From NCBI GenBank assembly GCA_018261735.1, contig JAGTRM010000014.1, forward strand, positions 62,001-126,000: DNA of 64,000 nucleotides, written 5' to 3'. Shown one piece after another: positions 1-64,000 of the stretch. Below the pieces are notes generated by a model. That model searched no databases and was not told the origin of the DNA. It saw nothing but the letters and a program-made list of their open reading frames with translations. The position numbers and the translations under genes are program-made. Position 1 is the stretch's first letter; each line of letters begins with the position of its first letter. Origin of the DNA: Pseudomonadota bacterium. GTDB lineage: Bacteria; Pseudomonadota; Gammaproteobacteria; Burkholderiales; Chitinibacteraceae.

Positions 1-881
1 TTGTTGACCTCGACTTCGGCCTGGCGCAGCACCTTGCCGGTCGTGCGGTCCAGGAGCTCGATCTCGCTCATGAAACGCTTGGGCTGGCCCGTCGGGTAGT
101 GCTCTACGTTAAAGCGGTTCAGCTTGATGGCAAACGGCAGTTCCTGCACGTAGTAGCCCTTGCCGGAATTCAGGAAGACCACATCGGCAATACCGTCTTC
201 CGGGATGGTGACGTTGCCGCGAAAAGCTTGATTGCTTGCAGCTAGGCGACTATGCGCCGGAACCTGGCTTTGCGGCAGATCGCGGATTTCCGGAATACGG
301 CTGCCGGCCAACTCGGTGAGTTTCAGCGGCAGGTTGCCATCGAGCAGCCCGCCGAGGCAGATCACCACAATTGCTGCGTGGGCGAACAGGTAGCCCGCTT
401 TGTGTAAACGCCCTTTTTTGCCGACAACCAGCCAGACTTGGCCCGCTTCTTTTTCCCTGACGCGAAAACCGTGTGCGGTGAGCGTGGTGACTGCATGTTC
501 GCGCTCGCATGGCTGCGGCCGCTCGGCATGGTGGGGCAGGGCGCGCAGCGAATCGAGCGTGGCATGTTCGCGCCAGCTTTTCAGGTCGCGCAGCAGGTTG
601 GGCGTGTGGCGCCACAGGCAGAGGCTGACCGAAACGATGAGGAATAGCAGGATCAGCAGAAAGCCGGCGGCGTGGTAGACATCGTAAAGGCTCTGGGCAT
701 CGAACAAGCCGGCCCAGAATTCGCCGAATTCAACGATGTAGTTTGCCGGCGGCTCGTTTTGCTTGAGTACCGTGCCGATGACCGAGGCAATGGCGAGCAC
801 GGTGAGCAGGCTCACGGCAAAGCGCATGGACGAGAGCAGGCTCAGCAGTGCGCGCAGGAAGGACGAGCGGGGAAATGTCAT
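1..881 (-). CDS. resB: ResB-like cytochrome c biogenesis protein (3' end outside window)
   Basis: This is the N-terminal 293 codons of a ResB/CcsB protein, the partner of CcsA in system II haem delivery to apocytochromes c at the periplasmic face of the inner membrane. The start is the ATG at 881. Visible features are a hydrophobic segment at about residues 20-36 (following SSMRFAVSLL), a second at 72-90 (GFLLILLFLIVSVSLC), and a third after the KKGRLHKAGYLFAHA stretch, then the large periplasmic domain. Family proteins are usually 600-700 residues, so over half lies beyond base 1. It sits directly downstream of a dihaem cytochrome c on the same strand, a likely client and operon partner. No defect is seen in the visible part. 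Confidence 0.9.
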   Translation of the reverse strand, partial: MTFPRSSFLRALLSLLSSMRFAVSLLTVLAIASVIGTVLKQNEPPANYIVEFGEFWAGLFDAQSLYDVYHAAGFLLILLFLIVSVSLCLWRHTPNLLRDLKSWREHATLDSLRALPHHAERPQPCEREHAVTTLTAHGFRVREKEAGQVWLVVGKKGRLHKAGYLFAHAAIVVICLGGLLDGNLPLKLTELAGSRIPEIRDLPQSQVPAHSRLAASNQAFRGNVTIPEDGIADVVFLNSGKGYYVQELPFAIKLNRFNVEHYPTGQPKRFMSEIELLDRTTGKVLRQAEVEVN

Positions 882-921
882 GGTGAGGTGCGGCCCGCCG
901 GGGCGGGCCAGTCAGCGGCGA

Positions 922-1524
922 TCAGCGCAGGGCCTGGATGAACTCGGCCACCGCCTTGATTTCCTTGTCGGTCATTTTTTCGGCAATCGGCATCATGACC
1001 GGCTGGTTGGCGCGCTCGCCCGAGCGGAATGCGCTGAGCTGGGCGGTGATGTAGGCGGCATGCTGGCCGGCCAGGCGCGGGTACTGGGCCGGGATGCCGG
1101 CACCATTGGGCGAGTGGCAGCTCATGCAGGCAGGCAAGCCCTTGGCGGCAATGCCGTTGCGAAAGATTTTCCGCCCGGCTTCGATCAGGGCCTTGTCGCT
1201 GGCCCCTCGTTCCTTGGGCTGCTGGCTGCTGAACCAGGCGGCAGCATCGGCCATGTCGGCATCGGAAAGCGGAGCGGTAATGCCCAGCATGACCGGGTTC
1301 TTGCGTTTGCCGGATTTAAAATCGCCGAGCTGCTTGTAAAGGTAATCGGCATGCTGCCCGGCGATGACCGGATTGACTGCCGCTACACTGTTGCCGTCCA
1401 CGCCGTGGCAGGCGATGCAGACTTTTTCGGCCAGGGCCTTGCCTTTCACCGGGTCGCCCTTGGGGGCGGCGGCAACGGCAGAAACCAGTGGCAAGAGGGC
1501 AAGAGTGGCGAACAAAAAACGCAT
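922..1524 (-). CDS. Dihaem cytochrome c4
   Basis: A 200-residue periplasmic cytochrome with two haem-binding motifs, CIACH (36-40) and CMSCH (133-137), each opening a similar half-domain. This is the cytochrome c4 plan of an electron shuttle to terminal oxidases. The N-terminus is a signal peptide with likely cleavage after VSAVAAA. The ATG at 1524 is preferred to one ten codons upstream because GGAG lies 8 bases before it and the signal peptide then begins with MRFLF. The methionines expected as sixth haem ligands lie in the NPVM and QPVMMP segments. It is followed by resB on the same strand, 40 bp away. Confidence 0.92.
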
Positions 1525-1637
1525 TTTGGGGCTCCGGAGTGACGCACCGAACAAGGAGTGTGTGCGACAGCGAATCTGACATGGATCAATATCTGCTATT
1601 CTATATCACGATCCTACCGCAAAATACAACGCTTCTC

Positions 1638-2270
1638 ATGTCGCTTTTCCAGTCCCTACAGTTTCTGACCACCGTCAACGACCTTCGCCAATTACCCGCA
1701 GAAGGGCTTGAAGTGGCTTTCGCCGGCCGGTCCAACGCCGGAAAATCCAGTGCCATCAACACCTTGGCCAATCATACCCGGCTGGCCTATGTCTCCAAGA
1801 CACCGGGCCGGACCCAGCACATCAACTATTTCGATTTCGGCGATAACCGCCGGCTGGTCGATTTGCCCGGCTATGGCTATGCCGAGGTTCCCACGGCGGT
1901 GCGCGCGCATTGGGAAAAATTGCTCAGCTACTACCTGATGACACGCATCAATCTGATCGGCCTCGTGCTGATCATGGATGCCCGTCGCCCGCTGACCGAG
2001 CTCGACCGCCGGATGCTCGACTGGTTCCGCCCCACCGGCAAGCCGGTGCATTGTCTGCTGACCAAGGCGGACAAGCTGAGCCGGCAAGACCAGATCAAGA
2101 CCCTGCGTGCGGTAGAGGCCGAATTTGCCGACGATTCGCTCCTGACCGTGCAGCTTTTTTCCAGTTTGAAAAAGCAGGGTGTGGCCGAAGTGGAAAACGT
2201 GGTGGGTGGCTGGTTCGCCGGTGCGGGGTATGAGGCCGCCGGAATTGAACCGATGAATGGCGAGGAGTGA
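1638..2270 (+). CDS. engB: Ribosome biogenesis GTPase EngB (YihA/YsxC)
   Basis: A 210-residue TRAFAC GTPase of the EngB family, needed for large ribosomal subunit assembly. G1 is GRSNAGKS at 30-37, a threonine-rich switch follows (KTPGRTQ), G3 is DLPG at 75-78 and G4 is TKAD at 142-145. The length is normal for the family. The frame is open upstream, but the ATG at 1638 ([10 protein letters not shown]) gives the conserved N-terminus. The gene diverges from the cytochrome c4 gene, with 113 bp between the start codons. Confidence 0.95.
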
Positions 2271-2358
2271 GAGGCTTTCCGTCTTGAATTTTCAAAAGCT
2301 TCGTATAGCCTGAGAGCAGGCATAGTGATGTGCCTCCCGCTTTCCCTCCCTGAGCGGG

Positions 2359-2425
2359 GCTTCGCAATATGGCGAAGCATGCATAAACCCCGGTTTATCT
2401 CGATTGAGACCGGGGTTTCTTTTTG
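2359..2425 (+). terminator. Rho-independent terminator after engB, with a second hairpin upstream
   Basis: The repeat AAACCCCGGT (2385-2394) pairs with ACCGGGGTTT (2409-2418) and is followed by CTTTTT, a canonical intrinsic terminator. Just upstream, GCTTCGC and GCGAAGC (2359-2378) form another short hairpin. The rest of the 427-bp gap up to pilG holds a candidate promoter and no convincing gene. Confidence 0.8.
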
Positions 2426-2539
2426 TCCTGCAGCTGCCCGACCCTGCTTGCCGATCTGATTCCCTTCAAGAAAAATGCATTGCCAAAAACAGCGGCGTGG
2501 CGTCTTTGATGCACATTTGTTTTTCGCGAACAAATTTAA

Positions 2540-2569
2540 TTGTCGCTGGCCGGTCGCTGCCGGTATGAT
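2540..2569 (+). promoter_or_regulatory. Candidate sigma70 promoter for the pil chemosensory operon
   Basis: TTGTCG at 2540-2545 and TATGAT at 2564-2569 are separated by 18 bp, 128 bp before pilG. It is the best -35/-10 pair seen in the gap after the engB terminator. This is a sequence match only. Confidence 0.4.
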
Positions 2570-2697
2570 CGCCCATGCTCAACGTGGCGTAAGCTTTGCT
2601 GTTGCTATGGTTGTCGCGGGTGAAACCTGCACATGCACTATCTTGCCAGATGGGGTCGGGCGCTTGCTTGAAAGTGCCGGCCAAACGGAGGGAGTAG

Positions 2698-3081
2698 ATG
2701 GCCAATCTTGCCGGCGTGAAGGTGATGGTAATTGACGATAGCAATACCATTCGCCGTAGCGCAGAAATATTCTTGGGTCAGGCCGGATGCGAAGTGATCC
2801 TGGCTGAGGATGGATTTGATGCCCTGGCCAAGATTGCCGACCACCATCCCGATCTCATCTTTGTCGATGTCATGATGCCGAGGCTGGATGGTTACCAGAC
2901 CTGTGCCCTGATCAAGAAAAATCCCCGCTTCAAGGCGACGCCGGTCGTGATGCTGTCCTCCAGGGACGGCTTGTTTGACCGCGCGCGAGGCCGCATGGTC
3001 GGGTCAGACCAATATCTCACCAAACCTTTTACCAAGGATAGCCTGCTGGCCGCCGTCGGCGAGCATGTGCGGGGTTCTTGA
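2698..3081 (+). CDS. pilG: Twitching motility response regulator PilG
   Basis: A single-domain CheY-like receiver of 127 residues. The acidic pocket is D13-D14, the phospho-acceptor is D57 (IFVDVMMP) and the conserved lysine is in LTKPF. It is the first gene of a pilG-pilH-pilI-pilJ-chpA cluster, whose order identifies it as PilG rather than a generic CheY. In Pseudomonas, PilG promotes type IV pilus extension and cAMP signalling downstream of ChpA. AACGGAGGGAG lies just before the ATG as ribosome binding site. Confidence 0.9.
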   Translation: MANLAGVKVMVIDDSNTIRRSAEIFLGQAGCEVILAEDGFDALAKIADHHPDLIFVDVMMPRLDGYQTCALIKKNPRFKATPVVMLSSRDGLFDRARGRMVGSDQYLTKPFTKDSLLAAVGEHVRGS

Positions 3082-3104
3082 TACCCAATGCATGGAGAAT
3101 TCAA

Positions 3105-3467
3105 ATGAGCATTAAAAAAATCCTGATCGTGGATGATTCGCCTACCGAACGCCATTTTCTGGGCGAATTGCTGACCAAAAACGGGTTTCAGGTTCTTTCT
3201 CTGGAATCCGGGGAAGAGGCGGTAGCCCGGGTGGAGGAAATCATGCCGGATCTGATCCTGATGGATGTAGTCATGCCCGGCATGAATGGTTTTCAGGCCA
3301 CGCGGACGATCAACCGCAACGAAGCCACACGGCATATCCCGATCATCATGTGTACTTCCAAGAATCAGGAAACCGATATGGTGTGGGCCAAGCGTCAGGG
3401 AGCAGCGGAGTACGTGGTCAAGCCGGTCGATCCCCAGGAGTTGCTGGCCAAGATTGCGACATTTTGA
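3105..3467 (+). CDS. pilH: Twitching motility response regulator PilH
   Basis: A 120-residue stand-alone receiver domain with D10/D11, phospho-acceptor D54 (ILMDVVMPG) and the lysine in VVKPVD. The start at 3105 has GGAG at 3094-3097 and gives the usual MxIKKILIVDDSPTE opening. In Pil-Chp systems PilH opposes PilG and favours pilus retraction or acts as a phosphate sink. It lies 23 bp after pilG and 27 bp before pilI, in one operon. Confidence 0.9.
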   Translation: MSIKKILIVDDSPTERHFLGELLTKNGFQVLSLESGEEAVARVEEIMPDLILMDVVMPGMNGFQATRTINRNEATRHIPIIMCTSKNQETDMVWAKRQGAAEYVVKPVDPQELLAKIATF

Positions 3468-3494
3468 GGGTGTGGCTAGCTAATCGGAGGGGGC

Positions 3495-4016
3495 ATGTCC
3501 AAGCGGTTTAGTTTGCGTGATTATCAAGAAAGCATGCTCGGCCGAATGGAAGTGGCAACGGCCACCTCGCAGGCCGATGCCAGACTGGGTGTCGAGGTTG
3601 GCGGGCGCAATTGGCTGGTGGAATTGTCCGATACGGCCGAGGTATTGCCGGTGCCGGCCATTGCCAGCGTGCCATTGACGCATTCCTGGTTTTGCGGTGT
3701 GGCCAATGTGCGCGGAAATTTGCTCAGCGTGGTCGATTTGCAGGCCTTCGGCGGCGAGGGTGCGCAATTGCTGACCCCGCTTTCCCGGATCCTGCCCATC
3801 CACCCACGGATCTTGCCCCATGCGGCGTTGCTGGTCGGGCGCATGCAGGGCATCAAGCATCTGGCGGACATGACCGTGCAGGAAGCGCAGGCGATGGATG
3901 CGCCGGTGTGGTGTGGCGCGCAGTACTGCGATGCCGGCGGACAGGTTTGGCGAGAACTTGATATCAAGCGACTGGCAATCGAACCGGCTTTTTTGCAAGC
4001 CGGGATCATTGCATAA
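3495..4016 (+). CDS. pilI: CheW-like coupling protein PilI
   Basis: A 173-residue CheW-domain protein. The core runs through the GVEVGGRNWLVELSDTAEV and FCGVANVRGNLLSVVDL segments, the latter being the CheW signature for docking receptor to kinase. By position between pilH and the transducer gene it is PilI, linking PilJ to the ChpA kinase. GGAGGGGG precedes the ATG. Confidence 0.88.
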   Translation: MSKRFSLRDYQESMLGRMEVATATSQADARLGVEVGGRNWLVELSDTAEVLPVPAIASVPLTHSWFCGVANVRGNLLSVVDLQAFGGEGAQLLTPLSRILPIHPRILPHAALLVGRMQGIKHLADMTVQEAQAMDAPVWCGAQYCDAGGQVWRELDIKRLAIEPAFLQAGIIA

Positions 4017-4067
4017 ACCATAACAAAACGCATGGATGCCGCCACGCTGCGGCAGGGGGAAATCGAG

Positions 4068-6224
4068 ATGGCGGTGCTGGATGTGATCAGGCAGTTGTTT
4101 TCCAAAAAGAATAAAGACAAGGCTTTCAATCCGCTCAGTACGAGCTGGATCATGGACCGGATCAAGATGTCGGATATCGGCGACGAGAAGGCTTTGCGGC
4201 CTTTGCCGATCGTTGGCCATCTGCCTTACCGCCAGCAGATGGTCTTGCTGTTGAGCTCGCTGATCATCTCGGGCGTACTGTTCGTGGTTTTGCTGTTCGG
4301 CATTTATCTCTTCACCAGCCATTACGCCACGTTGCGTTCGACTGCGACGGAAATGCAGGTGCTGTCGCAGCGCATTGCCCGTTCCTCCAGTTCGGGCTTG
4401 CAGGGCAATCCGGATGCCTTCACGACGCTCGAAACCTCGGTATCCCGGTTTGAAACCAACCTGGATTTGATCGCGAATGAAAGCGGGTTGTGGCTCAATC
4501 AAAGCAGCGAAAAAACGGCGAATGTGGAAAAAATCCAGGCGGTCTGGAAAGAAAACTTCCAGCCCAGCAAGGATCGACCGAACCTGCACACCATTCTGAA
4601 GCACAAGCAGGCCTTGACCTCCATTGCCAAGAGCGTGGCCGGGGCCACCGCGAATGACGGCGAACTGACCACGATCATCAGCGTGCTGATTCATGTGCAG
4701 CCCGTTTACGATGAAATCACGCCGACCACAGGCAAGTACCTTGAACAGCTGCCGCAAATCAACCTGCGCGTGGTCAAGAATGCCAGCCTGCTCTCGTCGG
4801 GCGATACCTCAACCCGCAAGATTTTTGAGGTGTTGAGTAACGACGTTGCACTGTTCAATTCGATCCTGCGCGGTCTGCGGGAAGGGAATCCATCGCTCGG
4901 CATCACGGCAGTGCATTCGGTGGGCCTGTTGAATGCGATTTCGGAAATCGAGCGCCTGTCACGCCCCTTCAATGACCTGGTTTCCTTGCTGAATACCAGT
5001 AGCCAGTCACTGGACGAGGTGCACCTCGCCAACAAGAACATCGTGCGCGATTCGGAAGTTCTGCTCGGCAGCTCGGCCTTCCTGGCCGATCTGTATGAAA
5101 CGAAAACCCACACGCTGGGCGCCAACGTCTTCCTGCTGCTGCTGGCGGTCACTGCGCTGGGTTCGCTCTACCTGCTGGTGCGGGTGTTCAACCAGGAAGC
5201 CGTGCGACGCCGGATGCATTCCGAAATGGAAAACCGGCGGAACCAGGATGCCATTTTGCGCTTGCTGAACGACATGGCCGACCTCGCCGATGGTGATCTG
5301 ACCGTGCGTGCGGCGGTGACCGAAGACCTGACCGGCGCGATTGCCGACTCGATCAACTACACGATTGAAGAGCTGCGTGCCCTGATTACCGAAATCAACC
5401 GTGCCACCGAGCAGGTGACCCGGGTAACCGGGCAGGCACAGGAAGTTTCTTCCGAACTGCTGGTGGCGGCGGAGCGGCAATCGCACGAAATTGAAGATAC
5501 CAGCCAGACGGTTGGCCAGATCGTGCACTCGATTCAGGAAGTTTCCAGCTCGGCCACCGAATCCTCCCGTGTGGCGCAGGCTTCATTGTCCGCCGCCGAA
5601 CAGGGCGCCGAGGCGGTGAACAACCAGATCAAGGGCATGAACGAAATTCGCGAGCAGATTCAGGAAACCTCCAAGCGGATCAAGCGCCTCGGTGAATCGT
5701 CGCAGGAAATTGGCGAAATCGTTGAACTGATTTCGGATATTACCGAGCAGACCAACGTGCTGGCGCTTAACGCAGCCATCCAGGCCGCTGCTGCCGGCGA
5801 TGCCGGCCGCGGCTTCTCGGTGGTGGCCGAAGAAGTTCAGCGCCTGGCCGAACGCTCCGGCGAGGCGACCAAGCAGATCGGCGCGATCGTGAAGGTGATT
5901 CAGGCCGATACGCACGATGCCGTGGCGGCCATGGAACTTTCCACGCAGGGTGTGGTGGAAGGCGCCAAGTTGTCCGATGCGGCCGGTACCGCGCTGTCCG
6001 AGATCGGCCGGGTTTCGCGCGAGCTGGCTCGCCTGATTCAGTCGATTGCCCACGAAACGGAAGAGCAGACCCAATTGTCTGCGCGCGTGAATGTGGCCAT
6101 GCGCGACATTCTGGCCATTACCGAACAAACCACGACCGGGGTCAAGTCGTCTGCCGAGGCGGTGGCGCAAATGTCGGGCCTGGCAGGAGAGCTGAAAAAT
6201 TCCGTTTCGGGTTTCAAACTCTGA
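4068..6224 (+). CDS. pilJ: Methyl-accepting chemotaxis transducer PilJ
   Basis: A 718-residue receptor of the Pil-Chp system. TM1 spans about 58-83, a periplasmic sensor follows, TM2 about 348-373, then a HAMP-like linker and a cytoplasmic signalling domain. The hairpin tip contains NVLALNAAIQAA and GRGFSVVAEEVQRLAERSG, the PilJ form of the MCP signature. The start at 4068 is chosen over an in-frame ATG at 4032 because AGGGGGAAATCGAG precedes it. No pilK methyltransferase gene lies between it and the kinase gene, unlike the Pseudomonas operon. Confidence 0.92.
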   Translation: MAVLDVIRQLFSKKNKDKAFNPLSTSWIMDRIKMSDIGDEKALRPLPIVGHLPYRQQMVLLLSSLIISGVLFVVLLFGIYLFTSHYATLRSTATEMQVLSQRIARSSSSGLQGNPDAFTTLETSVSRFETNLDLIANESGLWLNQSSEKTANVEKIQAVWKENFQPSKDRPNLHTILKHKQALTSIAKSVAGATANDGELTTIISVLIHVQPVYDEITPTTGKYLEQLPQINLRVVKNASLLSSGDTSTRKIFEVLSNDVALFNSILRGLREGNPSLGITAVHSVGLLNAISEIERLSRPFNDLVSLLNTSSQSLDEVHLANKNIVRDSEVLLGSSAFLADLYETKTHTLGANVFLLLLAVTALGSLYLLVRVFNQEAVRRRMHSEMENRRNQDAILRLLNDMADLADGDLTVRAAVTEDLTGAIADSINYTIEELRALITEINRATEQVTRVTGQAQEVSSELLVAAERQSHEIEDTSQTVGQIVHSIQEVSSSATESSRVAQASLSAAEQGAEAVNNQIKGMNEIREQIQETSKRIKRLGESSQEIGEIVELISDITEQTNVLALNAAIQAAAAGDAGRGFSVVAEEVQRLAERSGEATKQIGAIVKVIQADTHDAVAAMELSTQGVVEGAKLSDAAGTALSEIGRVSRELARLIQSIAHETEEQTQLSARVNVAMRDILAITEQTTTGVKSSAEAVAQMSGLAGELKNSVSGFKL

Positions 6225-6283
6225 TTGTCTGATTTTTCCGGACCACGGCCGCCAGCCTGGCGGCCTCAGCCACGAGTGCTTGC

Positions 6284-9200
6284 ATGAGTCTGCATACTGA
6301 ATTCGACAAGGGTTCGCTAATCTGGGTTAAGGGCGAAATCGACGCAACACTCAGCCGCGCCAGTGAGGCTTTGCTGCAGTTTTCCGATCATGGCGAGGAA
6401 GCCGCGCTGCGCCAGGCCCAGACGCACCTGCACCAGGCTTGCGGTGCCTTGGGCATGGTCGATCTGGCCGGATTGGCGCGTTTCTGCGAAGAGATCGAGC
6501 GCGCCGTGCCCCTGCTGGCGGGAAGCGAAAACCGCCAGGACAGTGCGGCACTCCTCAGGCGTGGCATAGACAATGCCTCGGGTTATCTGGATCGCCTGAT
6601 GGCGGGAATGAGCAACACGCCGCTCCTGCTCAAGCCCTTGTTCAGTGAAATCGCCGCATTGCGGGGGAGCAGTCCTTCCGGTGCGGAACTGTTCTTTCCC
6701 CAGCTGCAACTGGATCTGCCGGGAGATTTGCCGCGCAAGACCTTGCCCGCCAGCGAATTGGCCCCTTTTCTGCGCCAACAACGAAACCGTTATGAGAGTG
6801 GGCTCCTGCACTGGTTGCAGGGCGAAACCCGCGCGGCGCAGAGCATGGCCGCGGCCTTGGCGGATGTGGCCGCTTGCCAGCAGATCGCCGTGGCGCGTGC
6901 ATTTTGGTGGACGGCGGTTGCCCTGACGCTGGGGCTGGCGAGCAATCGCACCGAGCTGGATCTGGATTCGCGCCAGTTGTTGCTGCGGCTGAATTTGCAG
7001 CTGCGTCGTCTGGCCGATGGCTCCAGCAAGGTGGCCGAGCGCCTGTTCCGCGACATGCTTTATGTCCTGGCGCACATGGATTGCGACAGCAATCTGGTTC
7101 GCCGATTGCAGCACGCTTTTGAACTGGACAGCCTGGTTCCCTCCCCGCAAGCGATGGCTGCCGGCGTCGAACAGGGCGCTTTGCAACTGGCGCGCGGTCT
7201 GCGCGAGGAAATACGCGCGGCCAAGGATACCTGGTCGCGCATTGCCGGTGGCCAGCGCGACCGGTTGAGTCCTTTTTCGCAGCAATTGTCGTTGATCGCC
7301 CAGAAGGCCGCACCGCTTGTCATGCCGGCATTCGACCAGCTCTGGCAAGGGCTGCTTGGCGCTGTGCAGGGCTACGGTTCCAGAGGGCCGGACGATGCCG
7401 AGGCCCTGGAATTTGCCACGGGCCTGTTGCTGGCGGATAACGCGCTGGCGGTTTATCCGGACATGGCGCCGGATTATCCGCAGCAGGTCGAGGCTTTGCT
7501 GCAACGGCTGGCCCATCCCGGCGAGGCGGAACCGCTGCCCTTGCTCGACAGTGTCAGCCGCGAAGCGCAGGAACGGCTGTTGCTGGCGCAGATCGCACAG
7601 GAAATACGGGTCAATCTGCAGGCGGTCGAGGAAGTCCTGGACAGCTATTTCCGGGAGCCCGCCAATCGTGCCGGCTTGCCGGGTCTGGCGACCCCGCTGC
7701 GGCAGGTGCAAGGCGCCTTGCTGATGCTGGACCGACCCCGGGCTGTCCAGCTGGTTGAAGCATGCCGCAAGCAGATCGATGACTTTGTTGCCGGCGTCGA
7801 GCCGCAAGCCAATGAGCTGGAAGAACTGGCCGAAGCCTTGTCGATGCTGGGTTTCTATGTTGATGACCTGGAGCAGGGGCGCGAGCGCGAAGAAACTCTG
7901 AGTCCTGCGCTGGTGCGTTTGTGCGGGCTGACCGAGGAGTCCGCGGAGTCCACGGCGATCACCGAACTGCTTGAAGCCGAGCCCGAGCTGGTCGATGCCG
8001 ACGCTGCCCAAGCGCCTGCCGTACTTGAGCCGGTGACCTTGCCCGCGCCGGTTCAGGAAAATCGACCCTTGCCCACCTCCGAAGCGGCGGTGGATGCCGA
8101 GTTGCTGGCCGTGTATCTCGAAGAAGCGGTGGAAGTGCTGGCGACGATCGAAACCCAGCTCGAGGTCAGCAAGAGCGCGCCTTACGATCGCGAGGCCCTC
8201 ACGCTGATCCGGCGCGGTTTCCATACGCTCAAGGGCAGTGGCCGTATGGTGGGCTTGTTCAGCCTGGGCGAGGTGGCCTGGGCGGTGGAACAGGTGCTGA
8301 ACAAGCTGCTGCAAGCGGAAAAGCCCGCTCCCGCCGCTTTGCTCGCGTTGATTGAACAAACGCATGCCGCATTCGCCGGCTGGATTGGCGAGCTGCAACG
8401 TACTGGCTGTGTCGAGGTTGAAGCCTCGGCGTTGATCGCCCAGGCGGATGCCTTGCGCGACGGGCTCGATGCCGAGCCGGAAGCGAATCCCGAGGAAGTG
8501 GCCGAGGCTGCAGCGGAAGAAATCAGCCTTGATGCCTGCGAAGTCGAGGAACCGCTTGAGGCCGCGGAGGTTGTCGTCGTCGGAGATGTAACGATTTCCG
8601 CCACCTTGTTTGCCATTTTCCGCGAAGAGGCCGAACGCCACCTCAAGGCGCTGCAGCGCGGCGTGGCCGTGCTTGCCGAACAGGGCGAACTGGAGCCGGG
8701 CTTTATCCTTGCCGCGCATACGCTGGGCGGCATTACCTCGACCACCGGATTCCGTGCCCAAGGCGAGTTGGCGTACGCGCTGGAGCATGCGCTGCAAAAA
8801 TTGGGTGCGGATGCCGGGCGCGAGTTGGGGTTGTTGAGCGAAGTGGTTGGCGCATTGGATGGCATGCTGGGCAGCATCTTCCAGCGCGCCATGCCTGGCA
8901 GCACGCCGGACTTGCTGGCAAGACTGCAGGAAGTGTGTGCACAAGCCTTTGCCACAGAATTGCCGGAAGAGGAAGCGATCACGCTGGAGCAGGAACCTGA
9001 AGAGCTGCAGCTGGCGGTTGCCGCCGATGCCGTGCCGGTTGTTGCTGCTCCCGAACGCGCTGCCGAGGAACCGGTTCCGGCCGAGGCCGATTTTGAGCTA
9101 GCCGATTTGGAGCTGGCCGATATTCTGCTGGAACTGCCGGAAGAAAATGCGGTTGTTGATTTGCCTGCAGCTGCAGAAACGATGCAGGAAACGGATTCCG

Positions 9201-11818
9201 CCGTTGCATTGCCGGACGCCGTCGAAGCCGAACCGGCTGTCGAACTAGCACCGACAGTCGAAGATTGGGTGCCGGAAGATGAGGCGCTGGAACTGGAATC
9301 CGCACCGGAGGCTGGCGAGGACGCCTTGCAGGCTGAATTGGCCGAACTGATAGACCTGACCGAAGTTCCTGCCGAAGAAACGGCAATCGCAACGAGTGCC
9401 ATCGAGGTTGCCCCGGAAGCGGAACCCGCGCAGGAAGATGACGTTGAAACGCTGGTGCTGGCAGAAGACGCCGAGACCGGCGATGAATTCGAATTGGCTG
9501 CTGTATTCCCTGAACCGGTCATGTTCGCTCCCGTCGAGGGAGATGGCGGGGCGAGCCTTGCCGCGCTGCGGGCCGAGATCGCGGCCGGCGTGGTGGACGA
9601 TATCGACGAGCAGCTGCTGCCGATCTTCATCGAGGAAGCCGACGAGCTGATGCCCACGGTCAGTGCGAGCCTGCATGCGCTGGTGGAGGGCTCCGGGGGC
9701 GTGGAAGCCCTGCAGCGGCTCAAGCGCACGCTGCATACCATGAAAGGCAGCGCCCGCATGTCCGGGGCGATGCAGCTGGGGGAAGCCGCGCACCGCATGG
9801 AATCGCGCTTGGAGAGTGCGCAGCAGCCGGGCGATTTGCCGCTGGACCGGCTCGAAAGCGATTACGACCTGCTGCACCTGCTGTTTGATGAAGTCAGCGG
9901 CCGGGGCGCACCCGCCAAGGCCGCGGTTTCTGCCGAGGTCGCGGCTCAGCCGCAGTTGCCGCGCGCGTTGGCTCTGGTCGAGCAGGAAGGCAAAGCGACG
10001 ATCCGGGTCAAATCCGATCTGGTGGACGAATTGGTGAACCAGGCGGGTGAAGTGTCGATTGCCCGTTCGCGCATCGAAGCCGAAATGATCAGCCTGAAGG
10101 GCAGCCTGACCGACCTCACCGAAAACGTGGTCCGACTGCGCGCGCAGTTGCGCGAGATCGAAATCCAGGCCGAAAGCCAGATGCAGGCGCGCGAAAAAGA
10201 ACTGCAGCAGCACGAGGCGCACTTCGATCCGCTCGAATTCGACCGCTTCACTCGCTTGCAGGAACTCACCCGCTTCCTGGCCGAGAGCGTGAACGACGTT
10301 GGCAACGTTCAGCAGAGCCTGTTGAAAAACCTGGACGAATCCAATTCCGCTTTGGCGGCGCAGGCGCGCATGACCCGCGATCTGCAGCAAAGCCTGATGC
10401 GGGTGCGGCTGGTGCCGTTCAACAGCATTTCCGAGCGCCTGTATCGTCTGGCGCGCACCACCGGCAAGGAAGTGGGCAAGAAGGTCAACCTTGAGCTCAA
10501 GAGCGGATCGGTTGAAATCGATCGCGGCGTGCTGGAAAAAATGATCTCACCGTTCGAGCACATGCTGCGCAACGCGATCGATCACGGGCTGGAAGACACC
10601 GCGACGCGTCTGGCTGCCGGCAAATCCGAGTTTGGCGAAATCCAGATCGAAACACGCCAGGAAGGGAGCGAGCTGGTCTTGACCCTGCGTGATGACGGGC
10701 GTGGTCTCGATCTGGAGCGCATCCGGTCCAAGGCGCTCGAAAAAGGCTTGATTCAGGCCGATCAGCAACTTTCCGAGCATGATCTGGCGCTGCTGATCTT
10801 CGAACCGGGGTTCTCGACCCTGGACAATGTGACCCAGCTTTCCGGTCGCGGTATCGGCATGGATGTGGTCAAGAACGAGATCAGCAACCTGGGCGGGCGC
10901 ATCGATCTGCAGACCAAGTCGGGCGAAGGAACCACCTTCGTGATTCGCTTGCCCTTGTCGCTGGCGGTCACCCAGGTGTTGCTGGTGCGCTCGGGCGAGC
11001 GCACGATCGCGATTCCGTCGGCCCTGGTCGAGCAGGTGCAGGAACTCAAGCGCGAACCGCTGGCCGAGCTGTATGCCAAGCGCGAACAAGTTTGGCAGGG
11101 GCAGCGCTATCGCTTTGCCTATCTGCCGCGCTTGCTGGGCGATCTTAACCAGCAGCCAGAGCAAAAACGCTATTCCACGGTACTGCTGTTGCGCTCCGGC
11201 GCCGAGCGTATCGCCTTGCATGTCGACCAGCTGATCAAGAACCTGGAAGTCGTGGTGAAGCAGGTTGGTCCGCAATTGGCACGGGTGCCGGGCGTGGTGG
11301 GCGGCACCGTGCTGGGTAGTGGCGAGATCGTGTTGATCATGAATCCCTTGCTGCTGTTGTCGATGATCGATCAGATCGCCGTTGCCGTGGCGCCGGCGCA
11401 GCAGACTTTGGCGCGTGCCGTGCAGGAAGAAGGCGAAACGCTGAAAACGGCGCCGGTAGTAATGGTGGTCGACGATTCGCTGACCGTGCGCAAGATCACT
11501 GGACGCCTGCTGGCACGCGAAGGTTTCCAGGTGCTGACTGCCAAGGACGGCGTCGATGCCCTGCAGCAGCTGCAGGAGGTTCGCCCGGCCGTGATGCTGG
11601 TCGATATCGAAATGCCGCGCATGGATGGCTTCGAGCTGACGCGCAACGTGCGCGCTGCGCCAGACACGCGCGAGATCCCGATCATCATGATTACCTCGCG
11701 CACGGCGGACAAACACCGCAAGGTGGCCTTCGATCTGGGCGTCAATGTGTTCCTCGGCAAGCCGTACCAGGAAGACGAGCTGCTCGGGCATGTGCACCGC
11801 TTTGTCGATGTGAATTGA
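6284..11818 (+). CDS. chpA: Hybrid chemotaxis histidine kinase ChpA/PilL
   Basis: A very large (1844 residues) CheA-type kinase. Three Hpt sites are clear: H647 (HTLKGSGRM), H812 (AHTLGG) and H1151 (HTMKGSARM). Degenerate Hpt-like helices lie near the N-terminus. Long acidic Glu/Ala/Pro-rich linkers separate the Hpt modules, especially about 890-1090. Then come the dimerisation region, the HATPase with N box (MLRNAIDHGLE) and G boxes (DDGRGLD, GRGIGMDVV), a CheW-like domain, and a receiver with phospho-acceptor D1774. It controls pilus extension and retraction through PilG and PilH. It closes the operon and is followed by a terminator. Confidence 0.93.
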   Translation: MSLHTEFDKGSLIWVKGEIDATLSRASEALLQFSDHGEEAALRQAQTHLHQACGALGMVDLAGLARFCEEIERAVPLLAGSENRQDSAALLRRGIDNASGYLDRLMAGMSNTPLLLKPLFSEIAALRGSSPSGAELFFPQLQLDLPGDLPRKTLPASELAPFLRQQRNRYESGLLHWLQGETRAAQSMAAALADVAACQQIAVARAFWWTAVALTLGLASNRTELDLDSRQLLLRLNLQLRRLADGSSKVAERLFRDMLYVLAHMDCDSNLVRRLQHAFELDSLVPSPQAMAAGVEQGALQLARGLREEIRAAKDTWSRIAGGQRDRLSPFSQQLSLIAQKAAPLVMPAFDQLWQGLLGAVQGYGSRGPDDAEALEFATGLLLADNALAVYPDMAPDYPQQVEALLQRLAHPGEAEPLPLLDSVSREAQERLLLAQIAQEIRVNLQAVEEVLDSYFREPANRAGLPGLATPLRQVQGALLMLDRPRAVQLVEACRKQIDDFVAGVEPQANELEELAEALSMLGFYVDDLEQGREREETLSPALVRLCGLTEESAESTAITELLEAEPELVDADAAQAPAVLEPVTLPAPVQENRPLPTSEAAVDAELLAVYLEEAVEVLATIETQLEVSKSAPYDREALTLIRRGFHTLKGSGRMVGLFSLGEVAWAVEQVLNKLLQAEKPAPAALLALIEQTHAAFAGWIGELQRTGCVEVEASALIAQADALRDGLDAEPEANPEEVAEAAAEEISLDACEVEEPLEAAEVVVVGDVTISATLFAIFREEAERHLKALQRGVAVLAEQGELEPGFILAAHTLGGITSTTGFRAQGELAYALEHALQKLGADAGRELGLLSEVVGALDGMLGSIFQRAMPGSTPDLLARLQEVCAQAFATELPEEEAITLEQEPEELQLAVAADAVPVVAAPERAAEEPVPAEADFELADLELADILLELPEENAVVDLPAAAETMQETDSAVALPDAVEAEPAVELAPTVEDWVPEDEALELESAPEAGEDALQAELAELIDLTEVPAEETAIATSAIEVAPEAEPAQEDDVETLVLAEDAETGDEFELAAVFPEPVMFAPVEGDGGASLAALRAEIAAGVVDDIDEQLLPIFIEEADELMPTVSASLHALVEGSGGVEALQRLKRTLHTMKGSARMSGAMQLGEAAHRMESRLESAQQPGDLPLDRLESDYDLLHLLFDEVSGRGAPAKAAVSAEVAAQPQLPRALALVEQEGKATIRVKSDLVDELVNQAGEVSIARSRIEAEMISLKGSLTDLTENVVRLRAQLREIEIQAESQMQAREKELQQHEAHFDPLEFDRFTRLQELTRFLAESVNDVGNVQQSLLKNLDESNSALAAQARMTRDLQQSLMRVRLVPFNSISERLYRLARTTGKEVGKKVNLELKSGSVEIDRGVLEKMISPFEHMLRNAIDHGLEDTATRLAAGKSEFGEIQIETRQEGSELVLTLRDDGRGLDLERIRSKALEKGLIQADQQLSEHDLALLIFEPGFSTLDNVTQLSGRGIGMDVVKNEISNLGGRIDLQTKSGEGTTFVIRLPLSLAVTQVLLVRSGERTIAIPSALVEQVQELKREPLAELYAKREQVWQGQRYRFAYLPRLLGDLNQQPEQKRYSTVLLLRSGAERIALHVDQLIKNLEVVVKQVGPQLARVPGVVGGTVLGSGEIVLIMNPLLLLSMIDQIAVAVAPAQQTLARAVQEEGETLKTAPVVMVVDDSLTVRKITGRLLAREGFQVLTAKDGVDALQQLQEVRPAVMLVDIEMPRMDGFELTRNVRAAPDTREIPIIMITSRTADKHRKVAFDLGVNVFLGKPYQEDELLGHVHRFVDVN

Positions 11819-11838
11819 GCGGGTTTGCCCATCCCCCG

Positions 11839-11868
11839 ACACCCCGCCGTGCGCGGGGTGTTTTTTTG
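11839..11868 (+). terminator. Intrinsic terminator of the pil-chp operon
   Basis: ACACCCCGC pairs with GCGGGGTGT across a short loop and runs into seven T residues, 20 bp after the chpA stop codon. Confidence 0.88.
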
Positions 11869-11960
11869 TTTGGGTAAAATTCTCGATAAACGAAAGCGCC
11901 ACGCCGGGGGAAAGTGTTTAAAATCGCGCACTTCAAGGTGCCAGCCATTGATCCGTCCTT

Positions 11961-12000
11961 TGCCCCGAAGGAAATACCCTTGGGGTACGCCGGAATAACG
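11961..12000 (-). repeat. Partial copy of a dispersed CCGGAAT repeat
   Basis: The stretch containing CCGAAGGAAATACCC and GGGGTACGCCGGAAT is, in inverse orientation, nearly identical to part of the repeat at 46278-46386 inside the iron operon. Only one arm is present here. It lies between the chpA terminator and the B12 riboswitch. Confidence 0.6.
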
Positions 12001-12019
12001 GAAACTTCACGGGTCAGAT

Positions 12020-12163
12020 CAATAAATACTGGTTAAACGGGAAACAGGTGAAATGCCTGTGCTGCCCCTGCAACGGTCAGCAAGTGTGGGTCAATCGATA
12101 ATCCACTGCGCGTCAGCGCGGGAAGGGGATTGATCAAGTCTTGCGAGCCCGGATACCGGCCTT
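12020..12163 (+). promoter_or_regulatory. Cobalamin (B12) riboswitch
   Basis: The conserved core is easy to read. GGGAAACAGGTGAAATGCC leads into the B12 box GCTGCCCCTGCAACGG, followed by CCACTG, GGGAAGG and finally GCGAGCCCGGATACCGGCC. Order and spacing match the adenosylcobalamin riboswitch. It lies about 190 bases before btuB and should repress btuB and the downstream cob/btu genes when B12 is plentiful. The 12164-12356 expression-platform region was not resolved into specific alternative stems. Confidence 0.95.
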
Positions 12164-12356
12164 GGACTTCTGCCCGGCTTTGCTGGCAGAAGCCGGAAGT
12201 GGACCGCGCATGCGTGCCGGCCATGACCTATCCCGCGGCAGGGTGCACGTGGCGGAAAAGCCACCGAGCCGCAATCGCTGCCAACGCTCCTCCGCCGCTC
12301 TCCTGCCGTTCATTGTCCCCTGTTACGCAGCGGGCGTAACGTTTGGAGTATTTGAT

Positions 12357-14261
12357 ATGCAATGGCGTTTGGTTTCTGTTTTCCCCTGTCTTTTCCTCGC
12401 TTCGATGGTCGCACGCGCTGACGAAGCCGTGACCGAGTTGCCGGAAACGGTGATTACCGCGGCGCGAGTTCCCCAGCCGCAACGCGAAGTGCTCGGCGAT
12501 GTCACGCTGATCACGCGCAAGGATCTTGAGCTGCAGCGCGGCCAGAGTCTGGTCGACGTGCTCTCGGCGCAGCCCGGCATCCAGTTCTCCAGCAACGGCG
12601 GCAAGGGCAAGACGACGAGCGTGTTCCTGCGCGGTACCAATACCGCGCACATGCTGGTGCTGATCGACGGCATGCGCTACGGTTCGGCCACCACCGGGAT
12701 GGCCAGCCTGCAGCATCTTCCGCTGGAGCAGGTCGACCATATTGAAATCCTGCGCGGTGCGGCCGCCAGCCTGTATGGCTCCGATGCGATCGGCGGCGTG
12801 ATACAGGTCTTTACCCGGCGTGGTGGCAAGACCCCGGCCGCTTCGGTGGAAGTGGGCCTGGGCAGCAACCACACCCGCGAGGCCAATGCCCAGGTTGCGG
12901 CCAGCATCGGAGATACCCGCTATGCACTCGGCGTGGCGCACAGCGAGACCGATGGCATCAATGTGATCCGCGATCCGATCAATCCCAGCTATTACCCGGA
13001 CCGCGATGGCTACAGCAATACCAGCGCCAGTCTGTCGGTCAGTCACAAACTCAATGTCGAGAACGAAGTGGGCGCAAACCTGCTGTTTTCGAAATCCCGC
13101 AACCATTTCGACGGCAATGTGCTCGATTCCTTCTGGAACAACGTAGCGCAGAGCTACGACTACCGCGAAGAAAGCAAACAGGGCGCCGCGAGCGTCTGGA
13201 GCCGGCACCAGTTGGCGCAAAACTGGACCGCCCGCCTGCAGGCCGGTTTCAGCACCGACGACAGCGAAAACTTCGCGCCGGTTTCGGCCACCGATTTGAG
13301 CGACAAGAAAACCCGCTTTACCACGCGCCAAACCCAGCTCGGCTGGCAAAACGATATCCTGGTCGGCCCGGGCACCGCGACGCTCGGTCTGGAAACGCTG
13401 GAACAGCGTGTTGCCGGCTCGACGGCGTATCCGGTCGACCAGCGTCGCATCAACAGCCTGCTGGGTGGCTATCTCGTGCATCTTGGCGAGTGGAATCTGC
13501 AGGCCAATCTGCGCAATGACGACAATTCGCAGTTCGGCAATCACACCAGCGGACAAGCTGGCGCGAGCTGGCAGTTCCTGCCGGCTTGGCAAGCGGGCGG
13601 CAATATCGGCACCGGCTTCCGGGCACCTTCCTTCAATGACCTGTATTACCCGGACGATGGTTTTGGCAACAAGGGCAACCCGAACCTGAAACCGGAAAAA
13701 TCGCTCAATCGCGAAGTATTTATCCGTTATCAGCAGCAGGCGTTGCAAGCCGGGCTGACGCTGTTCAAGAACCGGGTCAACAACCTGATCGACTGGGCGC
13801 CGGTTGATGCCTCCGATCCGTACGGTGCATGGCAGCCGAGCAATGTGGGCCGTGCGCTGTTGCGTGGCGCCAGCCTGCAGTCGTCCTGGCAGGGGCAGGT
13901 ATTCAGCGTCGGCGGCAATTACGACTGGCTCGACGCGCGCGATATCTCGGGCGGTAGCAACGATGGTAAGCAGCTGATCTATCGTGCCAAGCATTCCGGT
14001 ACGGTCTACGCCGGGATCACGCAAGGCAAGTGGCAGACGCGGGTCGAACTGAAAATGGTTGGCCTGCGCTACAGTAATGCCGCCAATACCACCGATCTCG
14101 GCGGTTACAGCGTGGCGAACCTCGCTACCAGCTGGCAATTTTCCCGTGACTGGCAGCTGAACGCCCGGCTGAACAATATCTTTGACAAGGACTATGCCAC
14201 CGCGAAGGATTACGCCATGCCCGGCCGCAATGTCTTTGTCAGCCTGCGCTGGAAAATGTAA
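12357..14261 (+). CDS. btuB: TonB-dependent vitamin B12 receptor BtuB
   Basis: A 634-residue outer-membrane receptor. It has a signal peptide (MQWRLVSVFPCLFLASMVARA), a TonB box (ETVITAAR), a plug domain (LVDVLSAQPGIQF, HIEILRGAAASLYGSDAIGGVI) and a beta-barrel ending in an aromatic-rich strand. Family length is normal. The ATG at 12357 is preferred to open sequence upstream because that sequence is riboswitch leader, a signal peptide begins here, and GGAG lies 10 bases before. It is the first gene of the riboswitch-controlled operon. Its stop overlaps the cobU start. Confidence 0.93.
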   Translation: MQWRLVSVFPCLFLASMVARADEAVTELPETVITAARVPQPQREVLGDVTLITRKDLELQRGQSLVDVLSAQPGIQFSSNGGKGKTTSVFLRGTNTAHMLVLIDGMRYGSATTGMASLQHLPLEQVDHIEILRGAAASLYGSDAIGGVIQVFTRRGGKTPAASVEVGLGSNHTREANAQVAASIGDTRYALGVAHSETDGINVIRDPINPSYYPDRDGYSNTSASLSVSHKLNVENEVGANLLFSKSRNHFDGNVLDSFWNNVAQSYDYREESKQGAASVWSRHQLAQNWTARLQAGFSTDDSENFAPVSATDLSDKKTRFTTRQTQLGWQNDILVGPGTATLGLETLEQRVAGSTAYPVDQRRINSLLGGYLVHLGEWNLQANLRNDDNSQFGNHTSGQAGASWQFLPAWQAGGNIGTGFRAPSFNDLYYPDDGFGNKGNPNLKPEKSLNREVFIRYQQQALQAGLTLFKNRVNNLIDWAPVDASDPYGAWQPSNVGRALLRGASLQSSWQGQVFSVGGNYDWLDARDISGGSNDGKQLIYRAKHSGTVYAGITQGKWQTRVELKMVGLRYSNAANTTDLGGYSVANLATSWQFSRDWQLNARLNNIFDKDYATAKDYAMPGRNVFVSLRWKM

Positions 14262-14776
14262 TGACCATTGAGCTGATCCTCGGCGGCGCGCGCAGCGGCA
14301 AGAGCCGTTATGCGCTGAATCAGGTGCTGGCCCAGACCGGGCCGGTGGCTTGGGTGGCCACGGCGCAGGCGCACGATGACGAGATGCGCGAGCGCATCGC
14401 CCATCATCGCGCCGAGCGACCGGCGCACTGGCAAACTGTCGAAGTGCCGCTACAGCTGGCGGCGGCGCTGGCCGCGCTGCGGGATCGGTTCGTGGTGGTC
14501 GACTGCCTGACGCTCTGGCTGACCAACTGGCTGTGCCGTGAAGACACGGCCGGGTGGCAAGCCGAGCGCCGGGCGTTTCTGGCCGAGCTGGCGCAACCGC
14601 GCCAGCAGCTGTTGCTGGTGAGTAACGAAGTCGGCTTTGGCATCGTGCCGGACAACGCGCTGGCGCGGCTGTTCCGCGACGAAGCTGGCCGGCTGCACCA
14701 GGACATCGCTGCAATCGTGCCGCAAGTGACGCTGGTGGTGGCGGGGATACCCATGAATGTTAAGAAGGAAACTTGA
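14261..14776 (+). CDS. cobU: Adenosylcobinamide kinase / cobinamide-phosphate guanylyltransferase
   Basis: A 171-residue CobU/CobP enzyme that phosphorylates adenosylcobinamide and then transfers GMP, in nucleotide-loop assembly. The P-loop GGARSGKS is at 8-15. The [11 protein letters not shown] and [11 protein letters not shown] segments, including the guanylylation histidine region, and [13 protein letters not shown] are family hallmarks. It starts within the btuB stop (TAATG) and its own stop overlaps the cobT start (TGATG), so translation is coupled. Confidence 0.94.
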
Positions 14777-15831
14777 TGAATACTGTTTGGTGGCAAGCCC
14801 CGGTACAGGTGCTATGTACTGAATCACAGGCGGCGGCTGCGGCGCGTCAGCAGGTGCTGACCAAGCCGGCCGGTTCGCTGGGCGAACTGGAAATGCTGGC
14901 GATCCGATTGGCGGGCATGCAGGGCAAGGTCTGCCCCTATCTCGCGCAGCCGTGGATCAGCATTTTTGCCGCCGATCACGGCGTGGCGGTCGCGGGGGTT
15001 TCCGCGTTTCCTCCGGAAGTGACCGCGCAGATGGTGGCCAATTTCGCCACCGGCGGTGCGGCGATCTGCGTGCTGGCGCGCCAGATCAAGGCGCATTTCG
15101 AAGTGGTCGATACCGGCGTGATGAGCGATACCTCGGCGTTGCCGGGTGTGGTGCAGGCCAAGGTGATGCCAGGAACGGCCAATTCCCTCGAACAGCCGGC
15201 CATGACTTCTGCACAGTGCGAGTCCGCGTTGGCTGCGGGGTATGCCGCGGTGCAGCGCGCGCTGGCGGCCGGTGCGGACTGTTTTATCGGCGGCGAAATG
15301 GGCATCGGCAACACCACGAGCGCGAGCGCGCTGGCCTGCGTGTGGCTCAAGGCCTTGCCGGACGAGCTTTCCGGCCCCGGCACCGGGCTCGATCAGGCAG
15401 GCGTGAGCCGCAAGGCGTTCTTGATCTCGGTGGCTTTGCAGAAGCATGCTGCGCGCCTCGATTCCCCGCTGGCCGTACTGGCTGCATTGGGCGGCTGCGA
15501 AATCGCCGCGCTGGCGGGCGCTTATATCGCTGCGGCGCAGGCCGGCCTGCCAGTGATTGTCGATGGCTTCATCAGTAGTGTCGCCGCATTGGCCGCGTGC
15601 GAGCTGAATCCGGGCGTGAAGGATTGGCTGCTGTTCGGTCACCAGTCGGCCGAGCCGGCGCATGCGCGTGTACTGGCCGCGCTGGGTGGACAGCCGCTGG
15701 TGCGCCTGAATCTGCGTCTTGGCGAAGGCAGCGGCGCGGCGACGGCTTTCCCGCTGTTGCAACTTGCCTGCGCGCTGCATGGCCAGATGGCGACTTTTGC
15801 CGAGGCGGGTGTGAGTGACGGTACAAAATGA
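14776..15831 (+). CDS. cobT: Nicotinate-nucleotide--dimethylbenzimidazole phosphoribosyltransferase
   Basis: A 351-residue CobT, which makes alpha-ribazole phosphate from dimethylbenzimidazole and nicotinate mononucleotide for the lower ligand. Recognisable segments are the N-terminal [12 protein letters not shown], the FAADHGV motif, [13 protein letters not shown] and, near the C-terminus, GHQSAEPAH, whose E293 corresponds to the catalytic glutamate. The ATG at 14776, overlapping the cobU stop, is preferred to a TTG one codon upstream. Confidence 0.94.
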
Positions 15832-15897
15832 GTTCCCCGGCGATGCGCGCCGCCGAATGCCACAATTGAACGAATACCCAGCTAGGGGGATGAAGCC

Positions 15898-16506
15898 ATG
15901 AATACCGAAGCCGAACGCAACGCCCGCCATGCCGCAAGAATGGCGCGCAAGAAGGCGCTGATCGACCAGCATATTGCGCAGGCCAATACCGATGCCGGCG
16001 TGCTGCTGATCCTCACCGGCAACGGCAAGGGCAAATCTTCGTCGGCGTTCGGCATGGTCGCGCGCGCGTTGGGCCACGGCCTGAAAGTCGGCGTGGTGCA
16101 GTTCATCAAGAACCGTACCGATACCGGCGAGGAGGGGTTCTTTTCGAAACTGCCCGGCGTGGAATGGCATGTGATGGGCGACGGCTTTACCTGGGATACG
16201 CAGAACCGCGAGCAGGACACCAAGACCGCGCAGGCTGCATGGGCCGTGGCGCAACGCATGTTGCGCGATGCCACGTTCGATCTGGTCGTGCTCGACGAGC
16301 TGACCTACACGATCCAGTACGGCTATCTGGATGCCGACGTGATCGTGCGCGATCTGCAAAGCCGGCCGCCCATGCAGCACGTGGTGATCACCGGCCGTGG
16401 CGCGCAGCCGGCATTGATCGAGATCGCCGATACGGTGACCGAGATGCAGCCGGTGAAGCACGCGTATGAAGCCGGCATCCGTGCGCAGAAAGGTGTGGAG
16501 TGGTGA
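15898..16506 (+). CDS. cobO: Cob(I)yrinic acid a,c-diamide adenosyltransferase
   Basis: A 202-residue CobA/CobO/BtuR-type corrinoid adenosyltransferase, which adds the upper adenosyl ligand to cob(I)alamin and related corrinoids. The P-loop is GNGKGKSS at 41-48, and DLVVLDELTY and VVITGRGAQ are family motifs. AGGGGGATGAAGCC supplies a strong binding site. It lies 66 bp after cobT, and its stop overlaps the btuF start. Confidence 0.94.
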   Translation: MNTEAERNARHAARMARKKALIDQHIAQANTDAGVLLILTGNGKGKSSSAFGMVARALGHGLKVGVVQFIKNRTDTGEEGFFSKLPGVEWHVMGDGFTWDTQNREQDTKTAQAAWAVAQRMLRDATFDLVVLDELTYTIQYGYLDADVIVRDLQSRPPMQHVVITGRGAQPALIEIADTVTEMQPVKHAYEAGIRAQKGVEW

Positions 16507-17372
16507 TGCGCAGGATTGCCTGTCTGTTTGTCTTTGCCGCCCTATGTTGCCAGGCAGCGCCGACGGTTAAAGATGATCGCGGGCAGACCATCACGCTGGC
16601 GCAGCCGGCGCGGCGCATCGTCACGCTGTCGCCGCACCTGACCGAAGACCTCTACGCCATCGGCGCCGGCAATCTGATCGTCGGCACGGTCGATTACAGC
16701 GATTATCCGGCTGCGGCCAACAAGATCACACGCATTGGTGGTTACAACGGCTTTGATCTGGAGCGCATCCGCGCGCTGAAACCCGATCTGATCCTGGCCT
16801 GGGACAGCGGTAACCCACCGCAGCAACTGGCGCTGGTCGCCGGCCTGGGCATCCCGGTTTTTTACGACAACGTGGGCAAAATGGCCGACATCCCCGGCGT
16901 GCTGGAGCGCCTGGGCGTGCTGACCAGGCACGAGGCCGAGGCCCGCGCTGCGGCGGCGCAGTGGCGCCAGCGCATGGACCAACTGGCGCGGCGCTATGCC
17001 GGCAAACGCCCGGTGCGGGTGTTCTACCAGGTGTGGGACCGGCCGCTGATGACGATCAACGGCCAGCAGATCATCTCGGACGCGCTGCGCTTGTGCGGCG
17101 CGGTCAACGTGTTTGCCGATCTGCCGGCGATTGCGCCGACGGTCGACGAGGAGGCGGTGCTGGCCGCCAATCCGGAAATCATCGCGACCAGCGGCGAACC
17201 GGGCATGCAGGCCGGCGTGCTGGCGCGCTGGCAGCGCTGGCCCAAGCTTGCCGCCACGCGCAACGGGCAACTGGTAACCTTGCCGCCCGATCTCTTGAGC
17301 CGCAAAGGCCCGCGCTTTATCGACGGCGCCGAAGCGCTGTGCCGCGCTGTCGACAAGGCGCGCCAGCCATGA
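16506..17372 (+). CDS. btuF: Cobalamin ABC transporter substrate-binding protein BtuF
   Basis: A 288-residue periplasmic binding protein of the BtuF/FepB fold. It has a short signal peptide (MRRIACLFVFAALCCQAAP), an N-terminal lobe starting RIVTLSPHLTEDLYAIGA and a C-terminal lobe with NVFADLPAIAPTVDEEAVLAA. It hands B12 delivered by BtuB to BtuCD. The ATG at 16506 overlaps the cobO stop. The next gene, btuC, starts inside its stop codon. Confidence 0.9.
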   Translation: MRRIACLFVFAALCCQAAPTVKDDRGQTITLAQPARRIVTLSPHLTEDLYAIGAGNLIVGTVDYSDYPAAANKITRIGGYNGFDLERIRALKPDLILAWDSGNPPQQLALVAGLGIPVFYDNVGKMADIPGVLERLGVLTRHEAEARAAAAQWRQRMDQLARRYAGKRPVRVFYQVWDRPLMTINGQQIISDALRLCGAVNVFADLPAIAPTVDEEAVLAANPEIIATSGEPGMQAGVLARWQRWPKLAATRNGQLVTLPPDLLSRKGPRFIDGAEALCRAVDKARQP

Positions 17373-18352
17373 GGCACCGCCCGCTCAGTGTGGCCCGTCT
17401 GCTTGCCGTGCTGGCGGGCTTGCTGGCGCTGCTGGCGCTGGCAGTGACCGCAAGTCTGTGCCTGGGAAGCACGCCTTTTCGGCCGTGGCAGCTGTGGCAA
17501 GCCGGCAGCGATGCCGAGCTCGCGCGCGATATCGTGCTGAACCTGCGCCTGCCGCGCACGCTGGCGGCAATCGCGGTCGGCGGCTTGCTGGCGCTGGCGG
17601 GCGCGCTGCAGCAGGTATTGCTGCGCAATCCGCTGGCCGATCCGTATGTACTGGGCACGTCCGGCGGCGCGAGCGTCGGCGCGCTGACGGCGATGCTGCT
17701 CGGCGGCGGCGCGCTGGCGGTTAACCTCGGCGCCGGTTGCGGCGCGCTGGCCGTTACCCTGCTGGTTTTCCTGCTGGCCGGGCGCGACCATTCCGCCAGC
17801 CAGGCGCGGCTGCTGTTGACCGGCGTGGCGCTGGCGGCATTTTGCGGCGCATTAACTTCCCTTTTGCTGAGTATTGCGCCCGACGGCCTGCTGCGCGGCA
17901 TGGTGTTCTGGCTGCTCGGCGATCTGGCTGGCGCGCGCTGGCACTGGGCGCTGCCGCTGCTCGGTGCATTGCTGTTGCTGGTCTGGCCGTTCGCGCGCGA
18001 TCTCAACCTGTTGAGCATGGGCCAGCAGCCGGCGCATGCGCTCGGCGCGCAAACGCAGCGCCTGCAATGGCTGCTGTATTTCGTCAGCGCCGCAGCCACC
18101 GCGCTGGCGGTAACCACGGCCGGCATGATTGGCTTCGTCGGGCTGATCGTTCCGCACGCGTTGCGGCTGGTGCTGGGGCAGGATCAACGCCTGCTGCTGC
18201 CCGCCTGCGCGCTGACCGGCGGCACCGTGCTGCTCGCCGCCGACGTGGCCAGCCGCATCGTCCTCGCCCCGCAACAATTGCCGGTCGGCGTGATTACCGC
18301 GCTGGTCGGCGTGCCGGTATTCCTGTGGCTGTTGCAGCAGAGGGCGCGCTGA
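17369..18352 (+). CDS. btuC: Cobalamin ABC transporter permease BtuC
   Basis: A 327-residue FecCD-family permease with about ten hydrophobic helices and the family segments RLPRTLAAIAVGGLLALAG, NPLADPYVLGTSGGASVGAL and GFVGLIVPHALRL, the last being the ATPase-contact loop. The start at 17369 overlaps the btuF stop. The frame is open further upstream but only as shadow of btuF. It forms the inner-membrane channel with BtuD. Confidence 0.93.
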   Translation: MRHRPLSVARLLAVLAGLLALLALAVTASLCLGSTPFRPWQLWQAGSDAELARDIVLNLRLPRTLAAIAVGGLLALAGALQQVLLRNPLADPYVLGTSGGASVGALTAMLLGGGALAVNLGAGCGALAVTLLVFLLAGRDHSASQARLLLTGVALAAFCGALTSLLLSIAPDGLLRGMVFWLLGDLAGARWHWALPLLGALLLLVWPFARDLNLLSMGQQPAHALGAQTQRLQWLLYFVSAAATALAVTTAGMIGFVGLIVPHALRLVLGQDQRLLLPACALTGGTVLLAADVASRIVLAPQQLPVGVITALVGVPVFLWLLQQRAR

Positions 18353-19122
18353 TGCTGACGACGAAAAAATTGACCATCGCGCGCGGCGGCCGCGTGTTGT
18401 GCCGAGATCTGGATCTGGCGATTTCAGCCGGGCAGAGCTGGCTGATCCTGGGCGAGAACGGCTGTGGCAAGAGCACGCTGCTGGCGACGCTGGCCGCATG
18501 GCTCGCGCCGGAATCGGGAACCCTCCACCTGCAGGGCAAGCCGCTCGCCGACTGGCCGGCCAATCAGCGTGCTCGGCGACTCGCCTGGCTGCCGCAGGGC
18601 GACGAGAACCCGTTCCCGCTGTCGGTGCTGGAAAAAACGTTGACCGGACGCCACCCGTACCTGGGGCGCTGGGAGTGGGAAAGCGCCGCCGATCTGGCGC
18701 TGGCACAGGCACAGCTCGCACGGCTCGATCTGGCCGGCCTCGCACAGCGCGATCTGGCGACGCTCTCGGGCGGCGAGCGCCGGCGCGTGGCGCTGGCTAC
18801 GGTACTGACGCAGCAGGCCGATCTGCTGCTGCTCGACGAACCGCTGTCGCAGCTCGACCTGCGCCACCAGCAGCAGGCGCTCACGGTCCTGCGCGAAGAA
18901 AAAGCCGCCGGCCGCACGCTGCTGGTGGTCGGCCACGACCCGAACCACGCCGCGCAGTTTGCCAGCCATGTCCTGCTGATGTTCGGCGACGGCCGCTGGC
19001 TGGCCGGCCCGGTCGATGCGATGTTGACCAGCGAGAATCTCAGCGCGCTGTATCACTATCCGGTGCGTGCACTGAGTGCTGGCGGGAGTACGGTGTTTGT
19101 TCCGGAGGCGGCATGCAGCTGA
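18352..19122 (+). CDS. btuD: Cobalamin ABC transporter ATP-binding protein BtuD
   Basis: A 256-residue ABC ATPase with Walker A GENGCGKST at 34-42, signature LSGGE at 138-142, Walker B LLLLDEP followed by LSQLDLRHQQ, and a switch histidine in VVGHDPNHA. It starts within the btuC stop (TGATG) and powers the BtuCDF importer. Its 3' end overlaps the next gene by 10 bp. Confidence 0.93.
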   Translation: MLTTKKLTIARGGRVLCRDLDLAISAGQSWLILGENGCGKSTLLATLAAWLAPESGTLHLQGKPLADWPANQRARRLAWLPQGDENPFPLSVLEKTLTGRHPYLGRWEWESAADLALAQAQLARLDLAGLAQRDLATLSGGERRRVALATVLTQQADLLLLDEPLSQLDLRHQQQALTVLREEKAAGRTLLVVGHDPNHAAQFASHVLLMFGDGRWLAGPVDAMLTSENLSALYHYPVRALSAGGSTVFVPEAACS

Positions 19123-19628
19123 TCCTGCTGCGGCACCCGCCCGCGCTCGGCGCTGCGGGTCTCTGCTATGGGCGGCTGGATATTGAAGCCGACCCCGCGC
19201 AGATCGACGCCAGCGCAGCGGCAGTCGCTGCGTGGCCGGGGCTGCCGGTGTTCACCAGTCCGGCGCGGCGCTGCCTGGCCTTGGCGCAGCGGCTGCACCC
19301 GGCGCCACAAATCATCCCCGGGCTGCAGGAGCTCGATTTCGGCCGCTGGGAAGGCGTGCGCTGGGACGATGTGCCGCGCGCGGAGCTCGATGCCTGGGCA
19401 GCGGATATCTGGCATTACCGCCCCGGTGGCGGCGAGAGCGCGGCGATGCTGTTGGCGCGCTGGCAGCGGCTGGTTGCGCGTTGGCAGGCTGCCGATGTGG
19501 AGCGCGCGGTGGTGGTGAGCCATGCGGGGGTGATCCGCATGGCGCTGGCCGAGGCGGGGTTGATTGCGGAAGCGGCGCGGTGGGATTGGCCGGTGGAGTA
19601 TGCGAGGGCGTATGTGATTGAGGTTTGA
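19113..19628 (+). CDS. cobC: Alpha-ribazole phosphatase (histidine phosphatase family)
   Basis: A 171-residue phosphoglycerate-mutase-like phosphatase. The catalytic histidine is H8 in LLRHPPALG, followed by CYGRLD, SPARRCLALAQRL, ELDFGRWEG and the second catalytic histidine in VVVSHAGVIRM. In a cob operon this family is CobC, removing the phosphate from alpha-ribazole phosphate or adenosylcobalamin phosphate. GGAGGCGGC precedes the ATG, which overlaps btuD by 10 bp. It is the last gene before a 1.3-kb repeat-rich gap. Confidence 0.88.
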   Translation: MQLILLRHPPALGAAGLCYGRLDIEADPAQIDASAAAVAAWPGLPVFTSPARRCLALAQRLHPAPQIIPGLQELDFGRWEGVRWDDVPRAELDAWAADIWHYRPGGGESAAMLLARWQRLVARWQAADVERAVVVSHAGVIRMALAEAGLIAEAARWDWPVEYARAYVIEV

Positions 19629-19653
19629 TTGGTTGTGGTTGTGTTTCGGAGAT

Positions 19654-19728
19654 CGTCATACCGGCGAAGGCCGGTATCCAGTATTCACCGAAGCCTCTGG
19701 ATCCCGACCTTCGCCGGGATGACGATAA
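19654..19728. repeat. Dispersed inverted repeat, CGTCAT/ATGACG type
   Basis: CGTCATACCGGCGAAGG at one end is mirrored by CCTTCGCCGGGATGACG at the other, with GGTATCCAG and CTGGATCCC between. It can fold into a long imperfect hairpin. Related copies lie at 20012-20135 and 46278-46386, and a fragment at 11961-12000. Confidence 0.75.
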
Positions 19729-19769
19729 GTTGTTGAGTGCTCTGACTCGGGTTCGTTGGCGTGAGGTGG

Positions 19770-19982
19770 CTGGTTTTAAGCGCCCTTCGGCGCGTTGTTC
19801 TTGGTGCCGGTCGCGCCCGGCTGGCGTGGTACTTTCTTTGCTTCTGCAAAGAAAGTACCCAAAGAAAGCAGCCCCCAACGTCCGCCCCTCCGGGGTGCCC
19901 TGCGTCGGTCGCGAGCCTGGGTCTCGCTCCACTCCTCGGCGGACTTACAGGGGTTTGGGGTGGTGCTAGTAACGATGTGGAT
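19770..19982 (+). repeat. About 210-bp dispersed repeat, copy A
   Basis: It contains a near-perfect hairpin, TACTTTCTTTG and CAAAGAAAGTA around CTTCTG, followed by CCCAAAGAAAGCAGCCCCCAA and a GC-rich tail ending GGGGTGGTGCTAGTAACGATG. Copies B and C share this order. Open frames through it are composition artefacts with no family resemblance. Confidence 0.8.
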
Positions 19983-20011
19983 GAATAAAAGGGTAGAGAG
20001 GTTTGTACTTT

Positions 20012-20135
20012 GATCGTCATACCGGCGAAGGTGACCAACGGGAATGCAGAGCCCGGTATCCGACCGAAGGGAGTGCAGAGCCAGTAACCCCGCCAGATAA
20101 ATACCCTGGACCCCGGCCTACGCCGGGGTGACGAT
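20012..20135. repeat. Dispersed inverted repeat, CGTCAT/ATGACG type, expanded copy
   Basis: It opens with CGTCATACCGGCGAAGG and closes with GGCCTACGCCGGGGTGACG, like 19654-19728. The middle is enlarged and carries two GCAGAGCC direct repeats. It abuts repeat copy B, repeating the arrangement seen with copy A. Confidence 0.7.
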
Positions 20136-20136
20136 G

Positions 20137-20302
20137 CTGGTTTTATGCGCCCTCCGGCGCGTTGTTTTTGGTGCCGGTCTCGCCCGGCTGGCGTGGTACT
20201 TTCTTTGCTTCTGCAAAGAAAGTACCCAAAGAAAGCAGCCCCCAACGTCCGCCCCTCGGCGGACTTGCAGGGGTTTGGGGTGGTGCTCAATAACGATGTG
20301 GA
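20137..20302 (+). repeat. Dispersed repeat, copy B (about 45 bp shorter)
   Basis: It is nearly identical to copy A, including the TACTTTCTTTG hairpin and the GGGGTTTGGGGTGGTGCT end. It lacks about 45 bp between CGTCCGCCCCTC and CGGCGGACTT that copy A carries, consistent with deletion between short direct repeats. Confidence 0.8.
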
Positions 20303-20336
20303 TAGGCTGCATTGCGAATAGTGCGTAGCCCGATTT

Positions 20337-20741
20337 GTGTATACACAGCATACGTGCGATTACGCTGCGCTAATCGCACCTACGGCCCTGGTTTCAGATG
20401 CTCACAATCGAGATCTGAAGTATATCTTTTCAAGCTCGCAAGGCGACATTCACGTCCTTTGTTCTTGCAATAGGTACAAATATTGTTCCGAACCGTGCTT
20501 GTCCTCTTCTGCGGAACAGTATGCAGATGAACTTTCGAAATTCTCTGTACGTTCAGTCAAGATCGAGAAAGACAGGGGAATGATCTACCTTGTGACAGAA
20601 AAAAATACTTTTCAGCATCAACTGTTTACGCGTGAACGAGGATTTGCCTTCTCGATTGATTCTACGGACCAGCATGCACAGTCGGATCAAGAGTTATTGC
20701 CTGTATGTGCAGGCTGGTATGTATTTGATAGGCGACTTTAG
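20337..20741 (+). CDS. Hypothetical protein, possibly a gene remnant
   Basis: An open frame of 134 codons, clearly less GC-rich than the flanking cob genes. Residues 1-17 or so are encoded by sequence that includes a REP element, so the true start is doubtful; an internal ATG near 20582 would leave only about 53 residues. Four cysteines cluster in LCSCNRYKYCSEPC. I recognise no family. It lies between repeat copies B and C, and could be a fragment of a gene that once separated cobC from cobQ, or a chance frame. Confidence 0.3.
   Translation: MYTQHTCDYAALIAPTALVSDAHNRDLKYIFSSSQGDIHVLCSCNRYKYCSEPCLSSSAEQYADELSKFSVRSVKIEKDRGMIYLVTEKNTFQHQLFTRERGFAFSIDSTDQHAQSDQELLPVCAGWYVFDRRL
20354..20383 (-). 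repeat. Solitary REP element
   Basis: Read on the minus strand it is GTAG followed by a hairpin with GTGCGATTA and TAATCGCAC arms. It matches the two REPs that frame the RAYT transposase at 37381 and 37984, and is most similar to the latter. It is 17 kb from the transposase. Confidence 0.85.
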
Positions 20742-20785
20742 CCTAATAGGATCTTAAATCGCGGCTCTGGTACACAATCATGAAT

Positions 20786-20947
20786 TAGCACCACCCCGCT
20801 CCCCTGCAAGGTCGCCGAGGAGTGGAGCGAGACCCGGGCTCGCGACCGACGCAGGGCAGCGCGGAGCGCCGGCCGTTGGGGGCTGCTTTCTTTGGATACT
20901 TTCTTTGCAGAAGCAAAGAAAGTATCACGCCAAGCCACAGGAACCGG
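20786..20947 (-). repeat. Dispersed repeat, copy C (inverted)
   Basis: On the minus strand it repeats the copy A order: a TACTTTCTTTG...CAAAGAAAGTA hairpin, CCAAAGAAAGCAGCCCCCAA, then the GC-rich tail with CTGCGTCGGTCGCGAGCC. Its inner edge touches the proposed cobQ start codon. Confidence 0.8.
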
Positions 20948-20948
20948 A

Positions 20949-22460
20949 ATGTACATGGATGTACATGAGGATTCCGAGCACCGCCCGACAAAGCCATGCG
21001 CCGGCGTAGCCAATAAAACCCTGATGATCCAAGGCTGCACCTCCGATGCCGGCAAGAGCACGCTGGTCACAGCCCTCTGCCGCCTGCTCGAACGCCGTGG
21101 CGTGAAAGTCGCGCCGTTCAAGCCGCAGAACATGGCGCTCAACAGCGCGGTGACGGCGGACGGTGGCGAGATCGGGCGGGCGCAGGCGGTGCAGGCTGCG
21201 GCTTGCCGCATTCCGGCGCATACCGATCACAATCCGGTGCTGCTCAAACCCACCGCCGATTGCACGGCGCAGGTGATCATCCATGGCAAGGCGATCGGCA
21301 ACCTGAGCGCCATCGATTACCTCGCCTACAAGCGGCAGGCCAAAACGGCCGTATTCGAATCATGGCGGCGCTTGGAAGCTGCGCATGAGGCCGTGGTGGT
21401 GGAAGGCGCGGGCAGTCCAGCGGAAATCAATCTGCGCGAGGGCGACATCGCCAACATGGGCTTTGCCGAAGAGGCCGATTGCCCGGTCTGGCTGGTGGCC
21501 GATATCGATCGGGGCGGGGTATTTGCACATATCGTTGGCACGCTGGCGTGCCTGTCGGAGTCCGAGCAGGCACGCATCCAGGGTTTCATCATCAATCGCT
21601 TTCGCGGCGATTTAAGTCTGCTGCAGCCGGGGCTCGACTGGCTCGAAGCCAAGACCGGCAAGCCGGTGCTCGCCGTACTGCCCTATCTGCACGGACTCGA
21701 CATTGCCGCCGAGGATGCCGTGCCGCGCCTCAAGGGCAAAGATGCGCCGTATCGCGTGATTGTCCCGGCGCTGCCGCATATCGCCAACCACAGTGATTTC
21801 GATCCATTCCTGCAGCTCGACGGCGTCGATTTCCGCTTTGTCGGGCCGGGGCAGGCGATTCCGCCCGCCGACCTGATCATCCTGCCCGGTAGCAAGAATA
21901 CGCGCGGCGATGTGGGCAAGTTGTTCGAATGGGGCTGGGACAAGGCGATTGCGCGCCATCTGCGTTACGGCGGCAAGCTGATCGGCGTGTGCGGCGGTTA
22001 CCAGATGCTGGGCGAGGTCATTGCCGATCCGCATGGCATCGAGGGCGAGCCCGGTAGCACCCAAGGTTTGGGGCTGCTGCCGCTGACCACCGTGATGGCG
22101 CAGGAGAAAACGCTGCGCGATGTTTGCGGCACGCTCTCGCTATCGGGCCGGACCGTAACCGTGCGTGGTTACGAAATCCATCACGGTGAAACCGCAGTTC
22201 CCGCACCGGCACCGCTGCAACTCGAGGGCCGGCCCGACGGCGCCTTGAGCAGCGATGGCCAGGTGCTGGGCAGCTACCTGCACGGCATCTTCGACGAACC
22301 CGCCGCGCTGAACCTGGTGCTGGAATGGGCCGGCTGCGACAGCCGCGCCAGCCAGCGTACGTCCGACATCCTGGATGCGGCGATCGATCGCCTGACCGAT
22401 GCGCTGGAAACCGCGCTCGATTGGGATCGCGCCCGTAGCGCAGGATTGTCCTTGCCATGA
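20949..22460 (+). CDS. cobQ: Cobyric acid synthase
   Basis: A roughly 503-residue glutamine-dependent amidotransferase that amidates the b, d, e and g side chains of the corrin ring. It has an N-terminal ATP-binding domain ([10 protein letters not shown] near residue 29), the segments [11 protein letters not shown] and [10 protein letters not shown], and a class I glutaminase domain with catalytic C348 in [10 protein letters not shown] and a histidine in [10 protein letters not shown]. The start is uncertain. The ATG at 20949 has AGGA upstream but directly abuts repeat copy C, and conserved sequence begins only at about residue 22. The stop overlaps the cobS start. Confidence 0.92.
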
Positions 22461-23167
22461 AAACGCTGATTCTTGCCATCCAGTTCATGACGCGCATCCC
22501 GACGCCGCAGGTGCGCGATTTCAAACCGGAAATGCTGGTGGCGTGCGCGCGCTGGTTCCCGCTGGTGGGGCTGCTGATCGGCGGCGCGCTGCTGACGGCA
22601 GTCTGGCCCGCCAGCCGGGTCGATCCGTGGCTGGCCGCTTGGGCCGGCGTGCTGGTGTGGGCGCTGGTGACCGGCGGTCTGCATCTGGACGGCCTCGCTG
22701 ACGTGGCCGATGCGCTGGGTGCGACGCACCGCGACCGCGAACGGCTGATGATCGCGATGAAAGACCCGCACCTGGGCAGTTTTGGTGTGCTCACCTTGAT
22801 CCTGCATCTGGCGGGCAAATTGGTCCTGCTGATGCTGCTCGCGCGCGGCGCGCACTGGGCCGCGCTGCTGCTGATCCCGGCCTGGGCGCGGCTGGGCGTG
22901 CTGTACTGGCAGACGCTGCCGGCGCTGGTTCCCGGCATGGGCGAGCAATTTTCCTGGGCCTTGCCGCGTCGCGCCCGGTTGGGGTGGCTGGTTCTGCTGC
23001 TCGCCGCATCGGCCTGGCTCGTGCCCGTTCTGTTGCTTGCGCCGCTGGCGATCTGGCTCTACCGGCGCTGGTTGCTCAAAACGCTCGGCGGGATGAGCGG
23101 CGACTGCCTCGGCGCCGGGGTCGAAGTGGTGGAGTTGGCGCTGCTGTTGCTGGTCGCGGTGATCTGA
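22457..23167 (+). CDS. cobS: Adenosylcobinamide-GDP ribazoletransferase (cobalamin synthase)
   Basis: A 236-residue polytopic inner-membrane enzyme joining adenosylcobinamide-GDP and alpha-ribazole. Family motifs are the N-terminal QFMTRIPTP, then [14 protein letters not shown] and the metal-binding segment around [17 protein letters not shown]. It starts inside the cobQ stop (ATGA) and is followed after 1 bp by a tonB-like gene, so the three form an operon. Confidence 0.93.
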
Positions 23168-23168
23168 C

Positions 23169-23858
23169 ATGCGGCATGGTCTGGGACGAGTTGCGCGCGG
23201 GCTGATCCTGCTCGGCGTCGTGCTCGGGCACGGACTGCTGCTGGCCTTGCCGGGACCGACACATGCGCCATTGGCCGCGATTTCCGAATTGCAGGTGATG
23301 CTTGAAAATGCACCCCGATCACCTGCCGCAGCAGCACCCTTGCCGGAGAAACACGCGCCAGCCGTCGCGGCCAAGCCGCGTGCTGCGGCGCCATCCCCCC
23401 GGGTGGCGTTGCCCGTTCCCGTTATTCAGCAACCCATGGCTATCCCGCCCAGCGAATCCACTCTCGCGGCCATGCCGGTTTTGCCGGTGCTCCCAAGTGG
23501 CGCTCCGGAAAAAAATACGGATGCCGCCGGATCAGGGCGCGAGACCAAGCCGGCGACCAGTGGCGCTGCCGCGCCGGGTGTTCGCACGGCCGCCAGTTGC
23601 GATACGCGGCTGCTGGATTCGGATTACCCGACCTCGGCGCGCCGCGATGAACTGGAGGGCCGGGTGGTTGTGCAGGTTCGCGTACTGCAATCCGGACGCG
23701 TGCAGGAACCCAGGGTGGTCAAGGGCAGCGGCTTTGCCGTGCTGGATGCGGCGGCGCTGCGGGCGAGCGCGCACTGGCACTGTACGCCGGCCCGGCAGAA
23801 TGGTGAGGCGGTGGAGTCGTCGGTGGCAGTGCCGGTGGTGTTTAGACTGGGTGATTGA
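23169..23858 (+). CDS. TonB-family energy transducer, probably serving BtuB
   Basis: A 229-residue protein with one N-terminal membrane anchor (GLILLGVVLGHGLLLALPG), a Pro/Ala-rich periplasmic spacer and a C-terminal TonB domain (SARRDELEGRVVVQVRVLQ, then a VVKGSGFAVLDAAALRA segment). It begins 1 bp after cobS. No exbB or exbD is adjacent, so it must borrow another ExbBD pair, for example the one at 55482-56716. Co-location with the B12 genes suggests a BtuB-dedicated TonB, which is an inference. Confidence 0.85.
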   Translation: MRHGLGRVARGLILLGVVLGHGLLLALPGPTHAPLAAISELQVMLENAPRSPAAAAPLPEKHAPAVAAKPRAAAPSPRVALPVPVIQQPMAIPPSESTLAAMPVLPVLPSGAPEKNTDAAGSGRETKPATSGAAAPGVRTAASCDTRLLDSDYPTSARRDELEGRVVVQVRVLQSGRVQEPRVVKGSGFAVLDAAALRASAHWHCTPARQNGEAVESSVAVPVVFRLGD

Positions 23859-23886
23859 GACGCAGACGGCTCAAGTCGTTGAGAGC

Positions 23887-24519
23887 TTAAACCCGCTGAA
23901 AAACCGTGCGGTTGTGGCCCTGTGTCTTGGCGCTGGTCAGCGCGATATCGGCGGCGAGGAGGATGTCTTCCAGCGTGTGGATTTCGTCGACCAGGACAGA
24001 AAGGCCGATGCTGACCGTGATCAGGAATTTCTCGTTTTTCGGCGTGACGACTTGCTGTTCGGCGATCGCGTCGCGCAAGCGGCTGGCCACCGCGTTGGCG
24101 CCTTCCTGCGAGGTGTCGGGCAGCAGCATGGCCAGTTCCTCGCCGGAATAGCGCCCGAGCAGATCGTAATCCCGCACGCAGGACTGGGCGCAGCGCGCCA
24201 GGTACTGCACCGCCAGATCGCCGGCGTGGTGGCCGTATTGCTCGTTGATTTTCTGGCAGTGATCGAGGTCGATGATCATGAGCGCCGCGCTGCGGCCGGT
24301 GCGTTGCACATGGTTGATCTGTTTTTCGGCCAGCTCCATGAAACGCACCCGGTTCCAGGTGCCGGTGAGCGGGTCGATGCCGCGTTCGGCCTCGCAGTCG
24401 GCTTGCAGCGTCTTGTTTCTTTGCCACAAAAATACACACGCCGCGGCAAGGAGCAGCGTGCTGGCTGACGTGGCGACGAGTAACAAATCAAGCGTTTCTT
24501 TGGATAGCGTGCTCAACAT
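23887..24519 (-). CDS. GGDEF-domain protein with a variant SGEEL active site
   Basis: A 210-residue protein with one N-terminal transmembrane helix (LLLVATSASTLLLAAACVFLW) and a GGDEF domain (DPLTGTWNRVRF, MIIDLDHCQKINEQYGHHAGD). The signature reads Y-SGEEL where GGEEF is usual, so both the first glycine and the phenylalanine are replaced. Some SGDEF enzymes remain active, so diguanylate cyclase activity is possible but unproven. No sensory domain is visible. It converges on the tonB-like gene and diverges from waaC. Confidence 0.85.
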   Translation of the reverse strand: MLSTLSKETLDLLLVATSASTLLLAAACVFLWQRNKTLQADCEAERGIDPLTGTWNRVRFMELAEKQINHVQRTGRSAALMIIDLDHCQKINEQYGHHAGDLAVQYLARCAQSCVRDYDLLGRYSGEELAMLLPDTSQEGANAVASRLRDAIAEQQVVTPKNEKFLITVSIGLSVLVDEIHTLEDILLAADIALTSAKTQGHNRTVFQRV

Positions 24520-24620
24520 GGTGCGTGCATCTCATGGGTCTTTGATCCCTAGTGTAGCCGGTTGGTCCCGGTTTGGCAGGCCGCCCGTTTCCAGCGACAA
24601 CGATTTGCCTGGTTGCGGGT

Positions 24621-24649
24621 TTGTCACCTTGGTTGCCAGAGCCTAAAAT
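24621..24649 (+). promoter_or_regulatory. Candidate sigma70 promoter of waaC with almost no leader
   Basis: TTGTCA (24621-24626) and TAAAAT (24644-24649) have the ideal 17-bp spacing. The waaC ATG follows the -10 box by only 6 bp, so transcription would begin at or next to the start codon. No Shine-Dalgarno sequence is present. Confidence 0.55.
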
Positions 24650-24655
24650 CCGCGC

Positions 24656-25624
24656 ATGCAAAAAATTCTCCTTATTCGCATGTCGTCGATGGGCGACATC
24701 ATCCATACCTTTCCGGCCGTGACCGATCTGGCGGCGGCGTGTCCGGATGCCCAAATCCACTGGGTGGTCGAAGAGGCGTTTGTCGAGCTGGCGCGCCTGC
24801 ATCCGGCCGTGCACAAGGTGCTGCCTTTTGCCTTGCGCCGCTGGCGCAAAAGTCTGTTTTCGGCGCAGACCCGCGACGAGATGGCGGCTTTCCGCTACAA
24901 GCTGCGCCTGGCCAACTACGATCTGGCGATCGATACCCAGGGCCTGCTCAAGAGCGCGATTGTCGGAAAGCTCTCGGGCGCACCGCTGGCCGGATGCAGC
25001 CGCAAAACGGTGCGCGATCCGCTGGCCACGCTGTTCTTCGATCGCAAATACGATATCCCGCCGGTGCATATCATCGAGCGCAACCGCCTGCTGGTCGGCG
25101 CTGCGGCAGGATATACCCCGCAGGGTGTGCTGGACTACGGCATCCGCCCGCCCGATCTGCAGCTTGATTGGCAACCGCCCACGCCCTATGCCGTCTGCCT
25201 GACCGCAACGGCGCGCGAAGCCAAATGCTGGCCGGAGGCCGACTGGATCACGCTGGGGCGCTGGCTGCAGACGCAGGGGTTGACCCCGCTTTTCCCTTGG
25301 GGTGCGCCGCATGAAAAAGCCCGCGCCGAACGCCTGGCCGCGGCCTTGCCGGGCAGCGTGGTGCCGCCGCGTTTCAGCTTGGTCGAAGGCGCCCGCCTGC
25401 TTGCCGACGCACAGATCGCTATCGGGGTGGATACCGGGCTGATGCATCTGGCCGCGGCGGTGGATACGCCGACCGTCGGCATCTTCGTCGATTCCGATCC
25501 GCATCACGCCGGCGCCACCGGGCGCTTGTTCTCGCAGAGCCTGGGCGGGGTGCAGCAGCCGCCTTCGGTTGCCGCGGTGATCGAGGTGGTGAAGGCGGGT
25601 CTCATGGCGGGAGTGGTGGCATGA
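24656..25624 (+). CDS. waaC: Lipopolysaccharide heptosyltransferase I
   Basis: A 322-residue GT9 glycosyltransferase that adds the first heptose to Kdo2-lipid A on the cytoplasmic face of the inner membrane. The N-terminus KILLIRMSSMGDIIHTFPAV, then DLAIDTQGLLKSA and the C-terminal IGVDTGLMHLAAAVDTPTVG are the WaaC pattern. The stop overlaps the waaA start (ATGA). The N-terminal conservation fixes the start. Confidence 0.94.
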   Translation: MQKILLIRMSSMGDIIHTFPAVTDLAAACPDAQIHWVVEEAFVELARLHPAVHKVLPFALRRWRKSLFSAQTRDEMAAFRYKLRLANYDLAIDTQGLLKSAIVGKLSGAPLAGCSRKTVRDPLATLFFDRKYDIPPVHIIERNRLLVGAAAGYTPQGVLDYGIRPPDLQLDWQPPTPYAVCLTATAREAKCWPEADWITLGRWLQTQGLTPLFPWGAPHEKARAERLAAALPGSVVPPRFSLVEGARLLADAQIAIGVDTGLMHLAAAVDTPTVGIFVDSDPHHAGATGRLFSQSLGGVQQPPSVAAVIEVVKAGLMAGVVA

Positions 25625-26898
25625 ACCTGATCTGGCGCGCGTTCTACCGTTTGTTGCTCTGGCTGGCCTTTCCGCTAGCGTTCCTGTATCTGCTCAAGCG
25701 TTCGCGCAAGCAGCCCGATTACCGCCGCCACTGGGGCGAGCGCCTGGGCTTCTATCCGCCGCGCCCGGCGGGCGCCGCCCGGCCGATCTGGCTGCATGCG
25801 GTGTCGGTCGGCGAAATGCGCGCCAGCGCGCCGCTGGTCAAGGCCCTGAAGGCGCGCGATCCGGCCCGCCCGATCCTGCTGACCTGCATGACGCCGACCG
25901 GGCGCGCCACGGCGCAGGAATTGTTCGGTCAGGATGCCGAAATTGCCTTTCTGCCCTACGACTACCCCGGTGCGGTGCGCCGCTTCCTTGCGCATTTCCA
26001 GCCCCGGCTTGGCCTGCTGATGGAAACCGAGCTGTGGCCGAACCTGATCCAGACTTGCGCCGATGCTGGTGTTCCGCTGCTGCTGGCCAATGCGCGCCTG
26101 TCAGAGAAATCGCTTAACGGCTATCTGCGCGTGAAGCCCTTGATCGCGCCGGCCGTGGCGCGGCTTTCCGGGGTGCTGGCGCAAAGCCCGGCCGATGCCG
26201 ATCGCCTGCGGCAACTGGGCGCGCAAGCTGTCGAAGTGGTGGGCAACATCAAGTTCGACAACCTGCCGCCGGCGCCGCTGGTCGAGCGCGGGCAGGGCTG
26301 GAAAGCCGCGCTGGCCGGGCGCCGGCTGCTGCTGTTTGCCTCGAGCCGCGAGGGCGAGGAAATCCTGTTGCTGGAGGCGCTCAAGCGCGCCGGTTGGCCC
26401 GATGACCTGTTGCTGCTGCTGGTGCCGCGCCATCCGCAGCGCTTCGATGAAGTTGCGGCCTTGCTGGCGCAGCAGGGTTTGCCGGCCGTGCGCCGCAGTG
26501 CCTGGGAAGGTGACGCGCTGGCGCCGCAGGTGCGGGTGCTGCTCGGCGACAGCATGGGCGAGATGACCGCGTGGTTCGCGCTGGCCGAGGTGGTGGTGAT
26601 GGGCGGCTCGATCCTGCCGTTCGGCAGTCAGAACCTGATCGAGGCCTGCGCCGTCGGCGCACCGGTGCTGCTCGGGCCATCGGTGTTCAATTTTGCCCAG
26701 GCCGCCGAGTTGGCGCTCGAATGCGGCGCAGCGCGCCAGGAACCGGATGCCGATGGCTTGGCGCGAGCTGCCTTGCAGCTGCTGGTCGATGCGGATGCCC
26801 GGGCTGCAATGGGGCAGGCTGGGCGCGAATTTGCCGCTGCGCACCGGGGCGCGACGCAGCGCCTGCTCGATTACTTGGTGCGCAACGTGCCGAGTTGA
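25621..26898 (+). CDS. waaA: Kdo transferase WaaA
   Basis: A 425-residue GT30 enzyme attaching Kdo to lipid IVA. It has an N-terminal membrane anchor (LLLWLAFPLAFLYLL), then RRHWGERLGFYP, WLHAVSVGEMRAS, LMETELWPNL and, in the C-terminal half, MGGSILPFGSQNLIEACAVG. It is coupled to waaC by a 4-bp overlap. Its 3' end overlaps the convergent EamA gene by 28 bp, an antisense overlap of two coding ends. Confidence 0.94.
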   Translation: MNLIWRAFYRLLLWLAFPLAFLYLLKRSRKQPDYRRHWGERLGFYPPRPAGAARPIWLHAVSVGEMRASAPLVKALKARDPARPILLTCMTPTGRATAQELFGQDAEIAFLPYDYPGAVRRFLAHFQPRLGLLMETELWPNLIQTCADAGVPLLLANARLSEKSLNGYLRVKPLIAPAVARLSGVLAQSPADADRLRQLGAQAVEVVGNIKFDNLPPAPLVERGQGWKAALAGRRLLLFASSREGEEILLLEALKRAGWPDDLLLLLVPRHPQRFDEVAALLAQQGLPAVRRSAWEGDALAPQVRVLLGDSMGEMTAWFALAEVVVMGGSILPFGSQNLIEACAVGAPVLLGPSVFNFAQAAELALECGAARQEPDADGLARAALQLLVDADARAAMGQAGREFAAAHRGATQRLLDYLVRNVPS

Positions 26899-27746
26899 TG
26901 CAGTGCCAGCCCGGCCAGGATCAACCCCGAGCCGATCAGGATATTGCGCGTCAGCACTTCGTTGTTCAGGAAATTGCCGAGCCACAACGCGGAGACGGTG
27001 GAAATCATCGGAATCAGCGCGATCTGGGTGGGGCGGCATTCGCGGATCAGCCAGAAATACAGGCTCATCGCCACCACCGAACCGAACAGCGCCAGGTAGA
27101 AAATGGCGCCCAGCGTTCGCAGCGGTATCGCTTCTGGTACCGGCATGCCGTATGCCAGCCAGAGCGCGCCGCTGATCACCGTGCCCACCGCCATCGAGCC
27201 GGTGCTGATCACCACGGTATCCAGCCCCTGTGAATAGCCCTTCAGTTTGACCATGCCCGCACTGTTGACCGACATCGCGGCCAGTACGGCCAGAAGCGCC
27301 GGAATGCCGTCCGGGCGCAGGCTCAGTCGCCCTGAAAAAATGAAGACCAGCCCGCAGATCGCCAGCACGATGCCGATCAGCTCGTTGCGGGCAATGTGTT
27401 CATCGAGCCAGATGCGGGCAAAAATCGCCGTGGCCAGCGGTGTCAGGCCGTGGATCACGGCAACGAGTCCGGAATTCAGATACTGCGATGCCCAGTAGGT
27501 GCAGATCATCGATATTGCCGTGCCGCCGCCGGCAGCGAGCCAAGCCGGCCAGGCCCGTCGCCAGGGCGGAAGCTTGCAGCGACCCACGATAAGCAGCGGC
27601 AACATGGCGAGGAATGCCAGTGAAAAGCGGACCAATAGCGAAACGCTGTAATCGATGCCGGTGACGCCCCACTTGATGGCGAGCGCGGTGGTGGACCAGA
27701 TACAGACAAGAGACAAGCCGCCAAGAAGGTGGGCAAACATGGGCAT
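26871..27746 (-). CDS. EamA/DMT-family transporter
   Basis: A 291-residue inner-membrane protein with ten predicted helices arranged as two EamA repeats, the standard drug/metabolite transporter plan. The N-terminal helix contains CIWSTTALAIKWG, and the second repeat begins after DGIPALLAVLAAMSVNS. The substrate cannot be read from sequence. It is convergent with waaA and overlaps it by 28 bp. Confidence 0.88.
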   Translation of the reverse strand: MPMFAHLLGGLSLVCIWSTTALAIKWGVTGIDYSVSLLVRFSLAFLAMLPLLIVGRCKLPPWRRAWPAWLAAGGGTAISMICTYWASQYLNSGLVAVIHGLTPLATAIFARIWLDEHIARNELIGIVLAICGLVFIFSGRLSLRPDGIPALLAVLAAMSVNSAGMVKLKGYSQGLDTVVISTGSMAVGTVISGALWLAYGMPVPEAIPLRTLGAIFYLALFGSVVAMSLYFWLIRECRPTQIALIPMISTVSALWLGNFLNNEVLTRNILIGSGLILAGLALHQLGTLRTK

Positions 27747-27933
27747 CGGGAAAGGCGGCCTGCGCCAGCCTAGTCGGAGGAATCAAGCCCCCATTTTGCC
27801 AGCAATCGAGGGAGTGTGCCGTTCGATCGCCTTGGCAATAACGCCGATAACATGGTGGGGCGCGCCCCGGTTTGCGGATCAATTCCGAGTGGAATGCTCG
27901 GGTATAATAGGGTTTTGACGAGGAGAATCGATC

Positions 27934-28473
27934 ATGGCGAATCTGTTTGCCGAGCCCGCAGCATCCTTTGATGAACCGATCGCACTGCTGTCGGCCTGCC
28001 ATGACCGGGTGCGCCATTATGCTGGCCTCGCGCTCAAGCTGGCGCAATACCTGCCTGAGCATGGTGCGGACAAGCAGGCGCGCGAGGCCGCCAGTTCGAT
28101 CCTGCGCTATTTCGATGTGGCGGCGCCTTTGCATCATCAGGATGAAGAGGAAGACCTGTTCCCTCTGCTGGCGGAGCGCGGCGACGCGGTGCTCAAGGCG
28201 TTGGTGGGGATTGCCATGTTCGAACAGCATGTGGAACTGGCTGCGCTGTGGCAGCAGGTCCGCGCCCGCTTGCTCGCCATTGCCACCGGGGAGTCTTCCG
28301 ATTTCCCGCTGGAACTGGCGACCGAATTCGCCCAGCAATATCCGGCGCATGCCCAGATCGAAGACGAACAGATTTATCCCTTCGCCGCGAAGCTGCTTAC
28401 CTCGGAAGAGCTGGCCGAGTTGGGCCGGCACATGGCGGCGCGGCGCGGTGTTACCGCTGGCAACACGGCATAG
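27934..28473 (+). CDS. Hemerythrin HHE-domain protein
   Basis: A 179-residue soluble four-helix protein. Candidate di-iron ligands lie in ACHDRVRHY, LHHQDEEEDLFP, FEQHVELA and YPAHAQIEDEQIYP, which is the HHE pattern. Such proteins bind oxygen or nitric oxide, or act in iron repair; which of these applies here is not visible. A good -10 (TATAAT at 27903-27908) and AGGAG before the ATG support the start. It is a single-gene unit between opposite-strand EamA and same-strand pssA. Confidence 0.85.
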   Translation: MANLFAEPAASFDEPIALLSACHDRVRHYAGLALKLAQYLPEHGADKQAREAASSILRYFDVAAPLHHQDEEEDLFPLLAERGDAVLKALVGIAMFEQHVELAALWQQVRARLLAIATGESSDFPLELATEFAQQYPAHAQIEDEQIYPFAAKLLTSEELAELGRHMAARRGVTAGNTA

Positions 28474-28555
28474 GCCTGACTGTTGCGTGATCAAACTTGT
28501 GCCGTGTTCGGTGCGAGACCGCATGTTTCCCGTGGTCGATACCGGACGCGGCCGT

Positions 28556-28561
28556 TATACT
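28556..28561 (+). promoter_or_regulatory. Candidate -10 box just before pssA
   Basis: TATACT ends 7 bp before the pssA ATG at 28569. A weak -35 (TGGTCG, 28533-28538) lies 17 bp upstream. As with waaC, there is no ribosome binding site between the -10 and the ATG. Confidence 0.3.
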
Positions 28562-28568
28562 GCCAATC

Positions 28569-29960
28569 ATGAATACGTTGTTGACCCCCCGTTTGGGCGC
28601 ATTGCGCCTTTTCCGCCGCAGACCCAGGGCCGATGTACTGCTGGCCGGGTTGCCCCAGTTATCGGTGCCCGCTTCTGCGATCCGCACCCTGACCGATCCC
28701 GTGGTTTATCGCCAGCAGTTGCTGGCGCAGATCGCCTCGGCGCGCCGGCGCATCCATCTGGCGGCGCTCTACCTGCAGGACGATACGGCTGGGCGCGAGG
28801 TGATGGATGCGCTCTACCAGGCCAAAGCCAATCATCCCGACTTGGATATTGCCATTTTTGTCGACTGGCATCGCGCCCAGCGCGGCTTGATCGGCAAGGT
28901 CAAAAGCGAAGGCAATGCTGCCATGTACCGCGAATACGCCGAGCGCTTTGGCCCGGGCGTGGCCATTTACGGCGTGCCGGTCAAGAGTCGCGAGCTGTTC
29001 GGCGTGCTGCACCTGAAGGGCTTTGTCATCGACGATACGGTGATCTACAGCGGCGCGAGTCTGAATGACGTTTACCTGGCGCGCCACGGCCGTTACCGGC
29101 TCGACCGCTACCATTTCATTGAAAGCCCGGACCTGGCAGACTGCCTGAGCAGGTTCATGTTGCAGCATCTGCGCGATAGCAGTGCCGTGCATTCTTTACA
29201 GGAATCCGCACGCCCGACGACGCAGGAATTGTTGCCCGATATCCGTCGCTTCCGCTACGAGCTGCAAAATGCGCAATACCAATTCCCGGCGCAGGTGCCG
29301 GGCGCCGACGCGGTAGGCGTCACGCCGCTGCTCGGGTGTGGGCGCGGCGGCAATGTGCTGAATGCCGTGGTGATGGCCTTGCTGCGCAACACGCGCCAGC
29401 GCCTGGTGATCCTGACGCCCTATTTCAATCTGCCCCGGCCGCTGCGGGTAGTGATCGGGCAATTGTTGCAACGCGGATGCGAGATCACGATCGTGGTTGG
29501 CGACAAGACCGCCAACGATTTCTACATCCCGCCGGACGAACCGTTCAAGACCATCGGCCTGTTGCCATATCTGTATGAAAACAACCTGAGGCGTTTTGCC
29601 CAGGCACATAGCAGGGAGATCGGTAGCGGACGCTTGAACATCCGACTGTGGCGCCATGCCGACAACAGCTACCACCTCAAGGGCGTGTTCGTCGATGATG
29701 ACGTTGCCTTGCTGACCGGCAGCAACCTGAATCCGCGCGCCTGGACGCTGGATCTGGAAAACGGCCTCTTGTTGCGTGATCCGCATAAATTGCTGCTGCG
29801 CCAGCACGAGGAAGAGCTGGCTGCGATCATGGAGCATACCCAGCGGCTTGCCCATTTCACCGAGCTGGATACGCCGCGCGAATACCCGCCTGCCGTGCAG
29901 AAAATGCTCGGTCGCATCCGCCATATCCGGCTGGACCGGCTGTTGAACCGGTTGTTGTAA
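28569..29960 (+). CDS. pssA: CDP-diacylglycerol--serine O-phosphatidyltransferase (PLD type)
   Basis: A 463-residue phospholipase-D-superfamily enzyme making phosphatidylserine, the precursor of phosphatidylethanolamine. Two HKD-type motifs are present: HLKGFVIDDTVIYSGASLND in the first half and HLKGVFVDDDVALLTGSNLN in the second. The first closely matches E. coli PssA, and length is also close. A cardiolipin synthase is the alternative, but the ASLNDVYL stretch favours PssA. The start at 28569 lacks a Shine-Dalgarno sequence. Confidence 0.88.
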   Translation: MNTLLTPRLGALRLFRRRPRADVLLAGLPQLSVPASAIRTLTDPVVYRQQLLAQIASARRRIHLAALYLQDDTAGREVMDALYQAKANHPDLDIAIFVDWHRAQRGLIGKVKSEGNAAMYREYAERFGPGVAIYGVPVKSRELFGVLHLKGFVIDDTVIYSGASLNDVYLARHGRYRLDRYHFIESPDLADCLSRFMLQHLRDSSAVHSLQESARPTTQELLPDIRRFRYELQNAQYQFPAQVPGADAVGVTPLLGCGRGGNVLNAVVMALLRNTRQRLVILTPYFNLPRPLRVVIGQLLQRGCEITIVVGDKTANDFYIPPDEPFKTIGLLPYLYENNLRRFAQAHSREIGSGRLNIRLWRHADNSYHLKGVFVDDDVALLTGSNLNPRAWTLDLENGLLLRDPHKLLLRQHEEELAAIMEHTQRLAHFTELDTPREYPPAVQKMLGRIRHIRLDRLLNRLL

Positions 29961-29964
29961 CGGG

Positions 29965-31125
29965 TTATGCCGAAGGAATGGCGCTCAAGGCACGGTGGGC
30001 CAGCAGGCCGATCAATGCGGTACACAGCGCGATGAGCCCCAGTGCGGTTTGCAGGTTGCTTGCATGCGCAAGTGCGCCGATCATGACTGGCCCCAGCAGC
30101 AGGCCGATATAAGCCAGGCGGGCAACGCCGGCAATGCCCTCTGCGGGCGCAGTGCCCGGGATGTGTGCGCTGGCAGCAAACAAGACCGGAATCAGGTTGG
30201 CGGCGCCCAAACCCGTCAAGGCAAATCCGATGATGGCCGAAACGGGCCAAAGCAGAGCCAGCAGCATGCCGGCAAACGCCAGCGCGGCGCTGTAGCGCAG
30301 GAGTGGCACGCTGCCGTGGCGCGCGCGCAGCTTGTCACCGCCAAAGCGGCCGAGTGCCATCCCTCCCGAAAACGCGGCATAAGCGACGCTGCTCCAGGCG
30401 TTCGAAGCATGCACGGTATCGCGCAGGTAAATCACGCTCCAGTCGTACATTCCCCCTTCGGCAATCAGTCCCAGAAATGCCAGCCCGCCCAGCGCCCAGA
30501 TCAAGCGGTTTGCCCGGTTGAGGTGTGACGGTGCAGCGGCATCCTCCCCTGCCGGGTGATGATCGTGCAGCAGGACGCGCGATGCCAGCATTGCGCTCAA
30601 TGCCGTCAGTACCCCCATGCCAAGGCAGTGCTGCAATGGGGTGACGCCTGCCGCCAGCAGCAGTCCCCCCGCGGCGGCGCCGGCCATGCCTCCCAGGCTG
30701 AACATGCCGTGCAGTGCAGACATGATCGGCCGACCGAGCTGTTTCTCCACGGTGACGGCCTGCGCGTTCATGGCTACGTCCAGCCCGGCATTGCTGGCGC
30801 CGAACAGCAACAGCAGCGGCAGCAGCATCGTGAACGAGGGCGCCAGCAGAATCAGTGCCAGCATGGCGCCCACCAACAGGCCGCTGTAATGCGAAGCGCG
30901 ATGGCTGCCGGCGCGGGCGACCCAGCGCCCCACCATCGGCATGGCCAGAATGGCGCCGCCGGCGACGGCGAACATGGCGACGGACAGCATGGCCTCGCTC
31001 AGGCCGAAGCGCTGCTGGATGGTCGGAATGTGAATACCCCAGGTGGCAAACGCCGCACCGCAGACAAAAAACAGCAGCATGGTGGCCAGCCGGGCGTGGT
31101 GCGGGGAGGGAGCGGTTGAAGGCAT
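29965..31125 (-). CDS. MFS transporter
   Basis: A 386-residue, twelve-helix major facilitator resembling the YbjJ-like group. Family-type segments include WGIHIPTIQQRFGLSEAML near the N-terminus, NAGLDVAMNAQAVTVEK in the middle of the first half and GLGAANLIPVLFAAS in the second. The substrate is unknown. It stands alone, convergent with pssA (4-bp gap), with pta downstream on its own strand beyond a terminator palindrome. Confidence 0.88.
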   Translation of the reverse strand: MPSTAPSPHHARLATMLLFFVCGAAFATWGIHIPTIQQRFGLSEAMLSVAMFAVAGGAILAMPMVGRWVARAGSHRASHYSGLLVGAMLALILLAPSFTMLLPLLLLFGASNAGLDVAMNAQAVTVEKQLGRPIMSALHGMFSLGGMAGAAAGGLLLAAGVTPLQHCLGMGVLTALSAMLASRVLLHDHHPAGEDAAAPSHLNRANRLIWALGGLAFLGLIAEGGMYDWSVIYLRDTVHASNAWSSVAYAAFSGGMALGRFGGDKLRARHGSVPLLRYSAALAFAGMLLALLWPVSAIIGFALTGLGAANLIPVLFAASAHIPGTAPAEGIAGVARLAYIGLLLGPVMIGALAHASNLQTALGLIALCTALIGLLAHRALSAIPSA

Positions 31126-31150
31126 GCCTTATCTTCTCATCCGTGAAATA

Positions 31151-31180
31151 AAAAGGCCAACCGCGAACGGTTGGCCTTTT
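31151..31180 (-). terminator. Intrinsic terminator of pta
   Basis: AAAAGGCCAACCG and CGGTTGGCCTTTT form a perfect 13-bp palindrome around CGAA, 21 bp beyond the pta stop on the minus strand, with T residues at either end. It can also insulate in the other direction. Confidence 0.88.
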
Positions 31181-31201
31181 GCCTTGCAGCTAACTGCGTG
31201 A

Positions 31202-33259
31202 TCAGGCTTTCTTGGCGTCGGTCATTGCCTTGGCCTGGATCGCGGTCAGCGCGATGGTGAAGACAATGTCGTCCACCAGTGCACCGCGCGACAGATCGTT
31301 CACCGGCTTGCGCAAGCCCTGCAGCATCGGGCCGACGGAGATCACGTTGGCACTGCGCTGAACGGCCTTGTAGGTGGTGTTGCCGGTGTTCAGATCCGGG
31401 AAGACGAACACGGTTGCCTGGCCGGCCACCTTGGAGCCCGGGGCCTTGGAAGCGGCAACATCCATCACAGTGGCGGCGTCGTACTGCAGCGGACCATCGA
31501 GAGCCAGTTCCGGTGCCTTTTCCTTGGCGATACGGGTGGCTTCGACCACTTTTTCCACGTCCGCACCGGTACCGGATTTGCCGGTCGAGTAGCTGATCAT
31601 GGCCACGCGCGGGTCGACGCCGAATGCCTTGGCGGAATCGGCCGACTGCAGGGCGATTTCGGCCAGTTCCTCGGCCTTCGGATCCGGGTTGATCGCGCAG
31701 TCGCCGTAAACCAGCACCTGATCCGGCATCAGCATGAAGAACACCGACGATACGATCGAGGAGCCCGGTGCGGTCTTGATCAGTTGCAGGGCCGGACGCA
31801 CGGTGCTGGCGGTGGTGTGCACGGCGCCGGAAACCAGGCCGTCGACATCGTCAACTGCCAGCATCATGGTGCCGAGCACCACGGTATCTTGCAGCTGATC
31901 GCGCGCCTGGCCAGCTGTCAGGCCCTTGCTCTTGCGCAGTTCGACCATCGGCGGCACGTAGTTTTCGCGGATGTCGTCCGGATCGACGATTTCCAGGCTG
32001 GCCGGCAGGGTAACACCCTGGGCGGCTGCGACAGCCTCGATGACAGCGCGCTTGCCGAGCAGAACGCAATGGGCAATGCCCTTTTCTTCGCAGATTACTG
32101 CGGCCTTGATGGTGCGTGGCTCGTCGCCTTCCGGCAGCACGATGCGCTTGTTGGCGGCACGGGCTTTCTGGATCAGCTGGAAGCGGAAGGCTGGCGGCGA
32201 CATGCGCTTGCTGGCCGGAACCTTGACGGCGGTCATGATGGTGCCGGTATTCAGTTGTTCGGCCACGCTGTCGAGCACCGAGCCCATGCGCGCATCATCG
32301 TCGGCAGCCACGGCGGTCGGCAGGCGGTTGATCCGGGTGATCGTGGAGAAGGTATCGCCCTTGGTACGCATGATCGGCATATCGCTGTTGAATGCGCGCG
32401 GGGCGAATTCGACCAGTTTGTCGCCGATAAAGCTGTCGTGCGTCAGCAGCAGGCCGGCCAGTTGTACGCCGTTGCTGGCTGCCAGTGCGGTTGCCAGCAT
32501 CACGTCGTCGCGATCGCCCGCGCTGACGATCAGCGCGCCGGGTTTGAGGCGGTCAATCATTTCAGTGGCCGAACGCGCTGCGACCACGACTTCCTGCACG
32601 CGACGCATGGCGATGTCGCCCTGCACCAGGATTTCTGCCTTGAGGTGGCGTGCGATATCCAGCGTGCGCGGCGCCATCAGGGACGGGTTGAAACGGACCA
32701 CGCCCCACAGCGGGGTGTTGTTCAGTTCCTTCTGCGCGGCGGCGGCATCGAAATTGTCCTGTGCCTTGTTCAGGATCACGCCGGCGACGCTGCGGCCGGT
32801 GCTCTTGAGCTGATTGGCCATCAGCTGCACTTCGGACAGGGCGCCTTCGTCGGTGGCGCTGGCCACCAGGATGATTTCGGCCTGCAGCGTGCGGGCGATA
32901 TCGTTATTCAAGCGGCTGGCGAACGATTGACCCGGTTCGCTGTGCAGACCTTCGATGATCAGCACGTCTTTGTCATGGGCCGCGGTCATGCACAGGCTGA
33001 CCACATCTTCGAGCAGTTCGTCATTCTGGTTGGCGGAAACGCGCTCGAGCACCTGCTCGATCGGCAGCGGGTTCGGGCTGTCGATGTTGCAGAGTACGCG
33101 GGCAAAGTGCGCCGAACGCTCGATGTGGGTTTCATCCTGCGGCACCGGCTTGATGAAGCCGACGCGCAGGCCCTGACGTTGCAAGGCAAGAACCACACCC
33201 AGCGTGACGGAGGTCAGGCCGACGTTCTGGCGGGTTGGGGCAAAGAAAAATGTTTGCAT
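31202..33259 (-). CDS. pta: Phosphate acetyltransferase
   Basis: A long-form (685 residues) Pta converting acetyl-CoA and phosphate to acetyl phosphate. The N-terminal P-loop-like domain starts FFFAPTRQNVGLTSVTLG. A central DRTGG-type domain follows, and the C-terminal catalytic domain begins at KARAANKRIVLPEGDEPRT and includes SGAVHTTASTVRPALQ and SYSTGKSGTG. The ATG at 33259 gives the conserved MQTFFFAPT start; an upstream in-frame start adds 26 unconserved residues. No ackA is adjacent. Confidence 0.94.
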   Translation of the reverse strand: MQTFFFAPTRQNVGLTSVTLGVVLALQRQGLRVGFIKPVPQDETHIERSAHFARVLCNIDSPNPLPIEQVLERVSANQNDELLEDVVSLCMTAAHDKDVLIIEGLHSEPGQSFASRLNNDIARTLQAEIILVASATDEGALSEVQLMANQLKSTGRSVAGVILNKAQDNFDAAAAQKELNNTPLWGVVRFNPSLMAPRTLDIARHLKAEILVQGDIAMRRVQEVVVAARSATEMIDRLKPGALIVSAGDRDDVMLATALAASNGVQLAGLLLTHDSFIGDKLVEFAPRAFNSDMPIMRTKGDTFSTITRINRLPTAVAADDDARMGSVLDSVAEQLNTGTIMTAVKVPASKRMSPPAFRFQLIQKARAANKRIVLPEGDEPRTIKAAVICEEKGIAHCVLLGKRAVIEAVAAAQGVTLPASLEIVDPDDIRENYVPPMVELRKSKGLTAGQARDQLQDTVVLGTMMLAVDDVDGLVSGAVHTTASTVRPALQLIKTAPGSSIVSSVFFMLMPDQVLVYGDCAINPDPKAEELAEIALQSADSAKAFGVDPRVAMISYSTGKSGTGADVEKVVEATRIAKEKAPELALDGPLQYDAATVMDVAASKAPGSKVAGQATVFVFPDLNTGNTTYKAVQRSANVISVGPMLQGLRKPVNDLSRGALVDDIVFTIALTAIQAKAMTDAKKA

Positions 33260-33656
33260 GATTTGATCTATCCGGGTTGGGGCGGCCAGCAGGCGCCAAA
33301 TTGTTTGCCGGGGGGCCGAAAACCGGGCGATTGCCACGCAGTTTTCAGCAACCAGTTACAGACCGCGCGATCATAATATGTTGCAACACCCGCTGTGTAA
33401 GGGTTTCAACATGGTTTGATTTAACCCGGATAGAGTGCGCTCTCGGGAGCGGTAATTTGTCGGATCCGGGCGTCAATTGGCGGTACGCAGCAGCGTATTT
33501 TAACAAGGGTGACGACCGTTGTTTTGGGTAATTGTTGCGATGCAATATGGAGTATTGGCCGAGCGCGGTCATGGGCGCAAGCGGTAAAAAAAGGTATCTT
33601 CCAATTCCGGACGGCCGGTGCCGTGCCAAACCCCTCTTCAAACCGAAAGCCGCGCT
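33260..33656. other. Intergenic region between pta and an EamA transporter
   Basis: A 397-bp divergent gap of lower GC content than its neighbours. Besides a candidate pta promoter at 33373-33400 I see no gene, repeat or clear structured RNA. GTG codons at 33618 and 33657 are both possible starts for the rightward gene. Confidence 0.5.
33373..33400 (-). promoter_or_regulatory. Candidate promoter for pta
   Basis: Read on the minus strand, TTACAC (33400-33395) and TATTAT (33378-33373) are separated by 16 bp, about 110 bp upstream of the pta ATG. Confidence 0.3.
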
Positions 33657-34553
33657 GTGCACAAGAATCACCTCTATGGCCATTTGCTGGCCGCATTAAC
33701 CATCCTGATCTGGGGCACCACCCTGGTTTCCACCAAAACGTTGCTGCTGGTGTTGTCCCCCGAAGAGATCATCGTTTACCGCTTTGCGCTGGCTTATGGT
33801 CTCTTGCTGGTGGTGAGCCGCGATGCACTGGGCTGGCGCGGCTGGCGCGAGGAACTGCTTTTCGCCGGGTTGGGTCTGACCGGGGTAACGCTGTATTTCT
33901 GGGCCGAGAATGCGGCATTGAAATACACGCTGTCGGCCAATGTCGGGTTGATCGTGTCGTCGATTCCGATCATGACCGCGATGATTGCGCATTTCACCAC
34001 GCACGACGAAAAATTCGGCTGGAACCTGTTGGCAGGCTTCGTGTTCGCCATGGCCGGCATTGCGCTGATCATCTACAACGGCCGCGTGCTGCAGCTCAAC
34101 CCGCTGGGAGACACGCTGGCGCTGGCATGTTCGGTGGCGTTTTCCGGCTATTCGGTACTGGCGCGCAAGGTGGCCGTGGACTATGGCAAGCTGGTGGTGG
34201 TGCGCAAAACGTTCTTCTGGGGCCTGTTCGCGGCGCTGCCGGTCTGGCTCTTGAGCGGCGGAGCCCATGCCGCGATGCCGAAGCTCGATGGCGCGGCCTG
34301 GGCCAACCTGCTGTACCTGGCGATCGTGGCGTCCGTGCTCGGTTACGGCATGTGGAACAAGGCGGTGGGCCTGATCGGCTCGGTGCGCACGTCCAACTAT
34401 ATCTACCTGATGCCGCTGATCACCATGCTCGCGGCGGTGCTGGTGCTGAACGAGCGCATTACCCCGATCATGCTGGCCGGCGGGGCGTTAATCCTGATCG
34501 GCGTCTACGTCAACGAACACCGGCGTTTCCGGCCCGCCCGGGCCGCGCAATAA
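33657..34553 (+). CDS. EamA/DMT-family transporter
   Basis: A roughly 298-residue ten-helix permease with two EamA repeats, beginning HKNHLYGHLLAALTILIWG and with the repeat boundary after YNGRVLQLNPLGD. The substrate is unknown. The start is a GTG, chosen at 33657 because similar transporters begin a few residues before NHLYGHLLA. A GTG at 33618 would add 13 residues. It is followed after 15 bp by the MoeB/ThiF gene and may be cotranscribed with it. It is not a close copy of the EamA protein at 26871. Confidence 0.85.
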   Translation: MHKNHLYGHLLAALTILIWGTTLVSTKTLLLVLSPEEIIVYRFALAYGLLLVVSRDALGWRGWREELLFAGLGLTGVTLYFWAENAALKYTLSANVGLIVSSIPIMTAMIAHFTTHDEKFGWNLLAGFVFAMAGIALIIYNGRVLQLNPLGDTLALACSVAFSGYSVLARKVAVDYGKLVVVRKTFFWGLFAALPVWLLSGGAHAAMPKLDGAAWANLLYLAIVASVLGYGMWNKAVGLIGSVRTSNYIYLMPLITMLAAVLVLNERITPIMLAGGALILIGVYVNEHRRFRPARAAQ

Positions 34554-34568
34554 GAGAGAGGCTCTGCC

Positions 34569-35354
34569 ATGACTTTCTGTTCCACCCGCGCTGCCATTGA
34601 GCTTGATGACGAGCGGCTGCTGCGCTACAGCCGGCATATCCTGCTCGACGAGATCGGTGTGGCCGGGCAGGAGAAAATACTGGCCGCCCACGTGCTGGTG
34701 ATCGGCGCGGGCGGTCTGGGCTCACCGGTCGCCTTGTATCTGGCCGCGAGCGGCGTGGGCACGTTGACGATCGTCGACGACGACGTGGTCGACCTGACCA
34801 ACCTGCAGCGCCAGATCGTGCACAACGCCGAGCGCGTCGGCGCGAACAAGGCAGTCTCCGCTGCGCAGACGCTGCAGGCGCTGAACCCGGATACGCGGGT
34901 GGTGGCGGTCACGCAACGTGCCGAAGGCGATGAGCTGAGCGCGCTGGTCGCTGCTGCCGATGTGGTGATCGACTGCTGCGACAACTTTGCCACGCGCCAT
35001 GCGGTGAACCGGGCCTGTGTTCTGCTTGGCAAACCGCTGGTTTCCGGCGCAGCGACGCGCTTCGACGGGCAGCTGACCGTGTTCGACCCGCGAGAGGCGG
35101 CCAGCCCGTGCTACCACTGCCTGTTCGGCGAAGAGGGCGAGGCGAGCGATGGCCCGTGCGCGACCTTCGGCGTGTTCGCCCCGCTGGTTGGCATCATCGG
35201 CAGCATGCAGGCCGCCGAGGCGCTGAAGCTGGTCGTCGGGATCGGCGAATCGCCGGTGGGACGGCTGTTGCTGCTCGACGGGCGCACGATGCGCTGGCGC
35301 GAAATGCGCTTTGGCAAGGATCCGGCCTGCCCGGTTTGCGGCGGAACGAAATAG
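34569..35354 (+). CDS. moeB: MoeB/ThiF-family sulfur-carrier adenylyltransferase
   Basis: A 261-residue E1-like enzyme that adenylates the C-terminal glycine of a ubiquitin-like sulfur carrier (MoaD or ThiS). It has LLRYSRHILL near the N-terminus, the nucleotide loop VIGAGGLGS, VDLTNLQRQ, and zinc ligands in PCYHC and CPVC. A cysteine in GPCATFGVFAPLVG matches the conserved MoeB/ThiF position. MoeB and ThiF cannot be separated from sequence alone, and no moa or thi gene is adjacent. Confidence 0.85.
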   Translation: MTFCSTRAAIELDDERLLRYSRHILLDEIGVAGQEKILAAHVLVIGAGGLGSPVALYLAASGVGTLTIVDDDVVDLTNLQRQIVHNAERVGANKAVSAAQTLQALNPDTRVVAVTQRAEGDELSALVAAADVVIDCCDNFATRHAVNRACVLLGKPLVSGAATRFDGQLTVFDPREAASPCYHCLFGEEGEASDGPCATFGVFAPLVGIIGSMQAAEALKLVVGIGESPVGRLLLLDGRTMRWREMRFGKDPACPVCGGTK

Positions 35355-35495
35355 ACGGCTGCGGCCGGCAACGCAGTGCGCATGCGCTAGGTTCATTTCG
35401 CTTGTAGCGCCACGCCCAAGGCGGTAGGCTGAAAAAAGTTTTTACGCGTCGTTCAAATAAAAATTTCTTGAATATCTTGAGAAGAGGATGCTGTC

Positions 35496-36404
35496 ATGTC
35501 TGAACCCAAATTCCGGGGGATTGTTCCTCCTGTTCCCGCCATTTTTGACGCCAACGGCCAGTTCGACCGTGTCGGCCAGGGCAAGATGATCGATTTCCTG
35601 ATCAAAGGCGGGGCGGATGTCTTGCTGTTCAACGGCAGCGCCGGTGAATTCAGCCAGATGTCCGAAGCATTGCGCCTGGAAGTGGCCGAGTTCTGCGTGA
35701 AGTATGTGAACAAGCGTATCCCGGTGATCGTGGGCAGCGCGGCGCCCGGCACCGCGGAAACCATCCGCTTCACCCAGCATGCCAAGGATATCGGCGCGGA
35801 CGGCGTGATCATCGTCAACCCCTACTACTGCAGCCTGACCGAAGAAGCGATCTACCAGCACTACAAGGCGATCACGGCGGCGGTGGATATCCCGATCATC
35901 CTCTACAACTTCCCGCGTTTTACCAACCACGATCTGTCGGTCGATCTGGTCAAGCGCCTGGCGCTGGATTTCCCGAATATCGTCGGGATCAAGGATACCG
36001 TCGACACCGTGCGCCATACCCGCGACCTGATCCAGGCCATCAAGCCCCTGCGCCCCGACTTTGCCATTTTTGCCGGTTTTGACGAATACATGCTGGAAAC
36101 GCTGATCATGGGTGGCGATGGCTGCTTCCCGTCCAGCATGAATTTCGCCCCGCACCTGGCCACCGGGCTGATCAAGGCGGTGAAAGAAAAGGACGGCGCC
36201 AAGATTCTCGAACTGCAGCGCCAGATCACCCTGATTCCGCCGATGTTCGGGCTGGATACGCCGTTCTATGGCGTATTGAAGGAAGCGGTGAAGCTGGCCG
36301 GCGTGGAAATCGACACCTATGCCTTGCCGCCCGCCCATCCGCTGTCGGACGAGAAAAAGGCCAAGGTGCGCGAGACCTTGAAGCAGGTCGGCGTGCTCAA
36401 GTAA
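35496..36404 (+). CDS. DapA-superfamily aldolase, YagE/YjhH-like
   Basis: A 302-residue class I aldolase. The Schiff-base lysine is K166 (GIKDT) and the assisting tyrosine is Y137 (ILYNFP). Segments FNGSAGEFSQMSEALR and GADGVIIVNPYY resemble E. coli YagE/YjhH more than DapA, which points to a 2-keto-3-deoxy-sugar-acid (pentonate) aldolase rather than lysine synthesis. No sugar-acid dehydratase or transporter gene is beside it, so the substrate is an inference. An imperfect hairpin (AGAGCCCTCGC/GCGGGGGCTCT, 36424-36449) follows the stop. Confidence 0.82.
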   Translation: MSEPKFRGIVPPVPAIFDANGQFDRVGQGKMIDFLIKGGADVLLFNGSAGEFSQMSEALRLEVAEFCVKYVNKRIPVIVGSAAPGTAETIRFTQHAKDIGADGVIIVNPYYCSLTEEAIYQHYKAITAAVDIPIILYNFPRFTNHDLSVDLVKRLALDFPNIVGIKDTVDTVRHTRDLIQAIKPLRPDFAIFAGFDEYMLETLIMGGDGCFPSSMNFAPHLATGLIKAVKEKDGAKILELQRQITLIPPMFGLDTPFYGVLKEAVKLAGVEIDTYALPPAHPLSDEKKAKVRETLKQVGVLK

Positions 36405-36600
36405 TTGTACTGACTGCATGAAAAGAGCCCTCGCGGTTGGCGGGGGCTCTGGCTCGAATTGTTATCAGTAACAGAATGAAACTGAGCCTGATCTCTTTAT
36501 TAATCAAATAATTACACCGGTGGAACGCTTTTTATTGGTCAGTCGGATGACACAATAAAAAACCGTTTTGGTGTCGAATATACGTTAGGGCTCTTCCTCA

Positions 36601-37308
36601 ATGAATCCACTGAGTGCTGTTGGCCTTGTGTTTCAAGAGCGGGATGGTGCCCCAATGGCATTCCTCGGTTCTTGCTTCGCATATCACCAACGGACCCACT
36701 TTCTTACAGCAGCTCACGTTGTAAAGGACAAGCCCGTTGAACGCCTCGTTATATTGAGTCCACAAGAGGGGGTCTTTTGTCCGCTGCGCGAAGTCCACAT
36801 TCACCCCACTGCTGATGCCGCAGTGCTCGTTCTGAAGTCCCGCGGGCGAGAAATTGTCGAGCCGTTTTGGGGTTGCGTCGGAAACTACGCCCTCGGAGAA
36901 GAGTACTTCGCTTATGGCTTTCCTGAGGATTACCGGGGTCCCAATGAAGGGCAACCGACTGCCCGTCTATTTCGTGGTCACTTCCAGCGTTTCATGAATC
37001 ACAAGAGTCATATGGGCTATCAGTACGTTGGGGGAGAACTGAGTACCCCATGTCCTGGCGGACTCAGCGGCGGCCCACTGTTTAGGCCGGGGGCGCAAGT
37101 CATGGTTACTGGTCTGGTGGCCGAAAATATTGAGGCCGCCACATTTCTCGACGAACAGGAAGTTGTTCTCGAAAACGGAAACGTTGTAAACGAACACTAC
37201 CGTCGTGTCATTAATTTTGGCGTCGCCGTCATGCTCGATGTCATTGAAGACTGGATCAATGAGCATATTCCTCCACGATTCCAGCCCGGTAGGGCGCGCA
37301 AATCTTGA
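36601..37308 (+). CDS. Stand-alone trypsin-like serine protease, no signal peptide
   Basis: A 235-residue protein with the trypsin-fold triad: H39 in LTAAHVV, D72 in HPTADAAVLVL and S156 in GGLSGGPLF. No signal peptide, PDZ domain or membrane segment is visible, so it is predicted cytoplasmic, unlike DegP-type proteases. Codon use and GC content are lower than in neighbouring genes, and it lies next to a REP transposase, suggesting acquired DNA. Similar stand-alone proteases occur as modules in defence and regulatory loci, but no partner gene is visible here. The function is unknown. Confidence 0.75.
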   Translation: MNPLSAVGLVFQERDGAPMAFLGSCFAYHQRTHFLTAAHVVKDKPVERLVILSPQEGVFCPLREVHIHPTADAAVLVLKSRGREIVEPFWGCVGNYALGEEYFAYGFPEDYRGPNEGQPTARLFRGHFQRFMNHKSHMGYQYVGGELSTPCPGGLSGGPLFRPGAQVMVTGLVAENIEAATFLDEQEVVLENGNVVNEHYRRVINFGVAVMLDVIEDWINEHIPPRFQPGRARKS

Positions 37309-37380
37309 TTTGTGCACGCGGAGCAACGCTTCCTCCCACCTTGTCGATCAATTTGAGCCGCCGATTCGGTGCGCAGGTCC

Positions 37381-37410
37381 GTAGGTGCGATTAGCGTAGC
37401 GTAATCGCAC
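37381..37410 (+). repeat. REP element, left of the RAYT gene
   Basis: GTAG is followed by a hairpin with arms GTGCGATTA and TAATCGCAC around GCGTAGCG, the typical REP layout of a GTAG tetranucleotide at the foot of a stem. It lies 37 bp before the transposase gene and is inverted relative to the copy at 37984. Confidence 0.88.
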
Positions 37411-37447
37411 GCATGGCCAATCCCGAAAAACCTAAACGGTCAAATCG

Positions 37448-37978
37448 ATGTCCAACTATCGACGCGCATTCGTACCCGGAGGCACATGGTTCTTTACCGT
37501 GAATCTGCTGCAACGGCGCGGAAACGATCTTTTGGTGCGCGAGATCGCCACCTTGCGCCGGGTGGTGCGCGATGTGCGCAAGCGGTATGGATTTCATATC
37601 AATGCGTGGGTGGTGTTGCCGGATCATCTGCATTGCGTTTTAACCTTGCCACCCGGCGACAGCGATTTCAGCTTGCGCTGGCGACTGATCAAAAGCGGTT
37701 TTTCCCGCGCCATGCCAAAAACCGAAACGTTATCCGCGGTGCGCAAGGCTGCCGGCGAGCGGGGAATCTGGCAGCGCCATTATTGGGAGCATCTGATTCG
37801 GGATGAGCTGGATTACCGGCGGCATGTCGATTACGTGCATGTCAATCCGTTGAAGCATGGGCTGGTGCAATGTGTGGTGGATTGGCCGTATTCGACATTC
37901 CACCGCGATGTGGCTGCCGGCATTTACCCGGCAAATTGGTGCGGTGATCGGGACGAGATGGAGGATGGCGATGATTGA
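37448..37978 (+). CDS. REP-associated tyrosine transposase (RAYT)
   Basis: A 176-residue IS200/IS605-like Y1 transposase domain. The HUH motif is H60-L61-H62 in LPDHLHCVL and the nucleophile is Y129 in HVDYVHVNPLKHGLV. Such proteins bind and cleave REP hairpins as single strands and are thought to have spread REPs through genomes. It is framed by REPs in opposite orientation 37 bp upstream and 5 bp downstream. It appears intact. Confidence 0.92.
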   Translation: MSNYRRAFVPGGTWFFTVNLLQRRGNDLLVREIATLRRVVRDVRKRYGFHINAWVVLPDHLHCVLTLPPGDSDFSLRWRLIKSGFSRAMPKTETLSAVRKAAGERGIWQRHYWEHLIRDELDYRRHVDYVHVNPLKHGLVQCVVDWPYSTFHRDVAAGIYPANWCGDRDEMEDGDD

Positions 37979-37983
37979 CGTGC

Positions 37984-38013
37984 GTGCGATTACGCTGCGC
38001 TAATCGCATCTAC
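37984..38013 (-). repeat. REP element, right of the RAYT gene
   Basis: The inverse of the left REP: on the minus strand GTAG leads a hairpin with ATGCGATTA and TAATCGCAC arms. One arm base differs from the left copy. It is closest in sequence to the solitary REP at 20354. Confidence 0.88.
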
Positions 38014-38055
38014 GCGCTGAAATATTCATCGCCGGCCTTGGCGAGGCAGCCCGAT

Positions 38056-38190
38056 GGAGCCGGTGCCGGGGGTGCCCGATTTTGGCAAAGTTCACTTTCT
38101 CGTGCAGGGCGAAGTTGGGATCGTTGGGTAATGCCGACACCCGACCACTTCGCGGAAACAGCGCGGCGCACAGCTCGCGACTGTAGCCAT
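38056..38190 (-). pseudogene. Decayed fragment of a GNAT acetyltransferase gene
   Basis: The stretch reads on the minus strand as sequence related to the C-terminal third of the intact acetyltransferase at 39763-40272. ALPNDPNFALHEKVNFAKIG here matches ALPNDASIALHEKMNFAKVG there, and the DNA matches through TTGGCAAAGTTCA and TCTCGTGCAGGGC. The rest of the gene is missing and the frame breaks at both ends. It lies just beyond the RAYT/REP unit and on the other side of the cyclase gene from the intact copy. Confidence 0.75.
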
Positions 38191-38284
38191 AGTGGTCCGT
38201 TTCCTGCCTCGTGGCTGACAAATTCCGGGTTGCCGCATGCATTTTCCTGTCGCACAATGCCTCGGTTGAAAAGCGGATAACCCC

Positions 38285-39739
38285 ATGCGTCTGTTCGTGA
38301 AAAAATACAAGTTGCTGCTCTGGTTGGCCTGCCTGCTGGTCTGCGGTTTTCTTGCCACCAGCATGGTCAGTTACCTGAGCTCGCGCGATGCCATCCGTCA
38401 CGGGATCAGCGATCAGGCCTTGCCTCTGACCGGCGACAATATCTATTCCGAAATCCAGAAAGATCTGCTGCGTCCGATATTCATTTCCTCCTTGATGGCC
38501 AACGATACCTTCGTGCGCGACTGGGTGCTCGGCGGGGAGCGCGATACCGATCAGATCGTGCGCTACCTGAAGGCAATCAAGGATAAATACGGGATGATCA
38601 CGAGTTTCCTCGTCTCGGATCAGACCCTCCGTTATTACTATGCTGGCGGCATGCTGAAAGACGTCCGGGAAAATGAGCCACGCGATACCTGGTATTTCCG
38701 CGTGCGGAACATGAAGGCGCCGTATGAGATCAATGTCGATCCTGATATGGCCAACAGCGACGCCATGACGGTTTTCGTCAATTATCGTTTGCAGGATGAA
38801 CATGGGAAGTTTATCGGCGCAACCGGTGTCGGCCTGACACTGGATACCATCGGCGGTCTGATTGAAAGTTACCAGACGCGTTTTCAGCGCCGTATCTTCT
38901 TTGTCGATCGCACGGGTGCCATCGTGCTGGCGGGTAAATCGATGCAACATCAGCTGGGCTCGATTCACAAGCAGGCGGGACGTGCGAGCATTGCAGGCCA
39001 GATCTTGAACAATCGCACCGAACCCACGCAGCTCGAATACCGCAGGGATGCAAGCAATGTTCTGGTCAATTCACGCTTTATTCCGGAGCTGAACTGGTAT
39101 CTGATCGTGGAACAGGATGAATCCAGCGAGGTGGCGCAGATCCAGAAAGTGTTTTTCGTGAATCTGGCCATCAGCGCGGTCATTACCTTGCTGGTGCTGG
39201 GCATTGCGCTTTTCGCGGTGAATCGTTACCAGCGCCGGCTGGAGCGGATGGCGGCTACCGATTCCTTGACCGGCTTGTTGAATCGCCAGGCATTCGAGTT
39301 CGTGAACCAGCAAAGCATGCTGTCCGCCGAGCGCAGCGGCCGCTCCTTGTCAGCCATTCTGTTCGATCTGGATCACTTCAAGCAGATCAACGATAGTCAT
39401 GGACATCTGGCAGGCGATGCGGTGTTGCAGGCGCTGGCGCTAATCATGCGCAGAACCGTGCGGGAAAGCGATGTGCTGTGCCGTTGGGGTGGGGAGGAGT
39501 TCCTGGTGTTGCTGCCAGATTGCCCTCTGGCGCAGGCCATCGGCGTTGCCGAGAAATTGCGTGTAGCCATTGCCGAGCACGATTTCCCTATTCCCGATGG
39601 CGCCTACCGCATCACGGCCAGCCTTGGCGTTGCGCAATGCCTGCCACAGGAATCGAGCGAGAGTTTCTTCGCGCGAGCGGACCAGGCACTGTATCGCGCC
39701 AAGGATGCCGGTAGAAACCGGGTTGAAGTTTCCGGCTGA
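38285..39739 (+). CDS. Membrane diguanylate cyclase with periplasmic Cache-like sensor
   Basis: A 484-residue protein. TM1 is at about 9-30 (LLLWLACLLVCGFLATSMVS), followed by a periplasmic domain of about 260 residues resembling a double Cache sensor (DTWYFRVRN, GVGLTLDTIGG, FFVDRTGAIVLAG). TM2 is at about 296-317, then a GGDEF domain with DSLTGLLNRQAF and intact GGEEF. It should make cyclic di-GMP in response to a periplasmic ligand. No EAL domain is present. It is a single gene, flanked by a GNAT fragment and an intact GNAT gene. Confidence 0.9.
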   Translation: MRLFVKKYKLLLWLACLLVCGFLATSMVSYLSSRDAIRHGISDQALPLTGDNIYSEIQKDLLRPIFISSLMANDTFVRDWVLGGERDTDQIVRYLKAIKDKYGMITSFLVSDQTLRYYYAGGMLKDVRENEPRDTWYFRVRNMKAPYEINVDPDMANSDAMTVFVNYRLQDEHGKFIGATGVGLTLDTIGGLIESYQTRFQRRIFFVDRTGAIVLAGKSMQHQLGSIHKQAGRASIAGQILNNRTEPTQLEYRRDASNVLVNSRFIPELNWYLIVEQDESSEVAQIQKVFFVNLAISAVITLLVLGIALFAVNRYQRRLERMAATDSLTGLLNRQAFEFVNQQSMLSAERSGRSLSAILFDLDHFKQINDSHGHLAGDAVLQALALIMRRTVRESDVLCRWGGEEFLVLLPDCPLAQAIGVAEKLRVAIAEHDFPIPDGAYRITASLGVAQCLPQESSESFFARADQALYRAKDAGRNRVEVSG

Positions 39740-39762
39740 TTCGCTTCTGTCCGCCGCGTCGT

Positions 39763-40272
39763 TCAGGTTGCGGGCGTGGGCGATTGCAGCGACAACTGCC
39801 AGAACCCCACATCCACGTAGCGCCCGAACTTGTAGCCGGTGCCGGGGAAATACCCGACCTTGGCAAAGTTCATTTTCTCGTGCAGGGCAATGCTCGCGTC
39901 GTTAGGCAGGGCGAGGCAGCCGATCACCTCGCGGAAACCGCGTGCGCGGATCGCTTCGATCAGCGCGGTATACAGCACGCGCCCGTAACCTTTGCCGGTG
40001 GCGCTGGCATCGAAATAGATCGAGGTTTCCACCGTGCCGTCGTAGGCCTTGCGCTCGCGGAACTTGCCGTAATAGGCATAGCCGAGCAGCTTGCCGGCAT
40101 CGTCTTCCAGCACCAGCCAGTCGAAGGTCTTCTGGATCTTGGCAATCCGCGCGGCGATTTCCTGCGCGCTCACCGGATCGTATTCAAAGGTGATGGTGGT
40201 ATCGCGGATATACGGGTTGTAGATATCGGCGATGGCCTGGGCATCGGCCAGAGTGGCGGGTCGAATGTGCAT
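39763..40272 (-). CDS. GNAT acetyltransferase, Pat/MnaT-like
   Basis: A 169-residue GNAT-fold N-acetyltransferase with the N-terminus HIRPATLADAQAIADIYNPY, the substrate loop TTITFEYDPVS, the acetyl-CoA loop GKGYGRVLYTALI and LALPNDASIALHEKMNF. These mark the phosphinothricin / methionine-sulfone acetyltransferase group. The start is the ATG at 40272, 5 bp after the GST stop, so the two are probably cotranscribed. A decayed partial copy lies at 38056-38190. Confidence 0.88.
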   Translation of the reverse strand: MHIRPATLADAQAIADIYNPYIRDTTITFEYDPVSAQEIAARIAKIQKTFDWLVLEDDAGKLLGYAYYGKFRERKAYDGTVETSIYFDASATGKGYGRVLYTALIEAIRARGFREVIGCLALPNDASIALHEKMNFAKVGYFPGTGYKFGRYVDVGFWQLSLQSPTPAT

Positions 40273-40277
40273 GATGG

Positions 40278-40910
40278 TTACTTGTGGTTGGTCCAGGGTT
40301 CGGCGTGGGCGGCGGTGATCCATTCCTGCATGGCCGGCAGGGCCAGGATGGTTTCGGCATAGGCCTGGGCCACCGGCGGCAGCGGAATTTTGTAGGTGAC
40401 GAAGCGGGTGACGACCGGCGCGTAGAAGGCGTCGGCCCAGCTGAAGCGGCCGAACAGGAACGGGCCATCGGCGCCAAAGCGCGCGCGGCACTCGGTCCAG
40501 ATCGCGATGATGCGCTCGATGTCGGCCTGGGCTTCCGGCGTGAGGCCCACCTGCAAGCTGGCTCGGATATCCATGTTCAGGATATCGCGCAAGGCGGCAA
40601 AGCCCGAATGCATCTCGGCGCAGATCGAACGCGCGGTGGCGCGTGCGGCCACATCTGCCGGCCACAGTCCGCGATCCGGGAATTTCTCGGCTACATATTC
40701 GGCAATCGCCAACGAATCCCACACGCGCAATTCGCCGTCGACCAGCAGCGGCACCTTGCCGGTGGGCGAGAACGCCAGGCGCTGACTGCGCGCATCGGGT
40801 TCGTACAAGGGCAGCAGCGTTTCCTCAAACGGGATATCTGCCACTTTCAACCCGAGCCACGGGCGCAGCGACCAGGACGAGTAATTCTTGTTGCCGATTA
40901 CGAGTTGCAT
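40278..40910 (-). CDS. Glutathione S-transferase
   Basis: A 210-residue soluble GST. The N-terminal thioredoxin-like domain begins QLVIGNKNYSSWSLRPWL, with the catalytic serine in the NYSSWS segment. TGKVPLLVDGELRVWDSLAI holds the cis-proline and the glutathione-binding serine. The C-terminal helical domain ends AEPWTNHK. The ATG at 40910 has AAGGAG 6 bases upstream. It is the first gene of a two-gene unit with the GNAT gene. Confidence 0.9.
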   Translation of the reverse strand: MQLVIGNKNYSSWSLRPWLGLKVADIPFEETLLPLYEPDARSQRLAFSPTGKVPLLVDGELRVWDSLAIAEYVAEKFPDRGLWPADVAARATARSICAEMHSGFAALRDILNMDIRASLQVGLTPEAQADIERIIAIWTECRARFGADGPFLFGRFSWADAFYAPVVTRFVTYKIPLPPVAQAYAETILALPAMQEWITAAHAEPWTNHK

Positions 40911-41044
40911 TGACTGCTCCTTGGTTCTCACACAGTTTCCCGAACTTTACCGCAGTGCCCTTGCGGCTGTCAGTGGGGTTTTTGACAAAGCCGCGGCGAT
41001 GGTCGTCGGCGACGGTTTCAAGTTGCCTCCGCCGAGGCATAAAA

Positions 41045-41078
41045 AACCCCAGCCTAGGAAAGGATGGGGTTCGGTGTG
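41045..41078 (-). terminator. Terminator of the FhuE/FpvA-like receptor gene
   Basis: On the minus strand AACCCCATCC pairs imperfectly with GGCTGGGGTT and is followed by TTTTTA, about 30 bp past the receptor stop codon. Confidence 0.7.
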
Positions 41079-41106
41079 TCGTGCCGGTTTTGCAGGGTAA
41101 CGCGGA

Positions 41107-43251
41107 TCAGTATTTCCAATTCAGCGATACCGTGGCATTACGCGGTGCGCCATAGTAGGCCTGGGTCCAATACAGGCTGTTGAGGTATTTCTCGTTGGTG
41201 ACGTTGTTGATGTTCAGCGAAGTGCTCAGGTGCTTGTTGATCTCGTAGCGCGCCATCAGGTTCAGCAAAGCGTAGTCCTTCTGGCGAATGGTGACGCCGT
41301 TTTCCTTGGTGCTCATTTCGCTCTTCCAGATCACGCTGGCGCCCAATTTCAATTGCTCCAGCCCCGGCACGCGCCAGGTGGTGGCAGCCTGGATCAGGCG
41401 GCGCGGCACGTAGGTGCGGGCGTTGTTGCCGTCCTTGTCCTTGATCGAGAGCACCGTGTAGCCGAGGCTGGCCTGCAGGTTAGGCGTGATCTCGCCGCTG
41501 GCTTCGAGCTCGATGCCGCGCGAGGTGGTGTCCACGCCCTGGTAGACCGCCGTGGTGCCGACGTAACCAGCTGATTCGGCCAGGTTGTCCTGGTAAATCT
41601 TGAAGGCCGAAATGCCGGTGTTCAGCTTCTTGTCGAGCCATTCATTCTTCAGGCCGATTTCATAGCTCTTGCCGGTGACCGGGCTCAAGCGCTGCAGGCT
41701 GCTGCTCAGCTTGCTCTGCGGGTCGAAGATCTCGGCATAGCTGGCGTAGGCCGTAGCATCCGGCGTGACGTTGTAGGTGATGCCGGCATATGGCGTGATC
41801 TTGCTGTCCGAACGGACACTGCTGACGCCGTAACTGCTGCCGGTGGTATCGAGCTTGGTCGCGGCCGCGCCCAGCAGCAGCTTCACGTCGTCGGTCAGGC
41901 TGTAGTGGGTGGCGGCATACAGGCTCTTGCGGGTATCGGTGAAATTGCCACCGCTGACGCTGGCATCGAAGCTCGGTTCCGCATAGCTGCCGTTCCAGGT
42001 TGCCAGATCGGGCAGTGCCGTGCCGATGCCCTGGCCGTAGTTCGAAACGCTGTCCAGACCCGAGTGCGCAAACTGCGCGCCGACCGCGATCTGGTGCTTG
42101 CGCCCGAACAGCGTGTATTTGCCGTTGAGCGAAGCATCGATTGTGTTCTGGATGTTCTTGTCATCGAACATCGACGGGTAGCTGTACAGCCCCAGACCGG
42201 TCGTCGCATCGGGCGTGCCGTAGACGTAGAACAGCTTGTCGTGGCTTTCCTGATTGCGGTGGGTGTAGGTGGCCTTGGCTTGCCAGTCGTCATTGAACTG
42301 GTGCGTGAGCTCGGCGAACAGCGTGGTGTCGGTGTTGTTCCATTTGGTCCAGTCGGCGGCCGTGCTGGTTGAGACATCGTAATTCGTGGGCGTGCCGTTG
42401 CTGTAGTAGAGCGGCAGCGCGCCCCACATGCCGCCGTCAGTTTTCTTTTGCTGGCGCATGAAGCCGATTGCGGCGGTGGTGTTGTCGGTCAGATCGGCTT
42501 CGACGATGCCGTAAAACGAAGTCTTGTCGTAGGAGAGTCGATCCAGATAGGAATCGCCCTTCTCGCCGGCCGCAACGAAGCGTCCGCGCACATTGCCGGC
42601 TTCGTTGATGGATCCCGAGACATCGGCTTCCAGGCGCTTCTTGTTCCACGATCCCACGCTCAGACTGCCCGAGGCTTGGAAATCCTTGGTCGGGCGCTTG
42701 CGTACGAAATTCACCGTCGCGGACGGGTTGCCGGTGGCCGAAATCAGCCCGTTGGCGCCGCGAATCACTTCGACCCGGTCGTACGGCGAAATATCGATAT
42801 CGCCGTACTGGTTGCCGTAGGTGAACGGCACGCCGACGCCATCGATCTGGAAGTTGGTGATATCGAAGCCGCGCGCGGAGTAGTAGGTGCGGTCGGTTTC
42901 CACGCGTTCGACGTTGATACCGGTGACTGTATCCAGCAAATCATTGACGCTGTTGAGCTGAAAATCCTCGATCTTGGCGCGGGTGACGACCGTGACTGCC
43001 TGCGGCGTTTCTTTCAGCGGCAGATCGAGCTTGGTGGCCGCCGTGCTGCGTTTGGCCGTGTACGAACGGCTTTTCTCGGAGGGCTGCTCGGTCTGGCTGT
43101 CGGCGTTGACCTGCACGGTATCCAGCGTGATTTCGTTGCGGGCGGTTTCGGCCAGGGTCAGGCTGGGCGCCAGCAGGGCGATGGCCAGTGCGATGGGCGT
43201 CAGGTGAAAAGTGCGATGTTTTCCGAATTGGCAAGGTGAGGCTTGAGGCAT
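41107..43251 (-). CDS. TonB-dependent siderophore receptor (FhuE/FpvA family)
   Basis: A 714-residue outer-membrane receptor. It has a signal peptide ending around PSLTLA, a TonB box region (ITLDTVQVNA), a plug (KETPQAVTVVTRAKIEDF, then YDRVEVIRGANGLISATGNPSATVN) and a barrel ending ATVSLNWKY. There is no N-terminal signalling (STN) domain, so it is not a sigma-factor-linked transducer like true FpvA. It diverges from the fpvG-like operon, with Fur-box-like sequences between them, so it is the likely receptor for that system. The exact siderophore cannot be told. Confidence 0.9.
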   Translation of the reverse strand: MPQASPCQFGKHRTFHLTPIALAIALLAPSLTLAETARNEITLDTVQVNADSQTEQPSEKSRSYTAKRSTAATKLDLPLKETPQAVTVVTRAKIEDFQLNSVNDLLDTVTGINVERVETDRTYYSARGFDITNFQIDGVGVPFTYGNQYGDIDISPYDRVEVIRGANGLISATGNPSATVNFVRKRPTKDFQASGSLSVGSWNKKRLEADVSGSINEAGNVRGRFVAAGEKGDSYLDRLSYDKTSFYGIVEADLTDNTTAAIGFMRQQKKTDGGMWGALPLYYSNGTPTNYDVSTSTAADWTKWNNTDTTLFAELTHQFNDDWQAKATYTHRNQESHDKLFYVYGTPDATTGLGLYSYPSMFDDKNIQNTIDASLNGKYTLFGRKHQIAVGAQFAHSGLDSVSNYGQGIGTALPDLATWNGSYAEPSFDASVSGGNFTDTRKSLYAATHYSLTDDVKLLLGAAATKLDTTGSSYGVSSVRSDSKITPYAGITYNVTPDATAYASYAEIFDPQSKLSSSLQRLSPVTGKSYEIGLKNEWLDKKLNTGISAFKIYQDNLAESAGYVGTTAVYQGVDTTSRGIELEASGEITPNLQASLGYTVLSIKDKDGNNARTYVPRRLIQAATTWRVPGLEQLKLGASVIWKSEMSTKENGVTIRQKDYALLNLMARYEINKHLSTSLNINNVTNEKYLNSLYWTQAYYGAPRNATVSLNWKY

Positions 43252-43323
43252 ACGGGTTTTCCCATCAGGAGTGAAAGTGTCGGTCTCGGAAACCGGAATC
43301 GGTGAGCTAAAAGCAATTTGGCT

Positions 43324-43352
43324 TGCAAATGATAATGAGAAGCTTTATCGTT
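43324..43352. promoter_or_regulatory. Fur-box-like site for the siderophore receptor
   Basis: TGCAAATGATAATGAGAAGC, followed by TTTATCG, matches much of the GATAATGATAATCATTATC consensus. It lies about 75 bp upstream of the minus-strand receptor start. Confidence 0.6.
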
Positions 43353-43433
43353 TGTAAAGGGGTGATGTCGGCAAGTCAGTGCAGTGAAAGTCATATCCGC
43401 CTGTCAGGTGCGGCGAGCCCTGCATTATGTGGT

Positions 43434-43452
43434 AACGATAATCGTTATCGTT
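43434..43452. promoter_or_regulatory. Fur box upstream of the fpvG-like operon
   Basis: AACGATAA and TTATCGTT form a perfect inverted repeat around TCG, a close match to the 19-bp Fur operator. It lies about 150 bp before the proposed TTG start of the operon. It could also act on the divergent receptor gene. Confidence 0.8.
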
Positions 43453-43605
43453 TGATAAATCGCAAACCTTTCCGTCAGGAGCAGGTTTTGTGGCTGTTGA
43501 AAACCTGTTCACGATCTGTCGCGAGAACGTGTCAAGCGTGTCTGCATGGGGCCTGATTACGGCCATGTTGCAAAAGCGTGCACAGGTTTTGAAGGAGAGG
43601 ATCAA

Positions 43606-44796
43606 TTGGGGGGTAAACCTTCACGCGCCAAGTTCTGGTTCCTGCTGCATAGCTGGCTGGCCATGCCGATCTGGGCGTTCGTGTTTTTTGTTTGTCTGAC
43701 CGGCACGCTGGCCACGGTGAGCCAGGAAATCAACTGGCTGGTCGATCCGGCCTTTCGCGCCAACAAGCCGTCTGCCACTGCGCAGTCGATCGGCTTTGAC
43801 GGCGCACTGGCGGCGCTGCATCGGGCTGAGCCTGCCGCCGATGTGCAGTGGATGATGCAGACCGAGGATTATTTCGCGATCCAGGCCCGGGCGACCTACC
43901 CGGATGCCTCGTCCGCCACGCTGTATGTCAACCCGTATAGCGGCGCGATCCAGGGGAGGGCGCCGGAAGTCACACTGCGCTCGTTCCTGCGCGCGCTGCA
44001 CGGCTGGCTGCTGGTGCCGTTCAAGGGCGGCACCAGCATCGGCTGGTATCTGGTCTCCGCCTTGTCGATTCCGCTGCTCGGCTCGCTGATCACCGGACTG
44101 ATTGTCTACAAGAAATTCTGGCGCGGTTTTTTCAAGTTCCGTATCCGTTTCTCGCAGGGGGCGCGCGTGGCCTGGGGTGATTTTCACCGCCTCGCCGGCG
44201 TGTGGTCGCTGTGGTTTGTCGGCGTGATCGCGATTACCGCGTTCTGGCTCTTGATCCAGGCCGTGATGTGGACGGCGCGCGTATCGATTTCGACCGCCGG
44301 CCCGCCGGTGATGGTCGCACGCGAAGAGGTGCCCATCGTGCAGCCGGGACAGGCGATTCCTCGTGTCTCGATGGCGCAATCGATGGAAGCCGCTCGTCAG
44401 GCACTGCCGGAAGGTTTTCATCCGACCTTCGTGGGAACGCAGGCCAATGCCTATAGCCATGTACGCGTATGGGGGCGCAGCGGAAGCTGGCCGCTGTTGT
44501 ATGAATCGGCCAGCGTGAACCCGTATACCGGCGCGGTGGAAGACAGCCGCAAGCTGTCGGACCGCTCGAAGCTGGAACTCGTGACCGAATCGATGCGGCC
44601 CCTGCACGCCGGCGACTTCGGCGGATTGGCGGTGAAGCTGATCTGGGCCTTTTTCGGTGCGCTGCTCTCACTGATGGTGTTCTCGGGAATGCTGATCTGG
44701 ACCAAGCGCACTGCGCAGGCGAGCGCTGCGCTGCTGAAAAAACGTGAACGGCTGGCAAGTGCCGCCGTGGTATTGCAACAGGAGGGCGGGCAATGA
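43606..44796 (+). CDS. fpvG: PepSY-domain inner-membrane reductase, FpvG-like
   Basis: A roughly 396-residue membrane protein with four main transmembrane segments (starting at IWAFVFFVCLTGTLATVS, GWYLVSALSIPLLG, SLWFVGVIAITAFWLL and LIWAFFGALLSLMVFSG) and PepSY-type periplasmic regions (VNPYSGAIQG, VNPYTGAVEDSR). In Pseudomonas FpvG reduces siderophore-bound ferric iron in the periplasm. The identification rests on family plus the gene order that follows. The start is probably the TTG at 43606, with AAGGAG 8 bases upstream; an in-frame ATG at 43546 lacks a binding site. Confidence 0.8.
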   Translation: MGGKPSRAKFWFLLHSWLAMPIWAFVFFVCLTGTLATVSQEINWLVDPAFRANKPSATAQSIGFDGALAALHRAEPAADVQWMMQTEDYFAIQARATYPDASSATLYVNPYSGAIQGRAPEVTLRSFLRALHGWLLVPFKGGTSIGWYLVSALSIPLLGSLITGLIVYKKFWRGFFKFRIRFSQGARVAWGDFHRLAGVWSLWFVGVIAITAFWLLIQAVMWTARVSISTAGPPVMVAREEVPIVQPGQAIPRVSMAQSMEAARQALPEGFHPTFVGTQANAYSHVRVWGRSGSWPLLYESASVNPYTGAVEDSRKLSDRSKLELVTESMRPLHAGDFGGLAVKLIWAFFGALLSLMVFSGMLIWTKRTAQASAALLKKRERLASAAVVLQQEGGQ

Positions 44797-45326
44797 ATGC
44801 ATGGATCGATGCCTCGCCGTGGCGGCGAGCCTGGTTGCGCTGGCGCTTCCATCTTTGCCTGCTGATCCTCTTGGTGCCGGTGTGCTTCTTCTCGGCTTCG
44901 ATGCATGAGCAGCGGCTCGACAGCGGCCAGCAGGGCATCGGCATGCGCGAGCTGCCAGTCAAGGCGATCGGCCCGTGGAGCGTGCGCCTTGCAGAGAAAA
45001 CGCTGATGGCGCCGACGGCCGATGGTGCGGCCGGCCATGTCAAACCGTTTGTTGCCGCGTTTTGTCAGGACTGCGTTCCACAGATCCGTGCGGCTTACCT
45101 GCGCATCGGCAAGCCACGCAACCTGCGTGCGGCGGGCGCGCTGTTCTACGGCAGCCTGTATCGCACCGAAGCGTATCTGGTGGTGCCGCCCACGCTTAAA
45201 CAGGCGGATCAGATATGGCTGACGGTGGAAGGCTGGGATGGCAGCGTGCATCAGACTTCCTGGCCGCTGGCCGAGGCCTCGCCGGTACTGCTCGATTGGT
45301 TCAAGCAACAAGGAAAGATCGAATGA
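44793..45326 (+). CDS. fpvH: FpvH-like membrane-anchored periplasmic protein
   Basis: A 177-residue protein with one N-terminal anchor (about 18-36, LCLLILLVPVCFFSAS) and a periplasmic domain carrying a CxxC motif (C91 and C94 in FCQDC). It overlaps the fpvG-like stop by 4 bp and the next start by 4 bp. By position and topology it corresponds to FpvH, part of the inner-membrane iron-release complex with FpvG, FpvJ and FpvK. Sequence recognition alone is weak; the call depends on the operon. Confidence 0.65.
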   Translation: MNAWIDASPWRRAWLRWRFHLCLLILLVPVCFFSASMHEQRLDSGQQGIGMRELPVKAIGPWSVRLAEKTLMAPTADGAAGHVKPFVAAFCQDCVPQIRAAYLRIGKPRNLRAAGALFYGSLYRTEAYLVVPPTLKQADQIWLTVEGWDGSVHQTSWPLAEASPVLLDWFKQQGKIE

Positions 45327-45634
45327 AGCAACACAATATTCTGCTGGCGCTGGGCCTGTTGTCCTGCGCGCCCTTTGCGCTGGCGCATAACCCGGTCTGC
45401 CGTTGCACGAATGCCGCCGGTGGCACGATCCGCTGCGTGGGCGGATTTTCTGATGGCAGCGGTGCGCCCGGGGTGAAACTCGACGTGATCGGCTACGACG
45501 AGAAAGTGCTGCTCAAGGGCAAGCTCGGCGCGGATTCCAGCCTGAGCTTCAAGAAGCCCAAGGGCGAGTTCTACATCCTGTTCGATGCCGGCCCCGGCCA
45601 TGTGGTCGAAATCGATCATGCGGCGGTGGAATGA
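45323..45634 (+). CDS. fpvJ: FpvJ-like small periplasmic protein
   Basis: A 103-residue protein with a clear signal peptide (cleavage after FALA, residue 21). The mature part has three cysteines (C26, C28, C38) and a beta-rich transthyretin-like stretch (PGVKLDVIGYDEKVLLKGK). It starts in the stop of the fpvH-like gene. By size, location and order it matches FpvJ, a periplasmic subunit assisting siderophore-iron reduction. The function here is inferred from synteny. Confidence 0.65.
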   Translation: MKQHNILLALGLLSCAPFALAHNPVCRCTNAAGGTIRCVGGFSDGSGAPGVKLDVIGYDEKVLLKGKLGADSSLSFKKPKGEFYILFDAGPGHVVEIDHAAVE

Positions 45635-46221
45635 TGGAGCAGGTAATCCGACCGGCCGGCGCCGGGCATGAAACGCTGTGGGTCGGGGTCTTGTGTGCCG
45701 CGATCCTGGCCACCTCCGGCACGGTGATCGCCTTGCGCACGCATACGGTGAGCGAAGCCGTGCAGCAAACCGGCGTGCTCGATGCGCGGCGCGATCTGAA
45801 CGCGGCCGAACAAGGCCTGTTCGCCGATCTGCGCGTGGCGCACGACGAAATCGCCGGCGAAAATTCGCCGGATGTCGCTGCGCTGGCGGAGGCTGGCCTT
45901 TTACCCTTCGCCCCGGACGCGACCAGCGTGCGCCGCGGCGGGCATGCTTGGCAGCGGTTGCAGCGCGGCCAGGACATCGCTTATCTGGGCACGAGCACCG
46001 ACGCGAAACTGGCCGGTTCGATGCTGCTGCGCCTGGCCGGGGAGAGCCATGCCGCACATGGGCATGCGCAAGAAGCCCGCGAGCCTGAAATCTGGCTGAG
46101 TCGTAGCGCGAGCCTGGCACCGCCTGCATCGCTGGAACCTGCCGCGCTGACCACTGCCGGCTGGCGCAAGGTCGCTGCCCGGTTCGATGCCGGCGTCACG
46201 CGCCAGAAAACGCATCCTTGA
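45631..46221 (+). CDS. fpvK: FpvK-like single-pass membrane protein (DUF6162 type)
   Basis: A 196-residue protein with one N-terminal transmembrane helix (about 16-37, LWVGVLCAAILATSGTVIAL) and a periplasmic domain. It resembles DUF6162 proteins, which sit beside PepSY and metal-ABC genes. It overlaps the fpvJ-like stop (ATGATG). It corresponds to FpvK, a subunit supporting FpvG reductase. A dispersed repeat lies between it and the next operon gene. Confidence 0.68.
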   Translation: MMEQVIRPAGAGHETLWVGVLCAAILATSGTVIALRTHTVSEAVQQTGVLDARRDLNAAEQGLFADLRVAHDEIAGENSPDVAALAEAGLLPFAPDATSVRRGGHAWQRLQRGQDIAYLGTSTDAKLAGSMLLRLAGESHAAHGHAQEAREPEIWLSRSASLAPPASLEPAALTTAGWRKVAARFDAGVTRQKTHP

Positions 46222-46277
46222 CTCACAGGTGCAAGTCCCGTGGCATTTGAAGTCATTGTCCAGAAAAGGCGATTTCC

Positions 46278-46386
46278 ATTGACCGTCATTCCGGCGTACC
46301 CCAGGGGTATTTCCTTCGGGCACAGGCCGGAATCCAGTTACAACGCTGATTGACAGACTGGACCCCGGCCTGCGCCGGGGTGACGA
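46278..46386. repeat. Dispersed CGTCATTCCGG repeat inside the iron operon
   Basis: It opens with CGTCATTCCGGCGTACCCC and closes with GGCCTGCGCCGGGGTGACG, the same terminal inverted segments as at 19654 and 20012. The middle GGGGTATTTCCTTCGGGC is shared inversely with 11961-12000. It fills most of the only sizeable gap (203 bp) in the eight-gene operon. Confidence 0.8.
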
Positions 46387-46424
46387 ATTAAAAACTTTAT
46401 CGGGCCTATAGCGAGAATTTGAGC

Positions 46425-47366
46425 ATGAAATTTTGTGATCGTTTTTCCCGGCAGCTTGCACACAGACTGGTCCTGCTAGGTGCCGCCCTGTTGCTGGCCG
46501 CCCCGCTGGCGCAGGCCCAGCGTCTGCGTGTCGGCATCACGCTGCATCCGTACTACAGCTACGTGAGCCATATCGTCGGCAATCTGGCCGACGTGGTGCC
46601 AGTGATTCCGGCCGGTTTCAACCCGCATGCCTACGAGCCACGCGCCGAAGATATCAAGCGCATCGGCACGCTCGATGTGCTGGTGATGAATGGCGTGGGG
46701 CACGACGATTTCGCCGATCGCATGGTCGCCGCCAGCGAAAAACCCAAGTTGCCCATCATCGAAGCCAATGCCAATGTTTCGCTGCTCGCAGCGACCGGCA
46801 CGGCGGCGCGCGGTGGCGGCAAGGGGCCGTCGGGCAAGGTGGTGAATCCGCATACTTTCCTATCGATCACCACGGCGATCGCGCAGGTCAACACGATTGC
46901 GCGCGAACTGGGCAAGCTCGATCCGGCCAATGCCGCAGCGTATGGCGCCAACGCGCGCAGTTATGTGCAGCGCCTGCGCAAGCTGCGCGCCGATGCGCTG
47001 GCCAAGCTCGTGACCGCGCCCGGTGCCGATTTCCGCGTGGCGACGATACACGGCGCGTACGACTATTTGCTGCGCGAATTCGGCCTGGAAGTCACCGCAG
47101 TGATCGAGCCCGCGCATGGCATCGAACCCAGCCCGAGCCAGTTGAAGGCCACCATCGACCAGTTGAAGAAGCTCGATGTGAAGGTGCTGTTCTCGGAGAT
47201 GAACTTCCCCTCGACCTATGTCGAAACGATCCGCCGCGAAACCGGCGTGCGCATCTACGCGCTCTCGCACATCTCCTATGGCGAATACACGCCGCAGAAA
47301 TTCGAGGAAGAAATGACGCGCAACCTCGATACCGTGGTGCGCGCGATCCGGGAGGCCGGCGCATGA
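46425..47366 (+). CDS. fpvC: Metal-binding periplasmic protein, FpvC-like (ZnuA family)
   Basis: A 313-residue cluster A-I solute-binding protein with a signal peptide (LLLAAPLAQAQ), a long central helix and metal-type ligand segments (NPHAYEPR, VVNPHTFLS, ATIHGAYDYLL, FSEMNFPS). In the Pseudomonas operon FpvC binds released iron and feeds the FpvDE transporter. The ATG at 46425 is preferred to a TTG two codons upstream. Taken alone it would be called a zinc or manganese binding protein, so the iron assignment rests on the operon. Confidence 0.8.
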   Translation: MKFCDRFSRQLAHRLVLLGAALLLAAPLAQAQRLRVGITLHPYYSYVSHIVGNLADVVPVIPAGFNPHAYEPRAEDIKRIGTLDVLVMNGVGHDDFADRMVAASEKPKLPIIEANANVSLLAATGTAARGGGKGPSGKVVNPHTFLSITTAIAQVNTIARELGKLDPANAAAYGANARSYVQRLRKLRADALAKLVTAPGADFRVATIHGAYDYLLREFGLEVTAVIEPAHGIEPSPSQLKATIDQLKKLDVKVLFSEMNFPSTYVETIRRETGVRIYALSHISYGEYTPQKFEEEMTRNLDTVVRAIREAGA

Positions 47367-48145
47367 CTTCATTTTCCGCAACCGGTCCTGCACTGGCTTT
47401 CGACGCGGTAAGCCTGACGCTGGGCCGCACCGATATCCTGCAAAACGTGTCGTTCGCGGTGGCGCCGGGCAGCGTGCATGCGCTGGTCGGCCCCAACGGC
47501 GGCGGCAAGACCTCGCTGGTGCGCACGCTGCTGGGGCAGACGCCGCATAACGGCACGCTGAGCCTGCGCTGGCCGGGTAGCGAAGCCGGCGTGATCGCCT
47601 ACGTGCCGCAGGCGCTGGATTTCGACCGCGGCCTGCCGATGACGGTCGACGACGTGATGGCGGCGATGACGCAGCGCCGGCCGGCTTTTCTTGGCCTCTC
47701 GCCGCGCCGCGCGCGCGAAATCGGCGAAGCACTGGCGCGCGTCGGGCTGAAGGACAAACGCCGCCGCCGCATGGGCGCGCTCTCGGGCGGCGAGCGCCAG
47801 CGCGTGCTGTTGGCGCAGGCGCTGATTCCACGGCCCGATCTCGTGGTGCTCGACGAGCCGATGTCGGCGCTCGATGAACCGGGCGCGCGCATTTTTGCCG
47901 ATCTGCTCGCCAGCTGGCGCGCCAGCGGCACCACGGTGCTGTGGATCGAACACGATCTGGCGGCGGTCACGCGCTGGGCCGACCGGGTGACCGGGCTCAA
48001 CCGCCATATCCTGTTCGACGGCAGGCCGGCGGACATGCTGACACCGGAGCGCTTGTTGGGGCTGTTTTCCAGCCAGGCCGCGCCTGCCGCTGCGGTCAAG
48101 GCCGCACGTGACCTGTATCCCGATCTCTTGGAGGAAGTGCAATGA
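47363..48145 (+). CDS. fpvD: Metal ABC transporter ATP-binding protein, FpvD-like
   Basis: A 260-residue ABC ATPase with Walker A GPNGGGKTS, signature ALSGGERQRV, Walker B LVVLDEPMSALD and switch histidine in WIEHDLAAV. It overlaps the substrate-binding protein and permease genes by 4 bp each. It energises uptake of iron freed from the siderophore, as FpvD does. Confidence 0.85.
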   Translation: MTSFSATGPALAFDAVSLTLGRTDILQNVSFAVAPGSVHALVGPNGGGKTSLVRTLLGQTPHNGTLSLRWPGSEAGVIAYVPQALDFDRGLPMTVDDVMAAMTQRRPAFLGLSPRRAREIGEALARVGLKDKRRRRMGALSGGERQRVLLAQALIPRPDLVVLDEPMSALDEPGARIFADLLASWRASGTTVLWIEHDLAAVTRWADRVTGLNRHILFDGRPADMLTPERLLGLFSSQAAPAAAVKAARDLYPDLLEEVQ

Positions 48146-49047
48146 ATGCGCTGTTCGATATCCTGCGCGAACTGGCGCAGGCGGGAGCCACGAGCGGCTG
48201 GCTGCCCGCGTCGCTGGCCTACGGTTTCGTGGTGAATGCCGTGATCGCCGGGCTGATGATCGGCCCGGTGCTGGGCGGGCTCGGCACGCTGGTGGTGGTG
48301 AAGCGCTTCGCGTTCTTTTCCGAAGCGGTCGGCCATGCGGCGCTGACCGGCGTGGCGATCGGCATCCTGCTCGGCGAGCCGTATACCGGCCCCTACGGCA
48401 GCCTCTTCGGCTATTGCCTGCTGTTCGGCATCGGGCTCAATTACCTGCGCAACCGCACCGGCCTTGCGCCCGATACGCTGATCGGCGTGTTCCTCTCTGT
48501 CTCGCTGGCGCTGGGCGCGAGCCTGCTGCTGATCCTGGCCGGCCGCATCAATGTCCACATCCTGGAAAACGTGCTGTTCGGCTCGGTGCTGACCGTGAAC
48601 AACCAGGACTTGCAGGTGTTGCTGATCGTGGCGCTGCTGGTTGCCGCGCTGGCGCTGCCGTTCTACAACCGGCTGATGCTGGCGAGCTTCAATCCGCAAC
48701 TCGCGGCGGTGCGCGGCGTGGCGGTCAAGGCACTCGATTACCTGTTCGTCGGCCTTGTCACGGTCGTCACCGTCGCGGCAGTCAAGGTGATCGGCGCGAT
48801 CCTGGTCGGCGCGCTGCTGGTGATTCCGGCGGCGACCGCGCGCCTGCTGAGCCATTCGCTCAAGGGGTTTTTCCGCTTTTCGGTCGGCGTGGCCACGCTG
48901 GCGACCTTGTCCGGCATCCTGCTGCCGATCCAGTTCGATCTGCCCGTGCCGTCCGGCGCGGCGATCATCCTGTCGGCCGGCATCTGTTTTGTACTGGCAG
49001 CCTTGGCGCGCAGCCTGCTGCCGGGTTTGAGAGGGGAATCCGCATGA
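48142..49047 (+). CDS. fpvE: Metal ABC transporter permease, FpvE-like
   Basis: A 301-residue ABC-3 (ZnuB/MntB) type permease with about eight or nine hydrophobic helices. Recognisable stretches are LGTLVVVKRFAFFSEAVGHA and ALLVIPAATARLLSHS. It is translationally coupled to both neighbours and is the FpvE position of the operon. Confidence 0.85.
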   Translation: MNALFDILRELAQAGATSGWLPASLAYGFVVNAVIAGLMIGPVLGGLGTLVVVKRFAFFSEAVGHAALTGVAIGILLGEPYTGPYGSLFGYCLLFGIGLNYLRNRTGLAPDTLIGVFLSVSLALGASLLLILAGRINVHILENVLFGSVLTVNNQDLQVLLIVALLVAALALPFYNRLMLASFNPQLAAVRGVAVKALDYLFVGLVTVVTVAAVKVIGAILVGALLVIPAATARLLSHSLKGFFRFSVGVATLATLSGILLPIQFDLPVPSGAAIILSAGICFVLAALARSLLPGLRGESA

Positions 49048-49892
49048 GCTTTCTGAAAAAACTGGCCGGCGTTGCCGTACTGCTGACGGTTGCGTTCTGG
49101 AGTACGCCGATTCTCGCCACCACCGTGCTGGCGGGGCATCCCGTGGTGTATGCGCTCGCCAGTGATCTGGTTGCAGGCAGCCCGCTCAAAGTGCTGCGCG
49201 CCGCGCCGGAAAACATCCCGCCCACGCGCCTGACCGCCTACCTGACGAGCCGAGGCGAAGCGGCCTTTGCCGCCGCCGCGCGCGAAGCGGATGCGGTGAT
49301 CACGCTGCGCTCGCTCTGGCCGGAAGACCCGCTCTATCCACTGGCGCGGCGCAGCCATATCCGCATCGTCGAAATCGACGCCGCACAGCCGATCGATGGC
49401 GCGCTGCCGGGGATCGCGCTGCAGGCCGGCAAGGCGCTGCCGAGCCAGCCCTGGCTCGATCCGGTGAATCTCGGACGCATGGCGGACATCCTCGCCAACG
49501 AGTTGGGCCGGTTGGAACCGGCCGCGCAGCCGGCTATCGCCACGCGGCTGGCAAGCATCAAGCGCCGCCTGATCAATCTGAGTGCGCGCAACGAAGCCGT
49601 GCTGTCCACCGTCGATAACGCGGCCGTGGCGAGACTCTCCGAGCGACTCGATTACCTGATTGGCGGGCTGAATCTGGATCAGGTGGCGCTACCCGCCGCG
49701 CAGGATCGAACGGCTTGGCTCGCGACGCACCCCGTGGCCGCGCTGGTGACCGACAGCGAACCCGACGCCGACTGGCTGCAAGCGGCCAAGGCCGCAGGCA
49801 TTCCGCTGCTGGTGCTTGATCCCGTGGCGGCAGATCCCCTGGGGGCGCTGGAAACCATGAGCGCGCGGCTGATTGGAAGCCTGCACCGTTAG
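49044..49892 (+). CDS. fpvF: Second periplasmic binding protein, FpvF-like
   Basis: A 282-residue ZnuA-fold protein with a signal peptide (VAVLLTVAFWSTPILA) followed by TVLAGHPVVYALASDL. It is poorer in histidines than the first binding protein. In P. aeruginosa FpvF, the eighth gene, binds the siderophore itself while FpvC handles metal, so the paired genes here fit that division of labour. The ATG overlaps the permease stop. It is the last gene before a large hairpin. Confidence 0.75.
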   Translation: MSFLKKLAGVAVLLTVAFWSTPILATTVLAGHPVVYALASDLVAGSPLKVLRAAPENIPPTRLTAYLTSRGEAAFAAAAREADAVITLRSLWPEDPLYPLARRSHIRIVEIDAAQPIDGALPGIALQAGKALPSQPWLDPVNLGRMADILANELGRLEPAAQPAIATRLASIKRRLINLSARNEAVLSTVDNAAVARLSERLDYLIGGLNLDQVALPAAQDRTAWLATHPVAALVTDSEPDADWLQAAKAAGIPLLVLDPVAADPLGALETMSARLIGSLHR

Positions 49893-49903
49893 CGCGCAGG
49901 TTC

Positions 49904-49941
49904 GGGATTTCGCACTGGTCGAGAGGCTGGTGCGAAATCCC
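49904..49941. terminator. Hairpin between the convergent fpvF-like and piuC genes
   Basis: GGGATTTCGCAC and GTGCGAAATCCC pair perfectly (12 bp) around a 14-base loop, between two convergent genes. No T run follows on either side, so factor-independent termination is uncertain. Confidence 0.5.
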
Positions 49942-49964
49942 ATCGGCGTGATCTGTAATGTGGG

Positions 49965-50648
49965 TTAAACCTCGGCCCACATCCGCAGCAGGTTGTGATA
50001 GCACGAAGTCAGGCTGACGACGCCGGGCGAATCGATTTGCTCCTGGCGCAGTTGCATCAGGCTCATGTCCATTTCGTACAGCAGGCGGCGGCGTTCGGTC
50101 TCGCGCACCATGCTCTGCAGCCAGCTGAAACAGCAGATGCGCGCGCCGCACGTGACCGGCTCTACGCGGTGCACGCTGGAAGACGGGTAGAGCACCATGT
50201 CGCCGGCCGGCAGCTTGACGCGCGGCGAGCCGAAGGTGTCTTCGATAACCAGCTCGCCGCCGTCGTATTCATCCGGGTCGCTCAGGAACAGCGTGAACGA
50301 GAGATCGGTGCGCACATGCGTCTGGCTGGCGGCATGTGTGCGCACCGCGTTGTCGACATGGTTGCCGAAGGAATTCGTCTCGCCGGTATAGCAGTTGAAC
50401 AAGGGCGGGTAGATTTTCTTGGGCAGGGCCGCGGCGAAGAACAGCGCGCTCGTGCCCAGGTGGTCGAGCACGGTCGTCCTGAGGATGCGCGCGGCTTCGC
50501 CGCTCTCGGGCAATTGCAGGTTGTTCTTGAGCTGAGTGGCCTGTTTGCCTGCGGTGACGCGACCGTCCACCCAGTCGGCGGCTTCGAGCAGTTGGCGGCA
50601 TTGCGCCACGGTGTCGCGGGAGAGGACTTGGGGGAGGTGCAGCAGCAT
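49965..50648 (-). CDS. piuC: PKHD-type Fe(II)/2-oxoglutarate dioxygenase PiuC
   Basis: A 227-residue dioxygenase with iron ligands H97 and D99 (NHVDNAV) and H160 (SSVHRVEPV), and R170 as the likely 2-oxoglutarate arginine. It matches the PiuC/YbiX family regularly found beside Fiu/PiuA catechol-siderophore receptors. Its substrate is not established. It lies 58 bp downstream of such a receptor gene. Confidence 0.92.
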   Translation of the reverse strand: MLLHLPQVLSRDTVAQCRQLLEAADWVDGRVTAGKQATQLKNNLQLPESGEAARILRTTVLDHLGTSALFFAAALPKKIYPPLFNCYTGETNSFGNHVDNAVRTHAASQTHVRTDLSFTLFLSDPDEYDGGELVIEDTFGSPRVKLPAGDMVLYPSSSVHRVEPVTCGARICCFSWLQSMVRETERRRLLYEMDMSLMQLRQEQIDSPGVVSLTSCYHNLLRMWAEV

Positions 50649-50677
50649 AAACTAAACTTTCCTTTCGATGGCAAAAC

Positions 50678-50698
50678 GTCCCCGGGCAAGCCGGGGAC
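50678..50698 (-). terminator. Possible attenuating hairpin between receptor and piuC
   Basis: GTCCCCGG and CCGGGGAC pair around GCAAG. On the minus strand the stem is followed by GTTTT. It may partly end transcription after the receptor gene. Confidence 0.45.
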
Positions 50699-50706
50699 CG
50701 AAGAGG

Positions 50707-52965
50707 CTAGAACTTGAATTCTGCCGTGATCTGCGCCGACCGCTCTGTTCCGGCGACCACATGGCCGCCGTTGTCGTAGACCGACTCGTAATAGCGCTTG
50801 TTCAACAGGTTCATCACGTTGAGCTTCAGGTTGTAAGCCTTCTGTTCGTACGCGATCAGCGCATCCCAACGGATGAAGGCCGGCACTTCATTGGCGACAA
50901 TGGCGTTGGTGCCGGTGCCAATGCCGTAGGCCAAGCGATCGCCCTTCAGGTCCGCGCCGATGCCGAGTTTCCAGCCGCCATCGAGCTTGTAGGTCGTCCA
51001 CAGGTTGGCGGTGTAGCGCGGCGTGTTGCGCGGGCGCATGCCTTTCAGGTTGGCGTTGTGCGCGGTGATCACACCGGTGGTGGCGTTGATGTTGTAGCCC
51101 GGCTCCAGGATTTCCGAGTGCATGAGCGCCACGCCGCCGAAGACTTCCCACTGCCGGGTGATGCGCCCGGCGGCTTCCAGTTCGATCCCGTCGGTGCGGC
51201 GCTTCTTGCTCAAGATGCCGCCGCTGGTTTCCACATCGGTATTGCGCTCCCATTCCTTCTCGGCGCGGTAAATCGCGGCGCGCAAGGAGAGATCGCCCTC
51301 GAACAGCTCCCACTTGGCGCCGAGCTCAATGGTCTGGCTGCGTTCGGGGTCGAAGGCGCGGCCGTTGTCGAGCTGGTAGAGATCGGCGGTCGGGTTGAAC
51401 GAATCGTTCCAGGCCAGATAGTAGGACTGCGTGTCGTCGGGTTGGTACATCAGCCCCGAACGGTAGCTGGTTTCGGCGAATTTCAGCTCGTTGGTGCCGG
51501 TGCTGCTGGCGTAATCGGCACTCAGGTTGTCGCGGCGCAGTCCAAGCAGCACCTTCCAGCCCGGGGTGAATTCGATGCTGTCCTGCGCGTAGACGCCCCA
51601 GGAATTGCCAGTGTAGGTGTTGATGTTGCTGCGGTTCTGGTGGCCGTAGAGGCTGCCGAGGCCACTGGCGCTGGCATCAGTCGAGCCGACGGTGGTCGTC
51701 GGCACGGTGATGCCGGTGGTGCTGTAGCTCCAGCGTGAGGCCTTTTCCTTGAGCAGTTCGAGCCCGATCAACGCTTCGTGGCGCAGGCCGGCGGTATTGA
51801 ACTTGCTGCTGAAATCGGTCTGGCTGGTCAGCGTGTTTTCCTCGCCGCCGCGTGCCTTGACCGAGCGGTTGATGCAGTTGGCATCCGATACCGAGCTCAC
51901 CGTTCCTGCCGCGCAGCCGACATTGCGCAACTGCGGCTGCACCGCCCACAGATCGCGCGTGTAGCTGGCCCGGCGCAGTACGGTTTTCAGTTCGGTATCG
52001 CCGGAAAAGCTGTGCTTGTAGCTCAGGGTGCTGATGTGGGTGGTGTTGTCTTCGTAATCGGACGTGGTGCCATAGAAACGGCTGGCCGGCACATCGAGCG
52101 GGCGTTGTTGGAAGAACGGCACACCGTAATCGGGCGTGTTGTGGGTTTTCAGGTAGTAATGGCCGAGGGTGATCTCATCGCCGGTATCGATGATCCAGCG
52201 CAGCGTGGGCGCAATGCCTTCGCGCTTGGAATGGACGTTGTCGCGCGAGCTGCCGGCATCAGTTTTCATCGCATTGATGCGCAGTGCGGCGCTGTCGCCG
52301 ATCATGCCGTTGACGTCCGCGGTGACACGCTTGTAGTCGTAGCTGCCATAGGTGGCGGTTACGCTGCCGCCATTGAACATGCCCGGTTCCTTGCTGACCT
52401 GGTTGATTACGCCGCCGGCCTGGCCGCGACCGAACAGCATCGAGCCCGAACCGCGCAGCACGTCGATTTGCTCCAGGTTGAAGGTTTCCCGGTTGTACTG
52501 CGCCACATCGCGGATGCCGTCGAGGTACATGTCGCCGAACGAGTAGAAGCCGCGCAGGTTCATGTTGTCGCCGATCCGCCCGCCCTCGCCGGCGTTGAAG
52601 GTCAGCCCCGAAACATTGCTCAGCGCTTCCTTCAGGGTATGGGCGTTCTTGTCTTCCATCAGCTGCTCGCTGATGATGGTCAGCGCCTGCGGCACATCCT
52701 TGGGCAGCTGCACCAGCTTGCCCACGCGCGTGGTGCCGCCTTGCAGCCCTTTCGATTCGCCGATGCGTTCGTCCTGTACCGTGACGGTGGACAGGGTTTG
52801 CTCGTCTTCGGCGTGCGCGCTCTGCGGGCCGAGCAAGACGCCCATCAGCATCGCGCCCAATGGCAGCAGGGGTGTGTTGCGGGCTACCGGTTTTTCCGGA
52901 GCAAGGTTAGTCGCAGCCAGCCGGTTGATGCCCGGCGGATGCTGATCAGCAGTTTGTTTTTGCAT
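50707..52965 (-). CDS. TonB-dependent catecholate siderophore receptor, Fiu/PiuA-like
   Basis: A 752-residue outer-membrane receptor. A long N-terminal region (about 52 residues) ends in a signal-peptide-like stretch, LGAMLMGVLLGPQSAHA. Then come the TonB box (LSTVTVQDE), the plug (LPKDVPQALTIISEQLMED, DMYLDGIRDVAQYNRE, EQIDVLRGSGSMLFGRGQAG) and the barrel ending AQITAEFKF. The plug sequence is typical of Fiu/PiuA receptors, which also import catechol-type siderophore mimics. Linkage to piuC supports this. No clear Fur box was found upstream. Confidence 0.9.
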   Translation of the reverse strand: MQKQTADQHPPGINRLAATNLAPEKPVARNTPLLPLGAMLMGVLLGPQSAHAEDEQTLSTVTVQDERIGESKGLQGGTTRVGKLVQLPKDVPQALTIISEQLMEDKNAHTLKEALSNVSGLTFNAGEGGRIGDNMNLRGFYSFGDMYLDGIRDVAQYNRETFNLEQIDVLRGSGSMLFGRGQAGGVINQVSKEPGMFNGGSVTATYGSYDYKRVTADVNGMIGDSAALRINAMKTDAGSSRDNVHSKREGIAPTLRWIIDTGDEITLGHYYLKTHNTPDYGVPFFQQRPLDVPASRFYGTTSDYEDNTTHISTLSYKHSFSGDTELKTVLRRASYTRDLWAVQPQLRNVGCAAGTVSSVSDANCINRSVKARGGEENTLTSQTDFSSKFNTAGLRHEALIGLELLKEKASRWSYSTTGITVPTTTVGSTDASASGLGSLYGHQNRSNINTYTGNSWGVYAQDSIEFTPGWKVLLGLRRDNLSADYASSTGTNELKFAETSYRSGLMYQPDDTQSYYLAWNDSFNPTADLYQLDNGRAFDPERSQTIELGAKWELFEGDLSLRAAIYRAEKEWERNTDVETSGGILSKKRRTDGIELEAAGRITRQWEVFGGVALMHSEILEPGYNINATTGVITAHNANLKGMRPRNTPRYTANLWTTYKLDGGWKLGIGADLKGDRLAYGIGTGTNAIVANEVPAFIRWDALIAYEQKAYNLKLNVMNLLNKRYYESVYDNGGHVVAGTERSAQITAEFKF

Positions 52966-53146
52966 GGTTGTGTATCTCTCGTGATTTTTTTGTTGTGTGC
53001 AATGCTGTTGTGGGTACTTGATTCAAAGGCGATTTTTCTGGCTACGTTGGCGCTACCTCCTGTGACGAGTGGGACTGTGACAAATCGATGCGTGCGAGGC
53101 GCCGACCGCTGGGGCGGCGCAGAAGTACTCATCAGGGCATGGCCAT

Positions 53147-53177
53147 GGAAGTGGCTTGGGGGAAACAAGCCACTTCC
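53147..53177 (-). terminator. Hairpin after the FcuA-like receptor gene
   Basis: GGAAGTGGCTTG and CAAGCCACTTCC form a perfect 12-bp stem with a 7-base loop, about 25 bp past the receptor stop on the minus strand. There is no strong T run. Confidence 0.55.
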
Positions 53178-53201
53178 TTGCCGTGGTGCGCAAAGCTGAA
53201 T

Positions 53202-55397
53202 TTAGAAATCCATCGTCGCAGTCAGGCTGTAGGTGCGCGCATTGCCCGCCACCAGATAGCCATAACCCGGATAACCGCCGACGGATGCCCAGTAGTCCTT
53301 GTTGAAGACGTTGTCCACGCGGGCGCGCAGCGTCACCATCTTGCCGGCGATATCGGTGATATAGCGGGCGCCGACATCAAAGCGGGTCCAGCCCGGCACT
53401 TTCAGCGTGTTGGCCGCATTGGCATAGCTGGAGCCGGTGCTGACCATGCGCACATCCGCGCTAACGCCGGTCGTGCCCGGGATATCCCATTCCACGCCGA
53501 GATTGCCCTGGGCTGAAGGGACGCCGATCACTTTCTTGCCGTCGGTCGCGCCACCCTTGGTGTTGCGCTGTTCGGCATCGAGCAGGGTCAGGCCGCCCAG
53601 CAGGCGCAGGCCGCGCAGGGCTTCGCCGTAGACCGAGAGTTCCATCCCGCGATGGCGATCTTCGCCGTAGGCACCAAACAGATTGGTGGTCGAATCCAGA
53701 TAGCCGCTGGGCTTGCTGGTGGTGAAGAGCGCGATGCCGGCGCCGAGGTTGCCGGCGTCATACTTCGCGCCGATTTCCTTTTGCTTGGCGACATACGGCG
53801 CCAGGATGGTGCCCGCGTTCAGCGCGGTGCTGCCGGCGGTGCCGCCTGCGGCCAGCGATTCGATGTAGTTGGCATAGAGCGACAGATTCTTCAGCGGTTT
53901 GAACACGATGCCGGCGGCCGGGGTGAGCTTGCTCTTGTCGTATTCGGACGAGAGCGCCCCGTTGTTGTAGGTGTAACTGCGGGTGTGGATATTCTGCTGG
54001 CGTGCGCCCAGTGTCAGCAGGATGCTGTCATTGAACATGACCAGGGTATCCGACAGGGCGAAGCTGGTGAATTGCTCTTTTCGGGTCAGGCCTGGTGATT
54101 CGAGCACGCCGCCGTAATAGCCGATGCTGGATGGGCGTGCTGCGGAGGTGAAATTGTAGATATTGGTCGAGAGCGCGGCCAAGGTGCTCCACTGGTAGGA
54201 ATTCTTGGCTTCAAGCTGGTAGGTGGAGGCGGTGGCGGCGAGCGTGTGCTTGATGCCTGCCGTTTCGAACTTGCCACGCACGCCGGCCTCGCCGCTGATT
54301 ACGCTGTCATGGCGGCGGTTGTCGGCGCGGTAGGTGGTGGCCGCGCCGGTTGCTGCATTGGTCACGGTCGGGTTGGCCAGCGAGTTGTCTTCGTCGGTTT
54401 CGCGTGCGCCAAAGGCCGCCCAGGCGGTGATGTTGTCGGTCAGGTCCACTTCGCCGCGAAAAGCGCCGAAGGTGTCGCGTTCTTTCGAGTAGGACCACGG
54501 CTGGGCAAAGTTGCTGCTGCCCGATGGCGCGGCGGGTACGGCAGTTAAGCTGCTCCCCAGCGTAACGCTCGGGCGGGGCGATTCGAGCGAAAATTCCTGA
54601 TGGCCGATATCCGCCGAGAGGCGCACGTGGTCGCCGCGCCAGTCGTAGCCGAGCGAAACCAGGCTGACATCCTGCTTTTCGTTATCCACGGCGGTATCGC
54701 CGCTGCGGCGCACCGCGTTCAGGCGCAGGCCATGTTCCTTGTTCTCGCCAAAACGGCGGGCGAGATCGGCCGCGTTATACAACTGGCCGCCACTGCTGAC
54801 ACCGGCGGTGATGCGGTTCAGGTCTTCTTCCGGTGCGCGTTTGGGCAAGAGGTTGATCGAGCCGCCAATGCCGCCGCCGGCCGGCGCGGCGCCATTGAGG
54901 AAGGCATTGGCGCCGCGCAGTACCTCGACGCGCTCGAACAGTTCGGCCGACACGTACTGGCGTGGCAGCAAGCCATACAGACCGTTGTAGGCAACTTCGT
55001 CGGAGGAGAGGACAAAGCCGCGGATAAAGTACGATTCCTGGAAATTGCCGTAGCCGCGCGCCACGCGTACGCCCGGATCGTTCTGCAGCACATCGCCCAC
55101 GCTATGGGCGTGTCGATCCTGGATCAGTTCGTTGGTGTAGCTGGTGGTGCTGAACGGCGTATCCATGATGTTTTGCGTGCCCAGAAACCCGACCCGCGCC
55201 CCGGTGGCAACCTGACCGCCCGCATACGGTTTGCTCAAGCCCTCGGCCGAGGCATCGGCGCTGGCGGTCACGGTGACCGTGGAGAGCGTTTTTTCAGTTT
55301 CATCGCTGGTGTTCTGCGCCATTGCAGAAGGAGCCAATGAGGCCAGTGCCAGCTGAATGGCAAGCGCGATTGGCAATCGGGTAATGCGTTCCGGCAT
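53202..55397 (-). CDS. TonB-dependent siderophore receptor, FcuA/FhuA-like
   Basis: A 731-residue receptor with a signal peptide (ALASLAPSAMA), a TonB box (LSTVTVTAS), a plug containing DTPFSTTSYTNELIQDRHA and ESYFIRGFVLSSDEVAYNG, and a barrel ending TYSLTATMDF. The plug resembles ferrichrome-type (FcuA) receptors, but the ligand is uncertain. The ATG at 55397 has AAGGA 7 bases upstream; one 18 bp earlier lacks it. It ends the tonB-exbB-exbD-receptor operon and follows exbD by about 85 bp. Confidence 0.9.
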   Translation of the reverse strand: MPERITRLPIALAIQLALASLAPSAMAQNTSDETEKTLSTVTVTASADASAEGLSKPYAGGQVATGARVGFLGTQNIMDTPFSTTSYTNELIQDRHAHSVGDVLQNDPGVRVARGYGNFQESYFIRGFVLSSDEVAYNGLYGLLPRQYVSAELFERVEVLRGANAFLNGAAPAGGGIGGSINLLPKRAPEEDLNRITAGVSSGGQLYNAADLARRFGENKEHGLRLNAVRRSGDTAVDNEKQDVSLVSLGYDWRGDHVRLSADIGHQEFSLESPRPSVTLGSSLTAVPAAPSGSSNFAQPWSYSKERDTFGAFRGEVDLTDNITAWAAFGARETDEDNSLANPTVTNAATGAATTYRADNRRHDSVISGEAGVRGKFETAGIKHTLAATASTYQLEAKNSYQWSTLAALSTNIYNFTSAARPSSIGYYGGVLESPGLTRKEQFTSFALSDTLVMFNDSILLTLGARQQNIHTRSYTYNNGALSSEYDKSKLTPAAGIVFKPLKNLSLYANYIESLAAGGTAGSTALNAGTILAPYVAKQKEIGAKYDAGNLGAGIALFTTSKPSGYLDSTTNLFGAYGEDRHRGMELSVYGEALRGLRLLGGLTLLDAEQRNTKGGATDGKKVIGVPSAQGNLGVEWDIPGTTGVSADVRMVSTGSSYANAANTLKVPGWTRFDVGARYITDIAGKMVTLRARVDNVFNKDYWASVGGYPGYGYLVAGNARTYSLTATMDF

Positions 55398-55481
55398 GAC
55401 GAATCCTTTATTCATGCGATATTTTGGGTAAAAGGAGCCTCGGCGCTCCGTTTCCGGAGCGCTGAGATCGGGGTGGGTGGA

Positions 55482-55907
55482 TCAGGGTTTCGGGGTATTC
55501 GGGTCGGTGACAAACCCGATGCGGGTCAGCCCTTGGTTGGCAGCAGTCGACATGACTTGCGCCACTTTTTCATAGGGCGTGGTGCGTTCGGCGCCGATAT
55601 GCAGTTCGGGCTGGGGCTGCTTTGCCGCGGCTTCGTTCAAGCGGGAGGCGAGCTGATCGGCCTCGATCTTTTCGCCGTTCCAGAAAATCTGGCTGTTCGC
55701 ATCGATATTCAGCTGGATGGCTTCCTGCTTGCTGACATTGGCGCTCGATGCTGCCTTGGGCAGGTCGACCTTCACCGCATGGGTCAGCAGCGGCGCGGTC
55801 ACCATGAAGATGATCAGCAGCACCAGCATCACGTCGATCAGCGGCACCATGTTGATTTCGGCCAGCGGCTCGTTTTCGTCTGCGCTTTCAAAACTTGCGA
55901 ACGCCAT
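55482..55907 (-). CDS. exbD: ExbD proton-channel subunit
   Basis: A 141-residue protein with one transmembrane helix (MVPLIDVMLVLLIIFMVTAP) carrying the essential aspartate in PLIDVML, and a periplasmic domain. With ExbB it harvests proton motive force for TonB. The ATG at 55907 lies 2 bp past the exbB stop; longer frames upstream are exbB shadow. Confidence 0.94.
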   Translation of the reverse strand: MAFASFESADENEPLAEINMVPLIDVMLVLLIIFMVTAPLLTHAVKVDLPKAASSANVSKQEAIQLNIDANSQIFWNGEKIEADQLASRLNEAAAKQPQPELHIGAERTTPYEKVAQVMSTAANQGLTRIGFVTDPNTPKP

Positions 55908-55909
55908 GC

Positions 55910-56716
55910 TCAGTTCCCCGCGCCGAAGACGGTGGCATGGGCCGGTTGCGGCTGGCGGCCGGCACGGACCAGTGCAAGCACCTTCTCGCTGGTGTCGCGC
56001 GCATCGGTGCGCATCGGCGAAGTCTTGATGCCGGTGGAGAGGAAGGCGAAGACGTCGTAGGCGAACGCGTTCAGGCGCGCCAACGTGTTGCGGTTGATGC
56101 GGGCAAACGCGTTGTAGGCAATCGCGGCCGGAATCGCGACCGCGAGTCCCAATGCGGTCATGATCAGTGCCTCGCCGACTGGGCCGGCCACCTTGTCGAG
56201 CGTGCCCTGACCGGACATGCCGATCGCGATCAACGCGTGGTAGATCCCCCACACCGTGCCGAACAATCCAATGAATGGCGCGGCTGAAGACACGGTCGCA
56301 AGAAAGGCTTGGCCAAACTCCAGGTGCGAACGGTCCTCGTCGATCGCGCGTTTCAGCGCACGCGTCAGCAAGTCGTCTGCCGCGCCGGTATCGACCAGGC
56401 TACGCGCCATGCTTTGCCCATTCTGCTTGTAACGATTGTGCTGCTCGATCGCGGTGAAACCGTGATGAACCAGATGCGAAAACGGCTCGACCGCACCCTG
56501 CTCACGGATGCGCGAGGCAACGGCTTCCAGATTGGGCGCATCCCAGAAATCGGCCAGGAAAGCCCGGCTGCGCCGGTTGATGCGCAAGGCGCGCAAGCCC
56601 TTGGTGACGATCAGATACCAAGTGCCGAGCGATGCCAGCACCATCAATCCCAGTACAAAACGGGCGATGCCGTCGGCATTGGCCAGAAAATGGGCAATGC
56701 CCATCGAATTTTCCAT
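55910..56716 (-). CDS. exbB: ExbB/MotA-TolQ-ExbB proton-channel protein
   Basis: A 268-residue three-helix protein. Family segments are the central helix SSAAPFIGLFGTVWGIYHAL and the third helix region EALIMTALGLAVAIPAAIAYN. The start at 56716 has GAGAGG 5 bases upstream; an ATG at 56704 is an alternative. It follows tonB with a 1-bp gap. Confidence 0.94.
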   Translation of the reverse strand: MENSMGIAHFLANADGIARFVLGLMVLASLGTWYLIVTKGLRALRINRRSRAFLADFWDAPNLEAVASRIREQGAVEPFSHLVHHGFTAIEQHNRYKQNGQSMARSLVDTGAADDLLTRALKRAIDEDRSHLEFGQAFLATVSSAAPFIGLFGTVWGIYHALIAIGMSGQGTLDKVAGPVGEALIMTALGLAVAIPAAIAYNAFARINRNTLARLNAFAYDVFAFLSTGIKTSPMRTDARDTSEKVLALVRAGRQPQPAHATVFGAGN

Positions 56717-56717
56717 A

Positions 56718-57419
56718 TCAACCTCTCAAATTGAAAACAATGGGAACCAGAACCCAGGCCGCGACCGTGTCGCTGCCTTGTCTGGCAGGAATGAATTTCC
56801 AGCGCTGGACGGCCTCTCGCGCCGCCTGATCCAGTCTGCTTGAGCCACTGCCGTTCTTGATCTCTACCTGGGACGGCAAGCCACTGGTTTCGACAAACAC
56901 CCGCAGCGTGACCCGGCCTTCCTCACCCAATCGGCGCGAGATCGACGGGTAGACGGGGGCCGGGTTTTGCAGATAGCCGGCATCAAAGCGCGCAGAGACA
57001 AAGGCGGGCGCCGGTGTTCCTGTCGCTGCCTGAGCGCTTCCTGCCGGCGGACTCTGAGGCTGCGGTGGGGCTGGCGGCGTAAGGGAAGGGGCATTTTCCT
57101 GATGCGCAGCGGGAGCCGGTGTCTGCGCGGCCAGCGTGGGTGCCGGTGTGCGCGGCGCAACAGGTTGTGGCGCGATCTTGGGTTTGATCACCGGCTGGGC
57201 GGGCTTGGGTTGCACTGGTGCCGCCATGGGCAACGCGGTGGGCGCAATCATCTGCACCATCAGTGCTGGCAACGGCGCGGGCATTGAGTGGCTAGCCTGC
57301 GAAAACAGCCAGGCGAAAACGCACAAGTGCATGACCACCACGCAGGCCATCGCCCTGGCGGAGATTCCCTGCGCAAGGTAGGTGCGCTGCGAGGAGGTTG
57401 TTGCTGGATGAGTGGGCAT
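56718..57419 (-). CDS. tonB: TonB energy transducer of the iron island
   Basis: An approximately 233-residue TonB with an N-terminal anchor (CVVVMHLCVFAWLFSQA), a Pro/Ala/Lys-rich spacer (PVQPKPAQPVIKPKIAPQP) and a C-terminal TonB domain (YPSISRRLGEEGRVTLRVFV, AVQRWKFIPARQG). The ATG at 57419 is chosen because an in-frame ATG at 57446 lies inside a Fur-box-like sequence. Neither has a good binding site. It heads the tonB-exbB-exbD-receptor operon. Confidence 0.9.
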   Translation of the reverse strand: MPTHPATTSSQRTYLAQGISARAMACVVVMHLCVFAWLFSQASHSMPAPLPALMVQMIAPTALPMAAPVQPKPAQPVIKPKIAPQPVAPRTPAPTLAAQTPAPAAHQENAPSLTPPAPPQPQSPPAGSAQAATGTPAPAFVSARFDAGYLQNPAPVYPSISRRLGEEGRVTLRVFVETSGLPSQVEIKNGSGSSRLDQAAREAVQRWKFIPARQGSDTVAAWVLVPIVFNLRG

Positions 57420-57433
57420 TCTTGTAATCGTGT

Positions 57434-57452
57434 AATTGAGAATCATTATCTT
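57434..57452. promoter_or_regulatory. Fur-box-like site overlapping the 5' end of tonB
   Basis: On the minus strand it reads AAGATAATGATTCTCAATT, sharing GATAATGAT with the Fur consensus. It starts 15 bp upstream of the proposed tonB ATG. Confidence 0.65.
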
Positions 57453-57570
57453 ACCGGGCGCGCACAGGATGCTTGTTGCATGAGATCAAATCTCCGTCGG
57501 GTCCTTGGTGCCTGGATGGAATGCCCCCGGCGGGAGGCAATAGAGCATCAGTTCAGTGACGCATTATATT

Positions 57571-57589
57571 GATAACAATTCTCATTATC
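57571..57589. promoter_or_regulatory. Second Fur box upstream of tonB
   Basis: GATAACAATTCTCATTATC agrees with the GATAATGATAATCATTATC consensus at about 15 of 19 positions. It lies about 150 bp upstream of tonB. No convincing rightward gene sits next to it, so tonB is the probable target. Confidence 0.75.
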
Positions 57590-57965
57590 AATATTTAACC
57601 GAATGAAAAGCAATGACGCACGCATGTAACTTGCCACCCGTTGCGGGCAACGGAACGGATGCCGCGAAAGAATGGTTCTTGGGAGAGGGGCCGTCCGGCA
57701 AGATCGTGAACAGAACCTGGCAGACAGGGATACGAATGTGTCTGTTGCAAAAACAGTGACTCCCCTCCCGGTTCCGGCGCAAGCGGGTCTAGGAATCACC
57801 ATGGCAAATCATTGTTTCTAATATGTGTTTTGGCATTAATAGAAAAATTGTCAGTATTTTTGCTATTAATTCTTTATTTTGCTTACGTTAACTGTTTGTT
57901 TGTAGTAGTCTCCTTGCCGCAATAAATAAGTAAATCCAGCAAAATCAATAAATTAGAGGATTCTA
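57590..57965. other. AT-rich intergenic region before vgrG
   Basis: A 376-bp gap whose last 150 bp are markedly AT-rich. It should contain the vgrG promoter, but no clear -35/-10 pair stands out. An 84-codon minus-strand frame here has no gene-like features. The AT-rich edge coincides with the start of the T6SS island. Confidence 0.5.
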
Positions 57966-60875
57966 ATGTTGGAACGTCCTGAAGCCTTGTTGCGCGCCTT
58001 CGCCTCGGCCTTTACCCAGCACACGCGTTTGCTGACATTGGCATTCGGCGGTGAGGGCTGGCGGCCAGATATGCTGTTGCCGCACACGTTGAGCGGCCAG
58101 GCGGCGCTTTCCACACTGTATCGCTACGAACTTGACTGCCTCTCGTCCGATGCCCATCTCGAACTCAAGGATCTGCTGGGCTTGCCGGTGCAGGTCGGGC
58201 TGCTCACGCCGACGGGCGACGAGCGGGTGATCACCGGGCTGGTTACCGCCGCGCAGGGTATCGGCTCGAACGGCGGTTTTGCCTCGTACCGGCTGGTGAT
58301 CGAGCCCGCGCTGGCCTTGCTGGCGCAACGCCGCTGCAGCCGGGTTTTCCAGGACATGAACATTGTCGAGATCATCAAGACCGTTCTCGACGAGCACGCC
58401 GCCAATAATCCGGCCATTGCCGCCGCGTTTGCCTTCGATCCGCAACTTGAAACGGACTATTCCGCGCGCAGTTATTGCCTACAATACCGCGAATCCGATC
58501 TGGAATTCATCCAGCGCCTGCTACGCGAAGAAGGCATCAGCTACCGCTTTGCCTTCCGCTCCGGCGATACTCCGCTGCATACCTTGATCCTGTTTGACGA
58601 CCCGTATGCGCTCGATGAATCGCCGCTGGGGCGCATCCGATTCCACCGTGCCGACGGCACCGAGCACGAAGATACCCTGCAGGGTTGGGAGGGCCAGCGC
58701 CGGATTATGCCGCCCAGGGTCAGCCTGGCGAGCTTCGACTACAAGACCGTCGCCACCGAGCAGTCTCAGGACGCCACCACGCAAGATCAGGGAGCAGGCG
58801 GCGAGCAAGCCGGTCGCAGCCTGGAAGACTACGATCCGCAAGGCCCCTACTATGGCGGCCTGAACGAGTTGAGCCGTTACGCCCGTTTGCGCCAGCAGGC
58901 CCATGACCGCGCCGCCAAATCGTTCACCGCCCGCGGCACGGTGCGGGCCCTGAATGTGGGCGAATGGTTCACGCTGAGCGGCCACCCGGTGCACGACCAG
59001 GATCCGCCCGAACAGCGCCAGTTCGTCGTGACCGGGGAAACCCTTGCTGCGGAGAACAACCTGCCCGGCGAATTGATTGCCGGGCTTTCCGGCCTGCTCG
59101 CAGCCGATCCCTCGAGCGGCAATCCCCGCAGCAAGCCACCGTTCCAGAACCAGCTCACCCTGATCCGGCGCGGCATCGCGCTCACGCCGGATTTTGCCCA
59201 TACCGAACACGCCAAGCCCAAAGCCAACGGCGTGCAGACTGCCACGGTGGTCGGGCCTGCGGGGGAAGAAATTCATACCGACGAACTCGGCCGCATCAAG
59301 ATCCAGTTCCACTGGCAACGCCCGAGCGAGCATCCCGAGTTCGGCGCGAATTTCGATGACCGCTCGTCCTGCTGGCTGCGCGTCGCCTACCCCAGTGCCG
59401 GCGCCGGCTGGGGCCAGCAGTTCATCCCGCGCATCGGCCAGGAAGTGCTGGTCGACTTCATCGAAGGCGACATCGACCGGCCCATCATCAAGGGCGCCCT
59501 GTATAACGGAACGCACACCCCGCCCAAATTCAGCGGCGCCGGCAGCATGCCGGCCAACAAGACGCTCTCCGGCATCAAGAGCAAGGAATATAAAGGCAGC
59601 CAGTACAACGAACTCTTGTTCGACGACACCACGAATGAGGTACGCGCCAAGCTATCGAGCGAACATGCCAAGACCCAGTTCAACCTTGGCTATCTCGCTC
59701 ACCCGCGCAGCGAAAGCAAAGCAGAACCCAGAGGCGAAGGTGCGGAACTGCGGACCGACGCCGCCGCCGTGATCCGCGCCGCGCAAGGCATCCTGCTCAG
59801 CACCGATGCAAGAAGTGACGCGAGCGACAGCCAACTCGCGCGCAGCGAGCTGATCAACCACCTGCAAACTGCGCTCGATCTGCTCAAGGGACTGGGCGAC
59901 AGCGCCGAAACCTGCCACGCATTCAAGACCGAAACCAATACGCAGAATGAGTTGAACCAGCAACTCGCCGACTGGGAAAACGGCAGCAACACCGCCCAAG
60001 GCAAAGCCAACGGTCAGAGTCCGATCATCGCGCTGAGCTCACCCGGTGGCATCAGCAGCGCAACCCCGAAAACCAGCACGCACTACGCCGGCGAGCAGCT
60101 CAACCAGATCGCCGGACAACACCTGCAGCAGACCGCCGGCGAGCAGATCACGCTCAACGCAGGACAAGGCATCAGCCTCTTCAGCCAGAAGGAAGGCGTG
60201 CGGTTGATCGCGCATGAAGGCCAGTTCCTCGCGCAGGCGCAGACGGATGACATCGCGATCAACGCGCAGAAAGACGTCAAGATCACTTCATCTACGGAAG
60301 CGATCGATCTCGCCGCAGCGAAGAACATCACCTTCATCACCTCGGGTGGAGCGTATCTAAAGATCGCGGACGGCAAGGTGGAAGTAGGCTGCCCGGGCGC
60401 GTTTACGGTGAAGGCGGGGGGGCATAGTTGGGAAGGGCCGGCCAGTCAGCGTGGCGCTCTGCCTGTTATGCCCTCTGCAGAATTCATAAACAAACACAGC
60501 CTGCGCTTTGCTTTTGAGCATGCAGATGCCATGGCCGAAGACGCTGGCATGGTCGGCAAACCGTTCACGATTACGGATGACATGGGCCAGATTCTGGAGT
60601 CAGGGACGGTGCCCCAATCCGGAGTTCTTCCTAGAGTCATGTTGGATGAAGCCAAGCAGCTGACATTGAGTCTGGGCCAGTCAGGCTGGGAGGTAGTCGA
60701 ATTGCCCTTGTCGAATGACGAAATGGAAGAGGCCGACTCGGATGAGATGACGGGCGATGAAACGGGTTTCGATGATCAGGATGAGGTTGATCTGTTCGAG
60801 CACGATCCGGATGCCTTTTTGCCCAGAGATATCCTGGACGAAATGAACCTCAGCAGCGTGGAAGAGAAGGAATAA
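57966..60875 (+). CDS. vgrG: Type VI secretion tip protein VgrG with C-terminal extension
   Basis: A 969-residue VgrG. The gp27-like part is about 1-390 (HTLSGQAALSTLYRYELDCL, YCLQYRESDLEFIQRLLREE). The gp5/OB region includes DELGRIKIQFHWQRP and GWGQQFIPRIGQEVLVDF. A DUF2345-type repeat region (about 650-830, NAGQGISLFSQKEG) follows. After that comes a 130-residue extension ending in a very acidic tail (EMEEADSDEM, FDDQDEVDLFEHDPD). It forms the spike trimer and should carry the effector encoded 4 bp downstream. AGAGGA precedes the ATG. No other T6SS structural gene is in the window. Confidence 0.93.
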   Translation: MLERPEALLRAFASAFTQHTRLLTLAFGGEGWRPDMLLPHTLSGQAALSTLYRYELDCLSSDAHLELKDLLGLPVQVGLLTPTGDERVITGLVTAAQGIGSNGGFASYRLVIEPALALLAQRRCSRVFQDMNIVEIIKTVLDEHAANNPAIAAAFAFDPQLETDYSARSYCLQYRESDLEFIQRLLREEGISYRFAFRSGDTPLHTLILFDDPYALDESPLGRIRFHRADGTEHEDTLQGWEGQRRIMPPRVSLASFDYKTVATEQSQDATTQDQGAGGEQAGRSLEDYDPQGPYYGGLNELSRYARLRQQAHDRAAKSFTARGTVRALNVGEWFTLSGHPVHDQDPPEQRQFVVTGETLAAENNLPGELIAGLSGLLAADPSSGNPRSKPPFQNQLTLIRRGIALTPDFAHTEHAKPKANGVQTATVVGPAGEEIHTDELGRIKIQFHWQRPSEHPEFGANFDDRSSCWLRVAYPSAGAGWGQQFIPRIGQEVLVDFIEGDIDRPIIKGALYNGTHTPPKFSGAGSMPANKTLSGIKSKEYKGSQYNELLFDDTTNEVRAKLSSEHAKTQFNLGYLAHPRSESKAEPRGEGAELRTDAAAVIRAAQGILLSTDARSDASDSQLARSELINHLQTALDLLKGLGDSAETCHAFKTETNTQNELNQQLADWENGSNTAQGKANGQSPIIALSSPGGISSATPKTSTHYAGEQLNQIAGQHLQQTAGEQITLNAGQGISLFSQKEGVRLIAHEGQFLAQAQTDDIAINAQKDVKITSSTEAIDLAAAKNITFITSGGAYLKIADGKVEVGCPGAFTVKAGGHSWEGPASQRGALPVMPSAEFINKHSLRFAFEHADAMAEDAGMVGKPFTITDDMGQILESGTVPQSGVLPRVMLDEAKQLTLSLGQSGWEVVELPLSNDEMEEADSDEMTGDETGFDDQDEVDLFEHDPDAFLPRDILDEMNLSSVEEKE

Positions 60876-60879
60876 ATTC

Positions 60880-62670
60880 ATGGCGAAATGGGTCAAGGCA
60901 CAATACGACAGCGAGCGCAAGATTGCGGAATACACCGATGCGCAAGGCAACCACCTGATCCGTAGCGGTGGCAGCCTGCCATGGCGCCTGAACAATCCGG
61001 GCAATTTGAGGCCATGGATGGAAAAAGGCGTTCCCGCCCCCAGAGCGGTCAAGACGCATATAGGTTTCGCCAAGACCAAAAACAGCAAGGGTGTTGATTG
61101 CTACTTTTTGATCTTTCCGGATTATGAAACCGGGGTGAATGAAATCCGCAATAACCTGAGGCGTCTTTATTCCAAGAAGACCATCAAGGAGGCGATTGAC
61201 GGTTATGCGCCTCCCGTGGAAAACAACACAGAAAAATATATCAGCGATGCGGAAAAGTTTTCCGGGCTGACTCGTGACAGAGTCGTAGGCAAACTGGATT
61301 CATCCGAATTTGAACGGCTGGTCAAAGCCATCATCAAGATCGAAGGCTATGAAGATCAGTCCAAGGGTGCTCGCAAAGAAGCTACCGTAGCAGTCAGTTC
61401 TGTCACCCTTTCGGATGGCAGCAAAGCGATCGCAGGAAAAACCGTTGTTCTGGAACAGGACGGCAAAACCCGACAGGTCACTACTTCCGAAATCGGCCAA
61501 CTTCCCCCGGTTGTGCATCAGGCCAAGTCTGGACCGGTGAAGATCAAGGTGCCAGATGAGAAAGGGTTGCTCAAAACAATCTTGAGTATCGACATGGCTG
61601 CAGAAGCCAAACACTTTCTCCTGGTCTGTGAACAAAAGATCTACCAGGCTTTCTCAGGTCCGCATGCCTCTACCCAAACGAGCAAACAGGACGATCGCAG
61701 CCATGTCTACACGGTTCAGCCTGGCGATACGCTAGCCAAAATCGCAAAAAAATTCAAAACCAGCGTGGCGCGGCTGCAGAAAGACAACCATATCAAAAAC
61801 GCGAAACTGATCCTGGCCGGGCAGCGCTTGATCATCTGCCATGGCAACGCCAGCGCTCCAGCATCAGTGGCGAAGCCTGCTGTATCCGCCAACAAGCCAC
61901 AAAGCGGATCTGCGAAATCGTCAACGTCTTCCAAGGCTCAAAACCAATCGGCCAAAGCGCAGGATCAATCCGCTTCGACAGGAAATGATTTGCGGGAAGC
62001 TGAGGTTGAAAACCTGAGCACATCCCGGACCCGCTCCGGGGAAGGGTCGCCAGCGGCATGGATGCCCTCCGATTCCAGACGGGCGCCGTGGATGGAGGTG
62101 GCTCTATCAGAAGCAAAAAAGTGGAAAGGTGTTACAGAAGAAAAAATTACCCGTAATTATCACAAAGAGTTAGGGCTAAAAGGTAATTTAGTTAAAACCG
62201 CATGGTGTGCTGCCTTTGTGAATTTTTGCTTAAAAACAAGTGGGCAGATTTATGAAAATAGTGCGGGGTCACAGTTTCCGATATTAAGTAAAAAATTTAT
62301 TAAGATTGATAGGCCTGTATATGGATCAATTATGGTGATGAGGAATTATTTTTCAGGCACTAATAAATCACCAGGAAAGGGGCATGCAACATTTGTATAT
62401 GCTATGAAGGGGGATGGAAGAGTTGTTTGTTTGGGTGGGAATCAAGGAGACCGAGTAAAGCTTTCTGCATATGCAATGTCTGGTGTTTCATCGAGATTTG
62501 TATCGGATGGAGTGACTTATGATCAAAGATTTTATGGATTTTATGTTCCGGTGACATACCTTGAATATGCGAGAAATGAAAGGGAATTGGAGGTTGTTGA
62601 TATGGATAAGATTAATAAAGAAATTATTGTAAATGTTTCTAAGCAGGAGTTGGTGGAGAGTACGCGATAA
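60880..62670 (+). CDS. Multidomain T6SS peptidoglycan-targeting effector
   Basis: A 596-residue protein in three parts. At about 30-125 is a phage structural-protein-P5/muramidase-like region (NNPGNLRPW, FPDYETGVNEI). At about 275-319 is a LysM domain (HVYTVQPGDTLAKIAKKF). At about 400-565 is a TIGR02594/NlpC-P60-like amidase with C443 in AWCAAFVNFC, H502 in GHATFVYA and LGGNQGDRV. A low-complexity Ser/Ala/Gln linker joins LysM and amidase. From about base 62100 (residue 407) base composition turns sharply AT-rich, so the toxic domain looks swapped in. It is probably secreted with VgrG to cleave cell-wall peptides. Its stop overlaps the next start. Confidence 0.82.
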   Translation: MAKWVKAQYDSERKIAEYTDAQGNHLIRSGGSLPWRLNNPGNLRPWMEKGVPAPRAVKTHIGFAKTKNSKGVDCYFLIFPDYETGVNEIRNNLRRLYSKKTIKEAIDGYAPPVENNTEKYISDAEKFSGLTRDRVVGKLDSSEFERLVKAIIKIEGYEDQSKGARKEATVAVSSVTLSDGSKAIAGKTVVLEQDGKTRQVTTSEIGQLPPVVHQAKSGPVKIKVPDEKGLLKTILSIDMAAEAKHFLLVCEQKIYQAFSGPHASTQTSKQDDRSHVYTVQPGDTLAKIAKKFKTSVARLQKDNHIKNAKLILAGQRLIICHGNASAPASVAKPAVSANKPQSGSAKSSTSSKAQNQSAKAQDQSASTGNDLREAEVENLSTSRTRSGEGSPAAWMPSDSRRAPWMEVALSEAKKWKGVTEEKITRNYHKELGLKGNLVKTAWCAAFVNFCLKTSGQIYENSAGSQFPILSKKFIKIDRPVYGSIMVMRNYFSGTNKSPGKGHATFVYAMKGDGRVVCLGGNQGDRVKLSAYAMSGVSSRFVSDGVTYDQRFYGFYVPVTYLEYARNERELEVVDMDKINKEIIVNVSKQELVESTR

Positions 62671-63182
62671 TGAGAAATTTTTTGTCATTGCTTGTTGTCT
62701 TGCTGTCAATGTCCTTTGCAAATGCGGGATCCCGTGACTCTTTTATCCTGCTGGTATATCCGTTTGACCAGAAATCAGAAGATATTGTTGCTCCGGTGCT
62801 GAAGAGATATTTCAATAAAAAATTTGATGGAAATCTTTATGTTTGTGATTCAATTAATGAATTGAATTTTGATCTTGTTTATCTAAGAAAGAGGGTGGAT
62901 GTGCTTTCGGTGAGCGATCTAGTGTCTGCAGTGAATGGCGACGATAAGTCTGTTAATTATGTGAAGAAAATTATTGGTACTTATAGGGATGGGGAAATAA
63001 AGAAAGGATTTGATGCTGTTGTATTGTATGAGTTAAATAATGGGCGAGTTGACCTTTTTTCTATTTCTGCGGCAAAAGGGGTGGGCAACAATCATGCAAC
63101 GTCAAACAGTGTTAAAGATGGAGATATATCAAGTGCAATGTGCAGTGTATTAAAATCGTTGCCCTATGCGTATGGTCCTTAA
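62670..63182 (+). CDS. Putative periplasmic immunity protein
   Basis: A 170-residue AT-rich gene starting in the effector stop codon (TAATG). It has a signal peptide (FLSLLVVLLSMSFANA), so the product is periplasmic, where a peptidoglycan amidase effector would be neutralised. The C-terminal half (VSDLVSAVNGDDKSVNYVKK, GFDAVVLYELNNG) is repeated in the next, frameshifted gene. I recognise no named family. The immunity role is inferred from position, export and duplication. Confidence 0.75.
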   Translation: MRNFLSLLVVLLSMSFANAGSRDSFILLVYPFDQKSEDIVAPVLKRYFNKKFDGNLYVCDSINELNFDLVYLRKRVDVLSVSDLVSAVNGDDKSVNYVKKIIGTYRDGEIKKGFDAVVLYELNNGRVDLFSISAAKGVGNNHATSNSVKDGDISSAMCSVLKSLPYAYGP

Positions 63183-63230
63183 CAGGCTGATGAAGAACCC
63201 AAGGTGGTGCTTGGTTTTCATCAGCCTGTT
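63181..63230 (+). terminator. Strong inverted repeat after the immunity gene
   Basis: AACAGGCTGATGAA and TTCATCAGCCTGTT pair perfectly over 14 bp, with an inner AACCCAAG/CTTGGTT pairing. It starts right at the stop codon and is followed by TAAACG. It is a likely terminator or mRNA-end stabiliser separating the two immunity copies. Confidence 0.7.
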
Positions 63231-63305
63231 TAAACGAAAATTTGGAAAGTAGGTTTCTGTGGGTGGCGTGAAGAAGGTGAATAAGCAATCTTAAGGGCGG
63301 CGGCT

Positions 63306-63874
63306 GTGAATTATAAAAGTATTATATTGGCAATAATGGGTGGGGCGGCATATTTTATGCAGTGTGAAGTATTTGCAGGTGAGCGGGGATATTATGCGGT
63401 AGCTGTTGATATTAGTGGTGTGCCAAAATTATGGGGCTCTCCTGCTTATATGTATTACACGGATGATTCTGTGGTAAGTGATGAAAATATGCCAGATCCT
63501 AATGAAAAATGTTGGAGTAAGAGAAAATCGGGTGATTATAGAATATCGATTTTTGCAAGAAAAAAACGCCGCCTGAATTGACTGTTGAGGTTGCTAGGTC
63601 TGTTTTTAATGGGGATAAAGAAGCGATCGATAAAACAAGGAATATTCTTAGGAGATATAAAGATAATAAAGTTGGTTCTGGTTATGATGGGCTGTACATC
63701 ATTAAGTATGTTAATGCAACTTTGACAGTAATGGGAGTGAGTGCAAGAACCGGGAAGACAAAAACAATCACCAATGTAATCATTGACTCAAACGACAAAA
63801 AGAAAGCTGCGCTGGCACTGGATAAAGCCTTATGCCTTGCTGCACAGCCATTTGACGAAGGTTTCCAGCCATAG
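63306..63874 (+). pseudogene. Second immunity-like gene, split by a frameshift at an A7 run
   Basis: Two frames, 63306-63581 (GTG start, signal peptide, 91 residues) and 63578-63874 (98 residues), join into one protein of about 189 residues if the reading frame slips -1 at seven A residues (63560-63566). The second part aligns with the end of the preceding immunity protein: VARSVFNGDKEAIDKTRNIL with VSDLVSAVNGDDKSVNYVKK, then GYDGLYIIKYVN with GFDAVVLYELNN. It is therefore a diverged duplicate. It may be a pseudogene, a sequencing error in the homopolymer, or a gene using programmed frameshifting. Confidence 0.7.
63559..63567 (+). other. A7 slip site within the second immunity-like gene
   Basis: In the upstream frame the codons read AGA AAA AAA CGC, which contains the heptamer A AAA AAA suited to -1 tandem slippage. 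After slipping, translation continues ACG CCG CCT GAA into the homologous downstream frame. No strong downstream stimulatory stem was identified by eye. Confidence 0.5.
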
Positions 63875-63886
63875 GTCAAATTTATA

Positions 63887-64000
63887 ATGCGACACTTAAA
63901 TTTATTGCTCTCTTTGTTGTTTATTCTTTTCATTTCCTCCGCTCACGCCGCTTGCCTTGGCTACGATCCCGAAAAAGTCACGCTGTACGGTAAATTGGTT
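63887..64000 (+). CDS. Secreted small protein, DUF4431-like (3' end outside window)
   Basis: The first 38 codons of a protein with a signal peptide (LLSLLFILFISSAHA) followed by ACLGYDPEKVTLYGKLV, which resembles the start of DUF4431 proteins. It begins 12 bp after the frameshifted immunity gene and is probably cotranscribed. It may be a third immunity or accessory protein of the T6SS island. The identification rests on about 17 mature residues and is weak. Confidence 0.55.
   Translation, partial: MRHLNLLLSLLFILFISSAHAACLGYDPEKVTLYGKLV

What the first reader, a model, noticed from the sequence alone, without database searches (positions are those of the whole stretch)
63306..63874. Duplicated immunity gene interrupted at an A7 slippery run
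The second copy has diverged from the first and is split precisely at A AAA AAA. A -1 slip restores a full-length homologous protein with signal peptide. Slippage could set the amount of full-length protein; alternatively it is a recent pseudogene or a sequencing error. An orphan immunity copy could protect against related effectors of competitors.
Basis: seen in the sequence. Interest (0 to 1): 0.65.

Follow-up and report, generated by a model that had tools for sequence, protein, structure and literature searches.

The report
Broken orphan T6SS immunity gene
This is a leftover antidote gene, sitting behind a bacterial cell-wall-attacking toxin of the type VI secretion system that it no longer matches, and it is interrupted by a frame break in a run of seven A's, most likely a recent inactivating mutation rather than a regulatory device.

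Summary
A 190-codon gene at 63306-63874 is broken into a 0-frame part (63306-63581) and a -1-frame part (63542-63874), and the frames meet at A7 (63560-63566). Read across the run, it matches uninterrupted homologues on both sides of the break. "Duplicated immunity gene" is wrong, though: copy 2 shares only 24% identity with copy 1 and belongs to another subfamily (97/96 support), cognate to different LysM-TIGR02594 effectors in other genera. A congener (Formivibrio MAG) has the same vgrG and effector N-half, but a different toxin domain and immunity gene, and neither copy. Aquabacterium lacunae carries one such effector and four immunity genes, including an intact copy-2-type orphan. So copy 2 is a leftover immunity gene from effector-cassette replacement, as described in Vibrio cholerae. 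The A-run is explained by coding: three intact relatives have A6, A7 or A8 at the same site, encoding Lys-Lys, with no frame break. All 15 other family members are uninterrupted, and no downstream structure or upstream Shine-Dalgarno was found. In-phase A AAA AAA occurs in 8 of 21 intact A7+ ORFs sampled here. Best reading: a recently frameshifted orphan immunity gene. A sequencing error cannot be excluded; programmed slippage is unlikely.

The parts
57966..60875 (+). VgrG spike protein, 969 aa, shared with the congener L038
   Evidence: TIGR03361 411 bits and Pfam Phage_GPD/T6SS_Vgr/DUF2345; 83% nt identity to L038 from 58904
60880..62670 (+). T6SS effector, 596 aa: conserved N-half, LysM, C-terminal TIGR02594 (CHAP/NlpC-P60-like) toxin domain
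   Evidence: LysM 8e-15; TIGR02594 82.9 bits, above cut-off 70.55; only TIGR02594 gene in the genome
62097..63923 (+). Variable cassette: effector C-terminal domain + copy 1 + hairpin + copy 2; GC 0.38 against 0.59 upstream
   Evidence: No DNA match between the conserved flanks in syntenic L038 except a 93-nt, 71% piece of the toxin domain; flanks match at 83-90%
62670..63182 (+). Copy 1: resident immunity protein, 170 aa, signal peptide, overlaps the effector stop (ATGA)
   Evidence: Homologues directly 3' of LysM-TIGR02594 effectors in other genomes; clade with L046b and L040
63181..63230 (.). Strong hairpin after copy 1 (terminator-like, weak U-tract), separating copy 2 from the effector operon
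   Evidence: -30.9 kcal/mol, z -5.9; unique in the genome
63306..63581 (+). Copy 2, 0-frame part: signal peptide and first conserved Cys (residue 69); ends 15 nt after the A7
63560..63566 (+). A7 run, in phase A AAA AAA, at the site that codes Lys-Lys in intact relatives
63542..63874 (+). Copy 2, -1-frame part: D..GYD core, second conserved Cys (residue 177) and terminal Pro
63888..64000 (+). 5' part of a secreted DUF4431 protein (continues beyond the window); conserved right flank of the cassette from 63924
   Evidence: DUF4431 1.4e-10; 88% nt identity to L038

Best explanation
Copy 2 is an orphan type VI immunity gene, left in place when recombination replaced the effector's C-terminal toxin domain and its cognate immunity gene with the present domain plus copy 1. 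It has recently taken a frame-breaking mutation in an A-run that codes a lysine pair in this family. The 91-aa product made by normal translation keeps the export signal but loses the core and one of the two conserved cysteines, so it should give little or no protection. Shown: the frame break, homology across it, the subfamily assignment, the variable cassette and the lack of a cognate effector. Inferred: loss of function, that the break is recent, and that copy 2 once protected against a G348/L064-type effector.
For: Uninterrupted copy-2-type genes lie directly 3' of LysM-TIGR02594 effectors in G348 and Chimaeribacter L064. Copy 2 groups with these and L046a at 97/96 support; copy 1 groups with L046b and L040 at 90/90. 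In syntenic L038, DNA identity stops at 62096 inside the effector and resumes at 63924, and neither copy is present. The genome has a single TIGR02594 gene. Aquabacterium L046 has one effector and four immunity genes of two families, including an intact copy-2-type orphan. The A-run site codes K-K in intact relatives L040 (A8), L053 (A7) and L045 (A6). The conserved Cys pair is split between the two frames. Copy 2 has no other stop or frame break and keeps 9 of 10 near-invariant residues across both frames, which fits a recent break. The sequential-displacement model that predicts such orphans is published (PMC5361080).
Against: No reads or second strain are available, so the run length itself is unverified. 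Conservation of residues in both frames is equally expected if the gene is intact and the assembly is wrong, or if slippage keeps it working. Copy 2 sits on a long branch (2.03), so its exact place inside its clade is unsure. Loss of function is not tested.
Confidence: 0.62

Rival explanations
1. Assembly or sequencing error in the homopolymer: the gene is really an intact orphan immunity gene.
For: Breaks at homopolymers are the typical error; no other damage in 190 codons and 9 of 10 near-invariant residues kept. Frameshift sequencing artefacts in T6SS effector genes have been reported in PacBio assemblies (PMC7702109).
Against: Of 52 homopolymers of 7 or more in 407 kb of this assembly, 42 lie inside open frames of at least 150 codons; six of the nine others were read and none showed a broken recognisable gene. 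So homopolymer errors are not general here.
Confidence: 0.22
2. Functional slippage (ribosomal -1 frameshifting or transcriptional slippage) sets the amount of full-length immunity protein.
For: The run is an in-phase A AAA AAA heptamer. Transcriptional insertions concentrate in A/T runs and rise exponentially with run length (PMC5574713), so some leak is plausible.
Against: All 15 other family members are uninterrupted, three of them with A6-A8 at the same site. No stable downstream structure (z -0.3 to -1.3) and no upstream Shine-Dalgarno. The same in-phase heptamer occurs in 8 of 21 intact A7+ ORFs, including the neighbouring effector. [quoted passage not shown]
Confidence: 0.08
3. Replication-slippage on/off switch (phase variation) at the A7 run.
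For: A homopolymer at the break; intact relatives have 6 to 8 A at this site.
Against: Seven A's is short for a contingency locus (own knowledge), similar A7 runs are common in intact genes here, and the run codes a family Lys-Lys.
Confidence: 0.05

Closest known systems
Orphan T6SS immunity genes and immunity arrays of Vibrio cholerae (Kirchberger et al. 2017, PMC5361080)
   Same: Immunity gene 3' of an effector-immunity pair, of a different type from the resident one, with a cognate effector only in other bacteria; conserved upstream genes and a replaced effector domain.
   Different: Different host (Chromobacteriaceae) and effector family; the orphan is frame-broken. The terms frameshift and pseudogene do not occur in that paper.
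VgrG-linked LysM-TIGR02594 (NlpC/P60) effectors of Stenotrophomonas maltophilia (PMC13055248)
   Same: LysM in the middle, TIGR02594 at the C-terminus, VgrG-linked, with a small neighbouring immunity gene.
   Different: There the putative immunity gene lies between vgrG and the effector; here the immunity genes follow the effector.
Programmed -1 frameshifting at A AAA AAA/AAG motifs (dnaX, insertion sequences; own knowledge)
   Same: In-phase slippery heptamer between two overlapping frames.
   Different: No stimulatory elements, and no conservation of the frame break in any homologue.

Membership tests
Orphan T6SS immunity gene | Homologous to cognate immunity proteins of effector-immunity pairs elsewhere | tested here: met
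   G348 and L064 copies directly follow their effectors; clade support 97/96
Orphan T6SS immunity gene | No second, cognate effector in the genome | tested here: met
   One TIGR02594 gene only, adjacent to copy 1; the assembly is 93.8% complete, so a missed gene is possible
Orphan T6SS immunity gene | Distinct in type from the resident immunity gene, not a duplicate of it | tested here: met
   24% identity; different clades
Orphan T6SS immunity gene | Lies in the 3' variable region of a T6SS effector cluster with effector displacement | tested here: met
   Variable cassette 62097-63923 against syntenic L038
Orphan T6SS immunity gene | Protects against a non-self effector | not testable with these tools
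   Needs expression and challenge
Programmed -1 ribosomal frameshift | Slippery heptamer in phase | tested here: met
   A AAA AAA at 63560; also in 8 of 21 intact A7+ ORFs sampled
Programmed -1 ribosomal frameshift | Stimulatory downstream structure or upstream Shine-Dalgarno | tested here: not met
   z -0.3 to -1.3; no AGGAG-like stretch in the 17 nt before the run. Pseudoknots were not modelled
Programmed -1 ribosomal frameshift | Frame break conserved among homologues | tested here: not met
   15 of 15 other members uninterrupted
Pseudogene | Open frame broken relative to intact relatives | tested here: met
Pseudogene | Further disabling changes | tested here: not met
   No other stop or shift in 190 codons; consistent only with a recent break
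Sequencing error | Frequent homopolymer breaks in the same assembly | tested here: not met
TIGR02594 effector family | Score above the curated cut-off | tested here: met
   82.9 bits against 70.55

The most novel reading that the evidence does not exclude
The orphan immunity gene is kept working at a low level by slippage at the A-run, giving cheap bet-hedged protection against a displaced effector still carried by relatives.
Probability: 0.07. Interest if true: 0.6.

Novelty: new member of a known kind. Interest (0 to 1): 0.3.

Why it matters
It extends the effector-displacement and orphan-immunity model from Vibrio to LysM-TIGR02594 peptidoglycan effectors of beta- and gammaproteobacteria. 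It defines an immunity family with no Pfam, NCBIfam or PDB match, and seems to catch an orphan antidote at the moment of decay, which bears on how long such genes stay useful.

Tried and rejected
No close relative of copy 2 in 43 family, 399 order or 369 class genomes, in the genus of G348 (18 genomes), or in plasmids; a genome-contig scan with the C-terminal half and a viral-contig scan with copy 1 also found none. A dN/dS test on copy 2 was therefore not possible. Genome-wide homopolymer error was rejected. A dispersed-repeat origin of the hairpin was rejected: it is unique. The fold of the family (copy 1 model, pLDDT 86.5) has no PDB match at E <= 0.001, and the profile search of PDB sequences gave only chance hits. 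An independent function for the -1 half from its own TTG at 63578 was considered and judged unlikely: no signal peptide and only one of the two conserved cysteines. The whole genome was not available as a file, so a 407-kb sample was used.

Full report
OBSERVATION. The gene at 63306-63874 is split as described. The 0-frame ORF (63306-63581) carries a signal-peptide-like N-terminus; the -1 frame is open from 63542 to the stop at 63874; the run AAAAAAA lies at 63560-63566 in phase as A AAA AAA. The two frames overlap only at 63542-63580, so any shift must lie there.

HOMOLOGY ACROSS THE BREAK. Searches in the order found intact homologues in G348, G156 and G096, each directly behind a LysM-TIGR02594 effector. 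Read across the run, copy 2 matches the G348 protein over residues 59-189 with 32% identity, E=1e-14, which spans the break at residue 87. The family has two invariant cysteines (copy 1 C59 and C158); in copy 2 one lies in each frame. In the copy 1 model (mean pLDDT 86.5) the break falls just after the strand at residues 67-71, before the remaining three strands and three helices. Neither half looks self-sufficient.

NOT A TANDEM DUPLICATION. Copies 1 and 2 share 24% identity, with the significant match in the C-terminal part. In a 16-member tree copy 2 groups with G348, Aquabacterium L046a and Chimaeribacter L064 (97/96), and copy 1 with L046b and Aquitalea L040 (90/90). Copy 2 has a long branch, so its place inside its clade is unsure.

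THE LOCUS. The closest syntenic record is a Formivibrio sp. MAG, L038. DNA identity of 83% runs through vgrG and the effector up to window 62096, stops at the toxin domain, and resumes at 63924 in the DUF4431 gene and at 64401 in the Amidase_3 gene. Between these flanks L038 has another TIGR02594 domain and an unrelated 199-aa immunity gene; neither copy 1 nor copy 2 is there. The window cassette has GC 0.38 against 0.59 upstream. Aquabacterium lacunae L046 has one effector followed by four immunity genes of two families, including an intact copy-2-type gene and a copy-1-type gene. L054 and L062 each carry two related genes in a row downstream of the effector, and L053 and L064 carry genes of two different families. 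The window genome has a single TIGR02594 gene, so copy 2 has no cognate effector here. This matches the published model in which incoming effector-immunity modules displace the effector and leave the old immunity gene behind (PMC5361080; orphan loci not being duplications of the resident gene is also reported in PMC7702109).

WHY THE A-RUN IS THERE. At the aligned site Aquitalea L040 has TTA AAA AAA ATG (A8), Pseudoduganella L053 CAA AAA AAG (A7) and Noviherbaspirillum L045 ATA AAA AAG (A6), all in uninterrupted frames that encode Lys-Lys. The run thus follows from the protein sequence, and such runs are hot spots for indels (own knowledge).

PROGRAMMED SLIPPAGE. The heptamer is in phase, but so it is in 8 of 21 intact A7+ ORFs sampled in this genome, including the neighbouring effector at 61746. 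Downstream folding is no better than shuffles, no Shine-Dalgarno-like sequence precedes the run, and no homologue shares the frame break (15 of 15 uninterrupted). A low, non-programmed leak remains possible (PMC5574713).

ERROR OR MUTATION. In 407 kb of this assembly 42 of 52 homopolymers of at least 7 lie in open frames of at least 150 codons; six of the nine others (apart from copy 2) were read and none shows a broken recognisable gene. This argues against general homopolymer error but does not exclude a single one. Copy 2 has no other stop or shift and keeps 9 of 10 near-invariant residues across both frames, so if the break is real it is recent; about 4.6% of random substitutions in it would create a stop.

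CONCLUSION. Copy 2 is a recently frame-broken orphan immunity gene (0.62); a sequencing error over an intact orphan gene is the main rival (0.22); functional slippage (0.08) and phase variation (0.05) are unlikely.

Noticed in passing
L046:6652-9586: Aquabacterium lacunae: one LysM-TIGR02594 effector followed by four immunity genes of two unrelated families, an orphan-immunity array outside Vibrio.
   Followed up: partly
window 62670-63182 and homologues: The immunity family has no Pfam or NCBIfam match above cut-off, and its confident model (pLDDT 86.5) has no PDB match at E <= 0.001.
   Followed up: partly
window 63181-63230: Near-perfect 50-nt hairpin (-30.9 kcal/mol, z -5.9) between the two immunity genes, unique in the genome and with a weak U-tract.
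   Followed up: partly
L002:7888-9503 (window 63888 onward): DUF4431 protein, Amidase_3 and LprI lysozyme-inhibitor genes flank the effector cassette in both congeners; in L038 a DUF4424 gene and two unassigned ORFs lie between the DUF4431 and amidase genes.
   Followed up: no
window 63255-63296: Short open stretch ending about ten bases before copy 2 (VGGVKKVNKQS*) that could be the tail of a displaced effector; too short to test.
   Followed up: no
window 41107-57446: Three TonB-dependent receptor genes, a zinc-type ABC transporter and a TonB/ExbB/ExbD set lie upstream of the vgrG island (judged from the translations).
   Followed up: no
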